DNA of 64,000 nt from Micromonospora deserti (GTDB lineage Bacteria > Actinomycetota > Actinomycetes > Mycobacteriales > Micromonosporaceae): NCBI RefSeq assembly GCF_003236335.1, contig NZ_POUB01000007.1, positions 1-64,000 on the forward strand, given 5' to 3'. Every line of letters starts with the position of its first letter. Position 1 is the stretch's first letter. Of the stretch, positions 1-64,000 are shown in pieces. Made by a program: the position numbers and the translations under genes. The notes below the pieces were generated by a model that did no database searches, had not been told where the DNA came from, and saw nothing but the letters and a program-made list of their open reading frames with translations.

Positions 1-180
1 GTGGGGGGGGGCACGGGCAGCCCCGACGTCTACATCCGCGAGGACCGCCCTGATCGACCCACTCGACACCTGGCTCGCCACCCCGTTCATCCTGGGCCTG
101 AACGGAGCATGTCCGCCTTCTGGTCGGTCGGGCACCGGGCTCTCCGGTGGCGCTTGCGCCCCACCTTCGCGGTGTGTCGC
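1..180 (+). pseudogene. possible frameshifted C-terminal remnant of a serine recombinase
   Basis: Frame 1 near bases 16-47 reads SPDVYIRED. Frame 2 immediately after reads ALIDPLDTWLATPF. Joined across a one-base shift, this resembles the stretch after the zinc-ribbon region in large serine recombinases of actinomycete mobile elements (a 'VYVRED...LDAWLA' pattern, recalled from the family). Neither frame continues as a convincing protein, and the segment starts at the window edge. If right, it is the decayed tail of an integrase. Alternatively it is random similarity in noncoding DNA. Confidence 0.3.
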
Positions 181-241
181 TGAGAACCGTGAGAGCGACT
201 TCTCATCCGGGTCTCATCTACAGCCGGCTACCGTGCGGGGT

Positions 242-919
242 ATGCGTCTGTTGGTGGTCGAGGACGACGTGAAGATGGCGGCCCTGCTCAAGCGCGGGCT
301 TGAGCGCGAGTGTTACGCCGTGGATGTCTCGTCGACCGGGACAGAGGCCTTGTGGGCCGCGCAGGAGTTCCCGTACGGCGGCGTGGTGCTGGATGCGATG
401 ATCCCGGCACCGGACGGGTTCGAGGTGTGCCGGCAGTTGCGGGAGATGGGCAAGTGGATGCCGGTGATCATGCTGACCGCACGCGGCGCAGTCGGCGACC
501 GGGTCCGAGGGCTCGACGCGGGCGCCGACGACTACTTGCCGAAGCCGTTCTCGTTCGCTGAGTTGTTCGCCCGGCTGCGGGCGCTGCTGCGCCGTGACCC
601 TGGTGAGCGGCCGACCGTCCTGGCCGCCGGACCCCTGCGGCTGGACCCGGCCAGCCGGGAGGTGCGCCGGGGCGGGGTCCCGATTACGCTCTCGGCGCGC
701 GAGTTCTCCCTGCTGGAGTTGTTGCTGCGCCGTAAGGGTGAGGTGCTCAGCCGCACCGCGGTCCTCGAGCATGTGTGGGACTTCGCCTACGACGGTACCT
801 CCAATGTGGTGGACGTCTATATCCGATACCTGCGCGACAAGATCGACCGGCCGTTTGGCCGGAGCGCGATCGAGACCGTGCGGGGCGCCGGCTACCGGCT
901 CCGCGCCGATGGCGGCTGA
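242..919 (+). CDS. OmpR/PhoB-family response regulator
   Basis: Two-component response regulator of about 225 residues, the normal family length. The receiver domain has the acidic pair EDD at residues 7-9, the phospho-acceptor in VVLDAMIP (Asp51) and the conserved Lys in YLPKPFS. A C-terminal winged-helix DNA-binding domain follows (SAREFSLLELLL, then the typical GAGYRL near the end). The start at ATG 242 matches the usual beginning MRLLVVEDD. A GTG at 233 would add three residues. It overlaps the downstream kinase gene, so the pair is cotranscribed and the kinase is its likely partner. The signal sensed cannot be told from the sequence. Confidence 0.92.
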   Translation: MRLLVVEDDVKMAALLKRGLERECYAVDVSSTGTEALWAAQEFPYGGVVLDAMIPAPDGFEVCRQLREMGKWMPVIMLTARGAVGDRVRGLDAGADDYLPKPFSFAELFARLRALLRRDPGERPTVLAAGPLRLDPASREVRRGGVPITLSAREFSLLELLLRRKGEVLSRTAVLEHVWDFAYDGTSNVVDVYIRYLRDKIDRPFGRSAIETVRGAGYRLRADGG

Positions 920-2306
920 TCGCATGGCGCCGCGCGCGTTCTCGTTGCGGGTACGCCTGGCGGCTCTGGCGGCTCTGGGGTCGGTCATCGTGCTCGGGAT
1001 CGGCTCCCTGCTGCTCTACCAGGACCTGAGCCACCAGCTGAGCATCGCGATCACCAACGAACTCGCGGTGGCGGTGGACGACCTTGCCGGTGGCGCCCCA
1101 CCGGTCGATTCCGCCCTGGTCACCGCCCAGTTGATTGACCTGTCCGGCGAGGTGCGGGCGCCGGCCGGCGAGCCCCCGCTGCTCACAGCCGAGGAACTCG
1201 CCGAGGTCAGCCGGGGCCAGATCGTGGTCGATCGACCGGTGCCCGGCATCGGGAAGGACGCGCGTCTGCTGGCCCGCCGTCTCGGGCAGAGCGGCGGGGA
1301 GCAGGTCGTGGCTGTTGGGGCGACGAGCACGGCGTCGCTCACCCACGCCCGCGGCCGGCTGGTGCTGGTGCTCGCCCTGGCCGGGCCGGTGCTGACGGTC
1401 GGCGTCGCGGTCGCCGCCTGGTTGCTGGCCGGGGCGGCGTTGCGCCCGGTGCGGTGGATGGCTGGCGAGGCGGCGACCATCTCCGCCGCCCAGGTCGGTC
1501 GGCGGCTGCCGCAGCCACCGGGTGGCGACGAAGTCGCGCAGCTCGGCCGGACTCTCAACGACATGCTGGCGCGAATCGAACGGGCCATCACGCACGAGCG
1601 GGCCTTCATCGACGATGCCGCGCACGAACTGCGTACACCTATTGCCGTACTGAGGGGTGAGATCGAGCTCGCGGCGCACGAGCCGGATCTGCCGCCCCCG
1701 GTGGCGGAGAGCCTGGCCAGTGCGCTGGAAGAGACCGATCGGTTGGCCCGCCTGACCGAGAACCTGCTCACCCTGGCCCGGGCCGACGCTGGCCAGCTCG
1801 CCCCTGGTGATGCCACCACCGACCTGGTCGCCGCCGCCCGGACCAGCGTGCGCCGGGTCCCGCTCGCCGACGGGATCAGTATCGAGGTGCGAAGGCAACC
1901 AGGCCCGAGCTGCCAAGAGCGGGAACCCGTGCTGGTGCGCGGCGAGCAGGAGTGGACCGGCCACATCGTACGCAATCTCGTCGGCAACGCCGGCCGGTAC
2001 GCGCGGAGCCGCATCCTGCTGACGGTCACGCCGGAGGGTCGGTACGTCCGGCTTGTCGTCGCCGACGACGGTCCGGGATTCCCGCCCTCGGTGCTGCCAC
2101 GGGCGTTCGACCGGTTTGCCCGGGCGGACGACGCTCGCGGCCAGCCCGGCGGGGCCGGCCTCGGCCTGGCCATCGTCGCCTCGCTCACCCGCGCGCTGGG
2201 GGGTCGCGTGACCGCTAGTAACGGGGCGCCACTCGGCGGCGCTCGGGTTGAGGTCGAGCTTCCACTGGCGTCTCATCCTGGTCTCATGGGCCGCGACGCA
2301 TGCTGA
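909..2306 (+). CDS. membrane sensor histidine kinase (HAMP-HisKA-HATPase)
   Basis: Partner kinase of the preceding regulator. An N-terminal membrane segment (about residues 18-40) is followed by an extracellular region of roughly 110 residues, a second membrane segment (about 155-180) and a HAMP linker. The H-box is HELRTP with the phospho-accepting His near residue 239. The N-box region (VRNLVGNAGRYA) and G-boxes (DDGPGF, GGAGLGLAI) complete the ATPase. ATG 909 overlaps the regulator by 11 bases. ATG 924 is an equally possible start, five residues shorter. No known ligand-binding domain was recognised in the extracellular loop. Confidence 0.9.
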   Translation: MAADRMAPRAFSLRVRLAALAALGSVIVLGIGSLLLYQDLSHQLSIAITNELAVAVDDLAGGAPPVDSALVTAQLIDLSGEVRAPAGEPPLLTAEELAEVSRGQIVVDRPVPGIGKDARLLARRLGQSGGEQVVAVGATSTASLTHARGRLVLVLALAGPVLTVGVAVAAWLLAGAALRPVRWMAGEAATISAAQVGRRLPQPPGGDEVAQLGRTLNDMLARIERAITHERAFIDDAAHELRTPIAVLRGEIELAAHEPDLPPPVAESLASALEETDRLARLTENLLTLARADAGQLAPGDATTDLVAAARTSVRRVPLADGISIEVRRQPGPSCQEREPVLVRGEQEWTGHIVRNLVGNAGRYARSRILLTVTPEGRYVRLVVADDGPGFPPSVLPRAFDRFARADDARGQPGGAGLGLAIVASLTRALGGRVTASNGAPLGGARVEVELPLASHPGLMGRDAC

Positions 2307-2310
2307 ACCC

Positions 2311-2685
2311 GTGGCAGGAGAACGGGGAGTCGTGCTCGTGGTCGAGGACGACCGTAAGCTCGCTCGGATCGTGGTACGCATGCTGGAGCGCGCCGGCTAC
2401 CGGTGCGTGACCGGAGCGTCGGCGGACCAGGCGTTGCGGGCGGTCGACGAGCACCACCCGGACGCGATCGTGCTGGACGTGATGATCCCCGGACCTACCG
2501 GCATCGAGGTGTGCCGGCACCTGCGGGCTGATGGCTGGGTGGGCGGCGTCATCATGATCAGTGCCCGCAGCAGCCCGGCCGACCGGGCCACCGCCACCGC
2601 GGCTGGAGCCGACGCTTTCCTCGGCAAGCCGTTCCCGCTGGCCCAGCTAGTGTCCACGGTCGACAACGTCGTCCGGCCTCACTAG
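2311..2685 (+). CDS. single-domain response regulator (receiver only)
   Basis: About 124 residues containing only a receiver domain: VEDD near the start, phospho-acceptor Asp in VLDVMIP (about residue 56) and the conserved Lys in GKPFPLAQ. There is no output domain. It begins four bases after the kinase stop, so it belongs to the same operon and may act as a phosphate sink or second target of that kinase (inference). Starts at GTG 2311 or GTG 2332 are possible; an AGGAG at about 2316 would suit the latter. Confidence 0.82.
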   Translation: MAGERGVVLVVEDDRKLARIVVRMLERAGYRCVTGASADQALRAVDEHHPDAIVLDVMIPGPTGIEVCRHLRADGWVGGVIMISARSSPADRATATAAGADAFLGKPFPLAQLVSTVDNVVRPH

Positions 2686-2858
2686 CTCTCGGTCGCGGCT
2701 CAGGAGGAGATCAGTCAGTAAGTAGACAAGTCGGACTTGGGGTGCGCCGGGGCCCCTAGCCAAGAAGATGGTCGATCAAGGGGCGGTTGGCGTGATCAGC
2801 CGGGGTGCGCTCGTCACGGGTTAGAGATCAAGTTAGGCGTAGTCGGCCTGCAGCGAAC

Positions 2859-2891
2859 GCTGGGGGCGCTCCGAGGCGGAGCGCCCCCAGC
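2859..2891 (-). terminator. strong hairpin terminator of the carbonic anhydrase gene
   Basis: Perfect 14-bp inverted repeat at 2859-2872 and 2878-2891 with a 5-base loop. It begins ten bases beyond the stop codon of the leftward carbonic anhydrase gene. There is no U-run, as usual in high-GC actinobacteria. Confidence 0.8.
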
Positions 2892-2900
2892 GGCCTGCGG

Positions 2901-3680
2901 TCACTGGACGATGATCTCCACTCGACCGGAGTCGAGGGCGTAGCGGCCCCCGACCACCCGCAGCTTTCCGGACTTCACTGCGGCGCCGATCACAGGATTG
3001 GTACGCAGCTTGGCGACGACGTTGGCCACGTGCTGCCGTACCGCATGGTCGACCAGGTCGCCACCGTTTTCTTTGACCTTCTCCACCGCTGGCCGGATCG
3101 CGTCGATAATCGAATCCAGGTCGGTGCCGGTGGGCTCGCTGTGCTTTTCGACGGCCTCCACGGCGGCGGTGACCGCGCCACACTTCTGGTGGCCGAGCAC
3201 GAGGATCAACGGCGCCCCCAGTTCTTGTACGGCGTATTGCATGCTGCCCACCGTCACCGGATCGGGGATATTGCCGGCGTTGCGTTCGACGAATAGGTCG
3301 CCGAGGCCGCGATCGAAGACCAGCTCCGGGGCGACCCGGGAGTCGGAGCACGTGAGGACCTGGGCGAACGGGTGCTGACCCTGCGCCAACTCGGCGCGGA
3401 TCCCAGGGCTGAGATTCGGGTGCTCGAACTGGCCGCTGACAAACCGCGCGTTGCCCTCGAGGAGCCGGTCGAGTGCCTCCTCCGGTGACGTGACCGGCTT
3501 CTCCTTGTGGGAAACCGGATTCGTGGTCGAGGCGGCGCTGCCAGCGCTCGTGCCGCCCGAGTCGCCCGAGCCGCAACCGGCCAACGCGGCCGCGCTGCCG
3601 GCGCTGCCCACGAGTAGGCCACCGAGGCGTAGCAGATTCCGGCGATTGAGTGCCAGAGATTGGGAAGTGGTGTTGACCAT
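2901..3680 (-). CDS. exported lipid-anchored beta-carbonic anhydrase
   Basis: Interconverts CO2 and bicarbonate. Zinc-binding signatures of the beta class are present: CSDSR (first Cys with the Asp-Arg dyad) and HQKCG (His and second Cys). The N-terminus carries a twin-arginine-like stretch (NRRNLLRLGG) and a lipobox LAGC near residue 35, so the enzyme should be exported and lipid-anchored on the outer membrane face. A low-complexity Gly/Ser linker follows. Length 259 residues: a normal catalytic domain plus about 65 residues of export signal and linker. Monocistronic, with its own terminator. Confidence 0.9.
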   Translation of the reverse strand: MVNTTSQSLALNRRNLLRLGGLLVGSAGSAAALAGCGSGDSGGTSAGSAASTTNPVSHKEKPVTSPEEALDRLLEGNARFVSGQFEHPNLSPGIRAELAQGQHPFAQVLTCSDSRVAPELVFDRGLGDLFVERNAGNIPDPVTVGSMQYAVQELGAPLILVLGHQKCGAVTAAVEAVEKHSEPTGTDLDSIIDAIRPAVEKVKENGGDLVDHAVRQHVANVVAKLRTNPVIGAAVKSGKLRVVGGRYALDSGRVEIIVQ

Positions 3681-4034
3681 GACAAAGAACCTAACCTCGG
3701 TGTTCCACTACGCCAAGCGTCGCCAGAGTTCGGCGATCGTGATTTGAAAGACAAGATGAAAGGACGATGAGAAGTGATCTAAGATACCGCGCCAAATTCT
3801 TGGGGGATCTCAAATCTCGCCTGGTTTGTTGGTGTGCGCGAGGTGGTGCCGGACGGGTAGGTCGTCGCTGCCGATCCGCGAAGCTGGGCGAGGACGCGGA
3901 GCGCGACGACGTCCTCGCAGAGGTGCAGGGCTGGCTGAGATCGCCCACTGGGTGCCGGCATCGAGCCGCCATCCAATGTGGGATCATGGCGGCTCATGCG
4001 CGCGATCTTCGCGCCGGAGCATTTGGAGGACTGT
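3681..4034. promoter_or_regulatory. divergent intergenic region, no gene
   Basis: Separates the leftward carbonic anhydrase gene from the rightward SapA-like gene. The part around 3735-3800 is clearly lower in GC than its surroundings and should hold the promoters. I could not assign -10/-35 boxes with confidence. Small reading frames here lack coding character. Confidence 0.4.
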
Positions 4035-4493
4035 GTGCGCGGACTAGCGCGACGGCTGGCCATCTCGATTCTCTCCGCGACCGTTGCGGCGGTGACGCTC
4101 GCCTCGCCCGCACAGGCCGCGACGAATCCGTTCACCGCGGCGCAGGCATGCAACAACGACTTCGGTGGCTCGTGGGCCTACGCCAGTGATGGCCACCGGT
4201 CGATCTACGCGTCGGATGGCACCAAGGTGGGCGACGTCTACCTGATGTACAACAGCGCCAGCGGGTACAACTGTGTCGCCACCCTCAAGCGGGTGGCCGT
4301 TGGCTCGACGACCGGGGTTTCCGCCGGGATCCGGGTGGAGGGCGCCTCCTGGGTGTACGACTCTGGAAACTACAAGTACTACGCCGCGATCCAACGCCCT
4401 GCGCGGGACAAGTGCGTGATGTACAGCGGCGAGGTCCTGTACTTCACCAGCTGGGAGAGCGCTGGCCGGTACAGCTGGGGTAACTGCGGCTGA
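4035..4493 (+). CDS. SapA-like (spore-associated protein A) secreted protein
   Basis: Secreted protein of about 152 residues. GTG 4035 is chosen because GGAGGA lies four bases upstream and because it gives a clean Sec signal peptide ending at SPAQA-A. The mature part resembles Streptomyces spore-associated protein A as I remember it: the DSGNYKYYA stretch, KCVMYSGEV, and a C-terminus ending in WGNCG. Four Cys in the mature protein could form two disulfides. Its molecular function is not established. A hairpin terminator follows directly. Confidence 0.75.
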   Translation: MRGLARRLAISILSATVAAVTLASPAQAATNPFTAAQACNNDFGGSWAYASDGHRSIYASDGTKVGDVYLMYNSASGYNCVATLKRVAVGSTTGVSAGIRVEGASWVYDSGNYKYYAAIQRPARDKCVMYSGEVLYFTSWESAGRYSWGNCG

Positions 4494-4527
4494 GCTGCCC
4501 TTAGCCCGTGATCGGCGCAACGCCGAC

Positions 4528-4557
4528 GCGCGGCCGGCCCGGTCGGGCCGGCCGCGC
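4528..4557. terminator. bidirectional hairpin terminator
   Basis: Perfect 14-bp inverted repeat (4528-4541 and 4544-4557) with a minimal loop. It lies between the converging stop codons of the SapA-like gene (4493) and the leftward secreted protein (4571), so it can serve both. Confidence 0.8.
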
Positions 4558-4570
4558 TTCCTGTCACCGG

Positions 4571-5644
4571 TCAGTCGACGGTTCGCGGTGCCGTCCTGGC
4601 CGCCTCCGCGAGGGCCGCCGCCGCGCTGGCGTACGGGTTGTAGGTGTAGGTGCGGGCCACGCCGCCCGGAATCGTGAAGTACTCGGCGGACAGCTTCGCC
4701 GGGTCGCTGGCGATCTCTCCGCGGGCGGGTACGTCGTTGCCGTCGTCCCAGCCCCAGGGCGCATTGGCCGAGTTGGTCGAGCAGCTCCAGGTGCCGGAGC
4801 CGCAGTCGCCGGAGGCGTCGCCGGCGAAGGTGCCCAGGCCGGCGAACAGGCTCGGGGTGGACCGCTGCGCCCACAGGCCGTCAGCGGCGAAGATGTCGAC
4901 CAGCCGGTAGCGCACGTCGCGGTCGTTTCCGTCGCTCGGCGTCTCGGCCACGGTCGACGGGTAGTAGACCAGGCCGTCGCCGTTGATCGCGTACTGGGGA
5001 TATGCCTTCAAGCCGTGGCCTTGCGCCTCCTGCGCCGTCACCGGGTGCTCGAACGCGTCGTGCGGTGATGCCTGGAACTGTAGGGCGCCGTCGATGTTCT
5101 CGCGGCCGTCCGTCCAGGTGCTGCCGGCCGGCGTGTACGAGTAGAAGTCGCTGTGCGCGACGGTGACGGCGGCGCGCAGCACCCCGTACGTGGAGCCGTC
5201 GCGCTCGATCGCGAACAGCACGCCCTCGCCGTCGTTCTCGTGCTCGGTTTCGAAGAACGGGTGGTCCGCCCAGTCTCGAGGGTGGAAGAACAGGTACGTG
5301 ATGTACCAGTGGGTGCTTGTCTCGACGACGGAGTAGTACACGTGCGCGGCGAGCGAGGTACCGGTCTGACCGGCCCGATCCCAGTTGTTGCGTCCGTTGA
5401 GGTCGCCGTCGAAGTCAATCCTGGCGATGTAGTCGGACCGACCGCCCAAGGCGTGGGTCCCGGTGGCGTCGACGTCCTGGTAGTGGATGGGTGCCCAGCG
5501 AAGGGCGAGCTGGCTCCGGCTGACCGCGGCGCCCGCGGGCACCGGCGCCGCGAGGTGCGCCGCCGCCAGTGTCGCCACGACACCTGCCGCCGCCAGCGCC
5601 CTCGCCACCCTGGATCCTCCCGCCTTGCTGCTTCTGTCGAGCAT
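4571..5644 (-). CDS. secreted protein of unknown function
   Basis: 357 residues. ATG at 5644 is supported by GGAGGG just upstream on the minus strand, and gives a Sec signal peptide ending around residue 39 (PAGAA). The mature protein is rich in Asp, Trp and aromatic residues, with segments such as RWAPIHYQDVDATG, AHVYYSVVET and FFETEHENDGEGVLF. These suggest a soluble, possibly metal-binding beta-rich extracellular protein (inference). A Cys pair occurs in GDCGSGTWSCS. I do not recognise the family. Monocistronic, using the shared terminator at 4528. Confidence 0.7.
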   Translation of the reverse strand: MLDRSSKAGGSRVARALAAAGVVATLAAAHLAAPVPAGAAVSRSQLALRWAPIHYQDVDATGTHALGGRSDYIARIDFDGDLNGRNNWDRAGQTGTSLAAHVYYSVVETSTHWYITYLFFHPRDWADHPFFETEHENDGEGVLFAIERDGSTYGVLRAAVTVAHSDFYSYTPAGSTWTDGRENIDGALQFQASPHDAFEHPVTAQEAQGHGLKAYPQYAINGDGLVYYPSTVAETPSDGNDRDVRYRLVDIFAADGLWAQRSTPSLFAGLGTFAGDASGDCGSGTWSCSTNSANAPWGWDDGNDVPARGEIASDPAKLSAEYFTIPGGVARTYTYNPYASAAAALAEAARTAPRTVD

Positions 5645-6259
5645 GCTGCCCTCCTGCGTCCGTGGAATCGATAGACCACTATGGATCCTCACGGTCCCGG
5701 ACGCCCGGCCCGTGTCCGCCCGGCGACGAACAAATAGATGACGCTCGACAGCTGTGGTTGGTGTGCCTCCTGGCGCCCTGCTGTCCTGATGTGCGGGCTC
5801 GGGGGCCAAGCTCGCCGTGCTCCCGACCTGGCCGGTGCCGGTGCTCGCCGAGACCGTCGCCATGCTCGCCGACAGGTCCGAACTCGCCCGGCGCCGCGTC
5901 ACGATGGCTGGTGCCGTAGGGCCCTCCCGGCCTCGTTGCTCCTCGCGACCGCTGGCGCTGCCGAGCGGAGAGCGGAGCGCAAGGTGGCCGTCATGGCGCT
6001 GCTCGGCCTTCGGCGCTTGGATGCCGTACGGCCGCGGCGCGGCTCGTCACCCCCGTGGCGCGGCACAAGACGGGGAACGGTGCCACCTCGGCCATGGGGC
6101 CGTCATCCCGCTGCTTGAGTGCCTCGCCGGCGTCGGCGCCACCTGGCGCCCTCCCCAGGGGTGGCCGCCAGGTGAACGCAGTCTCTCCTCCTCGAAAACT
6201 CTGGACAAATTTGGGCTCATCGGCCAGACGTACACCGTGCGGTGGAAACGGGAAGGAAG
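5645..6259. other. 615-bp stretch without a convincing gene
   Basis: Several overlapping open frames occur on both strands but none has a ribosome binding site, signal sequence or recognisable motif. The right part (from about 6180) falls in GC content toward the promoter at 6260. Confidence 0.5.
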
Positions 6260-6288
6260 TTGACATACCTCTAAGTGCCCGCTAAAAA
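6260..6288 (+). promoter_or_regulatory. promoter of the 6366-9365 cassette
   Basis: TTGACA at 6260-6265, a 17-base spacer, then TAAAAA at 6283-6288, in a local AT-rich patch. Transcription would start near 6295, leaving a leader of about 70 bases before ATG 6366, which is preceded by GAGGAGG-like bases (GAGGAGGCC). Confidence 0.6.
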
Positions 6289-6365
6289 TTTTCACAAGAC
6301 ATTGGAGACTCTGACGGACGTCTATCGGTGCCTCCAGTGGTTCCCGAACTCACCGAGGAGGCCAG

Positions 6366-7103
6366 ATGGCCGAGGTCGTACGTACGGCACCGGACGGTGC
6401 GCGGGTTTCCGTGACGGTGCCTGCCACGGCAGGCACCCTGAAGTGGTACGGCACCATCCGATTCAACGGGCCCGACTTCCTCCGCGACTTCAGCTTCGCT
6501 GAAGCGGGTGCCCATCAGGTGATCCCGAAGAAGATCCTGCCGGGGGCACGTACCGAGGTGTTCCGCCGACGGGGCTTCGACCTCGTGGTGTACGAGGCGG
6601 CGGACCGCTCGGATGCCTGCCTGGTCATCGCTGGACCGCACAACGAGGCAACCACCTGGTTCGGCGGTCCAGCCCCGCGGCCGGCGGTGCTGAACCGGAT
6701 CACGTCGATGGTGGACTTCGCAGACTCGCCGACCGGTGCACGGCTGACCCCGCGACCCGGCGCGAATCTTCAGCAGTTTGGGACCATGGTGATCGGTTCG
6801 GATGCCCGGATGACCATCATGATCAAGGATGCCCGGCAGGTTCGGGACCAGTTGCCCACCTGGCGGGGCCTGGTGCAAGGAGAAGCCGAGGTCTGGCGGT
6901 CCCGGATGGACGTGCACGAGACGAAGGCGGCCAAGCTGGCCGGCACCCCCTTCGAATGGCGCTACACGTACGCGAACCCGACCGCCGTGTTCGACGTCGC
7001 CTTCCGCGACGAGACGCCGCCCGGCATCACCCTCAACGTCGCGGTGGACGAGGACTATGTGAACAGCATGCTGTCCGGTCTGCGCGTCACCTGGGCGGGG
7101 TGA
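6366..7103 (+). CDS. protein of unknown function, first gene of a redox/export cassette
   Basis: 245 residues with good actinobacterial codon use and a strong ribosome binding site (GAGGAGG). No signal peptide or membrane segment is seen. The N-terminal half reads like a short beta-rich domain (GTLKWYGTIRFNG). No catalytic motif was recognised. It starts the operon that continues with a thioredoxin-like membrane protein ten bases downstream, so a role in the same extracytoplasmic process is likely. Function unknown. Confidence 0.65.
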   Translation: MAEVVRTAPDGARVSVTVPATAGTLKWYGTIRFNGPDFLRDFSFAEAGAHQVIPKKILPGARTEVFRRRGFDLVVYEAADRSDACLVIAGPHNEATTWFGGPAPRPAVLNRITSMVDFADSPTGARLTPRPGANLQQFGTMVIGSDARMTIMIKDARQVRDQLPTWRGLVQGEAEVWRSRMDVHETKAAKLAGTPFEWRYTYANPTAVFDVAFRDETPPGITLNVAVDEDYVNSMLSGLRVTWAG

Positions 7104-7113
7104 CCGGTCGACG

Positions 7114-7653
7114 ATGAGCCTGCCGACCGCTCTTGCTCTCCTTTCGCTGCTGGTCTCCGCCTTCGCCGTGCTCGCCGTCGGTGCGGTGTACGCCAGACTA
7201 CGGCTGCTCGAGCGCACCGCGCTGAATCCGCACAGCGCGCTGCTCGCCGACGAGGTTCGGACGGTGCCGGCCGCGCTGTGGCCGCAGGGTGACCAGCAGC
7301 AAGCCGTGGTCCTGCAACTCAACGACAGCTGCGCGCTCTGTCACCTGGTCTGGGAAGCGGCGTCCGAGGACGCCACGATCCGCGAGGCCGCCGGTACGCG
7401 GATCATGGGACTGTTCGCCTCGTCGGAAGCGGCCAGCTCGTTCCCGGAAGCCTCCTCGGTGGAAATCGTCGTGGACGCTGACGCGTGGGCGGCCATGTCC
7501 GAGGGGTACACCCCGTGTGTCTTCCGCATCGACAACGCAGGCCGGGTCGCCGACCGCCGATTCGTCTACCGCGACACTGACCTGCCGGCTCTGCTAGCCC
7601 AGCTCGTCCCCGTACCCGAAGCCGAACCCGCCAGGAGTAGCCGTGCGCTTTGA
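7114..7653 (+). CDS. membrane-anchored thioredoxin-like protein (MauD/TlpA type)
   Basis: 179 residues: one N-terminal membrane anchor (about 1-27), then a thioredoxin-like fold facing outward. The redox pair is CALC (Cys73, Cys76) in SCALCH, and the conserved cis-Pro is in YTPCV (Pro134). A third Cys directly follows the cis-Pro. Such proteins reduce or form disulfides in exported partner proteins, as MauD does for methylamine dehydrogenase. The next gene encodes a Tat-exported protein with six Cys and overlaps this one by 11 bases, which makes it the obvious client (inference). Confidence 0.75.
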   Translation: MSLPTALALLSLLVSAFAVLAVGAVYARLRLLERTALNPHSALLADEVRTVPAALWPQGDQQQAVVLQLNDSCALCHLVWEAASEDATIREAAGTRIMGLFASSEAASSFPEASSVEIVVDADAWAAMSEGYTPCVFRIDNAGRVADRRFVYRDTDLPALLAQLVPVPEAEPARSSRAL

Positions 7654-8200
7654 CCTCATCCCCGCAATGGAGACCGCTCCGGCAGACGCAACCCCGAGCC
7701 GGATCCGCGAACTCATTCCCAACCCGCCGGCGGCACGACGAACCCTGTTCAAAGGACTGGCAGTGGCGGCGATCTCGGCGACGCTGGTGCCCTTCGACTG
7801 GGCCCTCTCCCGCCGCCAGGCCGTCGCCGCGGACGCCCCCACGTCGGAGTGGACCGATCCGCACTGCGGCGGATACGGCGTGAACTACACCGGGCAGGCA
7901 ACCAACTGGTGGTCAGGTGGCCCTTCCGAGTGTCACGGCGGCTGGCGCCGCGGCGGACGGCCGTGCAACGCCGAGAACCGCCACTGGGATGGTCACTTCA
8001 CCTACAGTTCCCCGTGGTACGAGGACGTCTGGTCGCAACGCACCACGCACTACTGCAACGGCCGGAACGCCTGGCGGTGGTCGGCACCGAGCGGCAACAC
8101 GTTCCGCTGCTCGGATGCCTGGACCCACATCTATTGGAGTGACGGGACCGACCGGGCCGACCTGACCATCGCCGTGTGCTTCGTCGGCGTCTACGGCTAG
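7643..8200 (+). CDS. Tat-exported Cys- and Trp-rich small protein
   Basis: 185 residues from GTG 7643, with AGGAG six bases upstream. A long N-region leads to a twin-arginine signal ([13 protein letters not shown]), so it is probably exported folded through Tat. The mature part (about 120 residues) contains six Cys (HCGG, ECHG, PCNA, HYCN, FRCS, VCFV) and an unusual number of Trp and Tyr. Six Cys suggest three disulfides, consistent with the thioredoxin-like neighbour. The architecture recalls the small subunit of tryptophylquinone amine dehydrogenases, but I see no convincing homology. Function unknown. Confidence 0.65.
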
Positions 8201-8214
8201 CGAGCACGCTCGTC

Positions 8215-9012
8215 ATGACCACCAGCGCCACCGGGACGCCGACCCCGGGCCGGCTCCGCCGCATCCTGCTGCATCCGCTCACCGTGGCCCTGCCGCTCGT
8301 GGCCGGCGCCGCCGCTTCGGCGGCGCTGGCCGCGGTCGGCGCGGGCGCCGAGGGAACCCTCGGCGCCGCGCTGGCGTTGCTGGCGTTCGGCTGGGCGGGA
8401 CTCAACGCCGGGTATGCCAACTCGGGCTCCACTTGAAGCAACAACTCGGCATTCCTGCTGAGCGCGCCGGTCTGGCGCGGTGTCGTTCCGCTCATGTGCT
8501 TCGGGCTCGGCCTGCAGTCCGGTGCGTTGCTGGTCGTACTCGTCGGTGCCATCCTCGGCGGGCTCGTCCAGGCGTTGCTGCCGCTCACCGTACGGCTGTC
8601 GCTGTTCGGCCTGCTGGCGGTGGCCGTACTGATACGCGAGGCCGGGCTGGTGAAACTGCCAGTGCCCGAGAACAAGCGGCTCGTTCCCGAGGAGGTGCAG
8701 CACCGGGGGCGGGTCGTCGGCACGATCCAGTTCGGCTTCGAGATGGGTACGGGCATGCGGACGTACTCGCCGTCGGCGCTGCCGCATCTGGTGCTGCTTG
8801 CCGTCCTGCTGGTGCTGCCCTTCCCGGGGGCCCTGGTGGCCGGCGCGGGCTTCGGCGCGGCCCGCTGGATCATGCCCGCGGCGAGCATCGGTTACGGAGG
8901 CGACGGAGGGTGGGAGGATCAGTGGCGGGCGAACCGCAGGTTGCTCGCCGTGGTGACGGCGCTGGCCACCGTGACGGCGATCGCCGCCGGCCTGGCTCTG
9001 ATCGCCCGGTGA
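8215..9012 (+). pseudogene. membrane protein interrupted by an in-frame TGA
   Basis: Two open stretches, 8215-8433 and 8437-9012, lie in the same frame and are separated only by TGA at 8434-8436. Read through, they give a continuous membrane protein of about 265 residues. Hydrophobic segments lie before the stop ([14 protein letters not shown]..., [15 protein letters not shown]) and right after it (SAFLLSAPVWRGVV, then several more helices). The second half could restart at ATG 8494, but no clear ribosome binding site is visible. Explanations are a nonsense mutation, a sequencing error or readthrough. The cassette around it looks intact. Family not recognised. Confidence 0.55.
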
Positions 9013-9365
9013 CCCGTCTCGTGGTGGTGTACGACGGCGCATGCGGCGACTGTTCCGCGATCGCCGCGCGCCTGTCCGACGTCCTGGCCCCGGAGGTGCT
9101 GACCCGCTCCTGCCGGGATCCCCACCTGGCAACCGAGTTCCCGGTGCTGGCCGGGCACCTCAGGGACCGGCCCTGCCGCCGCCCACTCATGATCGTCGTT
9201 CGTTCGGGCGGGCGGGCCGAGGTGGCGAGCGGGTGGTCCATGCTGTGGGTCGCCGCCGGCCTGGTCGCGCCGCGCCGCTGGCGCGCCGCGCTCCGGCTGG
9301 CCCTGCGCGTCATCTGGGGCGGGATCGGTCGCCGCCCGTGGGCGGGATGGCCGAGGCGACGGTGA
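9009..9365 (+). CDS. DCC-family thiol-disulfide oxidoreductase-like protein
   Basis: 118 residues from GTG 9009, which overlaps the upstream stop by four bases. It opens with VVVYDGACGDCSAIA, matching the 'YDG-C-x-x-C' opening of the DCC family (Cys12 and Cys15), which has a thioredoxin-like redox site. Length is typical. The C-terminal third is Arg/Trp-rich and amphipathic. It closes the redox/export cassette starting at 6366, where it probably supports disulfide or thiol handling together with the 7114 protein (inference). Confidence 0.7.
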   Translation: MTRLVVVYDGACGDCSAIAARLSDVLAPEVLTRSCRDPHLATEFPVLAGHLRDRPCRRPLMIVVRSGGRAEVASGWSMLWVAAGLVAPRRWRAALRLALRVIWGGIGRRPWAGWPRRR

Positions 9366-9409
9366 GCAATGTGCGGGAACTCCTCGACGTGCGATGGCGT
9401 CTCATCGCC

Positions 9410-10294
9410 ATGAATATTCGTCGAAGCGGGCCGTTGGCGGTCGTTCCGTTGCTGTTGCTGCTGTCCACGGCCTGCGGCCAGCAGGGCGGCGCCATCGGCG
9501 CCGGGTTCTCCGGCTCTCCCGTGGTGTCCCACCCCGCGGACGCCGTGGTGTTCCAGATGGATCACGTCGGCGGGTTCGTGACGCCCGCAATGTTGGCTAC
9601 CCGCCTTCCCTCCATCAGCGTCTACGGCGACGGGCGGGTGATCACCCAGGGGCCAGTCACCCTGGCCTATCCTGGCCCGGCGCTGCCCAACCTCCAGGTG
9701 GGCACGATCAGTGCCGCGGAAGTGGACAACCTGGTCATGCTGGCCCGCGGGGCGGGCGTGGGCAGTGCGGTGGACCTCGGCACGCCGCCGGTCGCCGACG
9801 CGCCCTCGACCCGGTTCACCGTGCTCGGTGAGGCCGGAGTCGAACAGCTGGAGGTCTACGCCCTCGCCGAGGCGGCCGGTACCGAGCCGGGCCTGACCGC
9901 GGACCAGCGGGCGGCCCGGGCCAAGCTGCGGGAGTTCGTCGAGGCGTTGACCAGTACATCGGGTCCGCTCGCGGGAGCGCAGGGTGGGGGTTCACAGCCG
10001 TACGTGCCAACCGCCGTGGCGGCCGTCGCCGAGCCGTGGGTCGCCGACGGCGGGGCCGGCGAGCAGCCCGAGGTGCCCTGGCCGGGGCCGGCGCTGCCCG
10101 GCGCCGACCTCGGCACCAATCTCGGTCTGGGCTGTGTGACGGTAACCGGCGATGCGGCGTTGACGCTGCTCACGGTCGCCGCGAGCGCCAACTCGGCGAC
10201 CCCGTGGACCTCGGGCGGCCGGCGCTGGGCCGTCACACTGCGGCCGCTGTTGCCCGACGAGACGGACTGCGGCGACCTCGCGACCAACCGCTGA
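9410..10294 (+). CDS. lipoprotein of unknown function
   Basis: 294 residues from ATG 9410. The signal peptide ends at a lipobox LLSTAC, so the Cys should be lipidated and the protein held on the outer membrane face. A GTG at 9362 overlapping the previous stop would put 16 residues ahead of the signal and is less likely. The body has a region about residues 45-200 resembling actinobacterial lipoproteins that evaluate a ratio or slope (VVFQMDHVGGF, SVYGDGRVI), followed by a Pro/Gly-rich linker and a C-terminal domain ending in DETDCGDLATNR. Function unknown. Confidence 0.75.
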   Translation: MNIRRSGPLAVVPLLLLLSTACGQQGGAIGAGFSGSPVVSHPADAVVFQMDHVGGFVTPAMLATRLPSISVYGDGRVITQGPVTLAYPGPALPNLQVGTISAAEVDNLVMLARGAGVGSAVDLGTPPVADAPSTRFTVLGEAGVEQLEVYALAEAAGTEPGLTADQRAARAKLREFVEALTSTSGPLAGAQGGGSQPYVPTAVAAVAEPWVADGGAGEQPEVPWPGPALPGADLGTNLGLGCVTVTGDAALTLLTVAASANSATPWTSGGRRWAVTLRPLLPDETDCGDLATNR

Positions 10295-10533
10295 TCCCGG
10301 CCGGAGCAGGACCCGCCATCGGCGCCGGTCGCGCACCTCGAGCCAGCCCAGCGCGCCTGGCCTTCCGACGTGACCGGAGCCGGCGGGGTCAATGCGGATC
10401 GTCGTCGCGGCCGGCGTTCACCGGCTTGGTGGAGCAGGTGGGCCCGCACGGCCGTCATGGTCGTGCGGGTGGGCGGTTCGAATCTGGCACCGGCGTCCTT
10501 GATGCGCTGCGTGGCGCGGCTGTGACGGTCAAG

Positions 10534-10833
10534 CTAGTCCGTGACCTTGCTGGCCGCACGGTACTCCAGGCCCGCGTACTCGGGGTGCCGGGCCAGCCAT
10601 CCCGCGATGAAGGGGCAGATCGCCAGTACCCGCAGGCCGTCCGCCCGCGCTGCATCGAGACCCGCGCGGGCCAGTTGGGAACCCACACCACGCCCCTCAT
10701 AAGCGGAATCGACCTCGGTGTGGGTAAAGACGACGAGGTTGTCCGTGCGGATGTACTCGGCGAAGCCGGCGATCGTGTCGTCGTCATGTGCCTCGAACCG
10801 GCGCATGGTGTGGTTGTCGGTCACGGTGATCAT
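10534..10833 (-). CDS. small GNAT-like N-acetyltransferase
   Basis: 99-residue minimal GNAT domain of the COG2388 (YjdJ-like) type. The acetyl-CoA-binding loop is GRGVGSQLARAGLDAARADG, preceded by the beta strand VVFTHTEVD and followed by VLAICPFIAGWLARHPEY, which is characteristic of this short family. Substrates of the family are unknown. Monocistronic and leftward. The 10295-10533 stretch beyond it holds no gene I can support. Confidence 0.85.
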   Translation of the reverse strand: MITVTDNHTMRRFEAHDDDTIAGFAEYIRTDNLVVFTHTEVDSAYEGRGVGSQLARAGLDAARADGLRVLAICPFIAGWLARHPEYAGLEYRAASKVTD

Positions 10834-10945
10834 CGGGTGATCCTCGCAGCGGGCGGCGGTGGCCGCCAGAGCTGCCCGGGCAACACCGCGAGCTGACCTC
10901 CCGCGCGGCGCATGACCTGGTTCAGGCCCAGGGTGACGTCCAACC

Positions 10946-10951
10946 TATAAT
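10946..10951 (+). promoter_or_regulatory. likely -10 box of furA-katG
   Basis: TATAAT in a local AT-rich patch about 38 bases before GTG 10989. furA genes of actinobacteria are usually autoregulated at a site overlapping this region. I could not delimit an operator. Confidence 0.45.
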
Positions 10952-10988
10952 CTTGACTGATTCCAGAAAAGGGGCCAGACTTCCGGAC

Positions 10989-13686
<2,698 letters not shown>

Positions 13687-13689
13687 TCC

Positions 13690-13729
13690 GGACGTCCAGG
13701 TCGGCCCGCCCGGGCCGACCTGGACGTCC
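13690..13729 (+). terminator. katG terminator
   Basis: Perfect 19-bp inverted repeat (13690-13708 and 13711-13729) with a two-base centre, four bases after the katG stop. It may also stop leftward readthrough from the lacI-type gene ending at 13881. Confidence 0.85.
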
Positions 13730-13880
13730 TCGGTCCGGTGATCGATCCCCTCCGGTCCGGCACGCCGTTCCTGACGCTGCGTGAGCGTGGAGAACAGCTC
13801 CCACAGCAGCGTGTCCCGGGTGAGGAACAGGCCGGACGCCGTCCTGGCGTCGGCGACCGCCGGCTAGCCGCGCCTGCCGA

Positions 13881-14897
13881 TCATCGCCGGTCGCTGGAGC
13901 GGCGGACGACGAGTTCCGGCTGGAACACGACGTGCCGGTGGCGGTGCGACTCGCCGGCCTCGGCCTCCTCCAGCAGCAGCTGTGCGGCCGTGCGCCCCAG
14001 TTGCTCGCGCGGCTGGCGGACCGACGACAGCGGGACCGCCGCGGCGTCGGCGAACTCGATGTCGTCGTAGCCGACGATCGCCACATCGTCCGGCACCCGC
14101 AGCCCGCGCCCGGTCAGCTCCTGGAGCACACCGAGCGCGATCAGGTCGTTGGCGCAGAAGACGGCGCTGGGGCGCTGCCGGACGGGCAGGGTCAACAGCT
14201 CCTCGGCGGCGCGCCGGCCGGCGGCCACCGTCAGGTTGGTCGTCGGCGCGACGCGCAGCTCCGCGGCGGGGCCGCGCTCGGCCAGCGCCGCCGCCGCGCC
14301 GGCGTGCCGGTCGGCCACCTGGGGGATGGAGAAGGGCCCACCGAGGTAGGCGATGCGGCGGTGGCCCTGGTCCAGGAGGTGCTCCATGGCCAAGCGGCCG
14401 CCCAGCACGTCGTCGACCGCCACCGAGCAGCGGCTGGCCCGGCCGGATCCGCGGTCGACGAGCACCACGGGAATTCCCCGGTTGTGGAGGCGTCCAAGGT
14501 TGGGCTGGCGGCCATGGCCGACCGGAGTGATGAGCACCCCGCGCACCCGCTGCTCTTCCAGCAGCTCGAGGTGCCGGCGTTCCCGCGCGCTGTCCTCGCC
14601 GCTGTTGCAGACGACGAGCATGGCGCCGGCCTCCTCGACTACCTGCTCGGCGCCGCGGACCACGTCGGTGAAGAAGGGGTTGGCCACGTCGAGGACGACG
14701 ATGGCGATGGTGCGGCTCTGTCCGGCGCGCAGTTGGCGGGCGGAGTCGTTGCGTACGTAGCCGAGTTCGGCGATGGCGTCGAGGACCCGCTGGCGGGTGG
14801 CGGGGGCGACGTTGTTCGGCCGGTTGAGTACGTTGCTGACGGTGCCCAGGGACACACCGGCGTGCCGCGCCACCTCCTTGATGCTTGCCGCTGACAT
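13881..14897 (-). CDS. LacI-family repressor of the rhamnose regulon
   Basis: 338 residues, standard for the family. The N-terminal helix-turn-helix is SIKEVARHAGVSLGTVSNVLNRP with the usual hinge helix further on, followed by a periplasmic-binding-protein-like effector domain (VLDVANPFFTDVVRG, GYDDIEFADAAAVPLSSVRQP). It is divergent from the rhamnose transport and catabolic operon. Two near-palindromes of LacI-type operator shape lie in the gap, one near each promoter. The effector is probably L-rhamnose or a catabolic intermediate (inference from the regulon). Confidence 0.9.
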   Translation of the reverse strand: MSAASIKEVARHAGVSLGTVSNVLNRPNNVAPATRQRVLDAIAELGYVRNDSARQLRAGQSRTIAIVVLDVANPFFTDVVRGAEQVVEEAGAMLVVCNSGEDSARERRHLELLEEQRVRGVLITPVGHGRQPNLGRLHNRGIPVVLVDRGSGRASRCSVAVDDVLGGRLAMEHLLDQGHRRIAYLGGPFSIPQVADRHAGAAAALAERGPAAELRVAPTTNLTVAAGRRAAEELLTLPVRQRPSAVFCANDLIALGVLQELTGRGLRVPDDVAIVGYDDIEFADAAAVPLSSVRQPREQLGRTAAQLLLEEAEAGESHRHRHVVFQPELVVRRSSDRR

Positions 14898-14995
14898 GGC
14901 TCCCTCGACGGTCTCTGGTGGACGTCCGACCTTCTGGGGCGCTCGATGCGGGAGTGCCCGACCGAAGTGGTGATCGGGAGCAGTCTATAACTTCC

Positions 14996-15007
14996 TAAAA
15001 CGTTTCA
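14996..15007. promoter_or_regulatory. LacI-type operator 1
   Basis: TAAAACGTTTCA, a palindrome around a central CG with one mismatch to TGAAACGTTTCA. It lies about 100 bases upstream of the lacI-type start, next to an AT-rich TATAA patch at 14986, so it is placed for autorepression. Confidence 0.65.
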
Positions 15008-15115
15008 CACGCTCGCCCCCTGCGGCGGTTCGTCGACGGGACGGGCGCCCCCCCCGGGAGGTGAGAGTCCTCCGCGGCTACGCCCGCTAACCAAGGAGAA
15101 ATCTCCTCGAAACTC

Positions 15116-15145
15116 TTGACGCGTGTGAAGGTGAGCCCCTAGCGT
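15116..15145 (+). promoter_or_regulatory. promoter of the rhamnose operon
   Basis: TTGACG at 15116-15121, an 18-base spacer and TAGCGT at 15140-15145. The start site would fall near 15152, just upstream of operator 2. Confidence 0.5.
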
Positions 15146-15161
15146 CCTATCCCAAGTTGCA

Positions 15162-15173
15162 TGAAACGATTCA
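15162..15173. promoter_or_regulatory. LacI-type operator 2
   Basis: TGAAACGATTCA, matching the other site in ten of twelve positions and palindromic apart from the two central-right bases. It sits between the predicted transcription start and the ribosome binding site (AGAAGGGG) of the ABC ATPase gene, a classic roadblock position. Confidence 0.7.
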
Positions 15174-15185
15174 GAAGGGGGTCGG

Positions 15186-16709
15186 ATGAGCCCCGACGCA
15201 CGCGGGACGAAGGCGCCCCCGCTGCTCGTCCTCGACGACATCAGAAAGTCGTTCGGCGCTGTCGCGGCGCTGCGGGGAGTGCACCTGGAGCTTCACCCCG
15301 GTGAGGCCCACGCCCTGGTCGGTGAGAACGGGGCCGGCAAGTCCACCCTCGTCAAGATCCTGGCCGGCGCCCACGCGCCGGACTCCGGCCGGATGACCCT
15401 CGACGGGCACCCGCTGCTGCTGCGTGGGCCCGCCGACGCCCGGTCCGCCGGGATCGCCGTCATCTACCAGGAGCCGACGCTGTTTCCGGACCTGACGGTC
15501 GCGGAGAACATCTTCATGGGCCGGCAGCCCCTGCGGAGTTTCCGCCGCATCGACACCCGGGAGATGAACCGCGCCGCCGAGCGGCTGTTCGACCGCCTCG
15601 GCGTCCGGATCGACCCCAGCCGTCCCGCGCGCGGGTTGTCCATCGCCGACCAGCAGCTGGTCGAGATCGCCAAGGCGCTCTCCTTCGACGCCCGGATCCT
15701 GGTGATGGACGAGCCGACCGCCGCGCTCTCCGGCGTCGAGGTGGAACGGCTCTTCGGGGTCGCCCGGTCGCTGTGCGAGCGCGGCGCGGCGGTGCTGTTC
15801 ATCTCGCACCGGTTCGACGAGGTGTTCGACCTGTGCCAACGGCTCACCGTGCTGCGCGACGGGGCTTGGGTCTCCAGCGACCGGACGGCCGACCTCACCG
15901 TCGACGAGGTGGTGCGGCGCATGGTCGGCCGGGACGTCGCCTCGCTCTACCCGAAGCAGGACGCGCCACTGCGCGACACCCTGCTGGAGGTACGCGGACT
16001 CAGCCGCGCCGGCGTCTTCTCCGACGTGTCGTTCAGCGTCCGCGGCGGTGAGATCGTCGCCCTCGCCGGGCTGGTCGGAGCCGGTCGGAGCGAGGTCGCC
16101 CGCGCCATCTTCGGCATCGACCGCCACGACGCGGGCGAGGTACGCGTCGCTGGGCGGGTCCTGCCCGCCGGCAGCCCGCGCAAGGCGATCGCCGCCGGGA
16201 TGGCGCTGGTGCCGGAGGACCGTCGCCAGCAGGGCCTGGTCATGGAATTGTCGGTGGAACGCAACGCCACCCTGGCCCGGCGTCGGGCCCTGAGCCGGCT
16301 GGGCCTGCTCTCCGGCGGCGCCGAGCGGGCCGAGGCGCGCCAGTGGACCACCCGCCTGCAGGTCAAGACGTCCCGGCTCGCCGCGCCGGTGGCCACCCTG
16401 TCCGGTGGTAACCAGCAGAAGGTCGTCCTCGCCAAGTGGCTCGCCACCCGGCCGCGGATCCTGATCATCGACGAACCCACCCGCGGCATCGACGTCGGCA
16501 CCAAGTCCGAGGTCCACCGGCTGCTGTCCGAACTGGCCGGTGAGGGCCTGGCCATCCTGATGATCAGCAGCGAGCTCCCGGAGGTGCTCGGCATGGCCGA
16601 CCGGGTCCTCGTCATGCACGAGGGCCGCCTGGTCCGCGAGCTGTCCCGCGACGAGGCCGACGAGACGTCCGTGATGTTCGCCGCGACCGGTCAAGGAGCG
16701 ACCGCATGA
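15186..16709 (+). CDS. rhamnose ABC transporter ATP-binding protein
   Basis: 507 residues with two tandem ABC ATPase domains, as in RbsA/XylG-type sugar importers (CUT2 class). The first domain has Walker [10 protein letters not shown] and signature-region residues [15 protein letters not shown]. The second has the usual degenerate Walker [13 protein letters not shown] and an intact [18 protein letters not shown] 15186 has AGAAGGGG upstream. The stop overlaps the first permease by four bases. The substrate is inferred as L-rhamnose from the enzymes encoded in the same operon. Confidence 0.92.
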
Positions 16710-17767
16710 GCCTCACCGACACCGGCGTGACCGAACGGATCGCCAACACCTCGCCACCCGACGCCGGCCGACCGCGCCGCAGGCTCACCGAGCGGCTGCT
16801 CGCCGTACGGGAGCTGAGCCTGCTGCTCGCGCTCGGCGCGCTGATCCTGGTCACCATGCTGCACAACGACCGCTTCCTCAGCAGCCAGAGCATCAAGGAC
16901 CTGCTGCTGGGCTGCGCGATCCTGGTGATCCTCGCGGTCGGCCAGACCCTGGTCATCATCACCCGCAACGTCGACCTGTCCGTCGGGTCGATCCTGGGGC
17001 TGGTCGCCTTCGCCACCGGCGAGCTGTTCCTCGCCGCGCCCGGAACCCCCTGGCCGGCCGCGCTCCTGCTCGGTGTCGCGTTGGGCGCGGTGTGCGGGGC
17101 GGTCAACGGCGGCCTGATCGCGGTGGCCAAGGTTCCGGCGCTGGTCATCACCCTGGGCACCCTCTACGCCTTCCGCGGCATCGACTACTACTGGGCCGCC
17201 GGCCAGCAGATCAACGCCGCCGACATGCCCCGGTCGTTCCTGCGCCTGGGTAACCAGACGTTGCTCGGCGTACCCGTCCTCTTCCTGGTCGCGCTGGTCG
17301 TGGTCGCCGCCGCCGGCTTCTACCTGCACTCCTACCGCAGCGGCCGCGAGCTCTACGCCATCGGCTCCGAGCCGGCGGCGGCCCGGCTCTCCGGCGTGCC
17401 GGTCGGCCGGCGGGTGTTCGCCGTCTTCGTCGCCAGCGGCGCGCTCGCCGGTCTCGCCGGCGTGCTGTACGCCGCCCGGTTCGGCACTCTCGATGCGGCC
17501 GCCGGCACCGGCCTGGAGCTCCAGGTCGTCGCCGCCGCGGTGGTCGGTGGTGTGGCGATCTTCGGCGGCAGCGGCAGCGTGTTCGGCGCGGCGCTCGGCG
17601 CCGTCCTGCTCACCACGATCGGCAGCTCGCTGGCAGTCCTGCGCATCGATCCGTTCTGGCAGCAGGCCGTGGTCGGTGCGCTCATCCTCGCCGCCATCGG
17701 CCTGGACCGGCTCCTGGCCGCGCGGATGGCGGCCCGGCTCAGAGGGAGAAGCGCACGTGGCGCATGA
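16706..17767 (+). CDS. rhamnose ABC transporter permease 1
   Basis: 353 residues of the RbsC-like permease family, with 8-10 predicted membrane helices. The family loop is present ([15 protein letters not shown] near residue 90) and [20 protein letters not shown] follows. A hydrophilic N-terminal extension of about 35 residues precedes the first helix. Starts with ATG in a 4-bp overlap with the ATPase gene and overlaps the second permease by 11 bases, so the three are translationally coupled. Confidence 0.9.
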
Positions 17768-18818
17768 CAGCCTGTACACCGCACCACCGTCCGGCGCGGT
17801 CGCCGGGCGGGAAAGGGGCCGCCTGGCCGGGCTGCGCGGCGCGCTCGGCTCCTGGGACGCGGCGATCGTGGCCGGGCTGGCGGTGGTGGTGCTGCTGGCC
17901 AGCGTGTCGGTGCCGAACTTCGCCACCGGCCGCAACGCCCAGTTCCTGCTGCTCGACCTGGTACCGCTGGCCCTGCTCGCGCTGCCGATGACGCTGATCG
18001 TCATCACCGGCGAGATCGACCTGTCGGTGGCCAGCATGGTCGGCCTCGGCAGCACCCTGATGGGGCAGATGTGGCTGTCCAGCGGGCTGTCGCTGGAGCT
18101 GATCTGCGTGCTGGTGGTGCTGTCGGGCGCCCTGCTCGGAGCGGTCAACGGCGTGTTCGTCACCGGCTTCGGCCTGCCGTCGCTGGCGGTGACGATCGGC
18201 ACCCTCGCCCTGTACCGGGGACTGTCCTTCGTCGTGCTCGGCGACCAGGCGGTGGCCGACTTCCCGGCCGACTGGACCGACGCCGTGGTGCAACCGATCC
18301 CCGGTACGTCGATTCCCGTCATGGTCGTCCCGGTGCTTCTGCTGGCGCTGGTGTTCGGCGTCGTCCTGCACGCCACGCCGGTCGGGCGGGCGCTGTACGC
18401 CATGGGCAACAACGGCGAGGCCGCCACCTTCGCCGGCGTGTCGGTGGCCCGGACGAAGTTCTGGCTGTTCGTGGCCTCCGGGGCCGTCTGCGGGCTGGTC
18501 GGCGTGTTCTGGACCCTGCGCTACGCCAGCGCCCGCGGTGACAACGCCACCGGACTGGAACTGACCGTGGTGACCGCCGTGCTGCTCGGCGGCGTGTCCA
18601 TCTTCGGTGGCCGGGGCGGGCTGCTCGGCGTGGTGGCCGGCGTCCTGCTCCTCGGTGTCCTGCGCAACGCGCTTCAGCTCGCCGATGTCGACGCCAACGC
18701 GCTGACGATCGTCACCGGCACCCTGCTCATCGCCTCCGTGGTACTTCCCCACGCGGTCGCGGACGTCCGCGCCCGGCTGCACCGCCGACGGCAACGCGCG
18801 CAGCTCACCGCGTCGTGA
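17757..18818 (+). CDS. rhamnose ABC transporter permease 2
   Basis: 353 residues from GTG 17757. RbsC-like permease with the loop GEIDLSVASMVGLGS and NGVFVTGFGLPSLAVTIGTL, paralogous to permease 1. Rhamnose importers of the RhaSTPQ type use two different permeases, forming a heterodimer. About ten membrane helices. The C-terminus is Arg-rich and cytoplasmic. The binding-protein gene follows after 37 bases. Confidence 0.9.
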   Translation: MAHDSLYTAPPSGAVAGRERGRLAGLRGALGSWDAAIVAGLAVVVLLASVSVPNFATGRNAQFLLLDLVPLALLALPMTLIVITGEIDLSVASMVGLGSTLMGQMWLSSGLSLELICVLVVLSGALLGAVNGVFVTGFGLPSLAVTIGTLALYRGLSFVVLGDQAVADFPADWTDAVVQPIPGTSIPVMVVPVLLLALVFGVVLHATPVGRALYAMGNNGEAATFAGVSVARTKFWLFVASGAVCGLVGVFWTLRYASARGDNATGLELTVVTAVLLGGVSIFGGRGGLLGVVAGVLLLGVLRNALQLADVDANALTIVTGTLLIASVVLPHAVADVRARLHRRRQRAQLTAS

Positions 18819-18855
18819 CCGTCTCCACACCCCCACCTCCCCCGGAAGGATAACG

Positions 18856-19935
18856 ATGTTCACCTCCAGACGGCTTCGCCTCGGAGCCACCGCCCTCACC
18901 CTGACCGCCCTCGTGCTCGGCTCCGCCGGCTGTGGCGGCACCACCCGGGAGAACTCCGGCACCGACGCCGGCGGCGCGCAGGCCAGCGGGGCCGCCAACC
19001 CGGACGCCCCGATCAAGGAGGGCCTCAAGATCGCCTTTCTGCCGAAGCAGGTGAACAACCCGTACTTCACCACCGCGGACAACGGCGGCAAGGAGGCGGT
19101 CACCGAGGTCAAGGGCGAGTTCAAGGAGGTCGGCCCCTCCGAGGCCAGCGCCTCGTCCCAGGTCAGCTACATCAACACCCTCTCCCAGCAGGGCATGGAT
19201 GTCATCGTGACCTCGGCGAACGACCCGAACGCGATCTGCGGCGCGCTGAACCAGGCGAAGGCGGCCGGCGCCAAGATCGTGACCTTCGACTCCGACACCA
19301 AGCCCGAGTGCCGGCAGATCTTTGTCAACCAGGTGACCGCCCAGGGCATCGCGGAGAACCAGGTCAAGCTCATCTCCGAGCAGATCGGCGGCGAGGGCGA
19401 AATCGCCATCCTGTCCGCTACCGCCAACGCGACCAACCAGAACGCCTGGATCGAGCTGATGAAGCAGGAGCTGAAGAAGCCCGAGTACAGCAAGATCAAG
19501 CTGGTCACGGTGGCGTACGGCAACGACGACGACCAGAAGTCCTTCCAGGAGACCCAGGGCCTGCTGCAGTCGTACCCCAACCTGAAGGGCATCATCTCCC
19601 CGACCACCGTCGGTGTCGCGGCCGCGGCCCGCTACCTCAGCGGCTCGCAGTACAAGGGCAAGGTCAAGCTGACCGGCCTGGGCACCCCGAACCAGATGCG
19701 TGAGTACGTCAAGGACGGCACGGTCGACGCGTTCGCCCTGTGGAGCCCGGCCGACCTCGGCTACCTCGCCGCGTACGCCGGCGCGGCGCTCGCCTCGGGC
19801 CAGATCACCGGCGCCGAGGGCGACAAGTTCAAGGCCGGCAAGCTCGGCGAGTTCACCGTCGGCAAGGACGGGGTGGTCGTCCTCGGCCCGCCCACCGTCT
19901 TCGACAAGAACAACATCGACCAGTTCCAGTTCTGA
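18856..19935 (+). CDS. rhamnose-binding lipoprotein (RhaS-type)
   Basis: 359 residues. Signal peptide with lipobox GSAGC, then a Gly/Ala-rich linker and a periplasmic-binding-protein type 1 fold (IAFLPKQVNNPYF, VIVTSANDPNAICGAL, TFDSDTKPECRQIF). This is the capture protein for the ABC importer encoded just upstream. AGGA ahead of ATG 18856 is a good ribosome site. A strong hairpin follows the stop, which should leave this gene more abundantly expressed than the catabolic genes downstream. Confidence 0.9.
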   Translation: MFTSRRLRLGATALTLTALVLGSAGCGGTTRENSGTDAGGAQASGAANPDAPIKEGLKIAFLPKQVNNPYFTTADNGGKEAVTEVKGEFKEVGPSEASASSQVSYINTLSQQGMDVIVTSANDPNAICGALNQAKAAGAKIVTFDSDTKPECRQIFVNQVTAQGIAENQVKLISEQIGGEGEIAILSATANATNQNAWIELMKQELKKPEYSKIKLVTVAYGNDDDQKSFQETQGLLQSYPNLKGIISPTTVGVAAAARYLSGSQYKGKVKLTGLGTPNQMREYVKDGTVDAFALWSPADLGYLAAYAGAALASGQITGAEGDKFKAGKLGEFTVGKDGVVVLGPPTVFDKNNIDQFQF

Positions 19936-19943
19936 CCGCCGCT

Positions 19944-19978
19944 CGGTCGGTGCCGGCGCTCGCGGCCGGCACCGACCG
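19944..19978 (+). terminator. intra-operon hairpin after the binding-protein gene
   Basis: Perfect 13-bp inverted repeat (19944-19956 and 19966-19978) with a nine-base loop. It lies in the only sizable gap of the operon, before the mutarotase gene. Since downstream genes continue the same pathway without an obvious new promoter, it probably attenuates or protects the 5' message rather than ending it. Confidence 0.6.
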
Positions 19979-19997
19979 GGGGCCCGACGGGAGAACC

Positions 19998-20351
19998 ATG
20001 CCCCGTATCTGCTTCACCCTGCAGGTCGACCCGGCCCGGCTGGACGAGTACCGCGCCCGGCACGAGCGGGTCTGGCCGGAGATGCTCGCCGCCCTGGCCG
20101 AGAGCGGGTGGCGCGACTATTCGCTGTTCCTCCGCGAGGACGGCCTGCTCGTGGGGTTCCTGACGACCGATGACTTCGCGGCGGCCCAGGCCGCCATGCA
20201 GGCACACGACGTCAACGCCCGATGGCAGGCGGAGATGGCGTCCTTCTTCCTCAACCTCGACCACGAAACAGCCGACCGCGCCATGCGGCCGCTGGACGAG
20301 GTCTTCAACCTCGAGGCGCAGCTCGCCTCCCAGACGGGAGAAACACCATGA
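19998..20351 (+). CDS. rhaM: L-rhamnose mutarotase
   Basis: 117 residues, close to the RhaM family length. Interconverts alpha and beta anomers of L-rhamnose before isomerisation. Typical features are the opening RICFTLQVDPARLDEY, HERVWPEMLAAL and WRDYSLFLREDG, with His and Trp residues of the sugar pocket and a C-terminal WQAEMASFF. ATG 19998 has GGGAGA upstream. Overlaps the isomerase gene by four bases. Confidence 0.9.
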   Translation: MPRICFTLQVDPARLDEYRARHERVWPEMLAALAESGWRDYSLFLREDGLLVGFLTTDDFAAAQAAMQAHDVNARWQAEMASFFLNLDHETADRAMRPLDEVFNLEAQLASQTGETP

Positions 20352-21529
20352 CGCAGATTGACGCGCTGACCCGCGACCGGGTCAAGCGGGCCCTGCGCGC
20401 ACAGCGCATCGAAACCCCGTCCTGGGCGTACGCGAACTCCGGCACCCGGTTCAAGGTTTTTCCGCAGGAAGGCGTGCCGCGTAACCCGTACGAGAAGATC
20501 GCCGACGCGGCCGTCGTGCACCGCCTCACCGCTGTGGCGCCGACCGTGGCCCTGCACATCCCGTGGGACCGCGTCGACGACTACGCCGACCTGGCGAAGT
20601 ACGCCGCCGACCAGGGTGTCGCCCTCGGCGCGATCAACGCCAACGTCTTCCAGGACAACGACTACAAGCTGGGCAGCATCACCAACCCGGACCCGGCGGT
20701 GCGGCGCAAGGCCATCGACCACCTGCTCGAGTGCGTGGACATCATGGACCGCACCGGCTCCCGCGACCTCAAGCTCTGGTTCTCCGACGGCACCAACTAC
20801 CCCGGTCAGGACGACATCCGCACCCGGCAGGACCGGCTCGCCGCCGCCCTGCGCGAAACCTACGACCGGCTCGGCGACGGCCAGCGGCTGCTACTGGAGT
20901 ACAAGCTGTTCGAGCCGGCCTTCTACGCCACCGACGTGCCGGACTGGGGCACCGCGTACGCGCACTGCCTGGAACTGGGGCCGAAGGCGCAGGTGGTCAT
21001 CGACACCGGGCACCACGCGCCCGGAACCAACATCGAGTTCATCGTGGCGTTCCTGCTGCGGGCCGGGAAGCTGGGGGCGTTCGACTTCAACTCCCGCTTC
21101 TACGCCGACGACGATCTCATGGTCGGCTCCGCGGACCCGTTCCAGCTGTTTCGCATCATGCACGAGATCATTCGCGGTGACGCCCTGCGCCCGGAGGCCG
21201 GCATCGCCTTCATGCTCGACCAGTGCCACAACATCGAGCCGAAGATTCCCGCGATCATCCGCTCGGTGCTCAACGTGCAGGAGGCCACCGCCAAGGCGCT
21301 GCTCGTCGACGCCGACGCACTCGCCGCCACGCAGCAGGCCGGCGACGTGCTCGGAGCCAACGCGGTGCTGATGGACGCGTACCACACCGATGTGCGGCCG
21401 CTGCTCGCCGAGCTGCGCGCCGACCTGGGCCTGGACCCGGATCCGATGGCCGCGTACGCCCGCTCCGGCTACTTCGAGAAGATCCGCGCCGAACGCGTCG
21501 GCGGCCAGCAGGCCGGCTGGGGCGCCTGA
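20348..21529 (+). CDS. rhaI: L-rhamnose isomerase (RhaI type)
   Basis: 393 residues. Converts L-rhamnose to L-rhamnulose. It belongs to the xylose-isomerase-like TIM-barrel rhamnose isomerases (Pseudomonas/Bacillus RhaI kind) rather than E. coli RhaA. Metal-binding and substrate segments seen are LLLEYKLFEPAFY, VVIDTGHHAPGTN and AFDFNSRFYADDD. Catalytic-region motifs look intact and the length is normal. Cytoplasmic, translationally coupled to the mutarotase gene. Confidence 0.92.
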   Translation: MTQIDALTRDRVKRALRAQRIETPSWAYANSGTRFKVFPQEGVPRNPYEKIADAAVVHRLTAVAPTVALHIPWDRVDDYADLAKYAADQGVALGAINANVFQDNDYKLGSITNPDPAVRRKAIDHLLECVDIMDRTGSRDLKLWFSDGTNYPGQDDIRTRQDRLAAALRETYDRLGDGQRLLLEYKLFEPAFYATDVPDWGTAYAHCLELGPKAQVVIDTGHHAPGTNIEFIVAFLLRAGKLGAFDFNSRFYADDDLMVGSADPFQLFRIMHEIIRGDALRPEAGIAFMLDQCHNIEPKIPAIIRSVLNVQEATAKALLVDADALAATQQAGDVLGANAVLMDAYHTDVRPLLAELRADLGLDPDPMAAYARSGYFEKIRAERVGGQQAGWGA

Positions 21530-21557
21530 GCACCACCGAGAAACACAGACAGGGGAC

Positions 21558-23600
21558 ATGAGGACGATGCATTCCGAGGTTCAGGCGCTGGTAGCCCGCA
21601 GCAACCGGCTCGGGGCCGACCCGACCACGACCAACTACGCCGGAGGCAACACCTCGGCCAAGGGCGAGACCACCGACCCGGTGACCGGCGGCCCCGTCGA
21701 GCTGCTGTGGGTCAAGGGCTCCGGCGGTGACCTCGGCACCCTCACCGAGGCCGGTCTGGCCGTGCTCCGGCTCGACCGGCTGCGCGCCCTGGCCGACGTC
21801 TACCCCGGCGTCGAGCGGGAAGACGAGATGGTCGCCGCGTTCGACTACTGCCTGCACGGGCGGGGCGGCGCGGCGCCGTCGATCGACACGGCCATGCACG
21901 GCCTGGTCGACGCCGCGCACGTCGACCACCTGCACCCCGACGCCGGCATCGCGATCGCCACCGCCGCCGACGGGCCGGAGCTGACCAAGGCAATCTTCGG
22001 CGACCGGGTGCTCTGGGTGCCCTGGCGGCGGCCCGGCTTCCAGCTCGGCCTCGACATCGCCGCCGTGGCGAAGGCCAACCCCCAGGCGATCGGCGTCATC
22101 CTCGGCGGGCACGGCATCACCGCGTGGGGGGCCACCAGCGAGGAGTGCGAGCGCAACTCGCTGGAGATCATCCGCACCGCACAGGCGTACCTCGACGAGC
22201 GGGGCCGGCCCGATCCGTTCGGCCCGGTGGTCGCCGGCTACGAGCCGCTGCCGCCGAGCGAGCGGCGAGCCCGGGCAGCGGCGCTGGCGCCGGTCCTCCG
22301 GGGCCTGGCGTCGACCGACCGCCCGCAGGTCGGGCACTTCACCGACACCGACGTGGTGCTCGACTTCGTCGCCCGCGAGCGGCACCCCGTGCTCGCGGCG
22401 CTCGGCACCTCCTGCCCCGACCACTTCCTGCGCACCAAGGTCCGCCCGATGGTGCTCGACCTGCCACCGACCACCCCGCTGGCGGAGACCATTGCCCGGC
22501 TGAGGGAACTGCACGCCGCCTACCGCGACGACTACCGCGCCTACTACGAGCGGCACGCCGGCCCGGACAGCCCCCCGATGCGCGGCGCCGATCCTGCCGT
22601 CGTCCTCATCCCGGGCGTGGGCATGTTCAGCTTCGGGACCAACAAGCAGACCGCCCGCGTCGCCGGGGAGTTCTACGTTAACGCGATCAACGTCATGCGC
22701 GGCGCCGAGTCCGTGTCGACGTACGCCCCGATCGACGAGGCCGAGAAGTTCCGCATCGAGTACTGGGCCCTCGAAGAGGCCAAGCTGGCCCGGATGCCCA
22801 AGCCGAAGCCGCTGGCGACCCGGGTCGCCCTGGTCACCGGAGCCGGTTCCGGCATCGGCCGCGCCATCGCCCACCGGCTCGCCGCCGAGGGCGCCTGCGT
22901 GGTGGTCACCGACCGGGACACCGCCGCTGCCGAAACCGTCGCCGGCGAGCTGGGCGGCCCGGACGTCGCGGTGGCCGTACCCGTGGACGTCACCGACGCC
23001 GACGCGGTGGCCGCCGCGGTCCGCGAGGCGGTGCTCGCCTACGGCGGACTGGACCTCGTGGTCAACAACGCCGGGCTCTCGCTGTCGAAGTCGCTGCTGG
23101 AGACGACCGAGGCGGACTGGGACATCCAGCACGACGTGATGGCCAAGGGCTCCTTCCTGGTCTCGCGCGAGGCCGCCCGGGTCCTCATCGACCAGGGGAT
23201 GGGCGGCGACATCGTCTACATCTCCAGCAAGAACTCCCTGTTCGCCGGCCCGAACAACGTCGCCTACGGCGCGGCGAAGGCCGACCAGGCGCACCAGGTC
23301 CGCCTGCTCGCCGCCGAGTTGGGCGGCCACGGGATCCGGGTCAACGGCGTCAACCCCGACGGCGTGGTGCGCGGCTCCGGCATCTTCGCCGGCGGCTGGG
23401 GCGCCCAGCGCGCCGCCGTCTACGGCGTGCCGGAGGAGAAGCTGGGGGAGTTCTACGCCCAGCGCACCCTGCTCAAGCAGGAGGTGCTACCCGAGCATGT
23501 CGCCAACGCGGTCTTCGTGCTCACCGGCGGTGAGCTGTCACACACGACGGGTCTGCACATCCCCGTGGACGCGGGCGTCGCCGCGGCCTTCCTCCGCTGA
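21558..23600 (+). CDS. bifunctional rhamnulose-1-phosphate aldolase/alcohol dehydrogenase
   Basis: 680 residues in two domains. Residues about 1-420 are a class II aldolase (GGNTSAKG, LWVKGSGGDLG, the zinc site in DHLHPD and later HG in GGHGITAW) that splits rhamnulose-1-phosphate into dihydroxyacetone phosphate and L-lactaldehyde. Residues about 425-680 are a short-chain dehydrogenase (VTGAGSGIGRAIA, NNAG, YGAAKADQ) that oxidises lactaldehyde to lactate. This fusion is well known in Bacillus, rhizobia and actinobacteria. ATG 21558 or ATG 21567 may be the start. The lactate produced is the substrate of LutABC further downstream. Confidence 0.93.
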   Translation: MRTMHSEVQALVARSNRLGADPTTTNYAGGNTSAKGETTDPVTGGPVELLWVKGSGGDLGTLTEAGLAVLRLDRLRALADVYPGVEREDEMVAAFDYCLHGRGGAAPSIDTAMHGLVDAAHVDHLHPDAGIAIATAADGPELTKAIFGDRVLWVPWRRPGFQLGLDIAAVAKANPQAIGVILGGHGITAWGATSEECERNSLEIIRTAQAYLDERGRPDPFGPVVAGYEPLPPSERRARAAALAPVLRGLASTDRPQVGHFTDTDVVLDFVARERHPVLAALGTSCPDHFLRTKVRPMVLDLPPTTPLAETIARLRELHAAYRDDYRAYYERHAGPDSPPMRGADPAVVLIPGVGMFSFGTNKQTARVAGEFYVNAINVMRGAESVSTYAPIDEAEKFRIEYWALEEAKLARMPKPKPLATRVALVTGAGSGIGRAIAHRLAAEGACVVVTDRDTAAAETVAGELGGPDVAVAVPVDVTDADAVAAAVREAVLAYGGLDLVVNNAGLSLSKSLLETTEADWDIQHDVMAKGSFLVSREAARVLIDQGMGGDIVYISSKNSLFAGPNNVAYGAAKADQAHQVRLLAAELGGHGIRVNGVNPDGVVRGSGIFAGGWGAQRAAVYGVPEEKLGEFYAQRTLLKQEVLPEHVANAVFVLTGGELSHTTGLHIPVDAGVAAAFLR

Positions 23601-23684
23601 TCCGGTGCCGGGGATGAGCAACAACGTGCTGGTCAGGAGTCCGATGTGCGACGAGGAGGACGCGCGGCTTCCGGTGGGGGTCCG

Positions 23685-25118
23685 GTGAGCGCCGTCGTCA
23701 CCGTCGCCGCCGTCGACCTGGGGGCGTCCAGCGGCCGGGTCATGCTCGGTCGCGTCGGCGCCGGCCGGGTGGAGCTCACCGAAGCGCACCGGTTCACCAA
23801 CGAACCCGTCCGCGTCGGGGACACCCTGCACTGGGACATCCTTAATCTGTGGCACGGCGTCCGCACCGGGCTGCGGGCCGCAGGTCCGGTGACGAGCATC
23901 GGCGTCGACTCCTGGGCCGTCGACTACGGGCTGCTCGATGCCTCCGGGGCGCTGCTGGGCAACCCGGTGCACTATCGCGACGCGCGTACCGACGGGGTGG
24001 CCGAGCGGGTGGCGACGCAGCTGGGGGAGGAGCGGCTCTACGCCACCACCGGGTTGCAGCAGCTACCGTTCAACACCCTCTACCAGCTGGTCGCGGCGGC
24101 CGGGACGCCGCAACTGGGCACCGCCCATCGACTCCTGCTGATCCCGGATCTCATCACGTACTGGCTCACCGGCCGGATCGGCGCCGAACTCACCAACGCC
24201 TCGACGACCCAGCTGTACGACCTGCGCCGGCGGGCCTGGGCCACCGACCTGATGGCCGACGCGGGCATCCGTACCGACCTGTTTCCGCCGTTGCACGAGC
24301 CGGGCACCCGGATCGGCCCGGTCCGGCCCGACCTGGGGCTGCCCGGCACCGCCGAGGTGGTGGCGGTCGGCTCCCACGACACCGCGTCCGCGGTCGTCGG
24401 CGTGCCCGCGACCGGGGAGCGGTTCGCCTACATCTCCTGCGGTACCTGGTCCCTCGTGGGAGTCGAACTCGACGCCCCCGTACTCACCGAGGCGAGCCGG
24501 CGGGCCAACTTCACGAACGAGTCCGGCGTCGACGGAACGATCCGGTACCTGCGGAACGTGATGGGCCTGTGGCTGCTGCAGGAGTCGCTGCGGACCTGGG
24601 GCGCCGTCGACCTGCCCCATTTGCTGCGGCAGGCGGCCGGGGAGCCGGCCTTCCGGTCCGTCGTCGACCCGGACGACCCGGTGTTCCTGCCCCCCGGCGA
24701 CATGCCGGCGCGCATCGCCGACGCCTGCCGGCGTGCTGGCGAGCCGGTTCCCGCCACCCCGGCCGCCACGGTCCGCTGCATTATCGACAGCCTGGCACTG
24801 GCCCACCGGCGCGCCGTCCACCAGGCCCAGCAGCTGTCCGGCCGGAACGTCGACGCCGTGCATGTCGTCGGCGGCGGCGCCCGCAACGAACTGCTCTGCC
24901 AGCTGACGGCCGACGCCTGCGGACTGCCGGTGATCGCCGGGCCGGTCGAGGCCACCGCGCTCGGTAACATCCTGATGCAGGCCCGGACCGCGGGCGTCGT
25001 CGGCGGCGACCTGCCGGCCCTGCGGACCGTCCTGCGCGAGACCCAGCACCTCGTGCGGTACGAGCCGAGGGGCGACCAGGCGGCCTGGCGAGCTGCCGAA
25101 GACCGGATGGGTGGTTGA
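23685..25118 (+). CDS. rhaB: rhamnulokinase
   Basis: 477 residues of the FGGY sugar kinase family. Phosphorylates L-rhamnulose at C1. N-terminal phosphate loop VAAVDLGASSGRVMLG, the catalytic region GVDSWAVDYGLLD, substrate residues LIPDLITYWLTG, and C-terminal ATP-binding VVGGGARNELLCQL. GTG 23685 gives the standard N-terminus; an upstream ATG would add 13 unlikely residues. Pathway order is isomerase, kinase, aldolase, though the gene order differs. The next gene begins two bases after the stop. Confidence 0.92.
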   Translation: MSAVVTVAAVDLGASSGRVMLGRVGAGRVELTEAHRFTNEPVRVGDTLHWDILNLWHGVRTGLRAAGPVTSIGVDSWAVDYGLLDASGALLGNPVHYRDARTDGVAERVATQLGEERLYATTGLQQLPFNTLYQLVAAAGTPQLGTAHRLLLIPDLITYWLTGRIGAELTNASTTQLYDLRRRAWATDLMADAGIRTDLFPPLHEPGTRIGPVRPDLGLPGTAEVVAVGSHDTASAVVGVPATGERFAYISCGTWSLVGVELDAPVLTEASRRANFTNESGVDGTIRYLRNVMGLWLLQESLRTWGAVDLPHLLRQAAGEPAFRSVVDPDDPVFLPPGDMPARIADACRRAGEPVPATPAATVRCIIDSLALAHRRAVHQAQQLSGRNVDAVHVVGGGARNELLCQLTADACGLPVIAGPVEATALGNILMQARTAGVVGGDLPALRTVLRETQHLVRYEPRGDQAAWRAAEDRMGG

Positions 25119-25120
25119 GG

Positions 25121-25912
25121 ATGCGTGTCGCGCTGTTCGTGACCTGCCTGGCTGACACGCTGTTCCCGCAGGCGGCGATGGCCACGGTGCGGCTGCTGGA
25201 GCGCCTCGGTCACCAGGTCGTCTTTCCCGAGGACCAGACCTGCTGCGGGCAGATGCACATCAACACCGGCTACCCGGACGACGCGCTGCGCCTGGTACGC
25301 CGGCACGTGCGGGTCTTCGGCCGGTACGACGTGGTGGTGGCCCCCTCCGGCTCGTGCGTCGGCTCGGTGCGGCACCAGCACGCCATGGTGGCCCGGCGGG
25401 CGGGCGACGAGCGGTTGGCCAGCCGGGCCGACGAGATCGCCGGCCGCACGTACGAGCTGTCGGAGTTCCTCGTGGACGTGCTCGGGGTGACCGACGTGGG
25501 CGCGTACTACCCGCACCGGGTGACGTACCACCCGACCTGCCACTCGCTGCGGATGCTGCGGGTGGGGGACCGGCCGCTGCGCCTGCTGCGCGAGGTGCGA
25601 GGGCTGGAGCTGGTGGAGCTGCCGCAGGCGGAGCAGTGTTGCGGCTTCGGCGGCACGTTCGCGCTGAAGAACGCGGACACCTCGACGGCGATGCTCGCCG
25701 ACAAGATGCGCAACGTACTGGCCACCCGGGCGGACGTGTGCACCGCCGGGGACGCCTCCTGCCTGATGCACATCGGCGGCGGGCTGTCCCGGCTGCGTGC
25801 CGGCGTACGGACCGTGCACCTGGCCGAGATCCTGGCCAACACCGAGGCGGACCCGGCCGGTGAGCGGCACGCCGCGGCGAGGGCGACGCCCCCCACCGGA
25901 GGTGCGAGATGA
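25121..25912 (+). CDS. lutA: lactate utilization protein A (LutA, Cys-rich Fe-S protein)
   Basis: 263 residues with two CCG domains (DQTCCGQMHIN and AEQCCGFGGTF), the hallmark of LutA/GlcF/HdrB-like subunits. With LutB and LutC it forms a non-flavin L-lactate dehydrogenase complex oxidising lactate to pyruvate. Its position directly after rhamnulokinase links it to lactate made by the rhamnose pathway. Overlaps lutB by four bases. Confidence 0.9.
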   Translation: MRVALFVTCLADTLFPQAAMATVRLLERLGHQVVFPEDQTCCGQMHINTGYPDDALRLVRRHVRVFGRYDVVVAPSGSCVGSVRHQHAMVARRAGDERLASRADEIAGRTYELSEFLVDVLGVTDVGAYYPHRVTYHPTCHSLRMLRVGDRPLRLLREVRGLELVELPQAEQCCGFGGTFALKNADTSTAMLADKMRNVLATRADVCTAGDASCLMHIGGGLSRLRAGVRTVHLAEILANTEADPAGERHAAARATPPTGGAR

Positions 25913-27339
25913 CCCGGTCCTTCCTCGGCATGCCGGCCACCGCGCCGCCCGGCGTCGGGCACCTGCGCGGCGCCGAGCCGTTCCCGGCCGCCGCCCGGCG
26001 TGCGCTGTCCGACGCCCAGCTGCGCCGGAACCTGGGCCACGCCACCACCACGATCCGGACCAAGTCAGCCGCGGTGGTCGGTGAGGTGCCGGACTGGCCG
26101 CAGCTGAGGGCCGCCGGGCGGGCCATCAAGAGCGACACCATGGCCCGCCTGCCCGAGCTGCTGGAGCAACTGGAGGCGGCGGTCACCGCCGCCGGCGGCA
26201 CGGTGCACTGGGCCGCCGACGCGGTCGAGGCCAACCGGATCGTCACCGACCTGGTCCGGGAGGCCGGCGCCGACCGGGTGATGAAGGTCAAGTCGATGGC
26301 CACCCAGGAGATCGGCCTCAACGAGGCACTTGAGGCCGCCGGGATCGAGCCGGTCGAGACCGACCTCGCCGAGCTGATCGTGCAGCTCGGCGACGACCGG
26401 CCCAGCCACATTCTGGTGCCGGCGATCCACCGCAACCGGGCGGAGATCCGGGAGATCTTCCTGCGCGCGATGCCGGGCGTCGACCCGGCGCTCACCGACG
26501 AGCCGGCGGCCCTGGCCGCCGCCGCGCGCCGGCACCTGCGGGAGACGTTCCTGAGCACGCGGGTGGCCGTCTCCGGGGCGAACTTCGCCGTCGCCGAGAG
26601 CGGCACCCTCGCCGTCGTCGAGTCCGAGGGCAACGGGCGGATGTGCCTCACCCTGCCGGAGACCCTGATCACCGTGATGGGCATCGAGAAGGTCATCCCC
26701 ACCTGGCGGGACCTCGAAGTCTTCCTCCAGCTGCTGCCCCGGGCGTCGACCGGGGAGCGGATGAACCCCTACACCTCGATGTGGACCGGCGTGACCCCGG
26801 GCGACGGGCCGCAGGCGTTCCACCTGGTGCTGCTCGACAACGGGCGCAGCGCGGTGCTCGCCGACCCGGTCGGCCGGGAGGCGCTGCACTGCATCCGCTG
26901 CTCGGCCTGCCTCAACGTCTGCCCCGTGTACGAACGCACCGGCGGGCACGCGTACGGGTCGGTCTACCCCGGCCCGATCGGGGCGGTGCTCTCCCCGCAA
27001 CTGACCGGAGTCGCCGACAACGCCTCCCTGCCGTTCGCGTCGTCGCTCTGCGGGGCCTGCTACGACGCCTGCCCGGTGATGATCGACATCCCGTCCATCC
27101 TGGTCCACCTGCGCAGCCAGGCGCCCCATCCGCGTGCCGAGGCCGCGGCGATGGCCGCCGCCGCGTACACGATGGACCACCCGGCGCTGTACGCGGCCGC
27201 GCAGCGCGCCGCGAAGCTGAGCCGGCTCGCTGGCCCCCGCGGGCGCGGCCTGCCGCCACCACTGTCCGGCTGGGCCGCCAGCCGTGACCTGCCGCAGCCG
27301 CCACCGCGGAGCTTCCGCCAGTGGTGGGCCGAGCGGTGA
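25909..27339 (+). CDS. lutB: lactate utilization protein B (LutB, iron-sulfur protein)
   Basis: 476 residues. The N-terminal LUD domain (about 60-290, with AVSGANFAVAESGTL) is followed by two 4Fe-4S motifs (CIRCSACLNVCPVY and CGACYDACPV) and a C-terminal helical tail. This is the electron-transfer subunit of the LutABC lactate-oxidising complex. Length and motif order match the family. Coupled by 4-bp overlaps on both sides. Confidence 0.92.
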   Translation: MTRSFLGMPATAPPGVGHLRGAEPFPAAARRALSDAQLRRNLGHATTTIRTKSAAVVGEVPDWPQLRAAGRAIKSDTMARLPELLEQLEAAVTAAGGTVHWAADAVEANRIVTDLVREAGADRVMKVKSMATQEIGLNEALEAAGIEPVETDLAELIVQLGDDRPSHILVPAIHRNRAEIREIFLRAMPGVDPALTDEPAALAAAARRHLRETFLSTRVAVSGANFAVAESGTLAVVESEGNGRMCLTLPETLITVMGIEKVIPTWRDLEVFLQLLPRASTGERMNPYTSMWTGVTPGDGPQAFHLVLLDNGRSAVLADPVGREALHCIRCSACLNVCPVYERTGGHAYGSVYPGPIGAVLSPQLTGVADNASLPFASSLCGACYDACPVMIDIPSILVHLRSQAPHPRAEAAAMAAAAYTMDHPALYAAAQRAAKLSRLAGPRGRGLPPPLSGWAASRDLPQPPPRSFRQWWAER

Positions 27340-27938
27340 CCGCACGCGAGCTCATCCTCGGCCGGCTCCGTGCCGCCCTCGCCGAGCCGGGGACAGCGCC
27401 GGCCGAGGTGCCCCGGGACTACCGGTCCGCCGGCTCCGTCGCCGTCGATCTCGACGTGCTCGTCCACCGGCTCACCGACTACCGGGCTGCCGTGCACCGG
27501 TGCGCCGAGGCCGACGTCGCCCGGATCGTCGACGAGGTACTCGGCCACCGGCGCGTCGTGGTCCCGCCCGGACTGCCCCGGCACTGGCTGCCCGACAGCG
27601 TCACCGCGGTGCCGGACGACAACCTCACCGCGGAGCGGATCGCGGCCGTGGACGGGGTCGTCACCGCGGCGGCCGTGGCCGTCGCCGAGACCGGCACCAT
27701 CGTGCTCGACGCGGCCCCGGACCAGGGCCGTCGGATCATCACCCTGCTGCCCGACGTGCACGTCTGCGTGCTGCGGGCCGACCAGGTCGTCGCCACCGTG
27801 CCCGACGCCCTCGCCCGCGTCGATCCGCACCGGCCACTGACCTGGATCAGCGGACCCTCCGCCACGAGTGACATCGAACTCAACCGGGTCGAGGGCGTCC
27901 ACGGACCACGGGATCTACACGTGATCATCACGACGTGA
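27336..27938 (+). CDS. lutC: lactate utilization protein C (LutC)
   Basis: 200 residues from GTG 27336, a 4-bp overlap with lutB. LUD-domain protein with VAVAETGTIVLDAAPDQGRR and the C-terminal signature WISGPSATSDIELNRVEGVHGP. Third component of the LutABC complex. Last gene of the rhamnose operon. No clear terminator hairpin was found in the 281 bases that follow, and I see no gene in them. Confidence 0.93.
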   Translation: MTARELILGRLRAALAEPGTAPAEVPRDYRSAGSVAVDLDVLVHRLTDYRAAVHRCAEADVARIVDEVLGHRRVVVPPGLPRHWLPDSVTAVPDDNLTAERIAAVDGVVTAAAVAVAETGTIVLDAAPDQGRRIITLLPDVHVCVLRADQVVATVPDALARVDPHRPLTWISGPSATSDIELNRVEGVHGPRDLHVIITT

Positions 27939-28219
27939 GTTCTCGCCGGACCCAGACCTCGGCTTGCCGCTGCTGACCGTTCCGGCGGTGCCGGCGCGAG
28001 CTGCCACCACCGCCATCGACGGCAGGGCGACGACCGCGGACGGCAGTTGGTGGCGGACGCGTGCGCTTCCGCCCAGCGAGAGCGACCAGGCCGACCTCAA
28101 TCCGATGGTCGACGCCGTACTGGCCTCCGAGTTGCGCCGCCCGGCCGCTCGGGCGCCACACGTCCCCGGCAAGATCCAGGTCAGCGCTACCACTGCCCCC
28201 TGCTCCGGATCGAGGACTG

Positions 28220-29515
28220 ATGGTCGCTCCGCTGCGGTACGCCGCGTTCCGTTACCTGGCTGCCGGTCGGCTGGTCAACATGCTGGGCAACGCGGTCGCC
28301 CCCATCGCGCTGGCTTTCGCCGTACTCGACCTGACCGGCTCGGTGCGCGACTTGGGCCTGGTGGTTGGCGCAAGATCGCTGATGAACGTGCTGTTCGTGA
28401 TCTTCGGCGGGGTGCTGGCTGACCGGATTCCGCGCCGGGTGGTGCTGGTCGGCTCCAACGTGCTCGGTGCGCTGACCCAGGCGGCGGTGGCCGCCCTGGT
28501 GCTGACCGGTGCGGCGACGATCCCGCTGCTGCTGGTGCTCGCCGCGGCCAACGGCGTCGTGAGCGCACTGGCCCAGCCGGCCTCGGCCGCCGCGACGCCG
28601 CAGACTGTGCCGCCGGAGCTGATCCAGCCGGCCAACGCGATCATCCGGCTTGGCATGAACGCTGGCATGATCGGCGGCGCGGCGCTCGGTGGCCTCCTGG
28701 TGGCCGCTGTCGGGCCCGGCTGGGGCCTCGCCGTCGACGCGCTCACCTTCGCCATGGCGGCTGTCGCCTTCACCGGAGTCCGGGTCGCTGCCCCCCGAGC
28801 AAAGAGCACCCGCACGAGCATCGTCGCCGACCTCCGGGAGGGCTGGACCGAGTTCACCGCGCGGACCTGGGTCTGGGTGGTCGTGCTCGGCTTCATGGTC
28901 CTCAACGCGGCGCTCGCCGGCGGCGTGAACGTGCTCGGCCCGGCCATCGCGGACGAGACGATCGGCCGCAGTGCCTGGGGCGTGGTGTTGGCGGCGGAAA
29001 CCGCCGGAATGGTCATCGGCGGGTTGATCGCCCTGCGGATCCGGGTACGCCGGCTGCTGCTGCTCGGTGTGGCCTGCATGTTCGCCGAGTCGTTCCTGCT
29101 GTTGGGGCTGGCCCTGGCGCCGACCATCGTCGTGCTGGCGACGGCCGGAGTGGCGGTCGGGATCGCCGTCGAACAGTTCGCGGTGGCCTGGGAGACGTCG
29201 ATCGCGCAGCACATCCCGGCCGACCGACTGGCCCGCGTCTACTCGTACGACATGTTGGGGTCCTTTGTTGCCATCCCGCTCGGCCAGGTGGCGGTCGGGC
29301 CGGTCGCCGCGGCGATCGGCACCCGCGACACGCTGCTGATCCTCGCCGCGTTGGTGGTGTTCTCCGTTCTCGGCATGTTGGCCAGCCGGGACGTCCGCCG
29401 GCTACCGGCGATGGCCCCCGCCCGCGCCGCCGACGCGGTGCTGGTCGGGTCAACCGACGGCGGACCGGGTGACGGCCCCGTCACGGGACCCGCCGAACCG
29501 GCCGTCCGCGCCTGA
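28220..29515 (+). CDS. MFS transporter
   Basis: 431 residues with 10-12 hydrophobic helices and a cytoplasmic loop near the middle (APRAKSTRTSIVADL). The family motif after helix 2 appears as GGVLADRIPRRVVLVG. It resembles drug-efflux type MFS proteins of the enterobactin-exporter-like (EntS) group. ATG 28220 is used. No substrate can be assigned. The gene stands alone between the lut genes and a peptidase-like gene, about 3 kb from the biosynthetic cluster, so a link to that product is possible but unsupported. Confidence 0.82.
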   Translation: MVAPLRYAAFRYLAAGRLVNMLGNAVAPIALAFAVLDLTGSVRDLGLVVGARSLMNVLFVIFGGVLADRIPRRVVLVGSNVLGALTQAAVAALVLTGAATIPLLLVLAAANGVVSALAQPASAAATPQTVPPELIQPANAIIRLGMNAGMIGGAALGGLLVAAVGPGWGLAVDALTFAMAAVAFTGVRVAAPRAKSTRTSIVADLREGWTEFTARTWVWVVVLGFMVLNAALAGGVNVLGPAIADETIGRSAWGVVLAAETAGMVIGGLIALRIRVRRLLLLGVACMFAESFLLLGLALAPTIVVLATAGVAVGIAVEQFAVAWETSIAQHIPADRLARVYSYDMLGSFVAIPLGQVAVGPVAAAIGTRDTLLILAALVVFSVLGMLASRDVRRLPAMAPARAADAVLVGSTDGGPGDGPVTGPAEPAVRA

Positions 29516-29543
29516 TCCATCTCCGGCCGCGAGCGTCACCGAC

Positions 29544-29564
29544 ACGCCGGCGCCTTGCCGGCGT
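29544..29564 (+). terminator. short hairpin after the MFS gene
   Basis: 8-bp inverted repeat (29544-29551 and 29557-29564) with a five-base loop, 28 bases after the MFS stop and six bases before ATG 29570 of the next gene. It could terminate the MFS transcript or shade the next ribosome site. Confidence 0.45.
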
Positions 29565-29569
29565 CTGCC

Positions 29570-30232
29570 ATGATCGGTGAGGTGACGACCGGCCACCCAC
29601 GCGGGCTCCACTCCCGCCGCCACGTTCGGAGCCGCTCCCTCCAAGTGGTCCTCGCGTTCGGTGCGGTCGCGGCCGTCCTCGCCATCGCCGTGGTCGTCGT
29701 GCCGCTGCTGCGGCCGCCCGGTCCGCGCCCGCTCTTCCAGCTCCCCGTTGCTTGCGGCGAGACGTGGCAGCTCGGCACCTACCCCGGCCACGACGACTAC
29801 GACGTCGACCTGTTTCCCACCGAAGGCGAGGCGTGGGGGCGGCCGGTGCTCGCGTCCTACGCCGGCACGGTCACCGAGGCCGGGATCAACGGGTCCCTGG
29901 GCGGCCGTACCCCGGACAACCCGGACGGCCCGCGTGGCCGTGGCGGCGGTTACTGGGTGAAGATCGACCACGGTGGCAGGTGGGAGACGCAGTACCTCCA
30001 CCTGCTCGAACCGCCGCTGGTCCGGGTCGGCCAGCGGGTCGACGGAGGCGAGCAGATCGGGCGGGTCGGCAGCACCGGCAACTCCGGCGCACCGCACCTG
30101 CACTACGAGCAGCGCCGGGGCTGGCAGAAGGTCGAAACCTACTTCGACGGTTCACCGTCGGGCATCACCCACGACGACACCGAATACACCGTCACGCGTA
30201 CGAGCAACAACTGCGCCTCCGGGCAACCGTAG
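29570..30232 (+). CDS. membrane-anchored M23-type (LytM) peptidase-like protein
   Basis: 220 residues. A basic N-terminus and one membrane helix (about residues 27-48) place the rest outside the cell. The body follows the LytM/M23 pattern: GHDDYDVDLFP (first zinc His and Asp), GRPVLASYAGTV, GGYWVKIDHGG, YLHL, GEQIGRVGSTGNSG and HLHYE (second zinc His pair). Zinc ligands look complete, so a peptidoglycan-hydrolysing or scaffold role is plausible. ATG 29570 is preferred; GTG 29582 is possible. Confidence 0.8.
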   Translation: MIGEVTTGHPRGLHSRRHVRSRSLQVVLAFGAVAAVLAIAVVVVPLLRPPGPRPLFQLPVACGETWQLGTYPGHDDYDVDLFPTEGEAWGRPVLASYAGTVTEAGINGSLGGRTPDNPDGPRGRGGGYWVKIDHGGRWETQYLHLLEPPLVRVGQRVDGGEQIGRVGSTGNSGAPHLHYEQRRGWQKVETYFDGSPSGITHDDTEYTVTRTSNNCASGQP

Positions 30233-30807
30233 CCGCTGTCGATGGTGGAGACCCCGTCCTCGTACCTGCCTGATTCGGCCTCCCGCGCCAGCTCGGGCAG
30301 GAACTCGCGACGGTTGCGGGTGGTCCTGCAGAGTGGTGCCGCTTCGGTGGGGCTGCTAAAAATCAAGGCGACCGGCTGACGGTGGCCGGGCTACGGACAC
30401 GGCGGGCGGGCCCTGGGTCCGCCCGCCGTGGCCCCGCCGGAGCGGCGGGGAGAGTCGTACGGCACGGAGGCAGGCAACAGCCGGCTGCCCATCGACGCCG
30501 GTGCCTGAAGCGCGACCTCGACGACCTTGCCGCCGGAGGAGGCTCACCGGCTGGGGATGCGGGCGTACCGGTGGGTTGCCATCATGCCGGCCGCTCTGCG
30601 CCGAGGTCCGGGGAACACGACCGCCCGACCAGCGCCGCGCGGCAGTGGTCATGATCGCATCGGGACAAGTCTTCCTGCTGGTCGTCGGCGTCGGCGTTGC
30701 CGTGACGCGACAGCTTCCCCGGATCCGGCCACTTCCGGATCCGCTCGGCGACCGTCGACTAAGGTGACACATCGCACCCGATAGCAGGAAAGCCGGAAGG
30801 ACGTCAA
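30233..30807. other. 575-bp gene-free stretch with one strong hairpin
   Basis: No open frame here has a ribosome site or recognisable protein. It contains a perfect 12-bp inverted repeat with a nine-base loop (30398-30409 and 30419-30430), probably a terminator for the upstream peptidase-like gene although 166 bases from its stop. Confidence 0.5.
30398..30430. terminator. 12-bp stem hairpin
   Basis: Perfect inverted repeat, loop nine bases, located between the M23-like gene and the RidA gene. It separates the cell-wall gene from the left edge of the biosynthetic cluster. Confidence 0.6.
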
Positions 30808-31203
30808 GTGATCGATACTCTCCAGGTGACACCGATCAACCCGGCGTCGGTACCCGAGACGAGCGGCGGCTACCAGAACGCACTGGAGGTCCAAGGGGCG
30901 CAGCGACTGCTGTTCATCAGCGGACAGATTCCGCAGACACGGGACGGGTACGTGCCACCGACCGCGGAAGCCCAGTGCCGGCAGGTGTGGGACAACATCG
31001 CCGCGATTCTCGCGGACGCCGGCATGAGTGTCGGCAACCTGGTCAAGGTCACCACGTTCCTGGCCGACCGGGCACACGCCGCCGTCAACACCCGGGTGCG
31101 CAACGAGATGCTCGGCCCGCACAAGCCCGCGCTGACAGTCATTATCACCGGCATCTTCGATCCGGAGTGGATCATTGAGATCGAAGCGATCGCGGCGGCC
31201 TGA
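30808..31203 (+). CDS. RidA-family enamine/imine deaminase
   Basis: 131 residues from GTG 30808 (GGAAGGA upstream). RidA proteins hydrolyse reactive enamines and imines released by PLP enzymes. Motifs seen are LFISGQIPQTRDG, the central QVWDNIAAIL and the C-terminal KPALTVIITGIFDPEWIIEIEAIA. The conserved Arg needed for deamination is probably in VNTRVRNEM. It lies just outside the leftward end of the SARP gene, converging with it. Because the neighbouring cluster uses PLP enzymes, it may detoxify intermediates, but it could equally be housekeeping. Confidence 0.88.
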   Translation: MIDTLQVTPINPASVPETSGGYQNALEVQGAQRLLFISGQIPQTRDGYVPPTAEAQCRQVWDNIAAILADAGMSVGNLVKVTTFLADRAHAAVNTRVRNEMLGPHKPALTVIITGIFDPEWIIEIEAIAAA

Positions 31204-31241
31204 CCGACCCGGGCACCCGTACCGCGCCGGTGGTGCGGGAT

Positions 31242-33113
31242 TCACCGGTAGGGGGGAGCGGCGCCGAGCGGACCTCCCGATCCGATCCACGGCTCGGCCT
31301 CATCCGGCTCCCGGTCCAGCTCACGGGCATACGCGCGGACCAGATCGGGAATCCGGTACCGGCCGTCCGGCAGTGCCTCGGCGAGCCCGGCGTCCACCAG
31401 GCGCTCGACCATCGCCTCCGCGGCGATGGCCGGCTGCCCGGACAGCCAAGCCAGGGTGGGCACGCTCACTGGTGCCGGCGTCAGCCACCCCAGCAGCCGC
31501 AACGCGCGCACCTCGGTGCCGTCGCGGTACCGGGTCAGCGTCCGCACCGCGGCAGTCAGACAGTCGCGAAGCGTCATCGACTCGCTGGCCAGGGTGTCGA
31601 GCCGGTTGGTCGGGTCGGCCAGCCGGGCGGTGAACGCGGCTATCGACCAGCTCGGCCGGGCGGCCAGCCGCGCGGCGGCGATCCGTACCGCCAACGGCAG
31701 CGCGTCGCAGCGGGCGATCAGCGTCCGCGCTGCCGGCTCCTCGGCATTCACCCGCTCCGCCCCGAGGTGGAAGCGGAGCATCTCCACCGCGTCGTCCGGG
31801 TCGAGCCCGCCCACCCAGACCCGGACCGCACCGTCCACGCTGGTCAGCCCGGAGCGCGATGTGATCACCAGGGCGCTGCCGGTGGGCACCGGGTACAGGT
31901 CGCGTACCTGGGCCACGGCTGTCACGTCGTCGAGAACGACCAGCACCCGGCGTCCGCCGAGCATCGCCGACCAGCCCGCCGACGGGTGCGCGCCGGCTGG
32001 CGGCGGCAGTGCGAGCGCGTCGGCGACCCTGCTCAGCACGTGATCCGCCGCCCGGGGTGCGTCCACCACGCCACCCTGCGTCGAGACGAAGAGCAGCCCG
32101 TCGGGGTAGTCCGCGGCGAGCACATGGCCCACGCGGACGGCCAACGCGGTCTTGCCAGCACCAGCGAGTCCGTGCACCACGCCGAGCCGACCGGCGCGTA
32201 CGGCGGTGACCAGCCGGTCGAGTTCCGGCCGCCGGCCCTGCAGGCAAGCCGGATCGGCGGGGAAGTGGGACAGCGTCCGGGGTCGCGTCCACGCCGTGGG
32301 CACCGGTGGGCTCTGGACGGCGGTCCCGGGCAGCCGTAGCGAGGGGTCGTTGCGGAGGATGCGCTGTTCTAGGTCGCGCAACGACTCGCTGGGTTCGATT
32401 CCCAACTCGTCGACCAGCAGGCGCCGCAGGTCCCGGTAGGCGCCGAGCGCCACCGCCTGTTGGCCGTCCCGGTACAAAGCGGTCATCAGGTGGGCGTGCA
32501 GCCGTTCCCGGAGCGGATGCTGACCGACCAGCACCTTGAGTTGGGGTAGGAGCATCCCGTGCCGCCCCAGCTCCAACTCGGCACCGATGCGAGCCTCGAT
32601 GGCGGCGATCCGGGTCTCCTCAAGCCGGGCGACCTCGGCCATCACCATCGGGGTCGGCCGCACGTCGGCCAGCGGAGCGCCGCGCCACAGGGCCAATGCC
32701 GCCTCGAACCCCTCGGCGGCGGCCGCGGGGAGACCGGCAGCCAGGTCGGCGTGGGCTCGCTTCAGCAGCCGCTCACACTGCCCGATGTCGATCCGGTCGG
32801 GCGGCACCACAAGCCGGTACCCGGGGCTGCGGGTGGTCAGGATCCGACCGTCCCGATCGTTGAGCGCCCGCCGCAGCCGCCAAGCGTAGCCGGCCACCAG
32901 ACTGCTGGCCGAGGCGGGCGGGTAATCGTCCCAGAGTTCGGCGACGAGTTGTTCGAGCGACACCACCTGGTCGGCCTTGAGCAGCAGCATCGCTAGCAGC
33001 GCACGCTGCTTCGCCGAGCCCATCCCCCGCCACTGCGTACCGTCGTGGAACTCCACCGGTCCCAGGAGCCGGAACGCGGGCCGGCCGGGGGCGGCGGGCC
33101 GTGTCATCGGCAT
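31242..33113 (-). CDS. SARP-family (AfsR/DnrI-like) regulator with NB-ARC ATPase
   Basis: 623 residues from ATG 33113 (GGGAG upstream on the minus strand). An N-terminal winged-helix DNA-binding domain (RLLGPVEFHDGTQW, RALLAMLLLKADQVVSLEQLV) is joined to a bacterial transcriptional activation domain (about residues 105-255). An NB-ARC-like ATPase follows with P-loop GLAGAGKTAL, Walker B RVLVVLDDV and RCDALPLAVRIAAARLA. The usual C-terminal TPR region is short or absent. SARPs are pathway activators of actinomycete antibiotic clusters, so this is the likely cluster switch. Confidence 0.9.
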   Translation of the reverse strand: MPMTRPAAPGRPAFRLLGPVEFHDGTQWRGMGSAKQRALLAMLLLKADQVVSLEQLVAELWDDYPPASASSLVAGYAWRLRRALNDRDGRILTTRSPGYRLVVPPDRIDIGQCERLLKRAHADLAAGLPAAAAEGFEAALALWRGAPLADVRPTPMVMAEVARLEETRIAAIEARIGAELELGRHGMLLPQLKVLVGQHPLRERLHAHLMTALYRDGQQAVALGAYRDLRRLLVDELGIEPSESLRDLEQRILRNDPSLRLPGTAVQSPPVPTAWTRPRTLSHFPADPACLQGRRPELDRLVTAVRAGRLGVVHGLAGAGKTALAVRVGHVLAADYPDGLLFVSTQGGVVDAPRAADHVLSRVADALALPPPAGAHPSAGWSAMLGGRRVLVVLDDVTAVAQVRDLYPVPTGSALVITSRSGLTSVDGAVRVWVGGLDPDDAVEMLRFHLGAERVNAEEPAARTLIARCDALPLAVRIAAARLAARPSWSIAAFTARLADPTNRLDTLASESMTLRDCLTAAVRTLTRYRDGTEVRALRLLGWLTPAPVSVPTLAWLSGQPAIAAEAMVERLVDAGLAEALPDGRYRIPDLVRAYARELDREPDEAEPWIGSGGPLGAAPPYR

Positions 33114-33186
33114 GTCTGCTCCCGATTGATCAGCGGTCCGGCGGCCAAGACGGGCGTGCGCCCGGCCGCCCTCCCAGCGGCGTCCG

Positions 33187-34740
33187 TCACGCCGCCCCGA
33201 GGTCGGCTGCCAGTCGCTTGCGGTCGACCTTCCCGTTGCTGTTGACCGGAAGGCACTCGACCCGGTGGTACCTCGACGGAGCCATGTAGGGCGGTAGGTG
33301 GTCGGCCACCACCCGGGCCAGCGATGCGCTGTCCACGTCCTCGCACGTGTAGATCGCGTGCAGCTCGGCCGGCCCGGAGCCGGTGGGCAGCGCCAGTACC
33401 ACCACGTCGACCACGCCCGGGTGACGGCGCAGGACGGACTCGATCTCACCCAGTTCGATCCGGTAGCCGTGGATCTTGACCTGGTCGTCGAGCCGGCCGA
33501 GGTGGACCAGCGCACCGTCCTCCCACCGGACCCGGTCACCGGTCCGGTACCAGTCGGCGGGGCCGGGTCGGCCGGTGAACGGGCGGGCCCGTTCCCCGTC
33601 GTACGTCACGAACCGGTCGTCGTCCTGTGCCGCGTCGAGGTAGCCGTCGAACCGCTGGCTACCGCGGACGCAGAGCTCGCCGTCGTCGGCTGGGGCACCG
33701 TCCGCCCGCCGGAGCATGCCCTGGAGGTGGGCGTGCACCCGGCCGATTGGCACCGTGTCGTTGCTGGTGCGGGGCCAGCGTGCCGGATCGGCAGGCAGTT
33801 GGTACCGGGTGCAGGTCACCGTGAGTTCGGTGGGGCCGTAGAGGTTCTCCAGGATGCTGTGCGGTGCCGCCTCAGCCCAGGCCCGGGCCTGCCCGAGGGT
33901 GAGCTGCTCACCGGCGAAGAGACTGTACCGCAGGGTGGGCATGCTGTGGGGCTTCAGCGACCGCAGCCGCCGGGCCAGCGAGATCACCGACGGGACGGAG
34001 AACCAGTGGGTGATGCCGTTGTCGTTGACGTACCGCACCGGCGCCATGGTGTCGCCCGGTGCCGCCGCCACGAGCAGCGCGCCGGAGAGCCAGGCGACGA
34101 ACATGTCGAACACGGACGGGTCGAAGGTCAGTTCGAACGTCTGGGACAACCGGGACCCGGGACCCACCTCGTAGGACGTGACGCAGTGTGCCAGGTACCC
34201 GGTCAGGTTCCGGTGCCGGATCGGCACCCCCTTGGGGCTGCCGGTGGATCCCGAGGTGAACAGGATGTAGGCGATGTCGTCCGGGTTGCCCGAGTAGGGC
34301 TCGGACCACGGCCGGTCCGGCTCGGCCCACCACGGGTGGTGCGGAGCGCCGGACAGCGGCAGGACGTCGAGCGGGCCGGGACCGTCGTCCGCGACCCGCT
34401 GCCCGCTGTCGTCCGTGATCAGCAGGTCCACGGCGGCTGCCGCACAGATCCGCCGGGCGCGTTCCACCGGTAGGTCGGGGGCGAGCGGGACGACCGTCGC
34501 CGACAGCCGGAGCGCGGCGAGGTATCCGGCGTAGGCGGCGAGGCTGCGGGAGGCGCAGAGCCCGACCACCCGGGGCGGGGTGCCGTGCGTCCGTACCAGC
34601 CGGGTGGCCAGCGACTCGGTCAGCCGGAGCAACTCGGCGTAGGTCAGTTGCTGTCCGGCGACCCGCAGCGCGGGCGCCTGGGCGTGCCGGTGGGCCGAGT
34701 CGGAGAACCAGTGCCAGAGGGTCGAACCCGACTCGATCAT
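33187..34740 (-). CDS. free-standing NRPS adenylation enzyme 1
   Basis: 517 residues: a complete A domain (large plus small subdomain) with no attached carrier. Core motifs: A3 LFTSGSTGSPKGV, A5 NLYGPTE, A7 WYRTGDRVR, A8 HGYRIELGEIE and A10 NSNGKVDRK. It activates an amino or other acid as the adenylate and must load a separate carrier protein in trans. Pocket residues aligned by eye to GrsA read D-P-F-S-L-A-L-V-T-K, not a code I can assign. It shares the segment THWFSVPSVIS with the second free-standing A enzyme (52884), so the two are paralogues. Its start overlaps the MFS stop. Confidence 0.88.
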   Translation of the reverse strand: MIESGSTLWHWFSDSAHRHAQAPALRVAGQQLTYAELLRLTESLATRLVRTHGTPPRVVGLCASRSLAAYAGYLAALRLSATVVPLAPDLPVERARRICAAAAVDLLITDDSGQRVADDGPGPLDVLPLSGAPHHPWWAEPDRPWSEPYSGNPDDIAYILFTSGSTGSPKGVPIRHRNLTGYLAHCVTSYEVGPGSRLSQTFELTFDPSVFDMFVAWLSGALLVAAAPGDTMAPVRYVNDNGITHWFSVPSVISLARRLRSLKPHSMPTLRYSLFAGEQLTLGQARAWAEAAPHSILENLYGPTELTVTCTRYQLPADPARWPRTSNDTVPIGRVHAHLQGMLRRADGAPADDGELCVRGSQRFDGYLDAAQDDDRFVTYDGERARPFTGRPGPADWYRTGDRVRWEDGALVHLGRLDDQVKIHGYRIELGEIESVLRRHPGVVDVVVLALPTGSGPAELHAIYTCEDVDSASLARVVADHLPPYMAPSRYHRVECLPVNSNGKVDRKRLAADLGAA

Positions 34741-36113
34741 CGGGGACCGGCCGTGGTCGCCGTCTCCGGCAGGTCGTCGTCGCCGGCCCGCGTGGCATTG
34801 CCGGCCCGTCTGGCTTCGGCGGTCTGATCCGACGGCGCGCCCACCGGCTGGTCCCCTGGGGTGCCGTCCACCTCCGCCATCCGCCCAGGTGTCACCACCT
34901 TGAAGAACGGGTAGATCAACAACACGCAGAGCACCGCGAAGGTACCGAACGCCACCTGGTAGGAGAAGACCTCGGCGAGGAGTCCGCCGAGGATAGCGGC
35001 GAGCGGGGTCATACCCCAGGCCACCAGCCGGCTTGCTGCGCTGTAACGCCCGAGCATGTCGGCCGGCACCAGGGACTGGGTGATAAACCGGGCGTTGACC
35101 GTCCACATCGTGCCGCCGGCGCCAGCGACGAATGCCGCCGCGCCGATGAGCCAGGCGCTCGACGGACGGGCGGGCAACAGGGCCGGCGTGGCGACGAGCG
35201 CGAACGCGCCGATGACGTCGGTGAACATGCACCAGCGGCGCCCGAGCCAGCGGTTGAGCCGCCCCACGATCACGGTGCCCAGTACGCCACCCGCACCGAG
35301 ACAGGTGAGCAGGAAGCCGTATTGCCGTTCGTCGAGGCCGAGCGGACCACCGACCGCGTAGACCGGGATGAGCGCCAGCCAGGCCGCCCAGCAGCCGGCC
35401 ATGATCGCGATAAGCAACGCCATCGTCCGGAGCAGCCGGTGGCGCCACAGGAACCGAAGTCCTTCGCGGATGTCGTCGTTCACCGAGTTCCTGCGCGTGG
35501 TGCTGGCCACCTTGAAAGTGCCGACCAGCAGCAGCAGCAGTACGGCGCCGGCGGCATAGGCGAAGCCGGTGACGCCGAGCGCGAGCCCGAAGCCGATGGC
35601 GACCAGGAAGCCGCCGATCGGCTGACCGACGAAGCCGTTGAACAGGTACTCCAGGGCCGTGATCCGGGCGTTGGCGGTCTCCCACCGCCGCTTGGGCACG
35701 GCCGACGGGACGATGGAGACGCCGGCGAGCCCGGCCACCACGTCGGCCAGCCCGATGACCAGCGCGGCGAGGTAGATCAGGGGCAGGGTCGGGCGTGCCA
35801 CGAGCACCCCGACGAGTAGTGCGCCGACGGAGACCAGCCGGGCGATCTCGGCGGCCATCAGCAGGGCTCGCCGGTCCATCCGGTCGACGAAGACGCCGAT
35901 GTGCAGCGCGGCCACCAGCCAGGGCAGGCTCATGATCGCGGCGACCGCGGTCACCACGATCGGCGACCGGCTGACCTGCGCGGCGAGCAGCGGGAGGGCG
36001 ATCCGGGCGACGGCGTCGGCCAGGTTGGTCGTGCCGGTGAACACGACCAGGATCCATTCGTTCCGCCCGGATCCGAACCGATCCGCCTGAACTGTCGGCT
36101 GAGCTGTGACCAC
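34737..36113 (-). CDS. MFS exporter of the biosynthetic cluster
   Basis: 458 residues from GTG 36113, with GAGGGGCG upstream on the minus strand. Twelve hydrophobic segments; motif GVFVDRMDRRALLMAAE after helix 2. Resembles actinomycete efflux proteins of the EntS/macrolide-efflux type. Translationally coupled (4-bp overlap) to the adenylation gene, and divergent from the main biosynthetic operon, so it is the probable export and self-protection protein. The C-terminal ~45 residues are hydrophilic and cytoplasmic. Confidence 0.88.
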   Translation of the reverse strand: MVTAQPTVQADRFGSGRNEWILVVFTGTTNLADAVARIALPLLAAQVSRSPIVVTAVAAIMSLPWLVAALHIGVFVDRMDRRALLMAAEIARLVSVGALLVGVLVARPTLPLIYLAALVIGLADVVAGLAGVSIVPSAVPKRRWETANARITALEYLFNGFVGQPIGGFLVAIGFGLALGVTGFAYAAGAVLLLLLVGTFKVASTTRRNSVNDDIREGLRFLWRHRLLRTMALLIAIMAGCWAAWLALIPVYAVGGPLGLDERQYGFLLTCLGAGGVLGTVIVGRLNRWLGRRWCMFTDVIGAFALVATPALLPARPSSAWLIGAAAFVAGAGGTMWTVNARFITQSLVPADMLGRYSAASRLVAWGMTPLAAILGGLLAEVFSYQVAFGTFAVLCVLLIYPFFKVVTPGRMAEVDGTPGDQPVGAPSDQTAEARRAGNATRAGDDDLPETATTAGPR

Positions 36114-36864
36114 GACCGCCCCTCGTCATGACGTGAGAAATAGAGTGAGGAAACCCAGCGCTCTGATGTCACTCGGCGGTGGTAGTTCGCATCCGCGCCG
36201 AGGCGTGGCGGTTATGTGCAACGCGTGGTCATGGTCGCCACGTCTTCGCCTCGCCCAGCCCGCTGGTCATTTTTTACCAATTTTCGGTTAATGGCACACC
36301 AATTATCGGCAGGCGCCTGCGCCGATCGACGGCAGCGCGGTGGCCCGGATCTCCAACATGAGGTTCGCTGGCACGAAACATCCCTTTCGGCGCGGGTCGT
36401 CAATACGCTGCGTCGCACTGGTAGCACCATAGGTCATCCCTGGGTGAGTGTCCATCACCACAACGACAGGGTCGCCATCCGGCCAGAAGGCCAGATATGG
36501 GGGGCCATCGGCCGTCCAACCCCAAAATATAGCCGGCCGATATGGTCTGTCGTCTCCCGCCCGGATCCGGGTGATTTCGCCCGCCTATCTCGTACCGCGA
36601 CCTATAGGCCGCTGCCACGACTGCCGAACGGCCCTTTCTGGGTTCGGGTCCGGCGGCCGGTCGCCGGCGTCGACCTGGATGCGCCATCGACTTACAGCCA
36701 CATTCCATCCCGCGAACATCGAGCGAACAACCGAGCCGGGATGCTCGATCGAGGAAAAGGGTCACAGGTGCAATACGGTTCGACCCAGGTCGATCTGCGC
36801 CGTGCACCCTTAGTCCGTCCTCCGACCGTCCGCAGGAGGCCGATCAGGTGCACGGGATGCAGGG
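36114..36864. promoter_or_regulatory. 751-bp divergent control region of the cluster
   Basis: Noncoding gap between the leftward exporter operon and the 22-gene rightward operon. It is lower in GC than the genes, with the AT-richest patch at about 36268-36306, which contains a 12-bp direct repeat described separately. Open frames inside (for example 36216-36881) have poor codon use and no ribosome site. I could not place -10/-35 boxes reliably. Confidence 0.6.
36276..36309. repeat. direct repeat with 22-bp pitch, candidate SARP-binding site
   Basis: ACCAATTTTCGG (36276-36287) and ACCAATTATCGG (36298-36309) match at 11 of 12 positions and begin exactly 22 bases apart, two turns of the helix. 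SARP activators bind short direct repeats phased by 11 or 22 bases upstream of their targets. The cluster encodes a SARP, which makes this the best candidate operator. The assignment is inference. Confidence 0.5.
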
Positions 36865-37113
36865 ATGAAGACGGCAGCTGACCTCGACGAGATGATCGCG
36901 AAATACGCGTCGGTGGGCTTCACCGACGCCACTCCCCTTCTGGAAGCCGGGCTGGAGTCGCTCTCCCTGCTCCGGCTCGCGGTCGAGACCGCCGCCGACG
37001 ACGACGCGGAGATCGACGCCACCCGCCTGGTAGACCTGCGCACCGTCGGCGACCTGAAGCAGTGGCTGAGCGAGCTGGCGGCGGTGGGCGCCGAGAGAGG
37101 AGACGCACGGTGA
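36865..37113 (+). CDS. free-standing carrier protein 1
   Basis: 82-residue acyl/peptidyl carrier protein. The phosphopantetheine attachment Ser32 is in AGLESLSLL, with Glu where Asp usually precedes the Ser. Four-helix pattern with VDLRTVGDLKQWL at the end. First gene of the long operon, overlapping the NRPS gene by four bases. It is probably loaded by one of the free-standing adenylation enzymes and modified by the Sfp-type transferase encoded at 51228. Confidence 0.82.
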   Translation: MKTAADLDEMIAKYASVGFTDATPLLEAGLESLSLLRLAVETAADDDAEIDATRLVDLRTVGDLKQWLSELAAVGAERGDAR

Positions 37114-40100
37114 CAACCACCGTCCAGACCGCGGATCCGGCGGCCGAGCCGGCGCGACTGCCGATCACCGAGTCCCAGAAGGGCCTGCTGGTGGTCAATG
37201 AACGGTCTCCCGGTCACGCCGTCTACAACCAACTGGTCCGCTTCGACATCGACCCGGCCATACCCGCCGAGACGGTCGAGCGGGCACTAGCCACGGTGGT
37301 CGCCGTCCAACCAGCCATGCGTCAGGTCTTCGGCATGCTGCCCGAGATGCACGCCCGGCTCACCCCGCCGCCGGCTCCCGATGCGTTACCCCTGGACCGG
37401 GTGACCACTCCGGCACGCGACTTCGAGGAGGCGGTCGACACGGTCCTGCGGCGCATCGGCCGGCCCGAGTTCGACCTGGCCGACGGGCCGGCGTACCGGT
37501 TCGCGACGGTTCGCAGCCTCGACGAGCCCCGTGCGTCGATCCTGATGTGCGACCACCACGTCATTCTCGACGGGGTCTCCATGGGGCCGCTGGTCCGCGA
37601 CCTTGAGGACGCGCTGTCCGGCCGGTTGACCGGCGACGAGATCCAACGACGCCGGATTGCCCGGGAGAAGGCGTTCGTCAAGGAACTCGCCGCCCAGAAC
37701 CGCAGCGCCGGCTCCGACCGGGTGGCCGAGCGATCGCGGGAGTGGGCGGCCCGGCTCCGCGAGGTCCCACCCCTGGTGTTGGCGCCGCTGCCCGGACGGC
37801 CCCGGCAGACCGAGTTCACCGGCGACCGGGTCGCCTGGCACCTCAGTGAGGCCGAGACGGCCGCGCTGGCCGAGACCTGCCGGCGACTGGAGATCTCGCC
37901 CTTCGTGTTCTTCTCCGGCATCTACGGCACGCTGCTGGCCCGGCACGGAAACGTCACCAGCGTGCTCGTGGGCAGCCCGTTCATGGCCCGCCGCACCATC
38001 GGCGCCTTCGACCTCGGCGGCTTCTTCGTCAACACCCTGCCGGTCACGGTGGAGGTGGAGTGGGGCCGCACCGTCGACGAGCACCTCGGCAAGGTGGTCC
38101 GGGACGCGGTCGACTTCTGCCGCGCGAACGTGGACGTCACCTTCAGCCGGCTGGTCGCCGACGTACGACCCGATCGGTCGAGCAACCGGAACCCGATGTT
38201 CTCGGCGATGCTCGCCATGCAGGACACCTTCGCCCCCGAGTCGGCCGGCGCGGTCCGGCGGGTCCTCGAACCGGGCAACGGCACCGCCAAGTTCGACCTC
38301 TGGCTCGGTGCCACCCCGGTCGACGGTCGCTGGCTGCTCGAACTCGAGTACGACCGGCAACTGATCGCCCCGGTGATCGCCGATGGGCTGCTCACCTCGT
38401 TGCGGGACGCGGTGCGCACGGCGGTCCGGGACGGCTCCCGCCGGCTAGCCGAGCTGTTCCACGACGCGTCGACCGCGGTCAGCGTCCGTTCCGACGGCTG
38501 GACCAGCCACCTCCCTGGGAACTCGCCGTGGGAATGGGTGGCGGCGGTGGGCCGGCGGCAGCCCGAGGCTCCGGCCATCGAGGATCCGCATCGGCGACTC
38601 GACTACCGCCAACTGCTGATTGAGGCGGAACGGATCGCTGCCGGCCTGGCCGCGCGCGGCGTGGGTGCCCGCGCCGTGGTCGGACTCGCGGCAACGACCC
38701 TGTGCGACACGGTCACCGCCATCCTCGGCATCCTGCGGCTCGGCGCCGCGTACCTGCCGCTGGAACCGGGCCAGCCGGCGGAACGACTCGCCTACCTGGT
38801 CCGGCGGGCCGGCTGCGACCTGATCGTCGGCGACGCGCTGGTCGCCGACGTACCCGCGGTGCCGGTGGCGGACCTGGCCGCCAGCACGGCGCCGGTGCCC
38901 GAACCCGGCACGGACCCGGACGCCCCGGTCTACGTGATGTTCACCTCCGGCTCCACCGGGCGACCGAAAGGCGTCCAGATGGGGCAGCGACCACTGGCCA
39001 ACCTCACCCGGTGGCAGATCGCGGCCCTCGACATGGACGCCGAGACCCGGTTCCTCCAGTACGCCCCGCTCGGCTTCGACGTCTCCTTTCAGGAGATCCT
39101 GCCGACCCTGGCGACCGGCGGCACGGTGGTCTCCCGCGACCCCATCGACCGGCGCATGCTCACCGCGATCCTCACCCGGATCGCGCAGACCGAGGTGACC
39201 CACGTCTACCTGCCGGCCACCGCGCTGCGCCCGCTGGTGCAGGCCGCCACGGCCCGGGGCACCCGGCTGCCCGCGCTGCGCTACCTGTGCGTCTCCGGGG
39301 AACAGCTGCTCGTCGACGACGAGATCCGTGACTTCTTCCGCGCCCACCCGCACGCCACCCTGGTCAACCTGTACGGACCGACGGAAACCCACGCGGTCAC
39401 CTCGTACCGGCTGTCCTACCGGGACCCGGTGTGGCCCACCCACGTGCCCATCGGCGTGCCCTACCCGCGGGTCCACGCATATCTGGTCGACGCCACCGGT
39501 CACCTCGCACCGCCCGGCGTCGTCGGTGAGCTCTTCCTGGGCGGGGAATGCCCGGCGGACGGCTACGTCAACGACCCGGAGACCACCGCCGCGCGGTTCG
39601 TGCCGGACCGGTTCTCCAACGATCCGGGCGCGGTCATGTACTGCACGGGCGACCTGGCGGTCCGCGACGATCGCGGCGACCTGGTCTTCCTGGGCCGGAT
39701 GGACACCCAGGTCAAGGTGCGCGGATACCGGATCGAACTCGGCGAGATCGAGGCGGTGGCGCTCCAGGTCGATGGGGTACGGCAGGCGGTGGCGGTGGTA
39801 CGCGGCGCCGGCGCCGACCGGGAGATCGGCTTGTTCGTCCGCCCGGATCCTGCGTCCACGGTCGACATCGAGCAGCTCCGGCAGCGGCTGGCCGCCGCGC
39901 TGCCGGTCTACATGCGGCCGGTCTGGATCTTCCCGATCGACCTGATCCCGACCTCGGCGCCGGGCAAGACCGATCGCGACGCGCTGCTGCGGATCGCCGA
40001 GGGCCGGTTGGCCGAGCAGCAGGCCGCCGACGCCGCCGTCGAGCCCGAGTACGTCGACGACCTGGAACGCGACCTCGCCATGCTGTGGGCCCGGGTGCTG

Positions 40101-40301
40101 GAGGTCGAGCAGATCTCGCCGGACCGACCACTGATGGAGTACGGCGCGCACTCGCTCAACATCTTCACCACCCTCGCCGAGGTGCAGGAACGGTACGGCG
40201 TCCCGGTGCCGCTCGCGGAATTCTTCGCCGCGCCGACGGTGACCGTCCTGGCCGGGCTGGTCCGGGCCGGCCGCGCGCCCGCGACGGAGCCGGCCCGATG
40301 A
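37110..40301 (+). CDS. NRPS module, condensation-adenylation-carrier (C-A-PCP)
   Basis: 1063 residues from GTG 37110. Condensation domain about 15-440 with the active-site motif HHVILDG (near 148-154). Adenylation domain about 465-960: A3 MFTSGSTGRPKG near 610, A5 NLYGPTE, A7 YCTGDLAVRDD, A8 RGYRIELGEIE near 870. Carrier domain about 985-1050 with attachment Ser in GAHSLN. Pocket residues aligned by eye read D-V-Q-Y-C-S-L-A-V-K. The D-V-Q start is shared with the proline code (DVQLIAHVVK), so a cyclic imino acid is conceivable but not established. It starts with a C domain and has no release domain, so it probably accepts an upstream carrier-bound acyl group. Confidence 0.93.
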   Translation: MTTTVQTADPAAEPARLPITESQKGLLVVNERSPGHAVYNQLVRFDIDPAIPAETVERALATVVAVQPAMRQVFGMLPEMHARLTPPPAPDALPLDRVTTPARDFEEAVDTVLRRIGRPEFDLADGPAYRFATVRSLDEPRASILMCDHHVILDGVSMGPLVRDLEDALSGRLTGDEIQRRRIAREKAFVKELAAQNRSAGSDRVAERSREWAARLREVPPLVLAPLPGRPRQTEFTGDRVAWHLSEAETAALAETCRRLEISPFVFFSGIYGTLLARHGNVTSVLVGSPFMARRTIGAFDLGGFFVNTLPVTVEVEWGRTVDEHLGKVVRDAVDFCRANVDVTFSRLVADVRPDRSSNRNPMFSAMLAMQDTFAPESAGAVRRVLEPGNGTAKFDLWLGATPVDGRWLLELEYDRQLIAPVIADGLLTSLRDAVRTAVRDGSRRLAELFHDASTAVSVRSDGWTSHLPGNSPWEWVAAVGRRQPEAPAIEDPHRRLDYRQLLIEAERIAAGLAARGVGARAVVGLAATTLCDTVTAILGILRLGAAYLPLEPGQPAERLAYLVRRAGCDLIVGDALVADVPAVPVADLAASTAPVPEPGTDPDAPVYVMFTSGSTGRPKGVQMGQRPLANLTRWQIAALDMDAETRFLQYAPLGFDVSFQEILPTLATGGTVVSRDPIDRRMLTAILTRIAQTEVTHVYLPATALRPLVQAATARGTRLPALRYLCVSGEQLLVDDEIRDFFRAHPHATLVNLYGPTETHAVTSYRLSYRDPVWPTHVPIGVPYPRVHAYLVDATGHLAPPGVVGELFLGGECPADGYVNDPETTAARFVPDRFSNDPGAVMYCTGDLAVRDDRGDLVFLGRMDTQVKVRGYRIELGEIEAVALQVDGVRQAVAVVRGAGADREIGLFVRPDPASTVDIEQLRQRLAAALPVYMRPVWIFPIDLIPTSAPGKTDRDALLRIAEGRLAEQQAADAAVEPEYVDDLERDLAMLWARVLEVEQISPDRPLMEYGAHSLNIFTTLAEVQERYGVPVPLAEFFAAPTVTVLAGLVRAGRAPATEPAR

Positions 40302-41023
40302 CGGCCACCACACCCGGCCGGTTGGTCACCCTGCTGCGTCGCGGCACCCGGCCGGTCTGCGTGCTGCTGCCTGGCGCCGGTGGCGGCCTGCAACCGTACT
40401 TCCAACTCGCCTCGACGATCGGCCACACCCACAACGTGGTGGCGGTCCGCGCGGCCGGCCTGCTGCCGGGCGAGGAACCGGAACGGACGATCGCCGAGAT
40501 GGCCGACGCGGCGGCTCGGGCACTGGACGCCGGCGATGCCATGCCGGCCGCCGTGTTCGGCTGGTCCCTGGGTGGATCGGTGGCCTGGGAACTCGCGGTC
40601 CGGCTCGCCGAGCGGGGACACCGTCCCGACGTCGTGCTGGTCGACGCCTCGCCGCTGCCGCGCCAGGCCGCGGCCGAGGAGGACGCCCGGATCCGCGAGA
40701 CGGTCATCGGGATGCTCGGGCCCCGACCCGACCCGGCCACCGTGGACCGGGTCCGTCGGGTTTTCGACACCCAGGTCGCCGCGCTCGCGGACTATCACGC
40801 CGAGCGGCCCTACCCCGGCCGGGTGCTGACGCTGTGGTGCGCCGACGACGAGTTCGACTTCAGGCCCGCCGCCGCGGCCCGGTGGCGGGAGCTCGCCCCG
40901 GACCTGCGTACCGGCAACCTCGACGCCGGCCACTTCGCCGTCTTCGAGCCGGCCCACCTGCCGCAACTGGTCGGGGCGGTCACCCCGTTCCTCGGCCGGA
41001 CCCCGGAGGCGGTGGCCGGATGA
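40298..41023 (+). CDS. type II thioesterase-like alpha/beta hydrolase
   Basis: 241 residues. Alpha/beta-hydrolase fold of the thioesterase family: oxyanion region LLPGAGGGLQPYF, nucleophile elbow GWSLGGSVAWEL, acid LTLWCADDEFDF and His in DAGHFAVFEPAH. Such proteins clear misprimed carriers or release products in trans. ATG start in a 4-bp overlap with the NRPS gene. It resembles the C-terminal TE domain of the 54459 protein. Confidence 0.88.
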   Translation: MTATTPGRLVTLLRRGTRPVCVLLPGAGGGLQPYFQLASTIGHTHNVVAVRAAGLLPGEEPERTIAEMADAAARALDAGDAMPAAVFGWSLGGSVAWELAVRLAERGHRPDVVLVDASPLPRQAAAEEDARIRETVIGMLGPRPDPATVDRVRRVFDTQVAALADYHAERPYPGRVLTLWCADDEFDFRPAAAARWRELAPDLRTGNLDAGHFAVFEPAHLPQLVGAVTPFLGRTPEAVAG

Positions 41024-41760
41024 GTCCGCTCGCGGTGGTCAGCGGCGGCACCCGGGGGATCGGCCTGACGCTCAGCCGGCGGCTGGTCAAGCTCGGATAC
41101 CGGGTCGTCGCGCCGTACCGCAGTGACGCCCAGGCCGCCGCATCGGCCGCGGCCGAACTCGGCGAATCCTTCCACCCGCTCCAGCTCGACGTCGCCGACG
41201 CCGACGCGGTACGGGCGGCGGCCGGCACGGTGCTCACCCGGCACGGGACCCCGACCGTGCTGGTCAACAACGCGGGCATCAACATCGACCGGCCTTTCCT
41301 GGAGCTGTCCGCACTGGACTGGCGGCGGGTGCTCGACACCAACCTGTCCGGTGCGTTCTTCCTCAGCCAGGCGTTCGCTCCGGCGATGCTGGCGGCGGAT
41401 CGGGACGCGACGATCGTCAACATCGGCGCGACCACCGGCATCCGGCCGCGCCGGAACGGGGCCAACTACTGCGCCAGCAAGGCCGGCCTGCTGCATCTCA
41501 CCAAGTGCCTCGCGGTCGAGCTGGCCCCGCGGATCCGGGTCAACTGCCTGATCCCCGGCATGACCGAGACCGACGAGCTGGTGACCCGGTTCCGGCTGGA
41601 CGACCCCGCGGCCCGGGCCGCCGTCGTCGCCGAGATCCCCCGCGGCCGGATCGGCACCACCGAGGAGATCGCCGACGCGCTGGAGTTCCTGATCGGACCG
41701 GCCAGCGGATACCTGACCGGGCAGAAGCTGATCGTGGATGGTGGGCAGTTCATGTGGTGA
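41020..41760 (+). CDS. FabG-like short-chain dehydrogenase with altered active site
   Basis: 246 residues. NAD(P)-binding motif SGGTRGIGLTLS, NNAG at about residue 86, and Tyr150/Lys154 in NYCASKAG. Closest in look to 3-oxoacyl-ACP reductases, so a carrier-bound ketone substrate is likely. The catalytic Ser expected 13 residues before the Tyr is Ala137 (NIGATTGIR), with Thr next to it. Activity may be reduced, or supported by that Thr. Coupled to both neighbours by 4-bp overlaps. Confidence 0.87.
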   Translation: MSPLAVVSGGTRGIGLTLSRRLVKLGYRVVAPYRSDAQAAASAAAELGESFHPLQLDVADADAVRAAAGTVLTRHGTPTVLVNNAGINIDRPFLELSALDWRRVLDTNLSGAFFLSQAFAPAMLAADRDATIVNIGATTGIRPRRNGANYCASKAGLLHLTKCLAVELAPRIRVNCLIPGMTETDELVTRFRLDDPAARAAVVAEIPRGRIGTTEEIADALEFLIGPASGYLTGQKLIVDGGQFMW

Positions 41761-43091
41761 CCGACGTCGACGACATCCTGACCGGCGTGACGACGGCGCG
41801 AGCCGCGCTACCGCCGCCCGGCGACGCTCGCTACGACCGGTACTGCGCCGTACTCGCCGCGCACCTGACCCACTCCTGGGAAGACGTGCTGGCGGCCAAC
41901 GCCGTCGACGTGGGCCGGGCCGTCGCCGCCGGCCTGGGTGCCGACCTAGTCGATCGGTTGGCGCTGCACAAGCGCCACCTGGCGACCCTGGTCGGCCTGA
42001 TCGATCGGACGCGGGCGGCACTGCCGGCGGTGACCGCGCCAGGTCCGGCGCACCGGGCTGACAACGGCACCACCCGGCGACGGCTGCCCAAGCCGTTCGG
42101 CGTCGCGTTGATGATCTACGAGGCCCGGCCGACGGTGACCGTGGAGGGCGCCCTGCTTCCGGTGGCGGTCGGCAACGCGGCGGTGCTCCGTGGTGGCGCG
42201 GAGATCGCGGCCACCAACCAGGCCCTGGTCGCCGTGGTCGACCGGGCGCTCGCCGACGCCGAACTGCCCGACGGCACCGTCGCCATCGTCACCGACCCCG
42301 ACCGCCGGGTGGTTCGAGCGCTGCTGAAGCGGCCGGACGCGATCGACGTGCTGATCCCCCGGGGCAGCCCGTCCCTGATCGACTACTGCCGGACCAGCTC
42401 CACCATCCCGGTCATCGCCAGCGGCGGCGGCGTCAACCACCTGTACGTCGACCGCAGCGCCGACCTGGATCTCGCCGCGCGGATCGCGCTGGACAGCAAA
42501 CTCGGTGAGCCCACCGCGTGCAACACGCTGGAACTGGTGCTGGCCCACACCGAGGTGGCCCGGGAACTCACCCGGACGCTGCTGCGCACCGGTGCCGGAC
42601 TGGCCGAGCCGTGGCTGCTGCGGGTCGATCCCCGACTGGTGGCCGCCAGCACGTCGGTGGCCCGGCCCGCCGCCCCGTCCGGACCCGACGCCGCCCCGGC
42701 GGCCAGACCGACCACCACGCCGGTGGTCGAACTCACCGCCGCCGACGACGGCCGGGAGTTCCTCGAACGGTCGATCGGCATCCGGCCGGTGGCCGGCCTG
42801 GACGAGGCGGTGGACCACATCCGCCGGTTCGGCTCCGGCCACACGGAGGGTGTGGTGGCGACCGACCGAGCGGTCGTCGACGCGTTCCTGGCCCGGGTGG
42901 ACGCCGCCGCGCTGGTGGTCAACGGGTCGCTGCGCCTGCACGACGGACCCACCATGGGGTTGGGTCCGGAGCTGTCCATCAGCACCGGCCGGTTGCACGT
43001 CCGCGGGCCAGTCGACCTGTCCGCGCTACTCACCTACAGCTGGGTGATCGAGGCGGACGGCACGCTGCGTGGCGAGGGGGCGGCGTCATGA
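41757..43091 (+). CDS. ProA-like gamma-glutamyl phosphate reductase / acyl reductase homologue
   Basis: 444 residues from GTG 41757. Aldehyde dehydrogenase superfamily, ProA branch: GVALMIYEARPTVTVEGALL, VLIPRGSPSLIDY, IPVIASGGGVNHLYVD, and the catalytic Cys255 in PTACNTLEL. C-terminal DGPTMGLGPELSISTGRLHVRGP matches ProA. Primary ProA makes glutamate semialdehyde for proline. A cluster copy may supply glutamate semialdehyde or pyrroline-5-carboxylate, or reduce a carrier-bound acyl group (inference). An Ala/Pro-rich insertion sits at about residues 300-325. It contains no glutamate-kinase domain. Confidence 0.87.
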   Translation: MTDVDDILTGVTTARAALPPPGDARYDRYCAVLAAHLTHSWEDVLAANAVDVGRAVAAGLGADLVDRLALHKRHLATLVGLIDRTRAALPAVTAPGPAHRADNGTTRRRLPKPFGVALMIYEARPTVTVEGALLPVAVGNAAVLRGGAEIAATNQALVAVVDRALADAELPDGTVAIVTDPDRRVVRALLKRPDAIDVLIPRGSPSLIDYCRTSSTIPVIASGGGVNHLYVDRSADLDLAARIALDSKLGEPTACNTLELVLAHTEVARELTRTLLRTGAGLAEPWLLRVDPRLVAASTSVARPAAPSGPDAAPAARPTTTPVVELTAADDGREFLERSIGIRPVAGLDEAVDHIRRFGSGHTEGVVATDRAVVDAFLARVDAAALVVNGSLRLHDGPTMGLGPELSISTGRLHVRGPVDLSALLTYSWVIEADGTLRGEGAAS

Positions 43092-43357
43092 CCAACCGAA
43101 CCCAAGTCACCGAGGCGGTCAAGCGGCTCGTTGTCCGCGAGTCCCGGCTCAGCGTGAGCCCAACCGCGGTCGCCGACGACGAGCCGCTCAACGGCGCGTT
43201 GCTGCGGGTCAACTCGCTGGGCTTCCTCGGCATGCTCGTGCAGCTCGAGGACGAACTGGACCTCACCCTGCCGGACGACCTCTTCGCCGGGCGGGTCTTC
43301 ACCACCGTCGCCGACCTGGTCGACGTGGTCATGGACGTGACCAAGGAGGAGACGTGA
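43088..43357 (+). CDS. free-standing carrier protein 2
   Basis: 89 residues with the attachment Ser43 in LRVNSLGFLGM (Asn replacing the usual Asp). Followed by the typical helix LVQLEDELDLTLPDDLF and FTTVADLVDVV. Overlaps ProA-like and TrpB2-like genes by four bases on either side, which suggests that the substrate of one of these enzymes is bound to it. Inference only. Confidence 0.8.
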   Translation: MTNRTQVTEAVKRLVVRESRLSVSPTAVADDEPLNGALLRVNSLGFLGMLVQLEDELDLTLPDDLFAGRVFTTVADLVDVVMDVTKEET

Positions 43358-44694
43358 CCGAGGCACCACGAGCCTGGCGCAGCGTCCTGCCGCACCTCGG
43401 GTACGACCTGCCCGTCGACCTGACACCGGAGCAGGGCGCAGGCCCGGTGACCGCCACCCTGCCGCTCGAGCTGATCAGGCAGAGCGTGTCCCAACGGGAG
43501 TTCTGGCCCGTCCCGGAGCCGGTGGCCGAGCGGTACCGCGCGTTCCGCCCGGCACCGCTGTGGCGGGCCCGCCGCTTCGAGGCGGAGATCCAGGCCGCAG
43601 TGCCGATCTACGTCAAGTACGAGGGCGGCAACATCTCCGGCAGCCACAAGTTCAACACCGCGCTGGCCCAGGCGTACTACTACCACCGGGCCGGCTTCCG
43701 TGAGCTGGTGACCGGCACCGGTGCCGGCCAGTGGGGCAGCGCTTTGGCCGCCGCCTGCGCGGCGTTCGGCCTGGCCTGCACGGTGTTCATGGTCGGTGGC
43801 AGCCTGCGGGACAAGCCGTACCGGGGCAGTCTGATCCGGCTCTACGGCGCCGACCTGCACACCAGCCCCAGTCAACTGACCGCGCTCGGCCGCGACGCCA
43901 CCGGTAACCACCAGCAGGGCAACAGCCTCGCGCTGGCCATCGGTGAGGCCGTGGAATACGCCCGGACGGATCCGAAACGGGCGTTCTGCATTGGCAGCGG
44001 GGAGACGTACAGCATCCTGCACCAGTCGGTGATCGGGTTGGAGGCGATCGACCAGCTCGCCGCGCTCGGCGCCGAGGTGGACACGGTGGTCGGCTGCGTC
44101 GGCGCGGGCAGCAACTTCGGCGGCGTCGCGTTGCCGTTCTTCGCCGCCGCACGAGCTGGCGAACTGCCCCGACCGGCCACGCTGGTCGCCGCCGAGTCCA
44201 GCACCACGCCCAAACTGACCCGGGGCGTGTACGCGTACGACCACACCGACTCCACCGGCACCGGCCCGATGGAGGCGATGTACACCATCGGCAGCCGGTA
44301 CGCGATACCCCCGTCACACGCCGCCGGGCTGCGCTTCCACGGCGCGGCCAAGCTGATCTCCGCAATGCGGCACCGCGACCAGATCTCCGCGCTGGCGATC
44401 GGGCAACGGGAGGCGCTGTCGGCGGGACGTGTCTTCGCTACCAGTGAGCTGGTGTTGCCGGCGCCGGAGTCGGGGCACGCGCTCGCCGCCGCCGCCCGGG
44501 TCGCCGCCGGACAGGAACCCGATCTCGCCTCCCGGCACGGGGTGCTGGTCTGCGTCAGCGGGCACGGCCTGCTCGACCTGGCCGCCTACGACAAGCTCCT
44601 GGCCGGGCTCCCCGAGGACCAGCCGGCGGACCCGGAGGCGCTACGCGAAGCGACCGCGACGCTGCGCCCGGTCCATCCGATCGAAGGGGCATGA
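43354..44694 (+). CDS. TrpB2-like PLP-dependent synthase
   Basis: 446 residues from GTG 43354. It matches the tryptophan synthase beta-chain 2 (TrpB2) type as I recall it: RPAPLWRARRFE, NISGSHKFNTALAQAYYY with PLP Lys99, TGTGAGQWGSALAAACA, LHQSVIGLEA and GCVGAGSNFGG for the PLP phosphate. Such enzymes perform beta-replacement on serine through an aminoacrylate. No trpA or other Trp gene is near, and it lies between two carrier-protein genes. It probably makes an unusual beta-substituted amino acid, or acts on a carrier-bound substrate (inference). Divergent paralogue rather than housekeeping TrpB. Confidence 0.85.
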   Translation: MTEAPRAWRSVLPHLGYDLPVDLTPEQGAGPVTATLPLELIRQSVSQREFWPVPEPVAERYRAFRPAPLWRARRFEAEIQAAVPIYVKYEGGNISGSHKFNTALAQAYYYHRAGFRELVTGTGAGQWGSALAAACAAFGLACTVFMVGGSLRDKPYRGSLIRLYGADLHTSPSQLTALGRDATGNHQQGNSLALAIGEAVEYARTDPKRAFCIGSGETYSILHQSVIGLEAIDQLAALGAEVDTVVGCVGAGSNFGGVALPFFAAARAGELPRPATLVAAESSTTPKLTRGVYAYDHTDSTGTGPMEAMYTIGSRYAIPPSHAAGLRFHGAAKLISAMRHRDQISALAIGQREALSAGRVFATSELVLPAPESGHALAAAARVAAGQEPDLASRHGVLVCVSGHGLLDLAAYDKLLAGLPEDQPADPEALREATATLRPVHPIEGA

Positions 44695-44695
44695 C

Positions 44696-45943
44696 ATGCT
44701 CGTTGTACCACCGGTGCCGACCCGCAGCCGGGAGTGGACGCCGATCCTGGCCGGTCTTCGTGCCGACCTGCTGGACTGTCTGCAGGTGAACCTCGCCGCG
44801 CTGGCGGACCGGGCCTACCGGCCGGGGGCCCACCTGGCGTTCGGCGCCGCGCTGCGGTTCGACCCGGCCCCGGGACCGGCCGGTCCGCCGACCGTGGTCG
44901 CCGGGCCGGACCAGCGTCTGGCCGAGGCGGACGAGCTGCTCGGCCTGCGGGTCGACCAGCGGTGGGATGACGTGTCCGGCGCGCGGCTGCGGGAGCTGGT
45001 GACGCGCCGGGCACCGCTGTACGTGGTCGCCGACGCGTTCACCATGGGCTGGCTGCCCTACGCCGGCAACCAGCACATGGAGCACAGCTTCCTGCTCGTC
45101 GAGGGGGGCCAGACCTGCCTCGTGGTGGACGGCTACCACAACTCCACCCAGTGGGGCGACGTACGGCCCGGAGCCTGGCGGTTGTCCGCGGCGGAGTTCG
45201 ACGCCGCGGTGCCTCGGGCCAGCGCGATGACCATCACGGCGGTGGGCGCCCCGTCGCTGGACCGGGCGGTGGTCCTGCGCACGAACGCCGCCGTGCTGAG
45301 CAGGGCGACCAACCGGATCGAGGAGTACCTGTCTGCGGTCCGGGACCGGGCCGGTGAGCCTGAGGTGGCGAGCCAACTGGTCCTCGACGTGTGGCTGCTC
45401 GGCCGGTCCCGGGCGCTGCACGCCGCCTGGTTGGCCGCGCAGCCCGAACGGATCGGTGCGGCGGAGACCGCCGGTCAGGCCGAGTCCTGGCTCGCGCTGG
45501 CCGCGCAGAGCTACGTGACGATGCGGCGGGTCCGGCGCAACGGCGCGTTCCCCGCCGCCGTGCTCGACCAGCTCGCCGAGCTGCTGCGCGGCGACGTGGC
45601 GCTGGCCCGGCGGCTGGCCGGCGACGACGCCCCGCCCGTGGCCACCGGCCCGGCGTCGCCACCACCGGAGCCGGTCGACCCGGACCAGATCCGTGCCGTG
45701 CTCGTCGCCGAGGTCGGCGCGGTGTTCGGGGTCGGCGCCGAGGTGTTGGCCACCGGGCCCGCGCTGCGGACGCTTCCCGGCTTCAACTCGTTCCGGCTGG
45801 TGGAGGTGATCGAACGGGTGGAGACCCGGTTGGGGGTCGAGGTGGACCCGGACCACCTCACCGGGACGGCCCTGCACGACCTGGACTCGCTGCACGCCCT
45901 GTTCCGCCGGGCCCGGCAGTCCGCCCGGATGGCGGCGGGCTGA
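44696..45943 (+). CDS. BtrH-like cysteine acyltransferase/peptidase-fold protein fused to a carrier domain
   Basis: 415 residues from ATG 44696. The first ~330 residues resemble the N-terminal domain family of BtrH, which transfers an aminoacyl group from a carrier protein in butirosin synthesis. A possible papain-like triad is Cys28 (LLDCLQVN), His130 (HMEHSFLLV) and Asp145 (VVDGYHN). The C-terminal ~80 residues are a carrier domain with attachment Ser365 in LPGFNSFRLVEV. Its triad spacing (102 and 15 residues) nearly equals that of the 51929 protein. The fusion suggests acyl transfer to or from its own carrier. Family assignment rests on motif pattern only. Confidence 0.62.
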   Translation: MLVVPPVPTRSREWTPILAGLRADLLDCLQVNLAALADRAYRPGAHLAFGAALRFDPAPGPAGPPTVVAGPDQRLAEADELLGLRVDQRWDDVSGARLRELVTRRAPLYVVADAFTMGWLPYAGNQHMEHSFLLVEGGQTCLVVDGYHNSTQWGDVRPGAWRLSAAEFDAAVPRASAMTITAVGAPSLDRAVVLRTNAAVLSRATNRIEEYLSAVRDRAGEPEVASQLVLDVWLLGRSRALHAAWLAAQPERIGAAETAGQAESWLALAAQSYVTMRRVRRNGAFPAAVLDQLAELLRGDVALARRLAGDDAPPVATGPASPPPEPVDPDQIRAVLVAEVGAVFGVGAEVLATGPALRTLPGFNSFRLVEVIERVETRLGVEVDPDHLTGTALHDLDSLHALFRRARQSARMAAG

Positions 45944-47442
45944 TGAGCGACCTACTGCACGACCTGCTGGACCGCTCGGCGACGACCTGGCCGGAATCGA
46001 CCGCGGTCGGCCACGACGGGGAGACGCTCAGCTACGCCGCGGTTGCCGCGGCCAGCCGCCGGCTCGCCGGCTGGCTCATCGGGCGGGGTGTCCGGCGGGG
46101 CGACCGGGTGGTCGTCTGCCTGCCCAACGACCTGCTGCTGCCGGCGCTGCTGTACGCGTGTTCTCGGATCGGCGCCGTGTTCAGCGTGGTCAACGACCAG
46201 TCACCGGCGGTCACCCTGGCGCACGTGCTGACCGACGCGGAGCCGATGCTGCTGGTCAGCGACTCGCCGGTGGCGGCTGCCGTCGCCGTCGACCACCAGA
46301 CCCCGACAGCCGGGCTGGCGGAGCTGCGCCGGGCCGGGCGGGGCGGGCCCCACGAACGAATCGCCACGACGCCGCTGGCGGTCGACCCAGTCTGCCTGAT
46401 CTACACCTCGGGCAGCACCGGCATGCCCAAGGCGGTGGTCTCCACCCACGCCCAGGTGGTCTTCGCGGCCGGGGCCATCGCCTCGCAGCTCGGCTACCGG
46501 CCCGACGACGTGGTCTACTGCGCGGTGCCGCTGTCCTTCGACTACGGCTTGTACCAGATCCTCCTCAGCACCCTGGCCGGCGCCCGGCTTCAGCTCGGCC
46601 CGCCGGGGGTGGCCGGCCCGATGCTGGCCCGCGAGCTGGTCGCGCACCGGGCCACCGTGCTGCCGGCAGTGCCCGCGCTAGCCCGCGGCCTGGCCAGGAT
46701 GCTGTCCCGCCCCGGTGCGACGGCGCCGGCGCTGCGGTTGCTCACCAACACCGGCGCTGTGATGCCTCCGGAGGTGCTGCGGGAACTGCGCTCCCGGATC
46801 CCGACGCTGCGGGTGCAGCTGATGTTCGGGTTGACCGAGTGCAAGCGGGCCGCAATCATGCCGGCCGACGAGGACCAGCGCCGACCCGGGGCGAGCGGGC
46901 GGGCGCTGCCCGGCACGGAGATCCTCATCGTGGACGAGGACGGTGCGTCGCTGCCGGCGGGCACGGTCGGCGAGATCGTGGTACGCGGGCCGCACGTGAT
47001 GGCAGGTTACTGGCGCCGGCCCGCGCTCACCGCGCAGCGGTTCCCCCGGGTCGAGGGCCTCTTCCCCCAGCTGCGTACCGGTGACTACGGATGGCTCGAC
47101 GACGACGGCTACCTCCACTTCGTGGGGCGGCGGGACGACATCTACAAGGAGCGGGGCACCCGGGTCAGCGTCACCGAGGTGGAGGCGGCGGCGTACCGCG
47201 TACCCGGGGTCGAGGCGGCCGCCGTGCTGCCCCCGCGGGCCGAGGACGCCTCCGACTCGGCCACCCTGTTCGTGGTCAGCGACCTGACCACGCAGCAGGT
47301 GCTGCACGCGCTGCGCGCCGAGCTCGACGAGATCAAGATGCCGCGTACCTGCCTGGTCCTGCCGGAGATCCCGTTGACCCGCAACGGGAAGGTCGACCGG
47401 GCGGCGCTGTACCAGGTGTGGCAGGAGCGGGCCCATGTCTAG
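45943..47442 (+). CDS. AMP-forming acyl/aminoacyl ligase
   Basis: 499 residues of the adenylate-forming superfamily, acyl-CoA synthetase-like rather than a classic NRPS A domain. Motifs: LIYTSGSTGMPKAVV, MFGLTECKRAAIM, RTGDYGWLDDDGYLHFVGRRDDIYK and the catalytic Lys in LTRNGKVDRAAL. It directly precedes a PLP decarboxylase and a carrier protein gene. The trio matches VinN-VinO-VinL of macrolactam starter synthesis, where the ligase attaches an acidic amino acid to the carrier through its side-chain carboxyl. The start overlaps the previous stop (TGATG). Confidence 0.87.
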   Translation: MSDLLHDLLDRSATTWPESTAVGHDGETLSYAAVAAASRRLAGWLIGRGVRRGDRVVVCLPNDLLLPALLYACSRIGAVFSVVNDQSPAVTLAHVLTDAEPMLLVSDSPVAAAVAVDHQTPTAGLAELRRAGRGGPHERIATTPLAVDPVCLIYTSGSTGMPKAVVSTHAQVVFAAGAIASQLGYRPDDVVYCAVPLSFDYGLYQILLSTLAGARLQLGPPGVAGPMLARELVAHRATVLPAVPALARGLARMLSRPGATAPALRLLTNTGAVMPPEVLRELRSRIPTLRVQLMFGLTECKRAAIMPADEDQRRPGASGRALPGTEILIVDEDGASLPAGTVGEIVVRGPHVMAGYWRRPALTAQRFPRVEGLFPQLRTGDYGWLDDDGYLHFVGRRDDIYKERGTRVSVTEVEAAAYRVPGVEAAAVLPPRAEDASDSATLFVVSDLTTQQVLHALRAELDEIKMPRTCLVLPEIPLTRNGKVDRAALYQVWQERAHV

Positions 47443-48685
47443 CCTCGCCGAGCTGTTCGGACGACCGGACGCCCCGCCGACCCCCGCGTACCTGTACGAC
47501 CTCGACGAGCTGGCCCGGTCGCACGCCGCGCTGCGGGCCGCGCTGCCGCGGGCCGCCGAGCTGTTCTATTCGCTCAAGGCCAACCCGCACCCGGCCGTGC
47601 TGGCCGCTCTCGCCACGGCCGGTTGCCAGGCGGAGGTGTGCTCACCGGGCGAGCTGCGGGCCGCCCTGGCGGCCGGGTACGCGCCGGCGGCGATGCTCTA
47701 CACCGGCCCCGGCAAGCGCGACGTCGACGTCGACGAGGCGGTCCGGGCCGGGGTCCGGCTGTTCTCCATCGACTCGCCGTACGGGCTGGACCAGCTCGAC
47801 CGGATCGCCGCCGAGTACGGCACCGAGGTCCGGGCGCTGGTCCGGATCAACGACGACACCCCGAGCCCCGGACAGGGGCTGACCATGACCGGGGTGGCGT
47901 CGCAGTTCGGCGCGGACGTCTGGTGGGTGCTGGACCGGCCCGAGCTGTTCGGTCCGCGCCGGCACGTGCGCCCGGTCGGCTTCCACCTCTACACCGGCAG
48001 CAACCTGACCGGCGAGGACGCGCTGATGGCACAGTTCAACCAGTCCGTCGCCACGGTACGGCGGCTGGCTGCGGCGACCGGCGTCGAGCCGGAACTGCTG
48101 GACCTGGGCGGTGGGTTCGGCGCGCCGTTCGCCCGCGCCGGTGCCCGTCCGGAGTACCCGAAACTGGCGGACCGGCTGGTCCGGCTGCTCGACGACGCGT
48201 TCCCGGGCTGGCCGGAGAGCGGACCGGCGGTCGCCTTCGAGTCCGGCCGCCACCTGGTGGGCACCTGCGGCACCCTCGTCACCCGGGTGCTCGACGTCAA
48301 ACGGTCCCAGGGCTCCACAGTGGTCGTGCTGGAGTCCGGGATCCACCACCTGGGTGGCATGTCCGGGCTGCGCCGGCTCCCCCCGATCGTGCCGGACGTG
48401 GTCGCGCTGGCGGGGCCGGCCGGCCCCGCCCGCCCCGGCACGATCGTCGCCGGACCGCTCTGCACCCCGCTGGACACCTGGGCCCGCTCCGCCACGCTCG
48501 TCGAGCTGACGCCGGGTCAGCTGGTCGCCGTGCCCAACGTCGGCGCGTACGGCCTGTACGCCAGCCTGGTCGCCTTCCTGGCGCACCCCATGCCGGTCGA
48601 GGTCACCGTCACCGGCGGCCGGGTCACCGGAATGACCCGCCTGGAACTCACCCGGCACTCCACCAACGGCAGCGTTAGGGGTTGA
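47435..48685 (+). CDS. carrier-dependent PLP amino-acid decarboxylase (BtrK/VinO type)
   Basis: 416 residues. Fold-III decarboxylase of the ornithine/diaminopimelate family: PLP Lys48 in FYSLKANPHP, GFHLYTGSN, LDLGGGFGAPF, and the C-terminal partner motif GPLCTPLDTW. BtrK (butirosin) and VinO (vicenistatin) are relatives that decarboxylate amino acids attached to a carrier protein. Position between a ligase and a carrier gene supports the same reaction here, giving a beta- or gamma-aminoacyl carrier intermediate (inference). ATG 47435 overlaps the ligase stop by eight bases. Confidence 0.85.
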   Translation: MSSLAELFGRPDAPPTPAYLYDLDELARSHAALRAALPRAAELFYSLKANPHPAVLAALATAGCQAEVCSPGELRAALAAGYAPAAMLYTGPGKRDVDVDEAVRAGVRLFSIDSPYGLDQLDRIAAEYGTEVRALVRINDDTPSPGQGLTMTGVASQFGADVWWVLDRPELFGPRRHVRPVGFHLYTGSNLTGEDALMAQFNQSVATVRRLAAATGVEPELLDLGGGFGAPFARAGARPEYPKLADRLVRLLDDAFPGWPESGPAVAFESGRHLVGTCGTLVTRVLDVKRSQGSTVVVLESGIHHLGGMSGLRRLPPIVPDVVALAGPAGPARPGTIVAGPLCTPLDTWARSATLVELTPGQLVAVPNVGAYGLYASLVAFLAHPMPVEVTVTGGRVTGMTRLELTRHSTNGSVRG

Positions 48686-48933
48686 CCGCATTGGACACCG
48701 GATTCCCGGATCTCCTCAAACCGTTCCTCAAGTACGCCGGAACCGAGCCCATCACGCCCGACGCCTCGCTGACCGACCTGGGCCTGGACTCCATGCGCGC
48801 GATCGAGCTGCTGTTCGCGATCGAGGATACCTATGGCGTATCCATGCCGGACGAGTTGCTCACCAACCACACCTTCGCCACGGCGGGCAGCCTGTGGGCG
48901 ACCATCGAGTCGCTGCGTGGACGGGCGGCATGA
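48682..48933 (+). CDS. free-standing carrier protein 3
   Basis: 83 residues from TTG 48682 (TTG 48691 is an alternative). Canonical attachment motif LGLDSMRAIEL with Ser37, the only discrete carrier in the cluster with the standard Asp-Ser pair. Likely carries the amino acid loaded by the 45943 ligase for decarboxylation and for the two acyl-CoA-dehydrogenase-like proteins encoded directly downstream. Confidence 0.85.
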   Translation: MTALDTGFPDLLKPFLKYAGTEPITPDASLTDLGLDSMRAIELLFAIEDTYGVSMPDELLTNHTFATAGSLWATIESLRGRAA

Positions 48934-50099
48934 CCGGTAAACCGCCCCTCGTCGGCCGGTACGAGTCGGCGGTCGCCGAGGTGCTGGCCGTCACCGCCGA
49001 GTACGCCGGACACTCCGACGAGGCCGCCGAGTTCCCGACGGCGGCGCTGGATGCCATGCGGGCGACCGGGCTGCTGGGCCTGCTCGTGCCGGCGGAGCAC
49101 GGCGGGGGCGGCGGCACGCTCACCGACCTGGTCGAGGTGACCCTGCGGCTGGCCCGGGTCGACATGTCGGTGGCGCTGATCTTCGCCATGCACTGCCAGC
49201 AGGTGGCGGCTGTGGTCCGGCATGCCGACGGGCCGCTGGCCGCCCGGCTGCTGCCCGTGCTGGGCAAGGGCAACGTCTACCTCGCCTCGGTGACCACGGA
49301 ACGCGGCACCGGCGGGCACCTGCTCAGTTCGGAGTCGGTGGTGGGGCGGACGGCCGGGATGCTGACGATCGACCGGGACGCCCCGATCGTCACCGGCGGC
49401 CGGTACGCCGACGCTTTCCTCATCACCGCGCTGGCGCCGCAGGCCACCTCGCCGAGCCAGGTGTCGCTGGTGTACGCGCGCCGGGACCAGCTCACCGTGG
49501 AGGTACGCGGCGGCTGGCAGCCGTTGGGCATGCGGGCCACGGACAGCGTGCCGATGCGGCTGACCGGGCAGGTGCCGGCCGACCAGGTGATCGGCGAACC
49601 GGGGCGGTTCCGGGAGATCGTCGCTCCGACGTTCGGCCCGTTGGCGCACATCGGCTGGTCGGCCGCGTGGCTCGGCGCGGCCACCGGCGCGCTGTCCCGG
49701 ATCCTGCACCACATTCGGGATGCCGGGCGCAACCAGTTCGACCCGTCCTCGGAGCTGCTGCTGACCCGGCTGGCCCGGCTCCGGGGCCGGCTGGACCTGG
49801 TGAACGCTGTGCTCCGGCACACCGTCGCGACGATGGAGAGCGGGTCCGACCGCAGCGATCCGGCCGTGCAGATGCTGGTCAACTCGTTGAAGGTGCACGC
49901 CGCCGAGCAGTGCTTCGCCGCGGCCGACGAGATGGTCGAGCTGGTCGGGCTGCGCCACGGATACCTGAAGTCGTCCCCGTTGCACCTGGAGCGGGTCTTC
50001 CGGGACCTCCGTTCGGCGTCGCTGAACTACGCCAACGACCGCCTGTTGCTGGTCAACGGGGCACTGGTGTTGCGGGATCGGCAGGTGCGCCTTGCCTGA
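48930..50099 (+). CDS. acyl-CoA dehydrogenase-like flavoprotein 1
   Basis: 389 residues from ATG 48930. Acyl-CoA-dehydrogenase fold: N-terminal helical domain (LDAMRATGLLGLLVPAEHGG), middle beta domain (VTTERGTGGHLLSSE, GGWQPLGMRATDS) and a C-terminal helix bundle ending near FRDLRSASLNYANDR. The ending looks more like flavin-dependent monooxygenases of this fold (DszC/KijD3 type) than like dehydrogenases with the catalytic Glu. It may therefore desaturate, or hydroxylate with the flavin reductase encoded at 60239. A carrier-bound substrate is likely given the adjacent carrier gene. Confidence 0.83.
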   Translation: MTGKPPLVGRYESAVAEVLAVTAEYAGHSDEAAEFPTAALDAMRATGLLGLLVPAEHGGGGGTLTDLVEVTLRLARVDMSVALIFAMHCQQVAAVVRHADGPLAARLLPVLGKGNVYLASVTTERGTGGHLLSSESVVGRTAGMLTIDRDAPIVTGGRYADAFLITALAPQATSPSQVSLVYARRDQLTVEVRGGWQPLGMRATDSVPMRLTGQVPADQVIGEPGRFREIVAPTFGPLAHIGWSAAWLGAATGALSRILHHIRDAGRNQFDPSSELLLTRLARLRGRLDLVNAVLRHTVATMESGSDRSDPAVQMLVNSLKVHAAEQCFAAADEMVELVGLRHGYLKSSPLHLERVFRDLRSASLNYANDRLLLVNGALVLRDRQVRLA

Positions 50100-51231
50100 G
50101 CCGCGACCGTCGCCGGCGGTGGACTCGCCAGCCGGCACCGCCCAGCACCCGCCGTCCTCGGACGACGTCACCGCGCGCACCATCCGGGCGGTGGAGTCGG
50201 CGGAGCGGCCCGGGGACCCGCGCGCGGTGTGGCGGGCGCTCGGCGCGCACGGCCTGCTGACCGACCTGCGGGTCGGGCACCTGCCGGGACTCCTGGCCGC
50301 CCTCGACCGGTCGTGCCCGGTCGGGGTGGTGCTGTCGGTCTGCGTCCAGGTGGCCAGCGCGCTGCCGGTGCTGCGGGAACACGTCGACGCGGCGGCCGAC
50401 GGGCCGGTCACCGCCGCCTTCCGGGCAGCGGTCCAGGGCCGGTCGACGCTCGCGTTGGCGGCGACCGACCGGGACGGTGCCGGCTCGGACCTGATGAGCC
50501 TCGGCACCACGGCGCGGATCGACGGCCACGCGGTGCTGTTGAACGGCGGCAAGCGCTGGATCACCAACGCCCAGACCGCGGACCACGCGCTGGTGCTGGC
50601 CCGGCACCGTCCGGAGCGGCACTTCACCAGCTTCGTCTGGGTGCTGGTGCCGACCGACGCCCCCGGGGTCCGGGTGACCGGAACGGACGGCCCGCTCACC
50701 GGCACCGGCCTGGGCGACCTGCACTTCGACCACGTGCGCCTGGACCGGTCGCACCTGGTCGGCCGGCCCGGCCGCGGCATGGTCAGCTTCGCCCGGCACA
50801 TCGCCACCGAGCGGTACGCCGGTGCGGTGTGGGCGGCGGCGATGTGCCGGCGGGTGCTCGCCGACACGCATTGCCGGCTCACCGGGCGTCCGCTCGGCGC
50901 CGGGTCGGCCTGGGACAACGCGGCGATCCGGGAACGGTTCGCCCGGTGCCTGGTGGAGACCTGGCGGATCGAGACGGCCTGTGCGGCGTACCGGTCCACC
51001 GCCGAGCCGCTGGCGGTCAGCATGCTGCTCAAGGTGTCGGTGGCGGACAGCCTCGACCTGGTGCTCAGCGAGTGCGCCCGGCTGGTCGGGGCCGAGGCGT
51101 ACCTCGACGGCGGGCTGGCGCAGCTGCGAGCGGCGGCCGGGATGTTCGCCACCGCCGGCGGGGCAACCGGGGCGATGCTCGCCGGCATCGCCGACCACGC
51201 CCCCGACCTGCCCGGGGGTCGACCGTGGTGA
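50092..51231 (+). CDS. acyl-CoA dehydrogenase-like flavoprotein 2
   Basis: 379 residues from TTG 50092 overlapping the previous gene by eight bases. Middle-domain signature LNGGKRWITNAQTADHALVLAR and LHFDHVRLDRSHLVG, MVSFARHIATERYAG are typical. The N-terminal domain is Pro-rich and short. In the C-terminal region, where dehydrogenases have the YxGTxE motif with the catalytic Glu, this protein reads ATAGGATGAML, so the base appears to be missing. It could be a partner subunit of protein 1 or catalyse another flavin reaction. Confidence 0.82.
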   Translation: MPEPRPSPAVDSPAGTAQHPPSSDDVTARTIRAVESAERPGDPRAVWRALGAHGLLTDLRVGHLPGLLAALDRSCPVGVVLSVCVQVASALPVLREHVDAAADGPVTAAFRAAVQGRSTLALAATDRDGAGSDLMSLGTTARIDGHAVLLNGGKRWITNAQTADHALVLARHRPERHFTSFVWVLVPTDAPGVRVTGTDGPLTGTGLGDLHFDHVRLDRSHLVGRPGRGMVSFARHIATERYAGAVWAAAMCRRVLADTHCRLTGRPLGAGSAWDNAAIRERFARCLVETWRIETACAAYRSTAEPLAVSMLLKVSVADSLDLVLSECARLVGAEAYLDGGLAQLRAAAGMFATAGGATGAMLAGIADHAPDLPGGRPW

Positions 51232-51932
51232 GCGCGGCGCGGCTGGCCGCCGCCGGGCGGGGCCGGGGCGTCGGGCGCGGCATGCTGCGCCTGATCGTCG
51301 GTCGCCGGATCCGAGTGGCGGTCGCCGACCAGCGGCTGCTCGTCCGGTGGGCATCGACCCCACCGGCCGAACTCCGCGGACCGGCCGCGCTGGCCGGGCG
51401 ATGGGATCCGGCCCAGCGGGGGGCCTGGTCGGTCGAGCGGCTGGCGGCCCGGGCGCTGCTACGGATGCTGCTGGTCGAGGAGCTGGGGCCGGCGGCCGGC
51501 GACACGCCGCTGGCCGCCTATCCCACCGGGCAGCCGTACCTGCCGGACTGGCCACGGATCGGGGTCAGCCTCTCCCACGACGCCGGTACGGTGGCCGCCG
51601 CGCTGGGGCTGGGCGTGCCGGTCGGGGTGGACGTGCAGACCCCCGTACCGGCGCCACCGGCGCTGCTGCGACGTTGCTGCGCCCCGCCGGTCCAGGCCGC
51701 GCTGGACCGGCTGCCGGCGGCGGTCCGGGACCGCGAGTTCGCCTGGATCTGGTCGGTGCAGGAGGCGTGCGTGAAGGCCACCGGCGCCGGGCTTGCCGGC
51801 GCCCCGTGGACCGTCCCGGTGCCGTACCGGCGGCGCGCCGGCCGGTGGCGCGACCTGCGGTGGCGGAGCCTGCGCGGGCGCAGCCGGGTGCCGGTGAGCG
51901 TCGCCTGGCGACTCCGTGGAGGGGCGCGATGA
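51228..51932 (+). CDS. Sfp-type 4'-phosphopantetheinyl transferase
   Basis: 234 residues from GTG 51228 (GTG 51225 also possible). Activates carrier proteins by attaching phosphopantetheine from CoA. Family motifs: GVSLSHDAGTVAAAL, the metal-binding GVDVQTP and WSVQEACVKATGAGL; the usual Lys before Glu is Gln here. Arg-rich N- and C-termini. A dedicated transferase fits a cluster with several carrier sites (three free-standing carriers, one fused to the BtrH-like protein and two NRPS carriers). Confidence 0.9.
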   Translation: MSAARLAAAGRGRGVGRGMLRLIVGRRIRVAVADQRLLVRWASTPPAELRGPAALAGRWDPAQRGAWSVERLAARALLRMLLVEELGPAAGDTPLAAYPTGQPYLPDWPRIGVSLSHDAGTVAAALGLGVPVGVDVQTPVPAPPALLRRCCAPPVQAALDRLPAAVRDREFAWIWSVQEACVKATGAGLAGAPWTVPVPYRRRAGRWRDLRWRSLRGRSRVPVSVAWRLRGGAR

Positions 51933-52873
51933 TGGCCGGCCCGGATCCCCGCTTCGTCGGGTTGAGCTGCTACACCAGCAACCTCGCCGGCTACCTGGCG
52001 GGCGAGTTCCCCGACACCCCGCGGTGGTTCGCGGAGTCGGTACGCGTCGCCGTGCGCACCGACCTGCCGGACCAGCAGCTCGCGCTCTCCCACCACCGGT
52101 TTCCGCTGGACCGGCTGCCGGACGGCACCCGGTTGACGTACGCCACCGCGCCGGTCGGCGCGGTGCTCGACGCGGTCGACGCCGAGCTACGCCGGCACGG
52201 CCGGGTGGTGGTGGTCACCGACAACGCCGCGCTGCCCTGGTCGCCGGCCCGGGGCGACGGCGCCGCGCCGCACTGGTTGCTGGTCGACCATCGGCGCGGC
52301 GATGGCTGGCACGTGGTGGACGGGTTCGCCGGGCTGCTGCCGGGCGGCGCGCAGCAGCCGTATGCCGGCTGGCTCGGCGGTGCCGACCTGGTGGCCGCGA
52401 TGACCCCGCCGGACCGGTGGAGTCCGGAGCAGCAGCGCCGCAACGCACTCGCGTTCGGACACTGGCTGCCGCCACCCGCCGGCTCGCACCCGTGCTGGCT
52501 CGCCCGCACCGCCGGTCCGGGCGCGGACCCGGAACTGCCCGGAGAGTGGCTGCTCGCCGACGACGACGCTCTGGTGTTCCTGCGCGAGCACGTCGCCGGG
52601 TCCCCGGCGGACGCGGTGCGGCACCTGGACGACCTGTGGACCGTCGCGCAGCACCGCACGTTCCGCTACCGGTGGTCCGGCGACGGCGAGGCGGCGGCCG
52701 CATGGGCGGAGCTGCCCCGGGCGTTGCGCTTCGCGGTGGACTCGGCACGCCGGGGACGCCCTCGACCCGGCCTGGTACGGGCCACCTTCGACCGCCTCCG
52801 ACAGCTCGACTGTGACCGGTCCATCCCATCCCAGCCCCCAGCGGCGGCCCACCCGCACCGCCAGAGCATGTGA
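51929..52873 (+). CDS. second BtrH-like cysteine acyltransferase/peptidase-fold protein
   Basis: 314 residues from ATG 51929, 4-bp overlap with the transferase gene. Homologous in pattern to the N-terminal part of the 44696 protein: Cys14 (GLSCYTSNL), His115 (PHWLLVDH) and Asp131 (VVDGFAG), with spacing of 101 and 16 residues. No carrier domain is attached. By analogy with BtrH it may move an aminoacyl group between carriers or onto an amine. The C-terminal tail is Pro/His-rich. Assignment by motif pattern, so moderate certainty. Confidence 0.6.
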   Translation: MMAGPDPRFVGLSCYTSNLAGYLAGEFPDTPRWFAESVRVAVRTDLPDQQLALSHHRFPLDRLPDGTRLTYATAPVGAVLDAVDAELRRHGRVVVVTDNAALPWSPARGDGAAPHWLLVDHRRGDGWHVVDGFAGLLPGGAQQPYAGWLGGADLVAAMTPPDRWSPEQQRRNALAFGHWLPPPAGSHPCWLARTAGPGADPELPGEWLLADDDALVFLREHVAGSPADAVRHLDDLWTVAQHRTFRYRWSGDGEAAAAWAELPRALRFAVDSARRGRPRPGLVRATFDRLRQLDCDRSIPSQPPAAAHPHRQSM

Positions 52874-52883
52874 AGGACGTGTG

Positions 52884-54449
52884 ATGCAGACCCGTACCCT
52901 CTACGACTGGTTCCGTATGTCGGCCCGGCTGCACCCGGACAACGTGGCCATCGAGATCGCCTCGGACGCGCTGACCTACGCCGAGTTGCGGGCTGCCGCC
53001 GGACGGTTGTCGGCGGCCATGTGCCAGGCCCTGGGGCGCCCGCCCCGGCGGGTCGGGCTGCTCACCTCCCGCAGCCTGGTCGGTTACCTCGCCTACCTCG
53101 CGTCGCTGCGGCTGGGGGCGACGGTGGTGCCGCTCAACCCGGCGAACCCGGCCGCCCGGAACCTGGCCATCACCGAGGAGGCCGGGCTGGACCTCACCAT
53201 GGTCGACGACACCTCGGGGGACGGGCTGGCCGAGTACCGGTCGCTGGCCGGCGTCATGGTCCTGGATCTCACCGGCGAGGGCTGGCGGCGGTTCCTGGCG
53301 CCCGGCGACGGGTCGGAGGTGCCAGCCGAGGTGGAACGCGGGCCGGACGACTTCGCCTACATCATCTTCACCAGCGGAACCACCGGCCGACCGAAGGGCG
53401 TGCCGGCCACCCACGCCAACGTCAGCGCGTTCCTCACCACGGTGATCGAGCGGTACCGCTTCCTTCCGCAGTCGCGCGTCTCGCAGACCTTCGAGATGTG
53501 CTTCGACGGTTCGATCCTGGCGATGTTCGGTGCCTGGGGCGCCGGCGCCACCCTGTGTGTGGCGCAGCGCGCCGACGTGTTGACGCCGGTCCGCTTCATC
53601 AACAGCAAGCGGCTGACCCACTGGCTGTCGGTCCCGTCGCTGATCTCGTTCGCCAAGCGGCTGCGGGCGCTCGCCCCCAACAGCATGCCCACGCTGCGGT
53701 TGAGTTCGTTCGGCGGGGAACCGCTCACCATGGAGCAGGTCGACGACTGGACCGCCGCCGCGCCGAACACCAGGGTGATCAACTGCTACGGGCCCACCGA
53801 GACCACGGTAATCGTCACCGCGTACGTGGTGCCCGCCGACCCGGCCGAGCGGATCGAGTCGTCCAACCGGTCCATACCGATCGGGGACATCTACCCGCAC
53901 CTGGAGTATTTGCTGCTCGACGCGGACCTGCGCCCCGGTGACGACGGTGAGCTGTGCATCCGGGGCGCCCAGCGCTTCCCCGGCTACCTCGACCGGGTGG
54001 AGAACGTGGGCCGGTTCGTCGAGTTCGACGGCGAGCGGGGCCGGCTCTACGACGGCAGCACGCCGCTGACCCCCGCGCACTGGTACCGCACCGGCGACCG
54101 GGTCCGCCGGGAGTTCGGCGAGCTGGTGCACCAGGGCCGGATCGACCACCAGGTGAAGGTCCGGGGTAACCGGGTGGAGCTCGGCGAGATCGAGGCGGCG
54201 TTGCGGACCCACCCGGCCGTGGTGGAGGCGGTGGTGGTCACGGTGACCGCCGCCGACGGCGAGCTCGACCTGTACGCGGTCTACACCGGTGAGCCGCTCG
54301 CCGATGACGACCTGGCCGGACTGGTCCGGCACCTGCCCGCGTACATGCGGCCCCGGGGGTTCCACCACCGCTCCGAGATCCCATTGACCGAGGTGGACAA
54401 GGTTGACCGGCGCCGGCTGACCACCGAGCTGCTTGCCGCGCGTGGCTGA
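52884..54449 (+). CDS. free-standing NRPS adenylation enzyme 2
   Basis: 521 residues from ATG 52884. Complete A domain: A3 IFTSGTTGRPKGV, A5 NCYGPTETT, A7 WYRTGDRVRREFGE, A8 RGNRVELGEIE and A10 TEVDKVDRR (Glu-Val replacing the usual Asn-Gly). Pocket residues by eye read D-G-L-S-S-G-C-V-I-K, not assignable. Paralogue of the leftward enzyme at 33187 (shared THWLSVPSLIS segment). It lies ten bases upstream of a C-PCP-TE protein that lacks an A domain, so it probably loads that carrier in trans. Confidence 0.88.
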   Translation: MQTRTLYDWFRMSARLHPDNVAIEIASDALTYAELRAAAGRLSAAMCQALGRPPRRVGLLTSRSLVGYLAYLASLRLGATVVPLNPANPAARNLAITEEAGLDLTMVDDTSGDGLAEYRSLAGVMVLDLTGEGWRRFLAPGDGSEVPAEVERGPDDFAYIIFTSGTTGRPKGVPATHANVSAFLTTVIERYRFLPQSRVSQTFEMCFDGSILAMFGAWGAGATLCVAQRADVLTPVRFINSKRLTHWLSVPSLISFAKRLRALAPNSMPTLRLSSFGGEPLTMEQVDDWTAAAPNTRVINCYGPTETTVIVTAYVVPADPAERIESSNRSIPIGDIYPHLEYLLLDADLRPGDDGELCIRGAQRFPGYLDRVENVGRFVEFDGERGRLYDGSTPLTPAHWYRTGDRVRREFGELVHQGRIDHQVKVRGNRVELGEIEAALRTHPAVVEAVVVTVTAADGELDLYAVYTGEPLADDDLAGLVRHLPAYMRPRGFHHRSEIPLTEVDKVDRRRLTTELLAARG

Positions 54450-54458
54450 GGCACGACG

Positions 54459-56888
54459 ATGACGACCGCCGAGCCGGCGATGATCCCGGCTACCCCGATG
54501 CAGGAAGCCCTCTGGTGGGTGCACCAGCGGGCCCGGAACCAGTCGGTGTACCACCTCACCTGGCGACTCGCCGTCGACCGGGCCCTCGACGAGCCGGCCC
54601 TGCGGACCGCCTGGCAGGCCGTGGTAGACCGGCACGAGGCGTTGCGTACCGCCGTGCGGCGGAGCGGCGACATCCTCGCCCTGGAGGTGGCGCCCCGGCT
54701 GGCGGTGGGCGTGCACCGGATCGAGGTGCCCGACCCGGGGCCGGTCGAGCCGACGAGCCTGCTGCGGCTGCTCGCCGAGGAGGTGCACGGGCAGCCGCTG
54801 GAGCCGGACACCGCCCCGCTGGCCCGGCTTACCCTGGTCCGGGTCGCCGGCCGGCACGAGGTGCTGCTGACCGTGCACCACGTGGTGCTGGACGGCTGGG
54901 CGGTGCAGCTGCTCATCGGGGAGCTGTCCGAGGCGTACGAGGCGGCTCAGGCCGGCCGCCCGGTGAGCTTCCCGACCACGCCGGTGCCGTTCTCCACGTA
55001 CGCGCTGGAGCAGGCGGCGGCCCGCGCGGAGGGCCACTGGGACAAGAGCGTGTCGTACTGGTGCGACACGCTGACCGGGGCGGCGGCCAGCGTCCTGGTG
55101 CCGGACCTGCCCGGCACCGCGGCCAGCGGAGCGCCCGGCACGATCCTCCGGTACGCCTTCAGCGCCGAGGCCGCCACCGGGATGGCGGTGCTGGCCAAGG
55201 CCACCTTCGCCACCCCGTTCGCGATCATCCTCGCCGCGGCGCAGATCGTGCTCGCCCGTTCCGGAGCGGGTCCGGACGTGACCATCGGCGTGGTGACCGC
55301 CAACCGGACCACCGCCCGGGACCAGGCGCTGGTCGGCTACACGGCCAACCTCTGCCTGGTCCGGGGCACCGTCGAGGCCGACGACACCGTCACCGCGGTG
55401 GTGAGTGGTGCCCGGGACGCGATGTGGCAGATGCTGCTGCACCAGGCGGTGCCGTACCCGGTGGTGTTCGCAGCCCTGCCCGAGTCGACCCGCACCGCGC
55501 TCGGCGACCCGGCGCCGGTGCTGCTGAGCTACCTCGGCCACATCGGGTCGGACCTGCGCCTCGGTGCGGTCCCGGCGGCGCTGCTGCCCAGCCCCAACCG
55601 GGCGGCCCGCGCCGACCTGGCGATGTCCGCCTTCGAAACCGACGGCGGCTTCCAGGTCGAGATCGAGTACCACACCGGGCGCTACCGGGAGAGCACCGTG
55701 CTGGGTCTGCTGCACGACCTGGACGCGGTGCTGGCCGACGGCGGCGCCGAGCCGGGGCGGACGGTGGGCTCGTTCGAGGTCACCTCCCGTGCCCGCGCCG
55801 GGCGGGAGACGCCGGTGGCACGCCCGGTCTCGGACGGCGGTGCCCGGGCGGCCGGCGCGCTGCTGGAGTCACCCGACGGGCGGCGCGTCGTCGCGGCCTG
55901 GAGCCGGCTGACCGGCGGCCCACCGGACGGGCCGGACACCGACTTCTTCGCCGTCGGCGGCAACTCGTTGCGGGCGTTGCAGCTCGCCACGCTGCTGGAG
56001 GCCGACGGGCATCCGGCCGTGGACGTGGTGCGCTGGCTGCGCGAGCCCACCGTGCGCCGGCTGGTCGAGCAGCTCGGCGGCGAGACAGCTCCGGTCGAGA
56101 CCCCCTCGACGCTGGTGACGGTGCGCGGCGGTGCCGGCACCCACCTGCACCTGGTGCACGGCGCCGGTGGGAGTCTCCACGACTACCAGGAGCTGGTGGC
56201 GCTGCTGCCGACGGACTGGCGGGTCACGGTCTCCCGGGACAGCGCCGAGCTGACCACGGTGCCCACGATGGCCCGGCGGTACGGCGCGGACCTGGCCGCC
56301 GCCGGACTGGCGCCGGATCTGCTGGGCGGGTGGTCGCTGGGTGGCCAGATCGCCTACCAGATGGCGGCCGAGCAGGGCGGGCGCCGGCCGGCGCTGGTGT
56401 TGCTGGACAGCGCGCCGCCGACCGGGTACGCGCTGCCCGACGACGGGGTGCGGCAACGCTTCGACACCTTCGCCGAGAACGTCCGTCGCTCGCTGGGGCT
56501 AGCTCCCGGGAAGTCGAGCGCGCACACCGGGGGCGGGCCGGATCCGGACGGTTTCGACGAGCGGCTGGCGGTCGCCGCGCTCGCCGCGGGCCTGGCCGCC
56601 GCCGGGGAGCCGGTCTCGGCGGACGCGCTGGCCCGCCGGTGGCACGACTACCAACGCCACATCCGGGCCGGCGTCACGTACGTCCATCCCGGTCCGGTCG
56701 ACACGCCCGCGCTGGTGATCGGCGCGGAACTGCTGGATGCGCAGCTCGGTCTGTGGACGGAGCGGCTCGGCGCCGTCCGCACCCGGCAGATCAGCGTGGA
56801 CCACTTCGCGGTGCTGCGCCCGCCCGCCGTGGCGGAGGTCGCGGCGGCCGTCATCGAGTTCGCCCGCGTCGAGGCGACGCGCGGTTAG
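54459..56888 (+). CDS. NRPS condensation-carrier-thioesterase protein (C-PCP-TE)
   Basis: 809 residues, no adenylation domain. Condensation domain about 8-430 with VHHVVLDGW. Carrier domain about 460-535 with attachment Ser in FFAVGGNSLRALQ. Thioesterase about 550-800: HLVHGAGGSLHDY, nucleophile GGWSLGGQIAYQM, acid LLDSAPPTG region and His in VDHFAVLRPP. This is the termination unit: it condenses an incoming acyl group with the amino acid on its carrier and releases the product. The amino acid must come in trans, most likely from the adenylation enzyme encoded just upstream. Confidence 0.92.
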   Translation: MTTAEPAMIPATPMQEALWWVHQRARNQSVYHLTWRLAVDRALDEPALRTAWQAVVDRHEALRTAVRRSGDILALEVAPRLAVGVHRIEVPDPGPVEPTSLLRLLAEEVHGQPLEPDTAPLARLTLVRVAGRHEVLLTVHHVVLDGWAVQLLIGELSEAYEAAQAGRPVSFPTTPVPFSTYALEQAAARAEGHWDKSVSYWCDTLTGAAASVLVPDLPGTAASGAPGTILRYAFSAEAATGMAVLAKATFATPFAIILAAAQIVLARSGAGPDVTIGVVTANRTTARDQALVGYTANLCLVRGTVEADDTVTAVVSGARDAMWQMLLHQAVPYPVVFAALPESTRTALGDPAPVLLSYLGHIGSDLRLGAVPAALLPSPNRAARADLAMSAFETDGGFQVEIEYHTGRYRESTVLGLLHDLDAVLADGGAEPGRTVGSFEVTSRARAGRETPVARPVSDGGARAAGALLESPDGRRVVAAWSRLTGGPPDGPDTDFFAVGGNSLRALQLATLLEADGHPAVDVVRWLREPTVRRLVEQLGGETAPVETPSTLVTVRGGAGTHLHLVHGAGGSLHDYQELVALLPTDWRVTVSRDSAELTTVPTMARRYGADLAAAGLAPDLLGGWSLGGQIAYQMAAEQGGRRPALVLLDSAPPTGYALPDDGVRQRFDTFAENVRRSLGLAPGKSSAHTGGGPDPDGFDERLAVAALAAGLAAAGEPVSADALARRWHDYQRHIRAGVTYVHPGPVDTPALVIGAELLDAQLGLWTERLGAVRTRQISVDHFAVLRPPAVAEVAAAVIEFARVEATRG

Positions 56889-56901
56889 TCAAGGAGGATC
56901 A

Positions 56902-57657
56902 GTGTCCGATTTGAAGGTCTTGTACCAGGACCTACAGGAGCATCTGGAGCGCGACATCGCACCGAGCATCGCGGCGGCCCGCCGGGACTTCTCCTACCTG
57001 GGGCACGCCAAGGTCTCCTTCATCGCCCCGGACAGTGTCAAGAAGGCCCTCGCCGACGAGGTCAACGAGCTGATCGAGGTGGCCGGCACGCGCCGGGACC
57101 TGGCCTTCGCCGAGACCGGATACACGCCACGCCGGATGCGCAACGTCACCCGGCACGAGATCGCGGAACTGGGTCAGGTGGTCAGTGGCCTGTACACGGC
57201 CGAGCCGCTGCTGCGGGTGCTTTCGGAGGTGGCCGGTGAGCCGGTGCACCCCTGCCCGTACGAGCCGGAGCAGTTCGTCATCACCTGCCTGGAGAAGGAC
57301 GGCGACACCCACGGGTGGCACTGGGACGACTTCACGTTCGCCCTGGTGTGGGTGGTCGAGTGCCCGTCGGTGGAGGAGGGCGGCTTCGTCCAGTGTGTGC
57401 CCGGCACCACCTGGAACAAGCAGCGGCCGGCGATCAACCGGGCGCTGGTCAGCCGACCCATCTACTCGATGGAACTGTTCCCCGGCGATCTCTACCTGAT
57501 GCGGACCAACACGACGCTGCACCGGGTCTTCCCGGTCCGCGGGGGCCGCCGCAAGATCGTCAACATGGGGTACGCCTCGACGTCCGACCTGACCAGGGAA
57601 TTCACTCACGAGACCATGGACCAGCTGTGGGCCAACGCGCCCGCGGGAAAGGTGTGA
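56902..57657 (+). CDS. 2-oxoglutarate/Fe(II)-dependent oxygenase of the BesD-like family
   Basis: 251 residues from GTG 56902 (AAGGAGG upstream). Iron ligands His140 and Asp142 in HGWHWDDFTFALVW and His207 in TTLHRVFPV, with Arg in RRKIV for 2-oxoglutarate. The sequence around the iron resembles BesD-type enzymes that act on free amino acids. Those halogenases have Gly where this protein has Asp142, so it should be a hydroxylase rather than a halogenase. The substrate may be a basic amino acid, as argininosuccinate synthase is next (inference). Confidence 0.82.
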   Translation: MSDLKVLYQDLQEHLERDIAPSIAAARRDFSYLGHAKVSFIAPDSVKKALADEVNELIEVAGTRRDLAFAETGYTPRRMRNVTRHEIAELGQVVSGLYTAEPLLRVLSEVAGEPVHPCPYEPEQFVITCLEKDGDTHGWHWDDFTFALVWVVECPSVEEGGFVQCVPGTTWNKQRPAINRALVSRPIYSMELFPGDLYLMRTNTTLHRVFPVRGGRRKIVNMGYASTSDLTREFTHETMDQLWANAPAGKV

Positions 57658-57662
57658 TCGGC

Positions 57663-58889
57663 ATGGCCAACCGGAACCCCGTCGTACCGGAACACATCGT
57701 GCTCGCCTTTTCCGGCGGGCTGGACACCTCGGTGGCCCTGGTCTGGTTGAAGGAACGCTACCGGTGCCGGCTGACCGCGTTCATCGCCGACCTCGGGCAG
57801 GGCGAGGAGCTGGAGACCGCCGCCCGCAAGGCCGAGAAGCTCGGCGCGGACGACGTCCGGGTGATGGACCTGCGCGAGGAGTTCGCCCGGGACTACGCGT
57901 TCCCGATGTACCGGGCCAACGCGCTGTACGAGGGGCAGTACCTCATGGGTTCCTCGATCGGCCGGCCGCTCATCGCCGCCGCGCAGCTGCGGGTGGCCGA
58001 GGAGGTGGATGCCGACGCGGTCGCGCACGGGGCCACCGGCAAGGGCAACGACCAGACCCGGTTCGAGCTGACCTTCGCGGCGCTCCGCCCGGACATCACG
58101 GTGATCAGCCCGTGGCGGGAGTGGGACCTGGCCTCCCGCACCGACCTGCTCGCCTACGCCGGCAAGCACGGCATCGAGCTCGACCTCAGCAGCGGCGAAC
58201 GGCCGTACTCCATCGACAGCAACCTGCTGCACACCTCGTACGAGGGTGAGGCGCTGGAGGACCCGGCGCAGCCGGCCCCGGCCGGGCTGTTGTTCCGGGT
58301 CCGGGACGTCGACGACACGCCCGCCGAGCCGGAAACTGTGGAGATCCACTTCAAGGGCGGCAATCCGGTGGGGGTCAACGGCACCGCCCTGTCCGCCTCC
58401 GCCGTGTTGCAGACCCTCGACGAGATCGGTCGCCGGCACGGCGTGGGCCGGCTGGACATCGTGGAGAACCGGATCTTCGGCATGAAGACCCGCAACATCT
58501 ACGAGGCGCCGTCCGGCGCCCTGCTCTGGCACGGCCACCGGGCGGTGGAGTCGCTGGTGCTCGACCCGGAGGTGGCGCAGCTCAAGGAGGAGCTGATGCC
58601 GAAGTACGCCGCGCTGGTCTACCGGGGCCTGTGGTTCGCGCCGGAGCGGCTGATGTTGCAGGCGGCCGTCGACCACAGCCAGCAGGACGTCACCGGGGAC
58701 GCCATCCTGCGGGTGCACCGGGGCACCGTGCAGGTGATCGGGCGCCGGTCCCCGCACAGCCGGTACGACACCGCGTTCGCCACCTTCGAAGCCGACGACG
58801 TGTTCGACCAACGGGACTCGTCGGGCTGGCTGCGGGTCAACACGGTGCGGTTCCGGGCCGGCCGCACGTCCCGGTCGGCCGACCGATGA
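57663..58889 (+). CDS. argininosuccinate synthase, cluster copy
   Basis: 408 residues, full length. Joins citrulline (or a ureido analogue) and aspartate using ATP. PP-loop FSGGLDTSVALVWL, then LGQGEELE, MGSSIGRPL, HGATGKGNDQTRFE and SSGERPYSIDSNLLH, all conserved. No argininosuccinate lyase gene is in the window. Placement inside a biosynthetic operon suggests it either boosts arginine supply or converts a ureido group into a guanidino precursor in the product pathway. ATG 57663 is used; GTG 57654 would overlap the upstream stop by four bases. Confidence 0.92.
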   Translation: MANRNPVVPEHIVLAFSGGLDTSVALVWLKERYRCRLTAFIADLGQGEELETAARKAEKLGADDVRVMDLREEFARDYAFPMYRANALYEGQYLMGSSIGRPLIAAAQLRVAEEVDADAVAHGATGKGNDQTRFELTFAALRPDITVISPWREWDLASRTDLLAYAGKHGIELDLSSGERPYSIDSNLLHTSYEGEALEDPAQPAPAGLLFRVRDVDDTPAEPETVEIHFKGGNPVGVNGTALSASAVLQTLDEIGRRHGVGRLDIVENRIFGMKTRNIYEAPSGALLWHGHRAVESLVLDPEVAQLKEELMPKYAALVYRGLWFAPERLMLQAAVDHSQQDVTGDAILRVHRGTVQVIGRRSPHSRYDTAFATFEADDVFDQRDSSGWLRVNTVRFRAGRTSRSADR

Positions 58890-59806
58890 GGGTCGTCTTC
58901 CTCGGGTACGGCCAGCTCGGCGCGACCGTCCTGCGCGGCATCGCGCCGCACCACGAGGTCCTGCTGGTGCTGACCCACCGGGCGGAGTTCAGCGGCCTCG
59001 GCGAGCCCGACGTCGAGCGGACGGCGGCCGAGCTGGGGCTGCCGGTGCGCTTCTCCGCCACCGCCGGGGAGCCGGAGCTGCACGACGAGCTGCGGCGGCT
59101 CGCCCCCGAGGTGATCGTCTCCACCAACTGGCGCACCCGGGTACCCGTGGAGGTGCTGCGGATTCCGGAGGGCGGCGCGATCAACACGCACGACGCGCTG
59201 CTGCCCGCGTACGCCGGGTTCGGAGCGGTGAACTGGGCCATCCGCAACGGCGAGGAGGAGACCGGCCTCACCGTCCACTACATGGCCGAGGAACTGGACA
59301 CCGGGCCGGTGATAGCCCGGGCCCGTGTCAAGATCGGCCCGCACGACACCGCCGGCTACGTCCTGGAACGGCTCCTCGACGAGTACGTACCGGTCACCCT
59401 GCACGCGCTGGACCGGGTCCGGCAGGGCGATCGGGGGGAGCCGCAAGCGACCACCGGCGCGTCGTTCTACCACCGGATCGGGGTGGCGGACACCCGGATC
59501 GACTGGCGGGACAAGGCGTCGGTCATCTACAACCTGATCCGGGGGCAGTCGGACCCGTTCGTCAACGCCTGGACCACCCACCGCGGGCTGCGCCTCTGGG
59601 TCAAAGCCGCCACCCGTCCGCCGCGGGCGTACGGCGGCACCCCGGGCCGGATCGTCAAGGCCGAGTACGGCGGGGTGGCGGTCGCCTGCGGCACGCACGC
59701 CGACGGCGACGACCGGGGGGTGGTGCTGCTCCAGGTGGCCACGGAGACTGGTCCACCGGTGCGCGCCGTCGACTACTTCACCACCTTCGGCGAGTACGTT
59801 CACTGA
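58886..59806 (+). CDS. methionyl-tRNA-formyltransferase-like N-formyltransferase
   Basis: 306 residues. N-terminal formyl-transferase domain with the catalytic trio Asn100, His102 (INTHDALLPAY) and Asp138 (MAEELDTGPV), using 10-formyltetrahydrofolate. A C-terminal Fmt-type domain follows (about 205-306). In biosynthetic clusters such enzymes formylate amines of amino acids or sugars rather than initiator tRNA. Context favours a small-molecule amine. 4-bp overlap with the argG-like gene. Confidence 0.85.
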   Translation: MRVVFLGYGQLGATVLRGIAPHHEVLLVLTHRAEFSGLGEPDVERTAAELGLPVRFSATAGEPELHDELRRLAPEVIVSTNWRTRVPVEVLRIPEGGAINTHDALLPAYAGFGAVNWAIRNGEEETGLTVHYMAEELDTGPVIARARVKIGPHDTAGYVLERLLDEYVPVTLHALDRVRQGDRGEPQATTGASFYHRIGVADTRIDWRDKASVIYNLIRGQSDPFVNAWTTHRGLRLWVKAATRPPRAYGGTPGRIVKAEYGGVAVACGTHADGDDRGVVLLQVATETGPPVRAVDYFTTFGEYVH

Positions 59807-59860
59807 CAGCCCGGTGGTGACGTGGCGCGGTGCCACGACGACGGCGGAGGAGAGGGTCGG

Positions 59861-60235
59861 ATGATCGGTCGACTGCACTCGGTGGTCCTGGACTGCCCGG
59901 ACCCGGACAAGCTGGCGGAGTTCTACGTCGAGCTGACGGGCCTGGAGTGGGCGGACAGCGACGGGTACTGGGTCACCCTCAAGGGTGCGGACGGCCACCC
60001 CCGGCTCAGCTTCCAGCGGGCGCCTGACCACCAGCCGCCACAGTGGCCGGATCCGGCGTTCCCGCAGCAGGTCCACCTGGACGTCGAGGTCGATGACATC
60101 CGGGTGGCCGAGCAGGAGGTTCTCCGCCTCGGCGCCACCCTGCTGCGCGGCGGCGGGACCCGCAGCAGGGGATTCCGCGTCTACGCCGATCCGGCCGGGC
60201 ACCCGTTCTGCCTGGTCTGGGGGCAGGAGGACTGA
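59861..60235 (+). CDS. VOC-superfamily (glyoxalase/bleomycin-resistance-like) protein
   Basis: 124 residues from ATG 59861 with GGAGGAGAGG upstream. Two beta-alpha-beta-beta-beta units: LHSVVLDCPDPDKLAEFYVELTG and VHLDVEVDDIRVAEQEV, ending HPFCLVWGQ. His and Glu positions of the metal site partly visible. Members act as metal-dependent enzymes or as drug-binding resistance proteins. In this cluster a self-protection or small isomerase role is possible. Function not assignable. Confidence 0.85.
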   Translation: MIGRLHSVVLDCPDPDKLAEFYVELTGLEWADSDGYWVTLKGADGHPRLSFQRAPDHQPPQWPDPAFPQQVHLDVEVDDIRVAEQEVLRLGATLLRGGGTRSRGFRVYADPAGHPFCLVWGQED

Positions 60236-60238
60236 CAC

Positions 60239-60769
60239 ATGGCGGGCCAGGACCAGGGCGTCGAGTTCCGGCGGACCGCCGGGGCGTTCGCCACCGGAGT
60301 GGGCATCGTCAGCAGCATGCTCGACGACATCCCGGTGGCGATGACGGTGAACTCGTTCACCACCGTCTCGCTGTCCCCCACCTTGGTCCTGACCTGCCTG
60401 AAACACCGGTGTCGGCTGCTGCGCCAGGTGTACGCGTCCGGCGTCTTCGCGGTTACCGTGCTGGCGGCTGACCAACGCGGCGCGGCCCGTTGGTTCGCCG
60501 ACGCACGCCGGCCGTCCGGGGCGGCGGCCTTCGCCGGGTCGCGGGTGCACCGGGCACCGGCCACCGGCTGCCTGGTGTTCAGCGACGGCACCGCCTACTT
60601 CGACTGCCGGGTCTGGGACATCTCCGACCAGGGCGACCACGCGGTGGTCATCGGGGAGGCGGTGGCCTACGGCCCGCTCAACCCGCACAAGTCCCCACTG
60701 CTCTACCTGCACGGAGGGTACCGGTCGATCATCGGTGCCGCGCCGGCGCCGGTCCAGGTCGCCGGTTGA
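60239..60769 (+). CDS. flavin reductase (HpaC/ActVB-like)
   Basis: 176 residues. Flavin reductase-like split barrel: FRRTAGAFATGVGIV, MTVNSFTTVSLSPTLVLTCL, SGVFAVTVLAADQRG and DHAVVIGEAVAYG. Supplies reduced flavin to a partner monooxygenase. No classic two-component oxygenase is encoded nearby. The acyl-CoA-dehydrogenase-like proteins at 48930 and 50092 are the only flavoprotein candidates as partners. Last gene of the 22-gene operon, three bases after the VOC gene. Confidence 0.9.
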   Translation: MAGQDQGVEFRRTAGAFATGVGIVSSMLDDIPVAMTVNSFTTVSLSPTLVLTCLKHRCRLLRQVYASGVFAVTVLAADQRGAARWFADARRPSGAAAFAGSRVHRAPATGCLVFSDGTAYFDCRVWDISDQGDHAVVIGEAVAYGPLNPHKSPLLYLHGGYRSIIGAAPAPVQVAG

Positions 60770-61194
60770 GGAGCGGCAGCCCGGCGTAGCCCGGAGTGCG
60801 CCGATCCGTCCATGTCAGGCCGCAGATTCGGCGACCTGCGTCCGCGTCAGCACGTTTCGCCGGCTCGGACCGAACCAGCATCACGTCCAGCCAGTCGCCG
60901 TCCACCCCCCGTACAGCAGTTGGCGTTGGCGGACCGGCGCCTCGGGGCATCCGCGGGCGCGCGGCCGGCGGCGGGTCCGGCGGACGGCGAGCCCGAACGC
61001 TCGGGCAGAGCAGGTGGTGGGATGCGGCTGCTCGCCGCGCTGATGGTCGTCACCCATCACCACATCGCGTGCGGCGCCGGGCACGGAAGTCGGAAGGTTC
61101 CTCTGCGAAGGCGGTGCCCAACGGGCTCGCCTTAGTCCGATATGGGAGAATTATCCCACCTCGGCGAGGGAGAAGGAATGCGAGCGGGTCGTCG
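60770..61194. other. 425-bp gap at the right end of the cluster
   Basis: No supported gene and no clear terminator hairpin after the flavin reductase gene. The final part (from about 61135) is AT-richer and should contain the promoter of the LtrA-like gene, with GGAGAAGGA near 61168. Nothing else identified. Confidence 0.4.
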
Positions 61195-62361
61195 ATGACC
61201 ACGGGTCAGGCTGAAGATCTGCTGCGCGACCCCGACCGTCCGCATCGCGCCACCTATGTCGAGCTGCTGTTCGACGTCGTGTTCGTGTTCGCGGTGGTCC
61301 GGCTCTCCGACACGCTGTTCAGCGACCTGACCTGGGCGGGAGCGTGGCAGGTCGGCCTGATGCTGGCCGCCTTCTGGTGGATCTGGATCTTCACCACGTG
61401 GACGTCGGGACGGCTCGACGCCGATCGGGCGAGTGTCCAGTTCCTGATCGTGATGATCATGCTTGCTGGCCTGCTGATGGTGCTCGCGGTACCCGAGGCG
61501 TTCGGGCAGCAAAGCGTCCTGTTCGCCGCCATGTACGTCGCCATCCAGGTGGGCCGGGGGCTCTTCGTCCTGGTCGCCCTGCCCTCTCAGCGCGCGGCAC
61601 TGGGTGCCGGCCGGATGCTGGTCTGGTCCTGCGCGTCAGGGGTGTTCTGGCTGGCGGGTGCGGTCCTTGGCGGCACGCCGCAACTGGTCCTCTGGTCGTT
61701 GGGATTGATCGTTGACGCGTCCCACGAGTTCCGGCTGCCGTCCTACCACGCGCACGGCAAGGGGCTGACGGCGTCGGCGAGCCATCTGGCCGAGCGGTTC
61801 CACCAGTTCATGATCATCGCGATCGCCGACAAGATCCTGGCGGCGGGTCTCAAGTTCAACCAGCTCGACTTTGTTGCCGAGCGGGTCGCGGCGCTCGTCA
61901 TCACCTTCTGGACGGCGATCCTGACCTGGCGGATCTACTTCTACCACGCCGGTGAGCTGCTGCCGGCCAGCATCGCCTCCAGCCGCAGCCCCGGGCGCTA
62001 CAGCCGGTCCCTGGCGTACTGGCATCTGGTGATGGTCGCCGGTCTCGTCGTCAACTCGGCCAGCGAGGAGGTCATCGTCACCAACCCGACGGGGCAGACC
62101 AGAACGGTCTGGGCCGTCGTGATCGCCGGCGGGCTGATCCTGTTCCTGATCGGGAGAGCGGGCTTCGACAAGCTGACGTTCAACAGAGTGGCCGGCTCAC
62201 GGATCGTCGGCCTGCTACTGATCGCCACCGTCACCCCGCTGGCGATGCCGCTGGATCCGATGCTGATTACGCTGATCATGAACGTGATCCTGGCCGGCGT
62301 GGCCATCTCCGACACCGTCTTCTGGCGTCGACGTCCGCGCCGTCCGTCGCCGCCGGGCTGA
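61195..62361 (+). CDS. LtrA-family (low temperature requirement protein A) membrane protein
   Basis: 388 residues from ATG 61195. Opening RATYVELLFDVVFVFAVVRLSD is the LtrA family signature, followed by about ten membrane helices and FWWIWIFTTWTS. The family is common in actinobacteria and its biochemical role is unknown. Conserved His and Glu in VDASHEFRLPSYHAHGKG and SHLAERFHQFMIIA. Monocistronic, probably outside the biosynthetic cluster. Confidence 0.88.
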   Translation: MTTGQAEDLLRDPDRPHRATYVELLFDVVFVFAVVRLSDTLFSDLTWAGAWQVGLMLAAFWWIWIFTTWTSGRLDADRASVQFLIVMIMLAGLLMVLAVPEAFGQQSVLFAAMYVAIQVGRGLFVLVALPSQRAALGAGRMLVWSCASGVFWLAGAVLGGTPQLVLWSLGLIVDASHEFRLPSYHAHGKGLTASASHLAERFHQFMIIAIADKILAAGLKFNQLDFVAERVAALVITFWTAILTWRIYFYHAGELLPASIASSRSPGRYSRSLAYWHLVMVAGLVVNSASEEVIVTNPTGQTRTVWAVVIAGGLILFLIGRAGFDKLTFNRVAGSRIVGLLLIATVTPLAMPLDPMLITLIMNVILAGVAISDTVFWRRRPRRPSPPG

Positions 62362-62796
62362 CCGCCCGCTCGGCCCGACCACTACCACCGGCCGTCGTCG
62401 ATCACCCCCACCCCAGGGCGACGACCGCCCGACCAAGGCGCGTGCCTCGGCTTCTCGGGAAGCGTGGAAGGGCCCATCAGGGCGCTACGTTGCGGCGGTC
62501 AGTCGCGGATCGACGCGGTGCGGGTGGAGTGCGTCCGCTCGTGCCACAGTGGCACCGATCCCTGACCCGGCCTGTTCCTATCTGGCAGGACGGGCGGCCG
62601 GGCGTCGCGGGAGAATCCGGGCATGTTTGTCGCTCGGCATCATCAGCCTCCGTCGCGGTCGATGCTCGTGGCAGTACGGTCGGTGACGATCCTGTCGAGT
62701 ATGGGCGTCTTTGGTCTGTGACCGGGGCGCGGCAGGGGTGTGAAAGTCGCAGAATCGACCGAAAGGACCTATCGCCGCGCGTGGTGAGTAGTCAGG
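62362..62796. other. 435-bp gene-free stretch
   Basis: Lies between the LtrA-like gene and the VWA-type gene. I see no supported gene, no clear hairpin and no recognisable promoter boxes. Confidence 0.4.
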
Positions 62797-64000
62797 ATGT
62801 TGACCGTGCCGGGCCGCCACCGTTATCGCCGCCGTTCGTCTCGTGGCAGTTCTGTCGCTGCCGCCGTCGCCGTGATCGTCGTGCTGAGCGGCGTTGCTTT
62901 CGGGCTCAGGCAGATGGCTGCAGCAGGATGCGCCACTGAGACGGCGTTGACGGTGGCCGCCGCGCCCGAGGTCGCGCCAGCGGTGCGGTCCACGGTCGCC
63001 GCACTGGAGCATGGCGGCGGCGGCGGCGCCTGTGTGCGGGTGTCGGTGAACGCGGTCAGTCCGGTGGACGTGGCCGCGGTGATCTCCGCTCGACACGGGG
63101 CGAATCTGGCCGGAGTGGGCCGGGCCAACGGCGCCACGCCTGACCCGGATGTCTGGATCCCTGATTCCTCGATCTGGCTGTCACGGCTGACATCGGCCGC
63201 CCCCGCGTTCGTGCCGAGCGACGGGACGTCGATCGCCAGCAGTCCGGTTGTGGTCGCCGCGCCGGAACCGGTCGCGGCCAGGCTCGGGTGGACGGACACG
63301 CAGTTGACGTGGCGGTCGCTCCTGTCGCAGGTCACCTCCGGTGTCGGCGTGAACGCCGGCATTGTCGAGCCAACTCGGGACGTCGCTGGCCTGTCCGCGC
63401 TGCTGGCCCTGACCACGGCGACGGGATCAGCGGAACCGCAGCTTACGACCGCGGCATTGCGTACCCTCGCGATCGGCCGTTCAGAGGTACGGGAGGACCT
63501 GACGGCGCGGTTTCCGCGGGCGAGCGACCCGACGACGCTCGCCACGGCGGTGGGTCTGGCGGTGCTGTCCGAGCAGGACGTGATCGCCTACAACGCCGCC
63601 AAGCCGCCGGTCCCGTTGGTGGCGGTTCAGGTCCGGCCCGCGCCGGTGCCGCTGGACTACCCCTTCGCGGTGATGCCCGGCCTGGATCCCGCGCGTGTCG
63701 CCGCCGCCGAGACCGTGCACCGGGCGCTGGACGCCCCGGCGTTCCGTAACCTCCTCGGCCCGCTGGGCCTGCGGCTACCCGACGGCGCTGCCGGACCGGG
63801 ATTCACCACCCCCCGCGGCGCGCCGACGGACGGTCATGGTGCGGGATCGGCTGACGGGGTGAGCCCGGCGGTGGTGCAGCGCGCCTTGTCCTCGTGGTCG
63901 GCGGTGGTGGCGCCGGCGCGGATGCTCGCGGTGGTCGACGTATCGGGCACGATGAACGGGACGGTGCCGACTGCGGGTAACGCCACGCGGATGCAGGTGA
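62797..64000 (+). CDS. secreted substrate-binding/VWA-domain protein, cut by the window end
   Basis: Open frame from ATG 62797 (the frame has a TGA just upstream at 62785) running off the right edge, with about 401 residues visible. A basic start is followed by a membrane/signal segment (about residues 15-35). The middle looks like an extracellular solute-binding fold (WIPDSSIWLSRLTS, VVAAPEPVAARLGW, VGVNAGIVEPTRD). At the end a von Willebrand A domain begins with ARMLAVVDVSGTMNG, including the first part of the MIDAS metal site. Actinobacterial proteins with this layout are common, but their ligand is unknown. Confidence 0.75.
   Translation, partial: MLTVPGRHRYRRRSSRGSSVAAAVAVIVVLSGVAFGLRQMAAAGCATETALTVAAAPEVAPAVRSTVAALEHGGGGGACVRVSVNAVSPVDVAAVISARHGANLAGVGRANGATPDPDVWIPDSSIWLSRLTSAAPAFVPSDGTSIASSPVVVAAPEPVAARLGWTDTQLTWRSLLSQVTSGVGVNAGIVEPTRDVAGLSALLALTTATGSAEPQLTTAALRTLAIGRSEVREDLTARFPRASDPTTLATAVGLAVLSEQDVIAYNAAKPPVPLVAVQVRPAPVPLDYPFAVMPGLDPARVAAAETVHRALDAPAFRNLLGPLGLRLPDGAAGPGFTTPRGAPTDGHGAGSADGVSPAVVQRALSSWSAVVAPARMLAVVDVSGTMNGTVPTAGNATRMQV

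Follow-up and report, generated by a model that had tools for sequence, protein, structure and literature searches.

A carrier-linked TrpB2-like enzyme without the catalytic glutamate in a Micromonospora deserti gene cluster, and the amino acid it may build

The TrpB2-like enzyme described here, encoded in a gene cluster of Micromonospora deserti, most likely couples serine with a partner bound to a carrier, giving an unusual amino acid rather than tryptophan, and is proposed to represent a carrier-linked TrpB2 subfamily of antibiotic-type clusters, whose members apparently form one clade, have Gly or Ala at the position of the catalytic Glu and are encoded next to a carrier gene. The window, meaning the whole stretch of 64,000 nucleotides that was analysed (contig NZ_POUB01000007.1, positions 1 to 64,000), contains the gene in forward orientation; it starts with GTG, encodes 446 amino acids, overlaps by four bases the end of the upstream carrier gene (ACP1) and is flanked downstream by a gene for an amide synthase-carrier fusion. 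The cluster, with six carrier domains in all, comprises the following features:

33187-34740 (-): stand-alone adenylation domain g27, assigned by profile and code (D-P-F-F-L-A-L-V-C)
34737-36044 (-): MFS transporter g28
36865-37113 (+): free-standing carrier g29 (PF00550)
37110-40301 (+): NRPS module C-A-T g30, code D-V-Q-Y-C-S-L-A-V
40322-41023 (+): type II thioesterase g31 (PF00975)
41035-41760 (+): short-chain dehydrogenase (SDR) g32
41754-43091 (+): ProA-like reductase (glutamate-5-semialdehyde dehydrogenase family) in which the Cys of the ProA Cys motif is present
43088-43357 (+): carrier ACP1 (PF00550), its coupling to the TrpB2-like gene suggested by their overlap
43354-44694 (+): TrpB2-like PLP enzyme with Lys99 and Gly121
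44696-45943 (+): BtrH/CcbD/CtaG-like amide synthase fused to carrier ACP3 (ATG start; fold match)
45943-47442 (+): VinN-like amino-acid-carrier ligase (best PDB match 3wvn, which we take to be VinN; 384 bits)
47435-48685 (+): BtrK/VinO-like PLP decarboxylase (best PDB match BtrK 2j66, 170 bits)
48682-48933 (+): free carrier ACP2, 4 kb downstream of the TrpB2-like gene (PF00550, 45 bits)
48930-50099 (+): acyl-CoA-dehydrogenase-fold flavoprotein g39, lacking Glu at either dehydrogenase position; putatively monooxygenase-like or an atypical oxidase
50119-51231 (+): acyl-carrier dehydrogenase-like g40, which keeps Glu where RedW-like enzymes have it
51225-51932 (+): 4'-phosphopantetheinyl transferase (PF01648)
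51929-52873 (+): second BtrH/CcbD/CtaG-like amide synthase (C14, H115 and D131 invariant in 27/27)
52881-54449 (+): stand-alone adenylation domain g43, code D-G-L-L-S-G-C-V-V
54459-56888 (+): NRPS C-T-TE
60239-60769 (+): flavin reductase (PF01613), a possible partner of g39

The TrpB2-like protein passes the NF009057 profile with 503.7 bits (cut-off 366), scores 410.3 bits with TIGR01415, under the cut-off of 518.85, and finds its nearest solved structures in chains 6hul, 4qys and 6hte (286-307 bits), which bear the name tryptophan synthase beta chain 1 or 2; in quick trees, two TrpB1 rows separate from it and the TrpB2s at a support of 100. Its PLP Lys is residue 99, within a GSHK motif. Sequence and profiles thus bear out the initial annotation, which had placed a TrpB2-type enzyme with this Lys between a carrier and a BtrH-carrier fusion, and its remark that trpA and other Trp genes are absent nearby holds for the genes scanned with profiles between 33.2 and 59.8 kb, among which no Trp-pathway family was found. 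A genome without another TrpB, the situation seen there as damaging to its reading, is not the case: two canonical TrpB genes (585 and 518 bits) lie outside the cluster, as does a separate ProA (one gene), and because of these two TrpB genes the window protein is not the housekeeping TrpB. In the phylogeny that the annotation had called for, the protein is placed apart from the TrpB2s of the Glu type (quick tree). The loss of the catalytic Glu had been overlooked.

This loss is the distinguishing feature of the protein, with Gly121 occupying the place of the catalytic Glu (the Salmonella E109 position). The same position is Gly in 43/43 close relatives and Glu in 23/23 other TrpB2s, and a class-wide draw of 64 hits, for which 29 loci were fetched, gave 27 with Glu and two of the window type with Gly. 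All 33 Gly/Ala rows form one clade with one change (SH-aLRT 97) in a tree built by a quick method with the trait column removed and carrying a long-branch warning at L020, so that, as read from this tree, the loss is a single evolutionary event; 12 near-identical housekeeping rows were left out of the first tree. Glu-less proteins are present in several actinobacterial families, and one such genome (L047), examined with a coumermycin TrpB-like enzyme in mind as candidate closest relative, gave only two TrpB-type matches, the window-type one and one lying, as judged by eye, between trpC- and trpA-like genes. The TGAGQ loop of TrpB binds the substrate carboxylate. Both this loop and the PLP Lys are invariant across the Glu-less relatives compared and belong to 117 positions invariant in nine sequences, five of which are only 44-45% identical to the window protein, a degree of conservation that appears to speak for retained chemistry. 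One long-branched relative, L070, has lost the PLP Lys as well (GGHQ).

A carrier gene lies within about 1.5 kb at 31/31 Glu-less loci, in contrast to 0/56 Glu/Asp loci, as counted with a carrier HMM trained on 10 carriers, of which several stem from loci that the count itself includes. The count covers 87 loci, a few with short flanks at contig ends, after the duplicate places L178 and L181 were dropped; in one search for relatives, 10 of 40 matches came without a locus and so lie outside what was read. One Glu-type TrpB2 (L193) likewise belongs to a cluster that includes a carrier, but at a distance of 2.25 kb, beyond the counted flanks. It is nevertheless important to stress that the 31 carrier-linked loci are not 31 independent cases, since the Glu loss is one event on the tree. 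The carrier, the TrpB2-like enzyme and the amide synthase occur together in the loci of 33/33 relatives and also at the 10 further close relatives known from the genus (11 genus loci), and because of this recurrence their neighbourhood, as judged from gene order, is not due to chance. As for the identity of the carrier, that of G031 is clearly ACP1 (127 bits versus at most 18 for other carrier types). Among six sister-branch carriers, profile scores favour ACP1 in five, mostly by small margins, and the ACP3 profile fits that of L111 best; in neither of two trees, a FastTree drawing and a supported tree, do these carriers join ACP1. Their grouping with ACP1 was withdrawn for this reason, the shared two-residue insertion also being missing in the L111 carrier.

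The sister branch nevertheless suggests what such a carrier may hold. In L184 and L187 the gene order is carrier, TrpB, dehydrogenase and adenylation domain; the dehydrogenase reaches 394 bits with the RedW model in L184 and 389 bits with the PigA model in L187, each below the cut-off, the former also matching the prolyl-ACP dehydrogenase 4irn with 352 bits. L185 and L188 have TrpB, a dehydrogenase and an adenylation domain of code LLYSALVC, with a carrier present. In four of five sister-branch stretches, carrier and TrpB are thus accompanied by a proline-type adenylation domain and an enzyme resembling prolyl-carrier dehydrogenases, and the carrier is there predicted to bear a proline-derived group. 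Since a proline-derived group cannot form a PLP Schiff base, it is probably the nucleophile, with serine free, which is the opposite of a carrier-bound serine. In the fifth stretch, L186, and in L111, the proline set gives way to a flavoprotein of the PF13454 family together with a different AMP ligase, and a ProA-like gene was seen in none of the five stretches. The L184 and L187 code LFYLALVC matches the consensus L(L/F)YLALVC given for stand-alone L-Pro adenylation domains in the available part of PMC3874040, which the g27 code resembles at six of eight positions. However, stand-alone adenylation codes vary between clusters, and the group on ACP1 can thus not be read from the Pro-like g27 code. 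For the same reason g27 was dropped as a loader of ACP1; the corresponding adenylation domain, moreover, is a direct neighbour of ACP3 in G031, and in L061 and G128 only g39 separates the two.

In the proposed mechanism, the TrpB2-like enzyme would convert a free beta-hydroxy amino acid (L-serine or O-phospho-L-serine) to the PLP-aminoacrylate. In place of indole, the partner in the coupling would be a nucleophile that a carrier holds or delivers, and gene adjacency points to ACP1 as that carrier. C-C bond formation with an acyl nucleophile on ACP1 would give a 4-substituted gamma-glutamyl-type thioester, whose reduction by the ProA-like enzyme would lead to a semialdehyde closing to a pyrroline; the SDR would then reduce this to a 4-substituted proline, which the g30 adenylation domain would load. 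From the sequences, beta-replacement with a nucleophile other than indole is quite probable, a nucleophile on or from the carrier has about an even chance, and a 4-substituted proline as product is rather doubtful, the latter two estimates having been lowered a little because the sister-branch carriers were not shown to be ACP1 orthologues. The whole proposal, that is, a carrier-linked Glu-less TrpB2, free serine, a carrier nucleophile and this pathway sequence, falls slightly short of an even chance.

The proline product is suggested by the co-occurrence of ProA, ACP1 and TrpB2 and by the fixed code of g30. The ProA-like reductase scores 339 bits with NF001221 (cut-off 289) and 293 bits with TIGR00407 (cut-off 317), and 30 of the 35 loci inspected show the ProA Cys motif. 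Of the other five (L053, L058, L059, L069 and L113), three were re-examined; the motif was then found in L113, while L058 and L069 gave no line. Window-type loci have ACP1 in 33/33 and a ProA-like gene in 32/33 cases; the sole locus without the latter ends at its contig edge. The g30 code DVQYCSLAV, proline-like by comparison of codes, is identical in 23/23 relatives' loci with the module, which was not seen within the flanks at 10/33 window-type loci; the proline product need therefore not be universal. In a broader, unlikely scenario, Glu loss would have let the subfamily alkylate a carrier-tethered carbon nucleophile with free serine, one branch using a tethered pyrrole that derives from proline on the carrier and mimics indole, and the window branch using ProA-like release to the semialdehyde and thence to the 4-substituted proline. 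If true, the window branch would amount to an assembly-line proline synthesis copying glutamate-semialdehyde chemistry on a carrier.

Other explanations assign a different role to the enzyme. A TrpB2 tryptophan synthase with a housekeeping or backup role, brought into the cluster by drift, would account for a score above the NF009057 cut-off, but not for the absence of the Glu from all close relatives, the two canonical TrpB genes of the genome or the presence of ACP1 and the amide synthase beside the gene in all 33 loci and the 11 genus loci; this is extremely improbable and, judged by its sequence, the protein is almost certainly not a tryptophan synthase. Alternatively, Glu loss may have left a serine dehydratase releasing aminoacrylate, or an inactive scaffold, as L070 with its missing PLP Lys would illustrate, yet the 117 invariant positions, Lys99 and the TGAGQ loop included, render this very improbable. 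The initial annotation had raised the possibility of a carrier-bound serine. A PLP aldimine of seryl-S-carrier would then undergo beta-replacement or elimination on the carrier, which would agree with the tight linkage of the carrier gene. This is not favoured and is judged quite unlikely, given the invariance of the TGAGQ loop and the predicted proline-derived partner, unable to form an aldimine, in four of five sister stretches; presumably, moreover, none of the three adenylation codes of the window resembles a serine code. The comparative evidence supports the wider idea of that annotation, namely that the enzyme derives from TrpB2, has no housekeeping role and serves a carrier-based pathway, the product of which is probably a non-canonical amino acid.

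The nucleophile might instead be an oxidised beta-amino acid, the VinN- and VinO-like enzymes making beta-alanyl-ACP2, g39 and the flavin reductase oxidising it to an enamine, an oxime, a nitro compound or a released isoxazolin-5-one, and the TrpB2-like enzyme coupling the product to serine. The compact cluster of G031 would suit this, as it holds g39, ACP2, VinN, VinO, the TrpB2-like enzyme and a flavin reductase, with no C-A-T module in the stretch read. Some KamA-family members make beta-amino acids, and L061 and G128, which lack VinN/VinO, carry a KamA-family gene, whereas the listed ORFs of L056, another locus lacking VinN/VinO, include none that is KamA-like. In further agreement, g39 lacks the dehydrogenase Glu in 40/40 locus rows (some places counted twice) and has a DszC-type monooxygenase as its best PDB match, true dehydrogenases scoring nearly equally. 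However, G470 has g39-like, VinN and VinO genes without a TrpB2-like gene, as would be expected if the three made a separate dehydro-beta-alanine-type unit (compare bolagladin in the available part of PMC7756342). Conversely, eight untruncated window-type loci keep TrpB2 without VinN/VinO, and on the whole this reading is improbable. Isoxazolin-5-one coupling (beta-isoxazolinonyl-alanine, TAN-950-like) was demoted as the main reading by G470 and by the sister-branch proline groups.

TrpB is much favoured in the laboratory for the synthesis of non-canonical amino acids, and E104 of the engineered enzyme is presumably the position of the catalytic Glu lost here. The E104G variant, in which that same residue is removed, differs in being a laboratory variant that performs a light-driven radical reaction on free substrates to give D-configured products; according to PMC12135140 (available part), the native reaction cannot do without the removed side chain. 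In the carrier-linked subfamily, the engineered change appears as a natural, conserved state. With TrpB2 (TIGR01415/NF009057), which is O-phosphoserine-dependent (Busch et al. 2014, quoted from the accessible text of PMC11917138), the window protein shares the family profile, the PLP Lys and the carboxylate loop, but differs in its Gly, its adjacent carrier gene and its secondary-metabolite cluster. For demiguisin, one of two scenarios proposed in silico has the tryptophan-synthase-like DmgAA4, compared there with 'CourR1', join L-Ser to a carbon nucleophile, oxaloacetate, giving a 4-substituted proline (PMC11446937); the likeness is one of description, and no carrier or ProA step is named in the available account of that scenario. 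TrpB-like routes to substituted prolines have thus already been proposed in that paper, and the window system, compared with this account, would be a variant of such a route. A literature search, which left most subscription papers out of reach, brought no carrier-linked TrpB2 to notice. If the carrier holds the nucleophile, delivery of the partner to a PLP beta-replacement enzyme would be undescribed within that search and would offer a handle for biocatalysis, and GTGAGQW beside a carrier gene would be a genome-mining marker for peptides with unknown building blocks.

Two further parts of the cluster have known counterparts. As for vicenistatin-type loading, a VinN-like ligase, a PLP decarboxylase and a carrier are all present; VinN/VinO/VinL (vicenistatin) and BolO/BolN/BolC/BolQ (bolagladin, PMC7756342) share with the window the ligase, the BtrK/VinO-like decarboxylase, a carrier and an acyl-CoA-dehydrogenase-like enzyme, but the available parts of their descriptions mention no TrpB-like or ProA-like gene. 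The amide synthase fusion, modelled with AlphaFold from position 44714, consists of one large domain and a four-helix carrier-like domain (mean pLDDT 90.6), with AziU3/U2, CtaG and CcbD as best PDB fold matches. The 'BtrH-like' label of the initial annotation is therefore plausible at the level of the predicted fold, whereas Pfam BtrH_N gave only a weak match, on the paralogue at 51929-52873 (E 0.17). Both window proteins share the fold of CcbD, CtaG and AziU3 and have invariant Cys, His and Asp, but are only 8-19% identical to them over the Foldseek alignments, and one copy has its own fused carrier. In the fusion these residues, Cys22, His124 and Asp139 as numbered from 44714, are invariant in 29/29 sequences and may form a triad.

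The initial annotation had placed a full TrpB2-type enzyme with PLP Lys99 between two carrier-protein genes, and this arrangement was confirmed, with the GTG start of the enzyme gene overlapping the 3' end of the first carrier gene.

43088-43357, carrier ACP1
43354-44694, plus strand, TrpB2-family protein of 446 residues, PLP lysine at position 99, GTG start
44696-45943, amide-synthase-like domain with a fused carrier (ACP3), ATG start, the next gene after the TrpB2-like one
48682-48933, ACP2, an extra carrier

The surrounding NRPS-type cluster comprises two stand-alone adenylation domains, a C-A-T module (g30), a C-T-TE protein, a ProA-like reductase, an SDR, a VinN-like ligase, a BtrK/VinO-like decarboxylase, two acyl-CoA-dehydrogenase-fold flavoproteins (g39 and g40), a PPTase and a second amide synthase. 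At its left edge lies a regulator with a BTAD domain (SARP-like; 31242-33056, minus strand), likely a pathway activator. On the 3' side of the core, a BesD-like halogenase gene (PF23169, 329 bits; 56911-57657), present in 5/28 relatives' genomes searched, is followed by argininosuccinate synthase (57654-58889) and formyltransferase (58886-59806) genes.

A housekeeping role for the window protein is very unlikely, since the genome holds two canonical TrpB genes, at 585 and 518 bits both above the cut-off of 392, and the same model gives the window protein only 110 bits; there is also a separate ProA gene (512 bits). The 518-bit TrpB lies on contig C222 (L102), the other on C233. At the position aligned with Glu109 of Salmonella TrpB, Gly is found in 43/43 close relatives and Glu in 23/23 other TrpB2s. 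From the matches of a class-wide draw 29 loci were fetched: 27 carry Glu, and both window-type loci (close relatives of the window protein) carry Gly. Among 30 loci fetched from 40 Streptomyces matches, Gly occurs in 19, two of them duplicating places counted before, Glu in 9 and Asp in 2. In a 58-row tree built without the trait column, the 33 Gly/Ala rows all fall into one clade (SH-aLRT 97) requiring one change, this being a quick tree without bootstrap and with a long-branch warning at L020, a locus of genome G031 with Ala at this position. According to a review (PMC12135140), E104G in an engineered TrpB takes away a side chain essential for native reactivity. The TrpB2 relative of the window lacks a defining catalytic feature of tryptophan synthase.

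The long-branched protein at L070:9989-11251 (Actinokineospora auranticolor) has Gly at the Glu position and has also lost the PLP lysine (GGHQ), possibly being a pseudo-enzyme. Asp occupies the position in L191 and L192 (TrpB2 at 8608-10023 and 8548-9912), whose neighbours, one of them NRPS-like, are alike in both genomes.

Across 87 TrpB2-type loci, a same-strand carrier gene flanks 31/31 Gly/Ala loci versus 0/56 Glu/Asp loci (Fisher p 3e-24, a value that ignores kinship, the trait having arisen once on the tree and many rows being close kin), as counted in flanks of about 1.5 kb, a few shorter, with a carrier HMM trained partly on the counted carriers. The rule is imperfect: wider stretches were read for four Glu/Asp loci, and in one of them, L193 (Glu), a carrier lies at a distance of 2.25 kb. 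There (L193:8430-12331), an A domain, the carrier and a dehydrogenase-like gene accompany a Glu-type TrpB2 in a cluster of another kind, which may reflect an earlier stage of carrier coupling or be unrelated. ACP1, ACP2, ACP3 and the carrier g29 form four supported groups (95-99) in the carrier tree, and G031 has one clear member each of ACP1, ACP2 and ACP3. Six carriers of the sister branch (Glu-less, more distant TrpB-like loci) join none of the four; by profile score ACP1 fits best in 5/6, mostly by narrow margins, and L111 fits ACP3 best. No carrier-linked TrpB2 was recognised in a literature search that covered few subscription papers. The earlier reading, beta-replacement in a carrier-based pathway towards a noncanonical amino acid, is supported in part: the enzyme is a non-housekeeping TrpB2 relative within a Glu-less, carrier-linked group that sequence comparison suggests to be a subfamily; its chemistry we infer.

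Within the genus, 31/160 genomes (own included) have hits at E<=1e-60. A 68-100% relative is present in 11 of them, again counting the own genome; the remaining matches are 43-46% identical, and G134 holds both kinds. A contig scan of genomes gave 58 loci, 32 of them (L039-L069, L076) 65-84% relatives hosted by Salinispora, Actinoplanes, Dactylosporangium, Kutzneria, Saccharothrix, Amycolatopsis, Streptomyces, Nocardiopsis and others. Among 394 genomes drawn evenly from the class, 64 have a hit at E<=1e-95, with >=70% identity only in the own genome, G298 and G419. The TrpB2-like proteins of L015, a locus from the same genus as the window's genome, and of Salinispora fenicalii L039 are identical, so the window's genome probably belongs to Micromonospora in the broad sense.

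Among 33 window-type loci, scored by bit-score thresholds chosen here and including four that end at contig ends (L041, L045, L052, L053), ACP1, the TrpB2-like gene and the amide synthase are found in 33/33, the ProA-like gene in 32/33, ACP2 and g39 in 31/33, g40 in 30/33, the second amide synthase and PPTase in 29/33, and VinN, VinO and the SDR each in 24/33. G031 has a compact cluster of ProA-like, ACP1, TrpB2-like, g39, ACP2, VinO, VinN, two amide synthases, ACP3 and an A domain; the C-A-T module was not found within the stretch read. In seven loci (L057, L058, L059, L061, L065, L068, L069) the flanks showed neither SDR nor module; their pairing breaks in L048 (module without SDR) and in L052 and L054 (SDR without module). 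The g30 code DVQYCSLAV is invariant in 23/23 loci holding the module (22 whose g30 match reaches 500 bits, plus L049), while stand-alone adenylation codes vary. Four of eight positions agree between the g30 code and the modular L-Pro consensus VQ(Y/F)IAHVV, from which branched-proline domains deviate at three to six positions (PMC3874040).

Because the SDR, ProA-like, ACP1 and TrpB2-like genes are contiguous in this order, an acyl group on ACP1 may be coupled to serine; the ProA-like enzyme would then reduce the resulting gamma-glutamyl-like thioester, a role that would explain its recruitment. An in-silico proposal for demiguisin (PMC11446937) likewise derives a 4-substituted proline from serine by a tryptophan-synthase-like enzyme, but with oxaloacetate as the partner.

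The usual catalytic Glu is missing from the flavoprotein g39 in 40/40 locus rows, as is the second Glu position, presumably catalytic, of g40 and RedW-like enzymes; among PDB entries g39 matches a DszC-type monooxygenase best (70 bits), with true dehydrogenases barely behind. In G470, g39-like, VinN and VinO genes adjoin a condensation-domain-like protein (by eye), with no TrpB2-like gene, as would be expected if the set made a separate unit of the dehydro-beta-alanine kind, as in bolagladin (PMC7756342). ABC-transporter-like genes also stand beside this set (L151/L152, G470:C3, about 67.6-73.8 kb), which is maybe a dehydro-beta-alanine (enamidonin-like) lipopeptide cluster. Three variants without VinN/VinO were read: L061 and G128 carry a KamA-family gene and aminotransferases, L056 neither. 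KamA-family radical SAM proteins are encoded, with aminotransferases, at L061:5965-7281 (minus) and L115:2781-4094 (plus) in such variants; that of L061, the one of the two scanned, scores 125 bits to TIGR00238, below the cut-off.

A proline set is present in 4/5 sister-branch loci read, out of ten such loci from the Streptomyces matches. L184 and L187 share the order carrier, TrpB-like, dehydrogenase, adenylation domain; their dehydrogenases score 394/385 bits to the prolyl-PCP dehydrogenase RedW model and 386/389 to PigA, all below cut-offs, and that of L184 352 bits to the prolyl-ACP dehydrogenase 4irn. Their adenylation code D-LFYLALVC fits the stand-alone L-proline consensus L(L/F)YLALVC (PMC3874040). 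L185 and L188 have carriers, TrpB-like, dehydrogenase and the code D-LLYSALVC, the L185 dehydrogenase scoring 361 bits to PigA and that of L188 being nearly the same sequence by alignment. L186, the fifth locus, and likewise the plasmid-borne L111 carry a flavoprotein of PF13454 and a different AMP ligase instead. Since neither a proline-derived group nor a pyrrole can form a PLP Schiff base, the carrier-bound group in the sister branch would most simply be the nucleophile, pyrrole taking the place of indole. Near the TrpB-like gene of L184 lie SbnA-like and SbnB-like genes (L184:14923-17000; 2,3-diaminopropionate family models, below cut-off).
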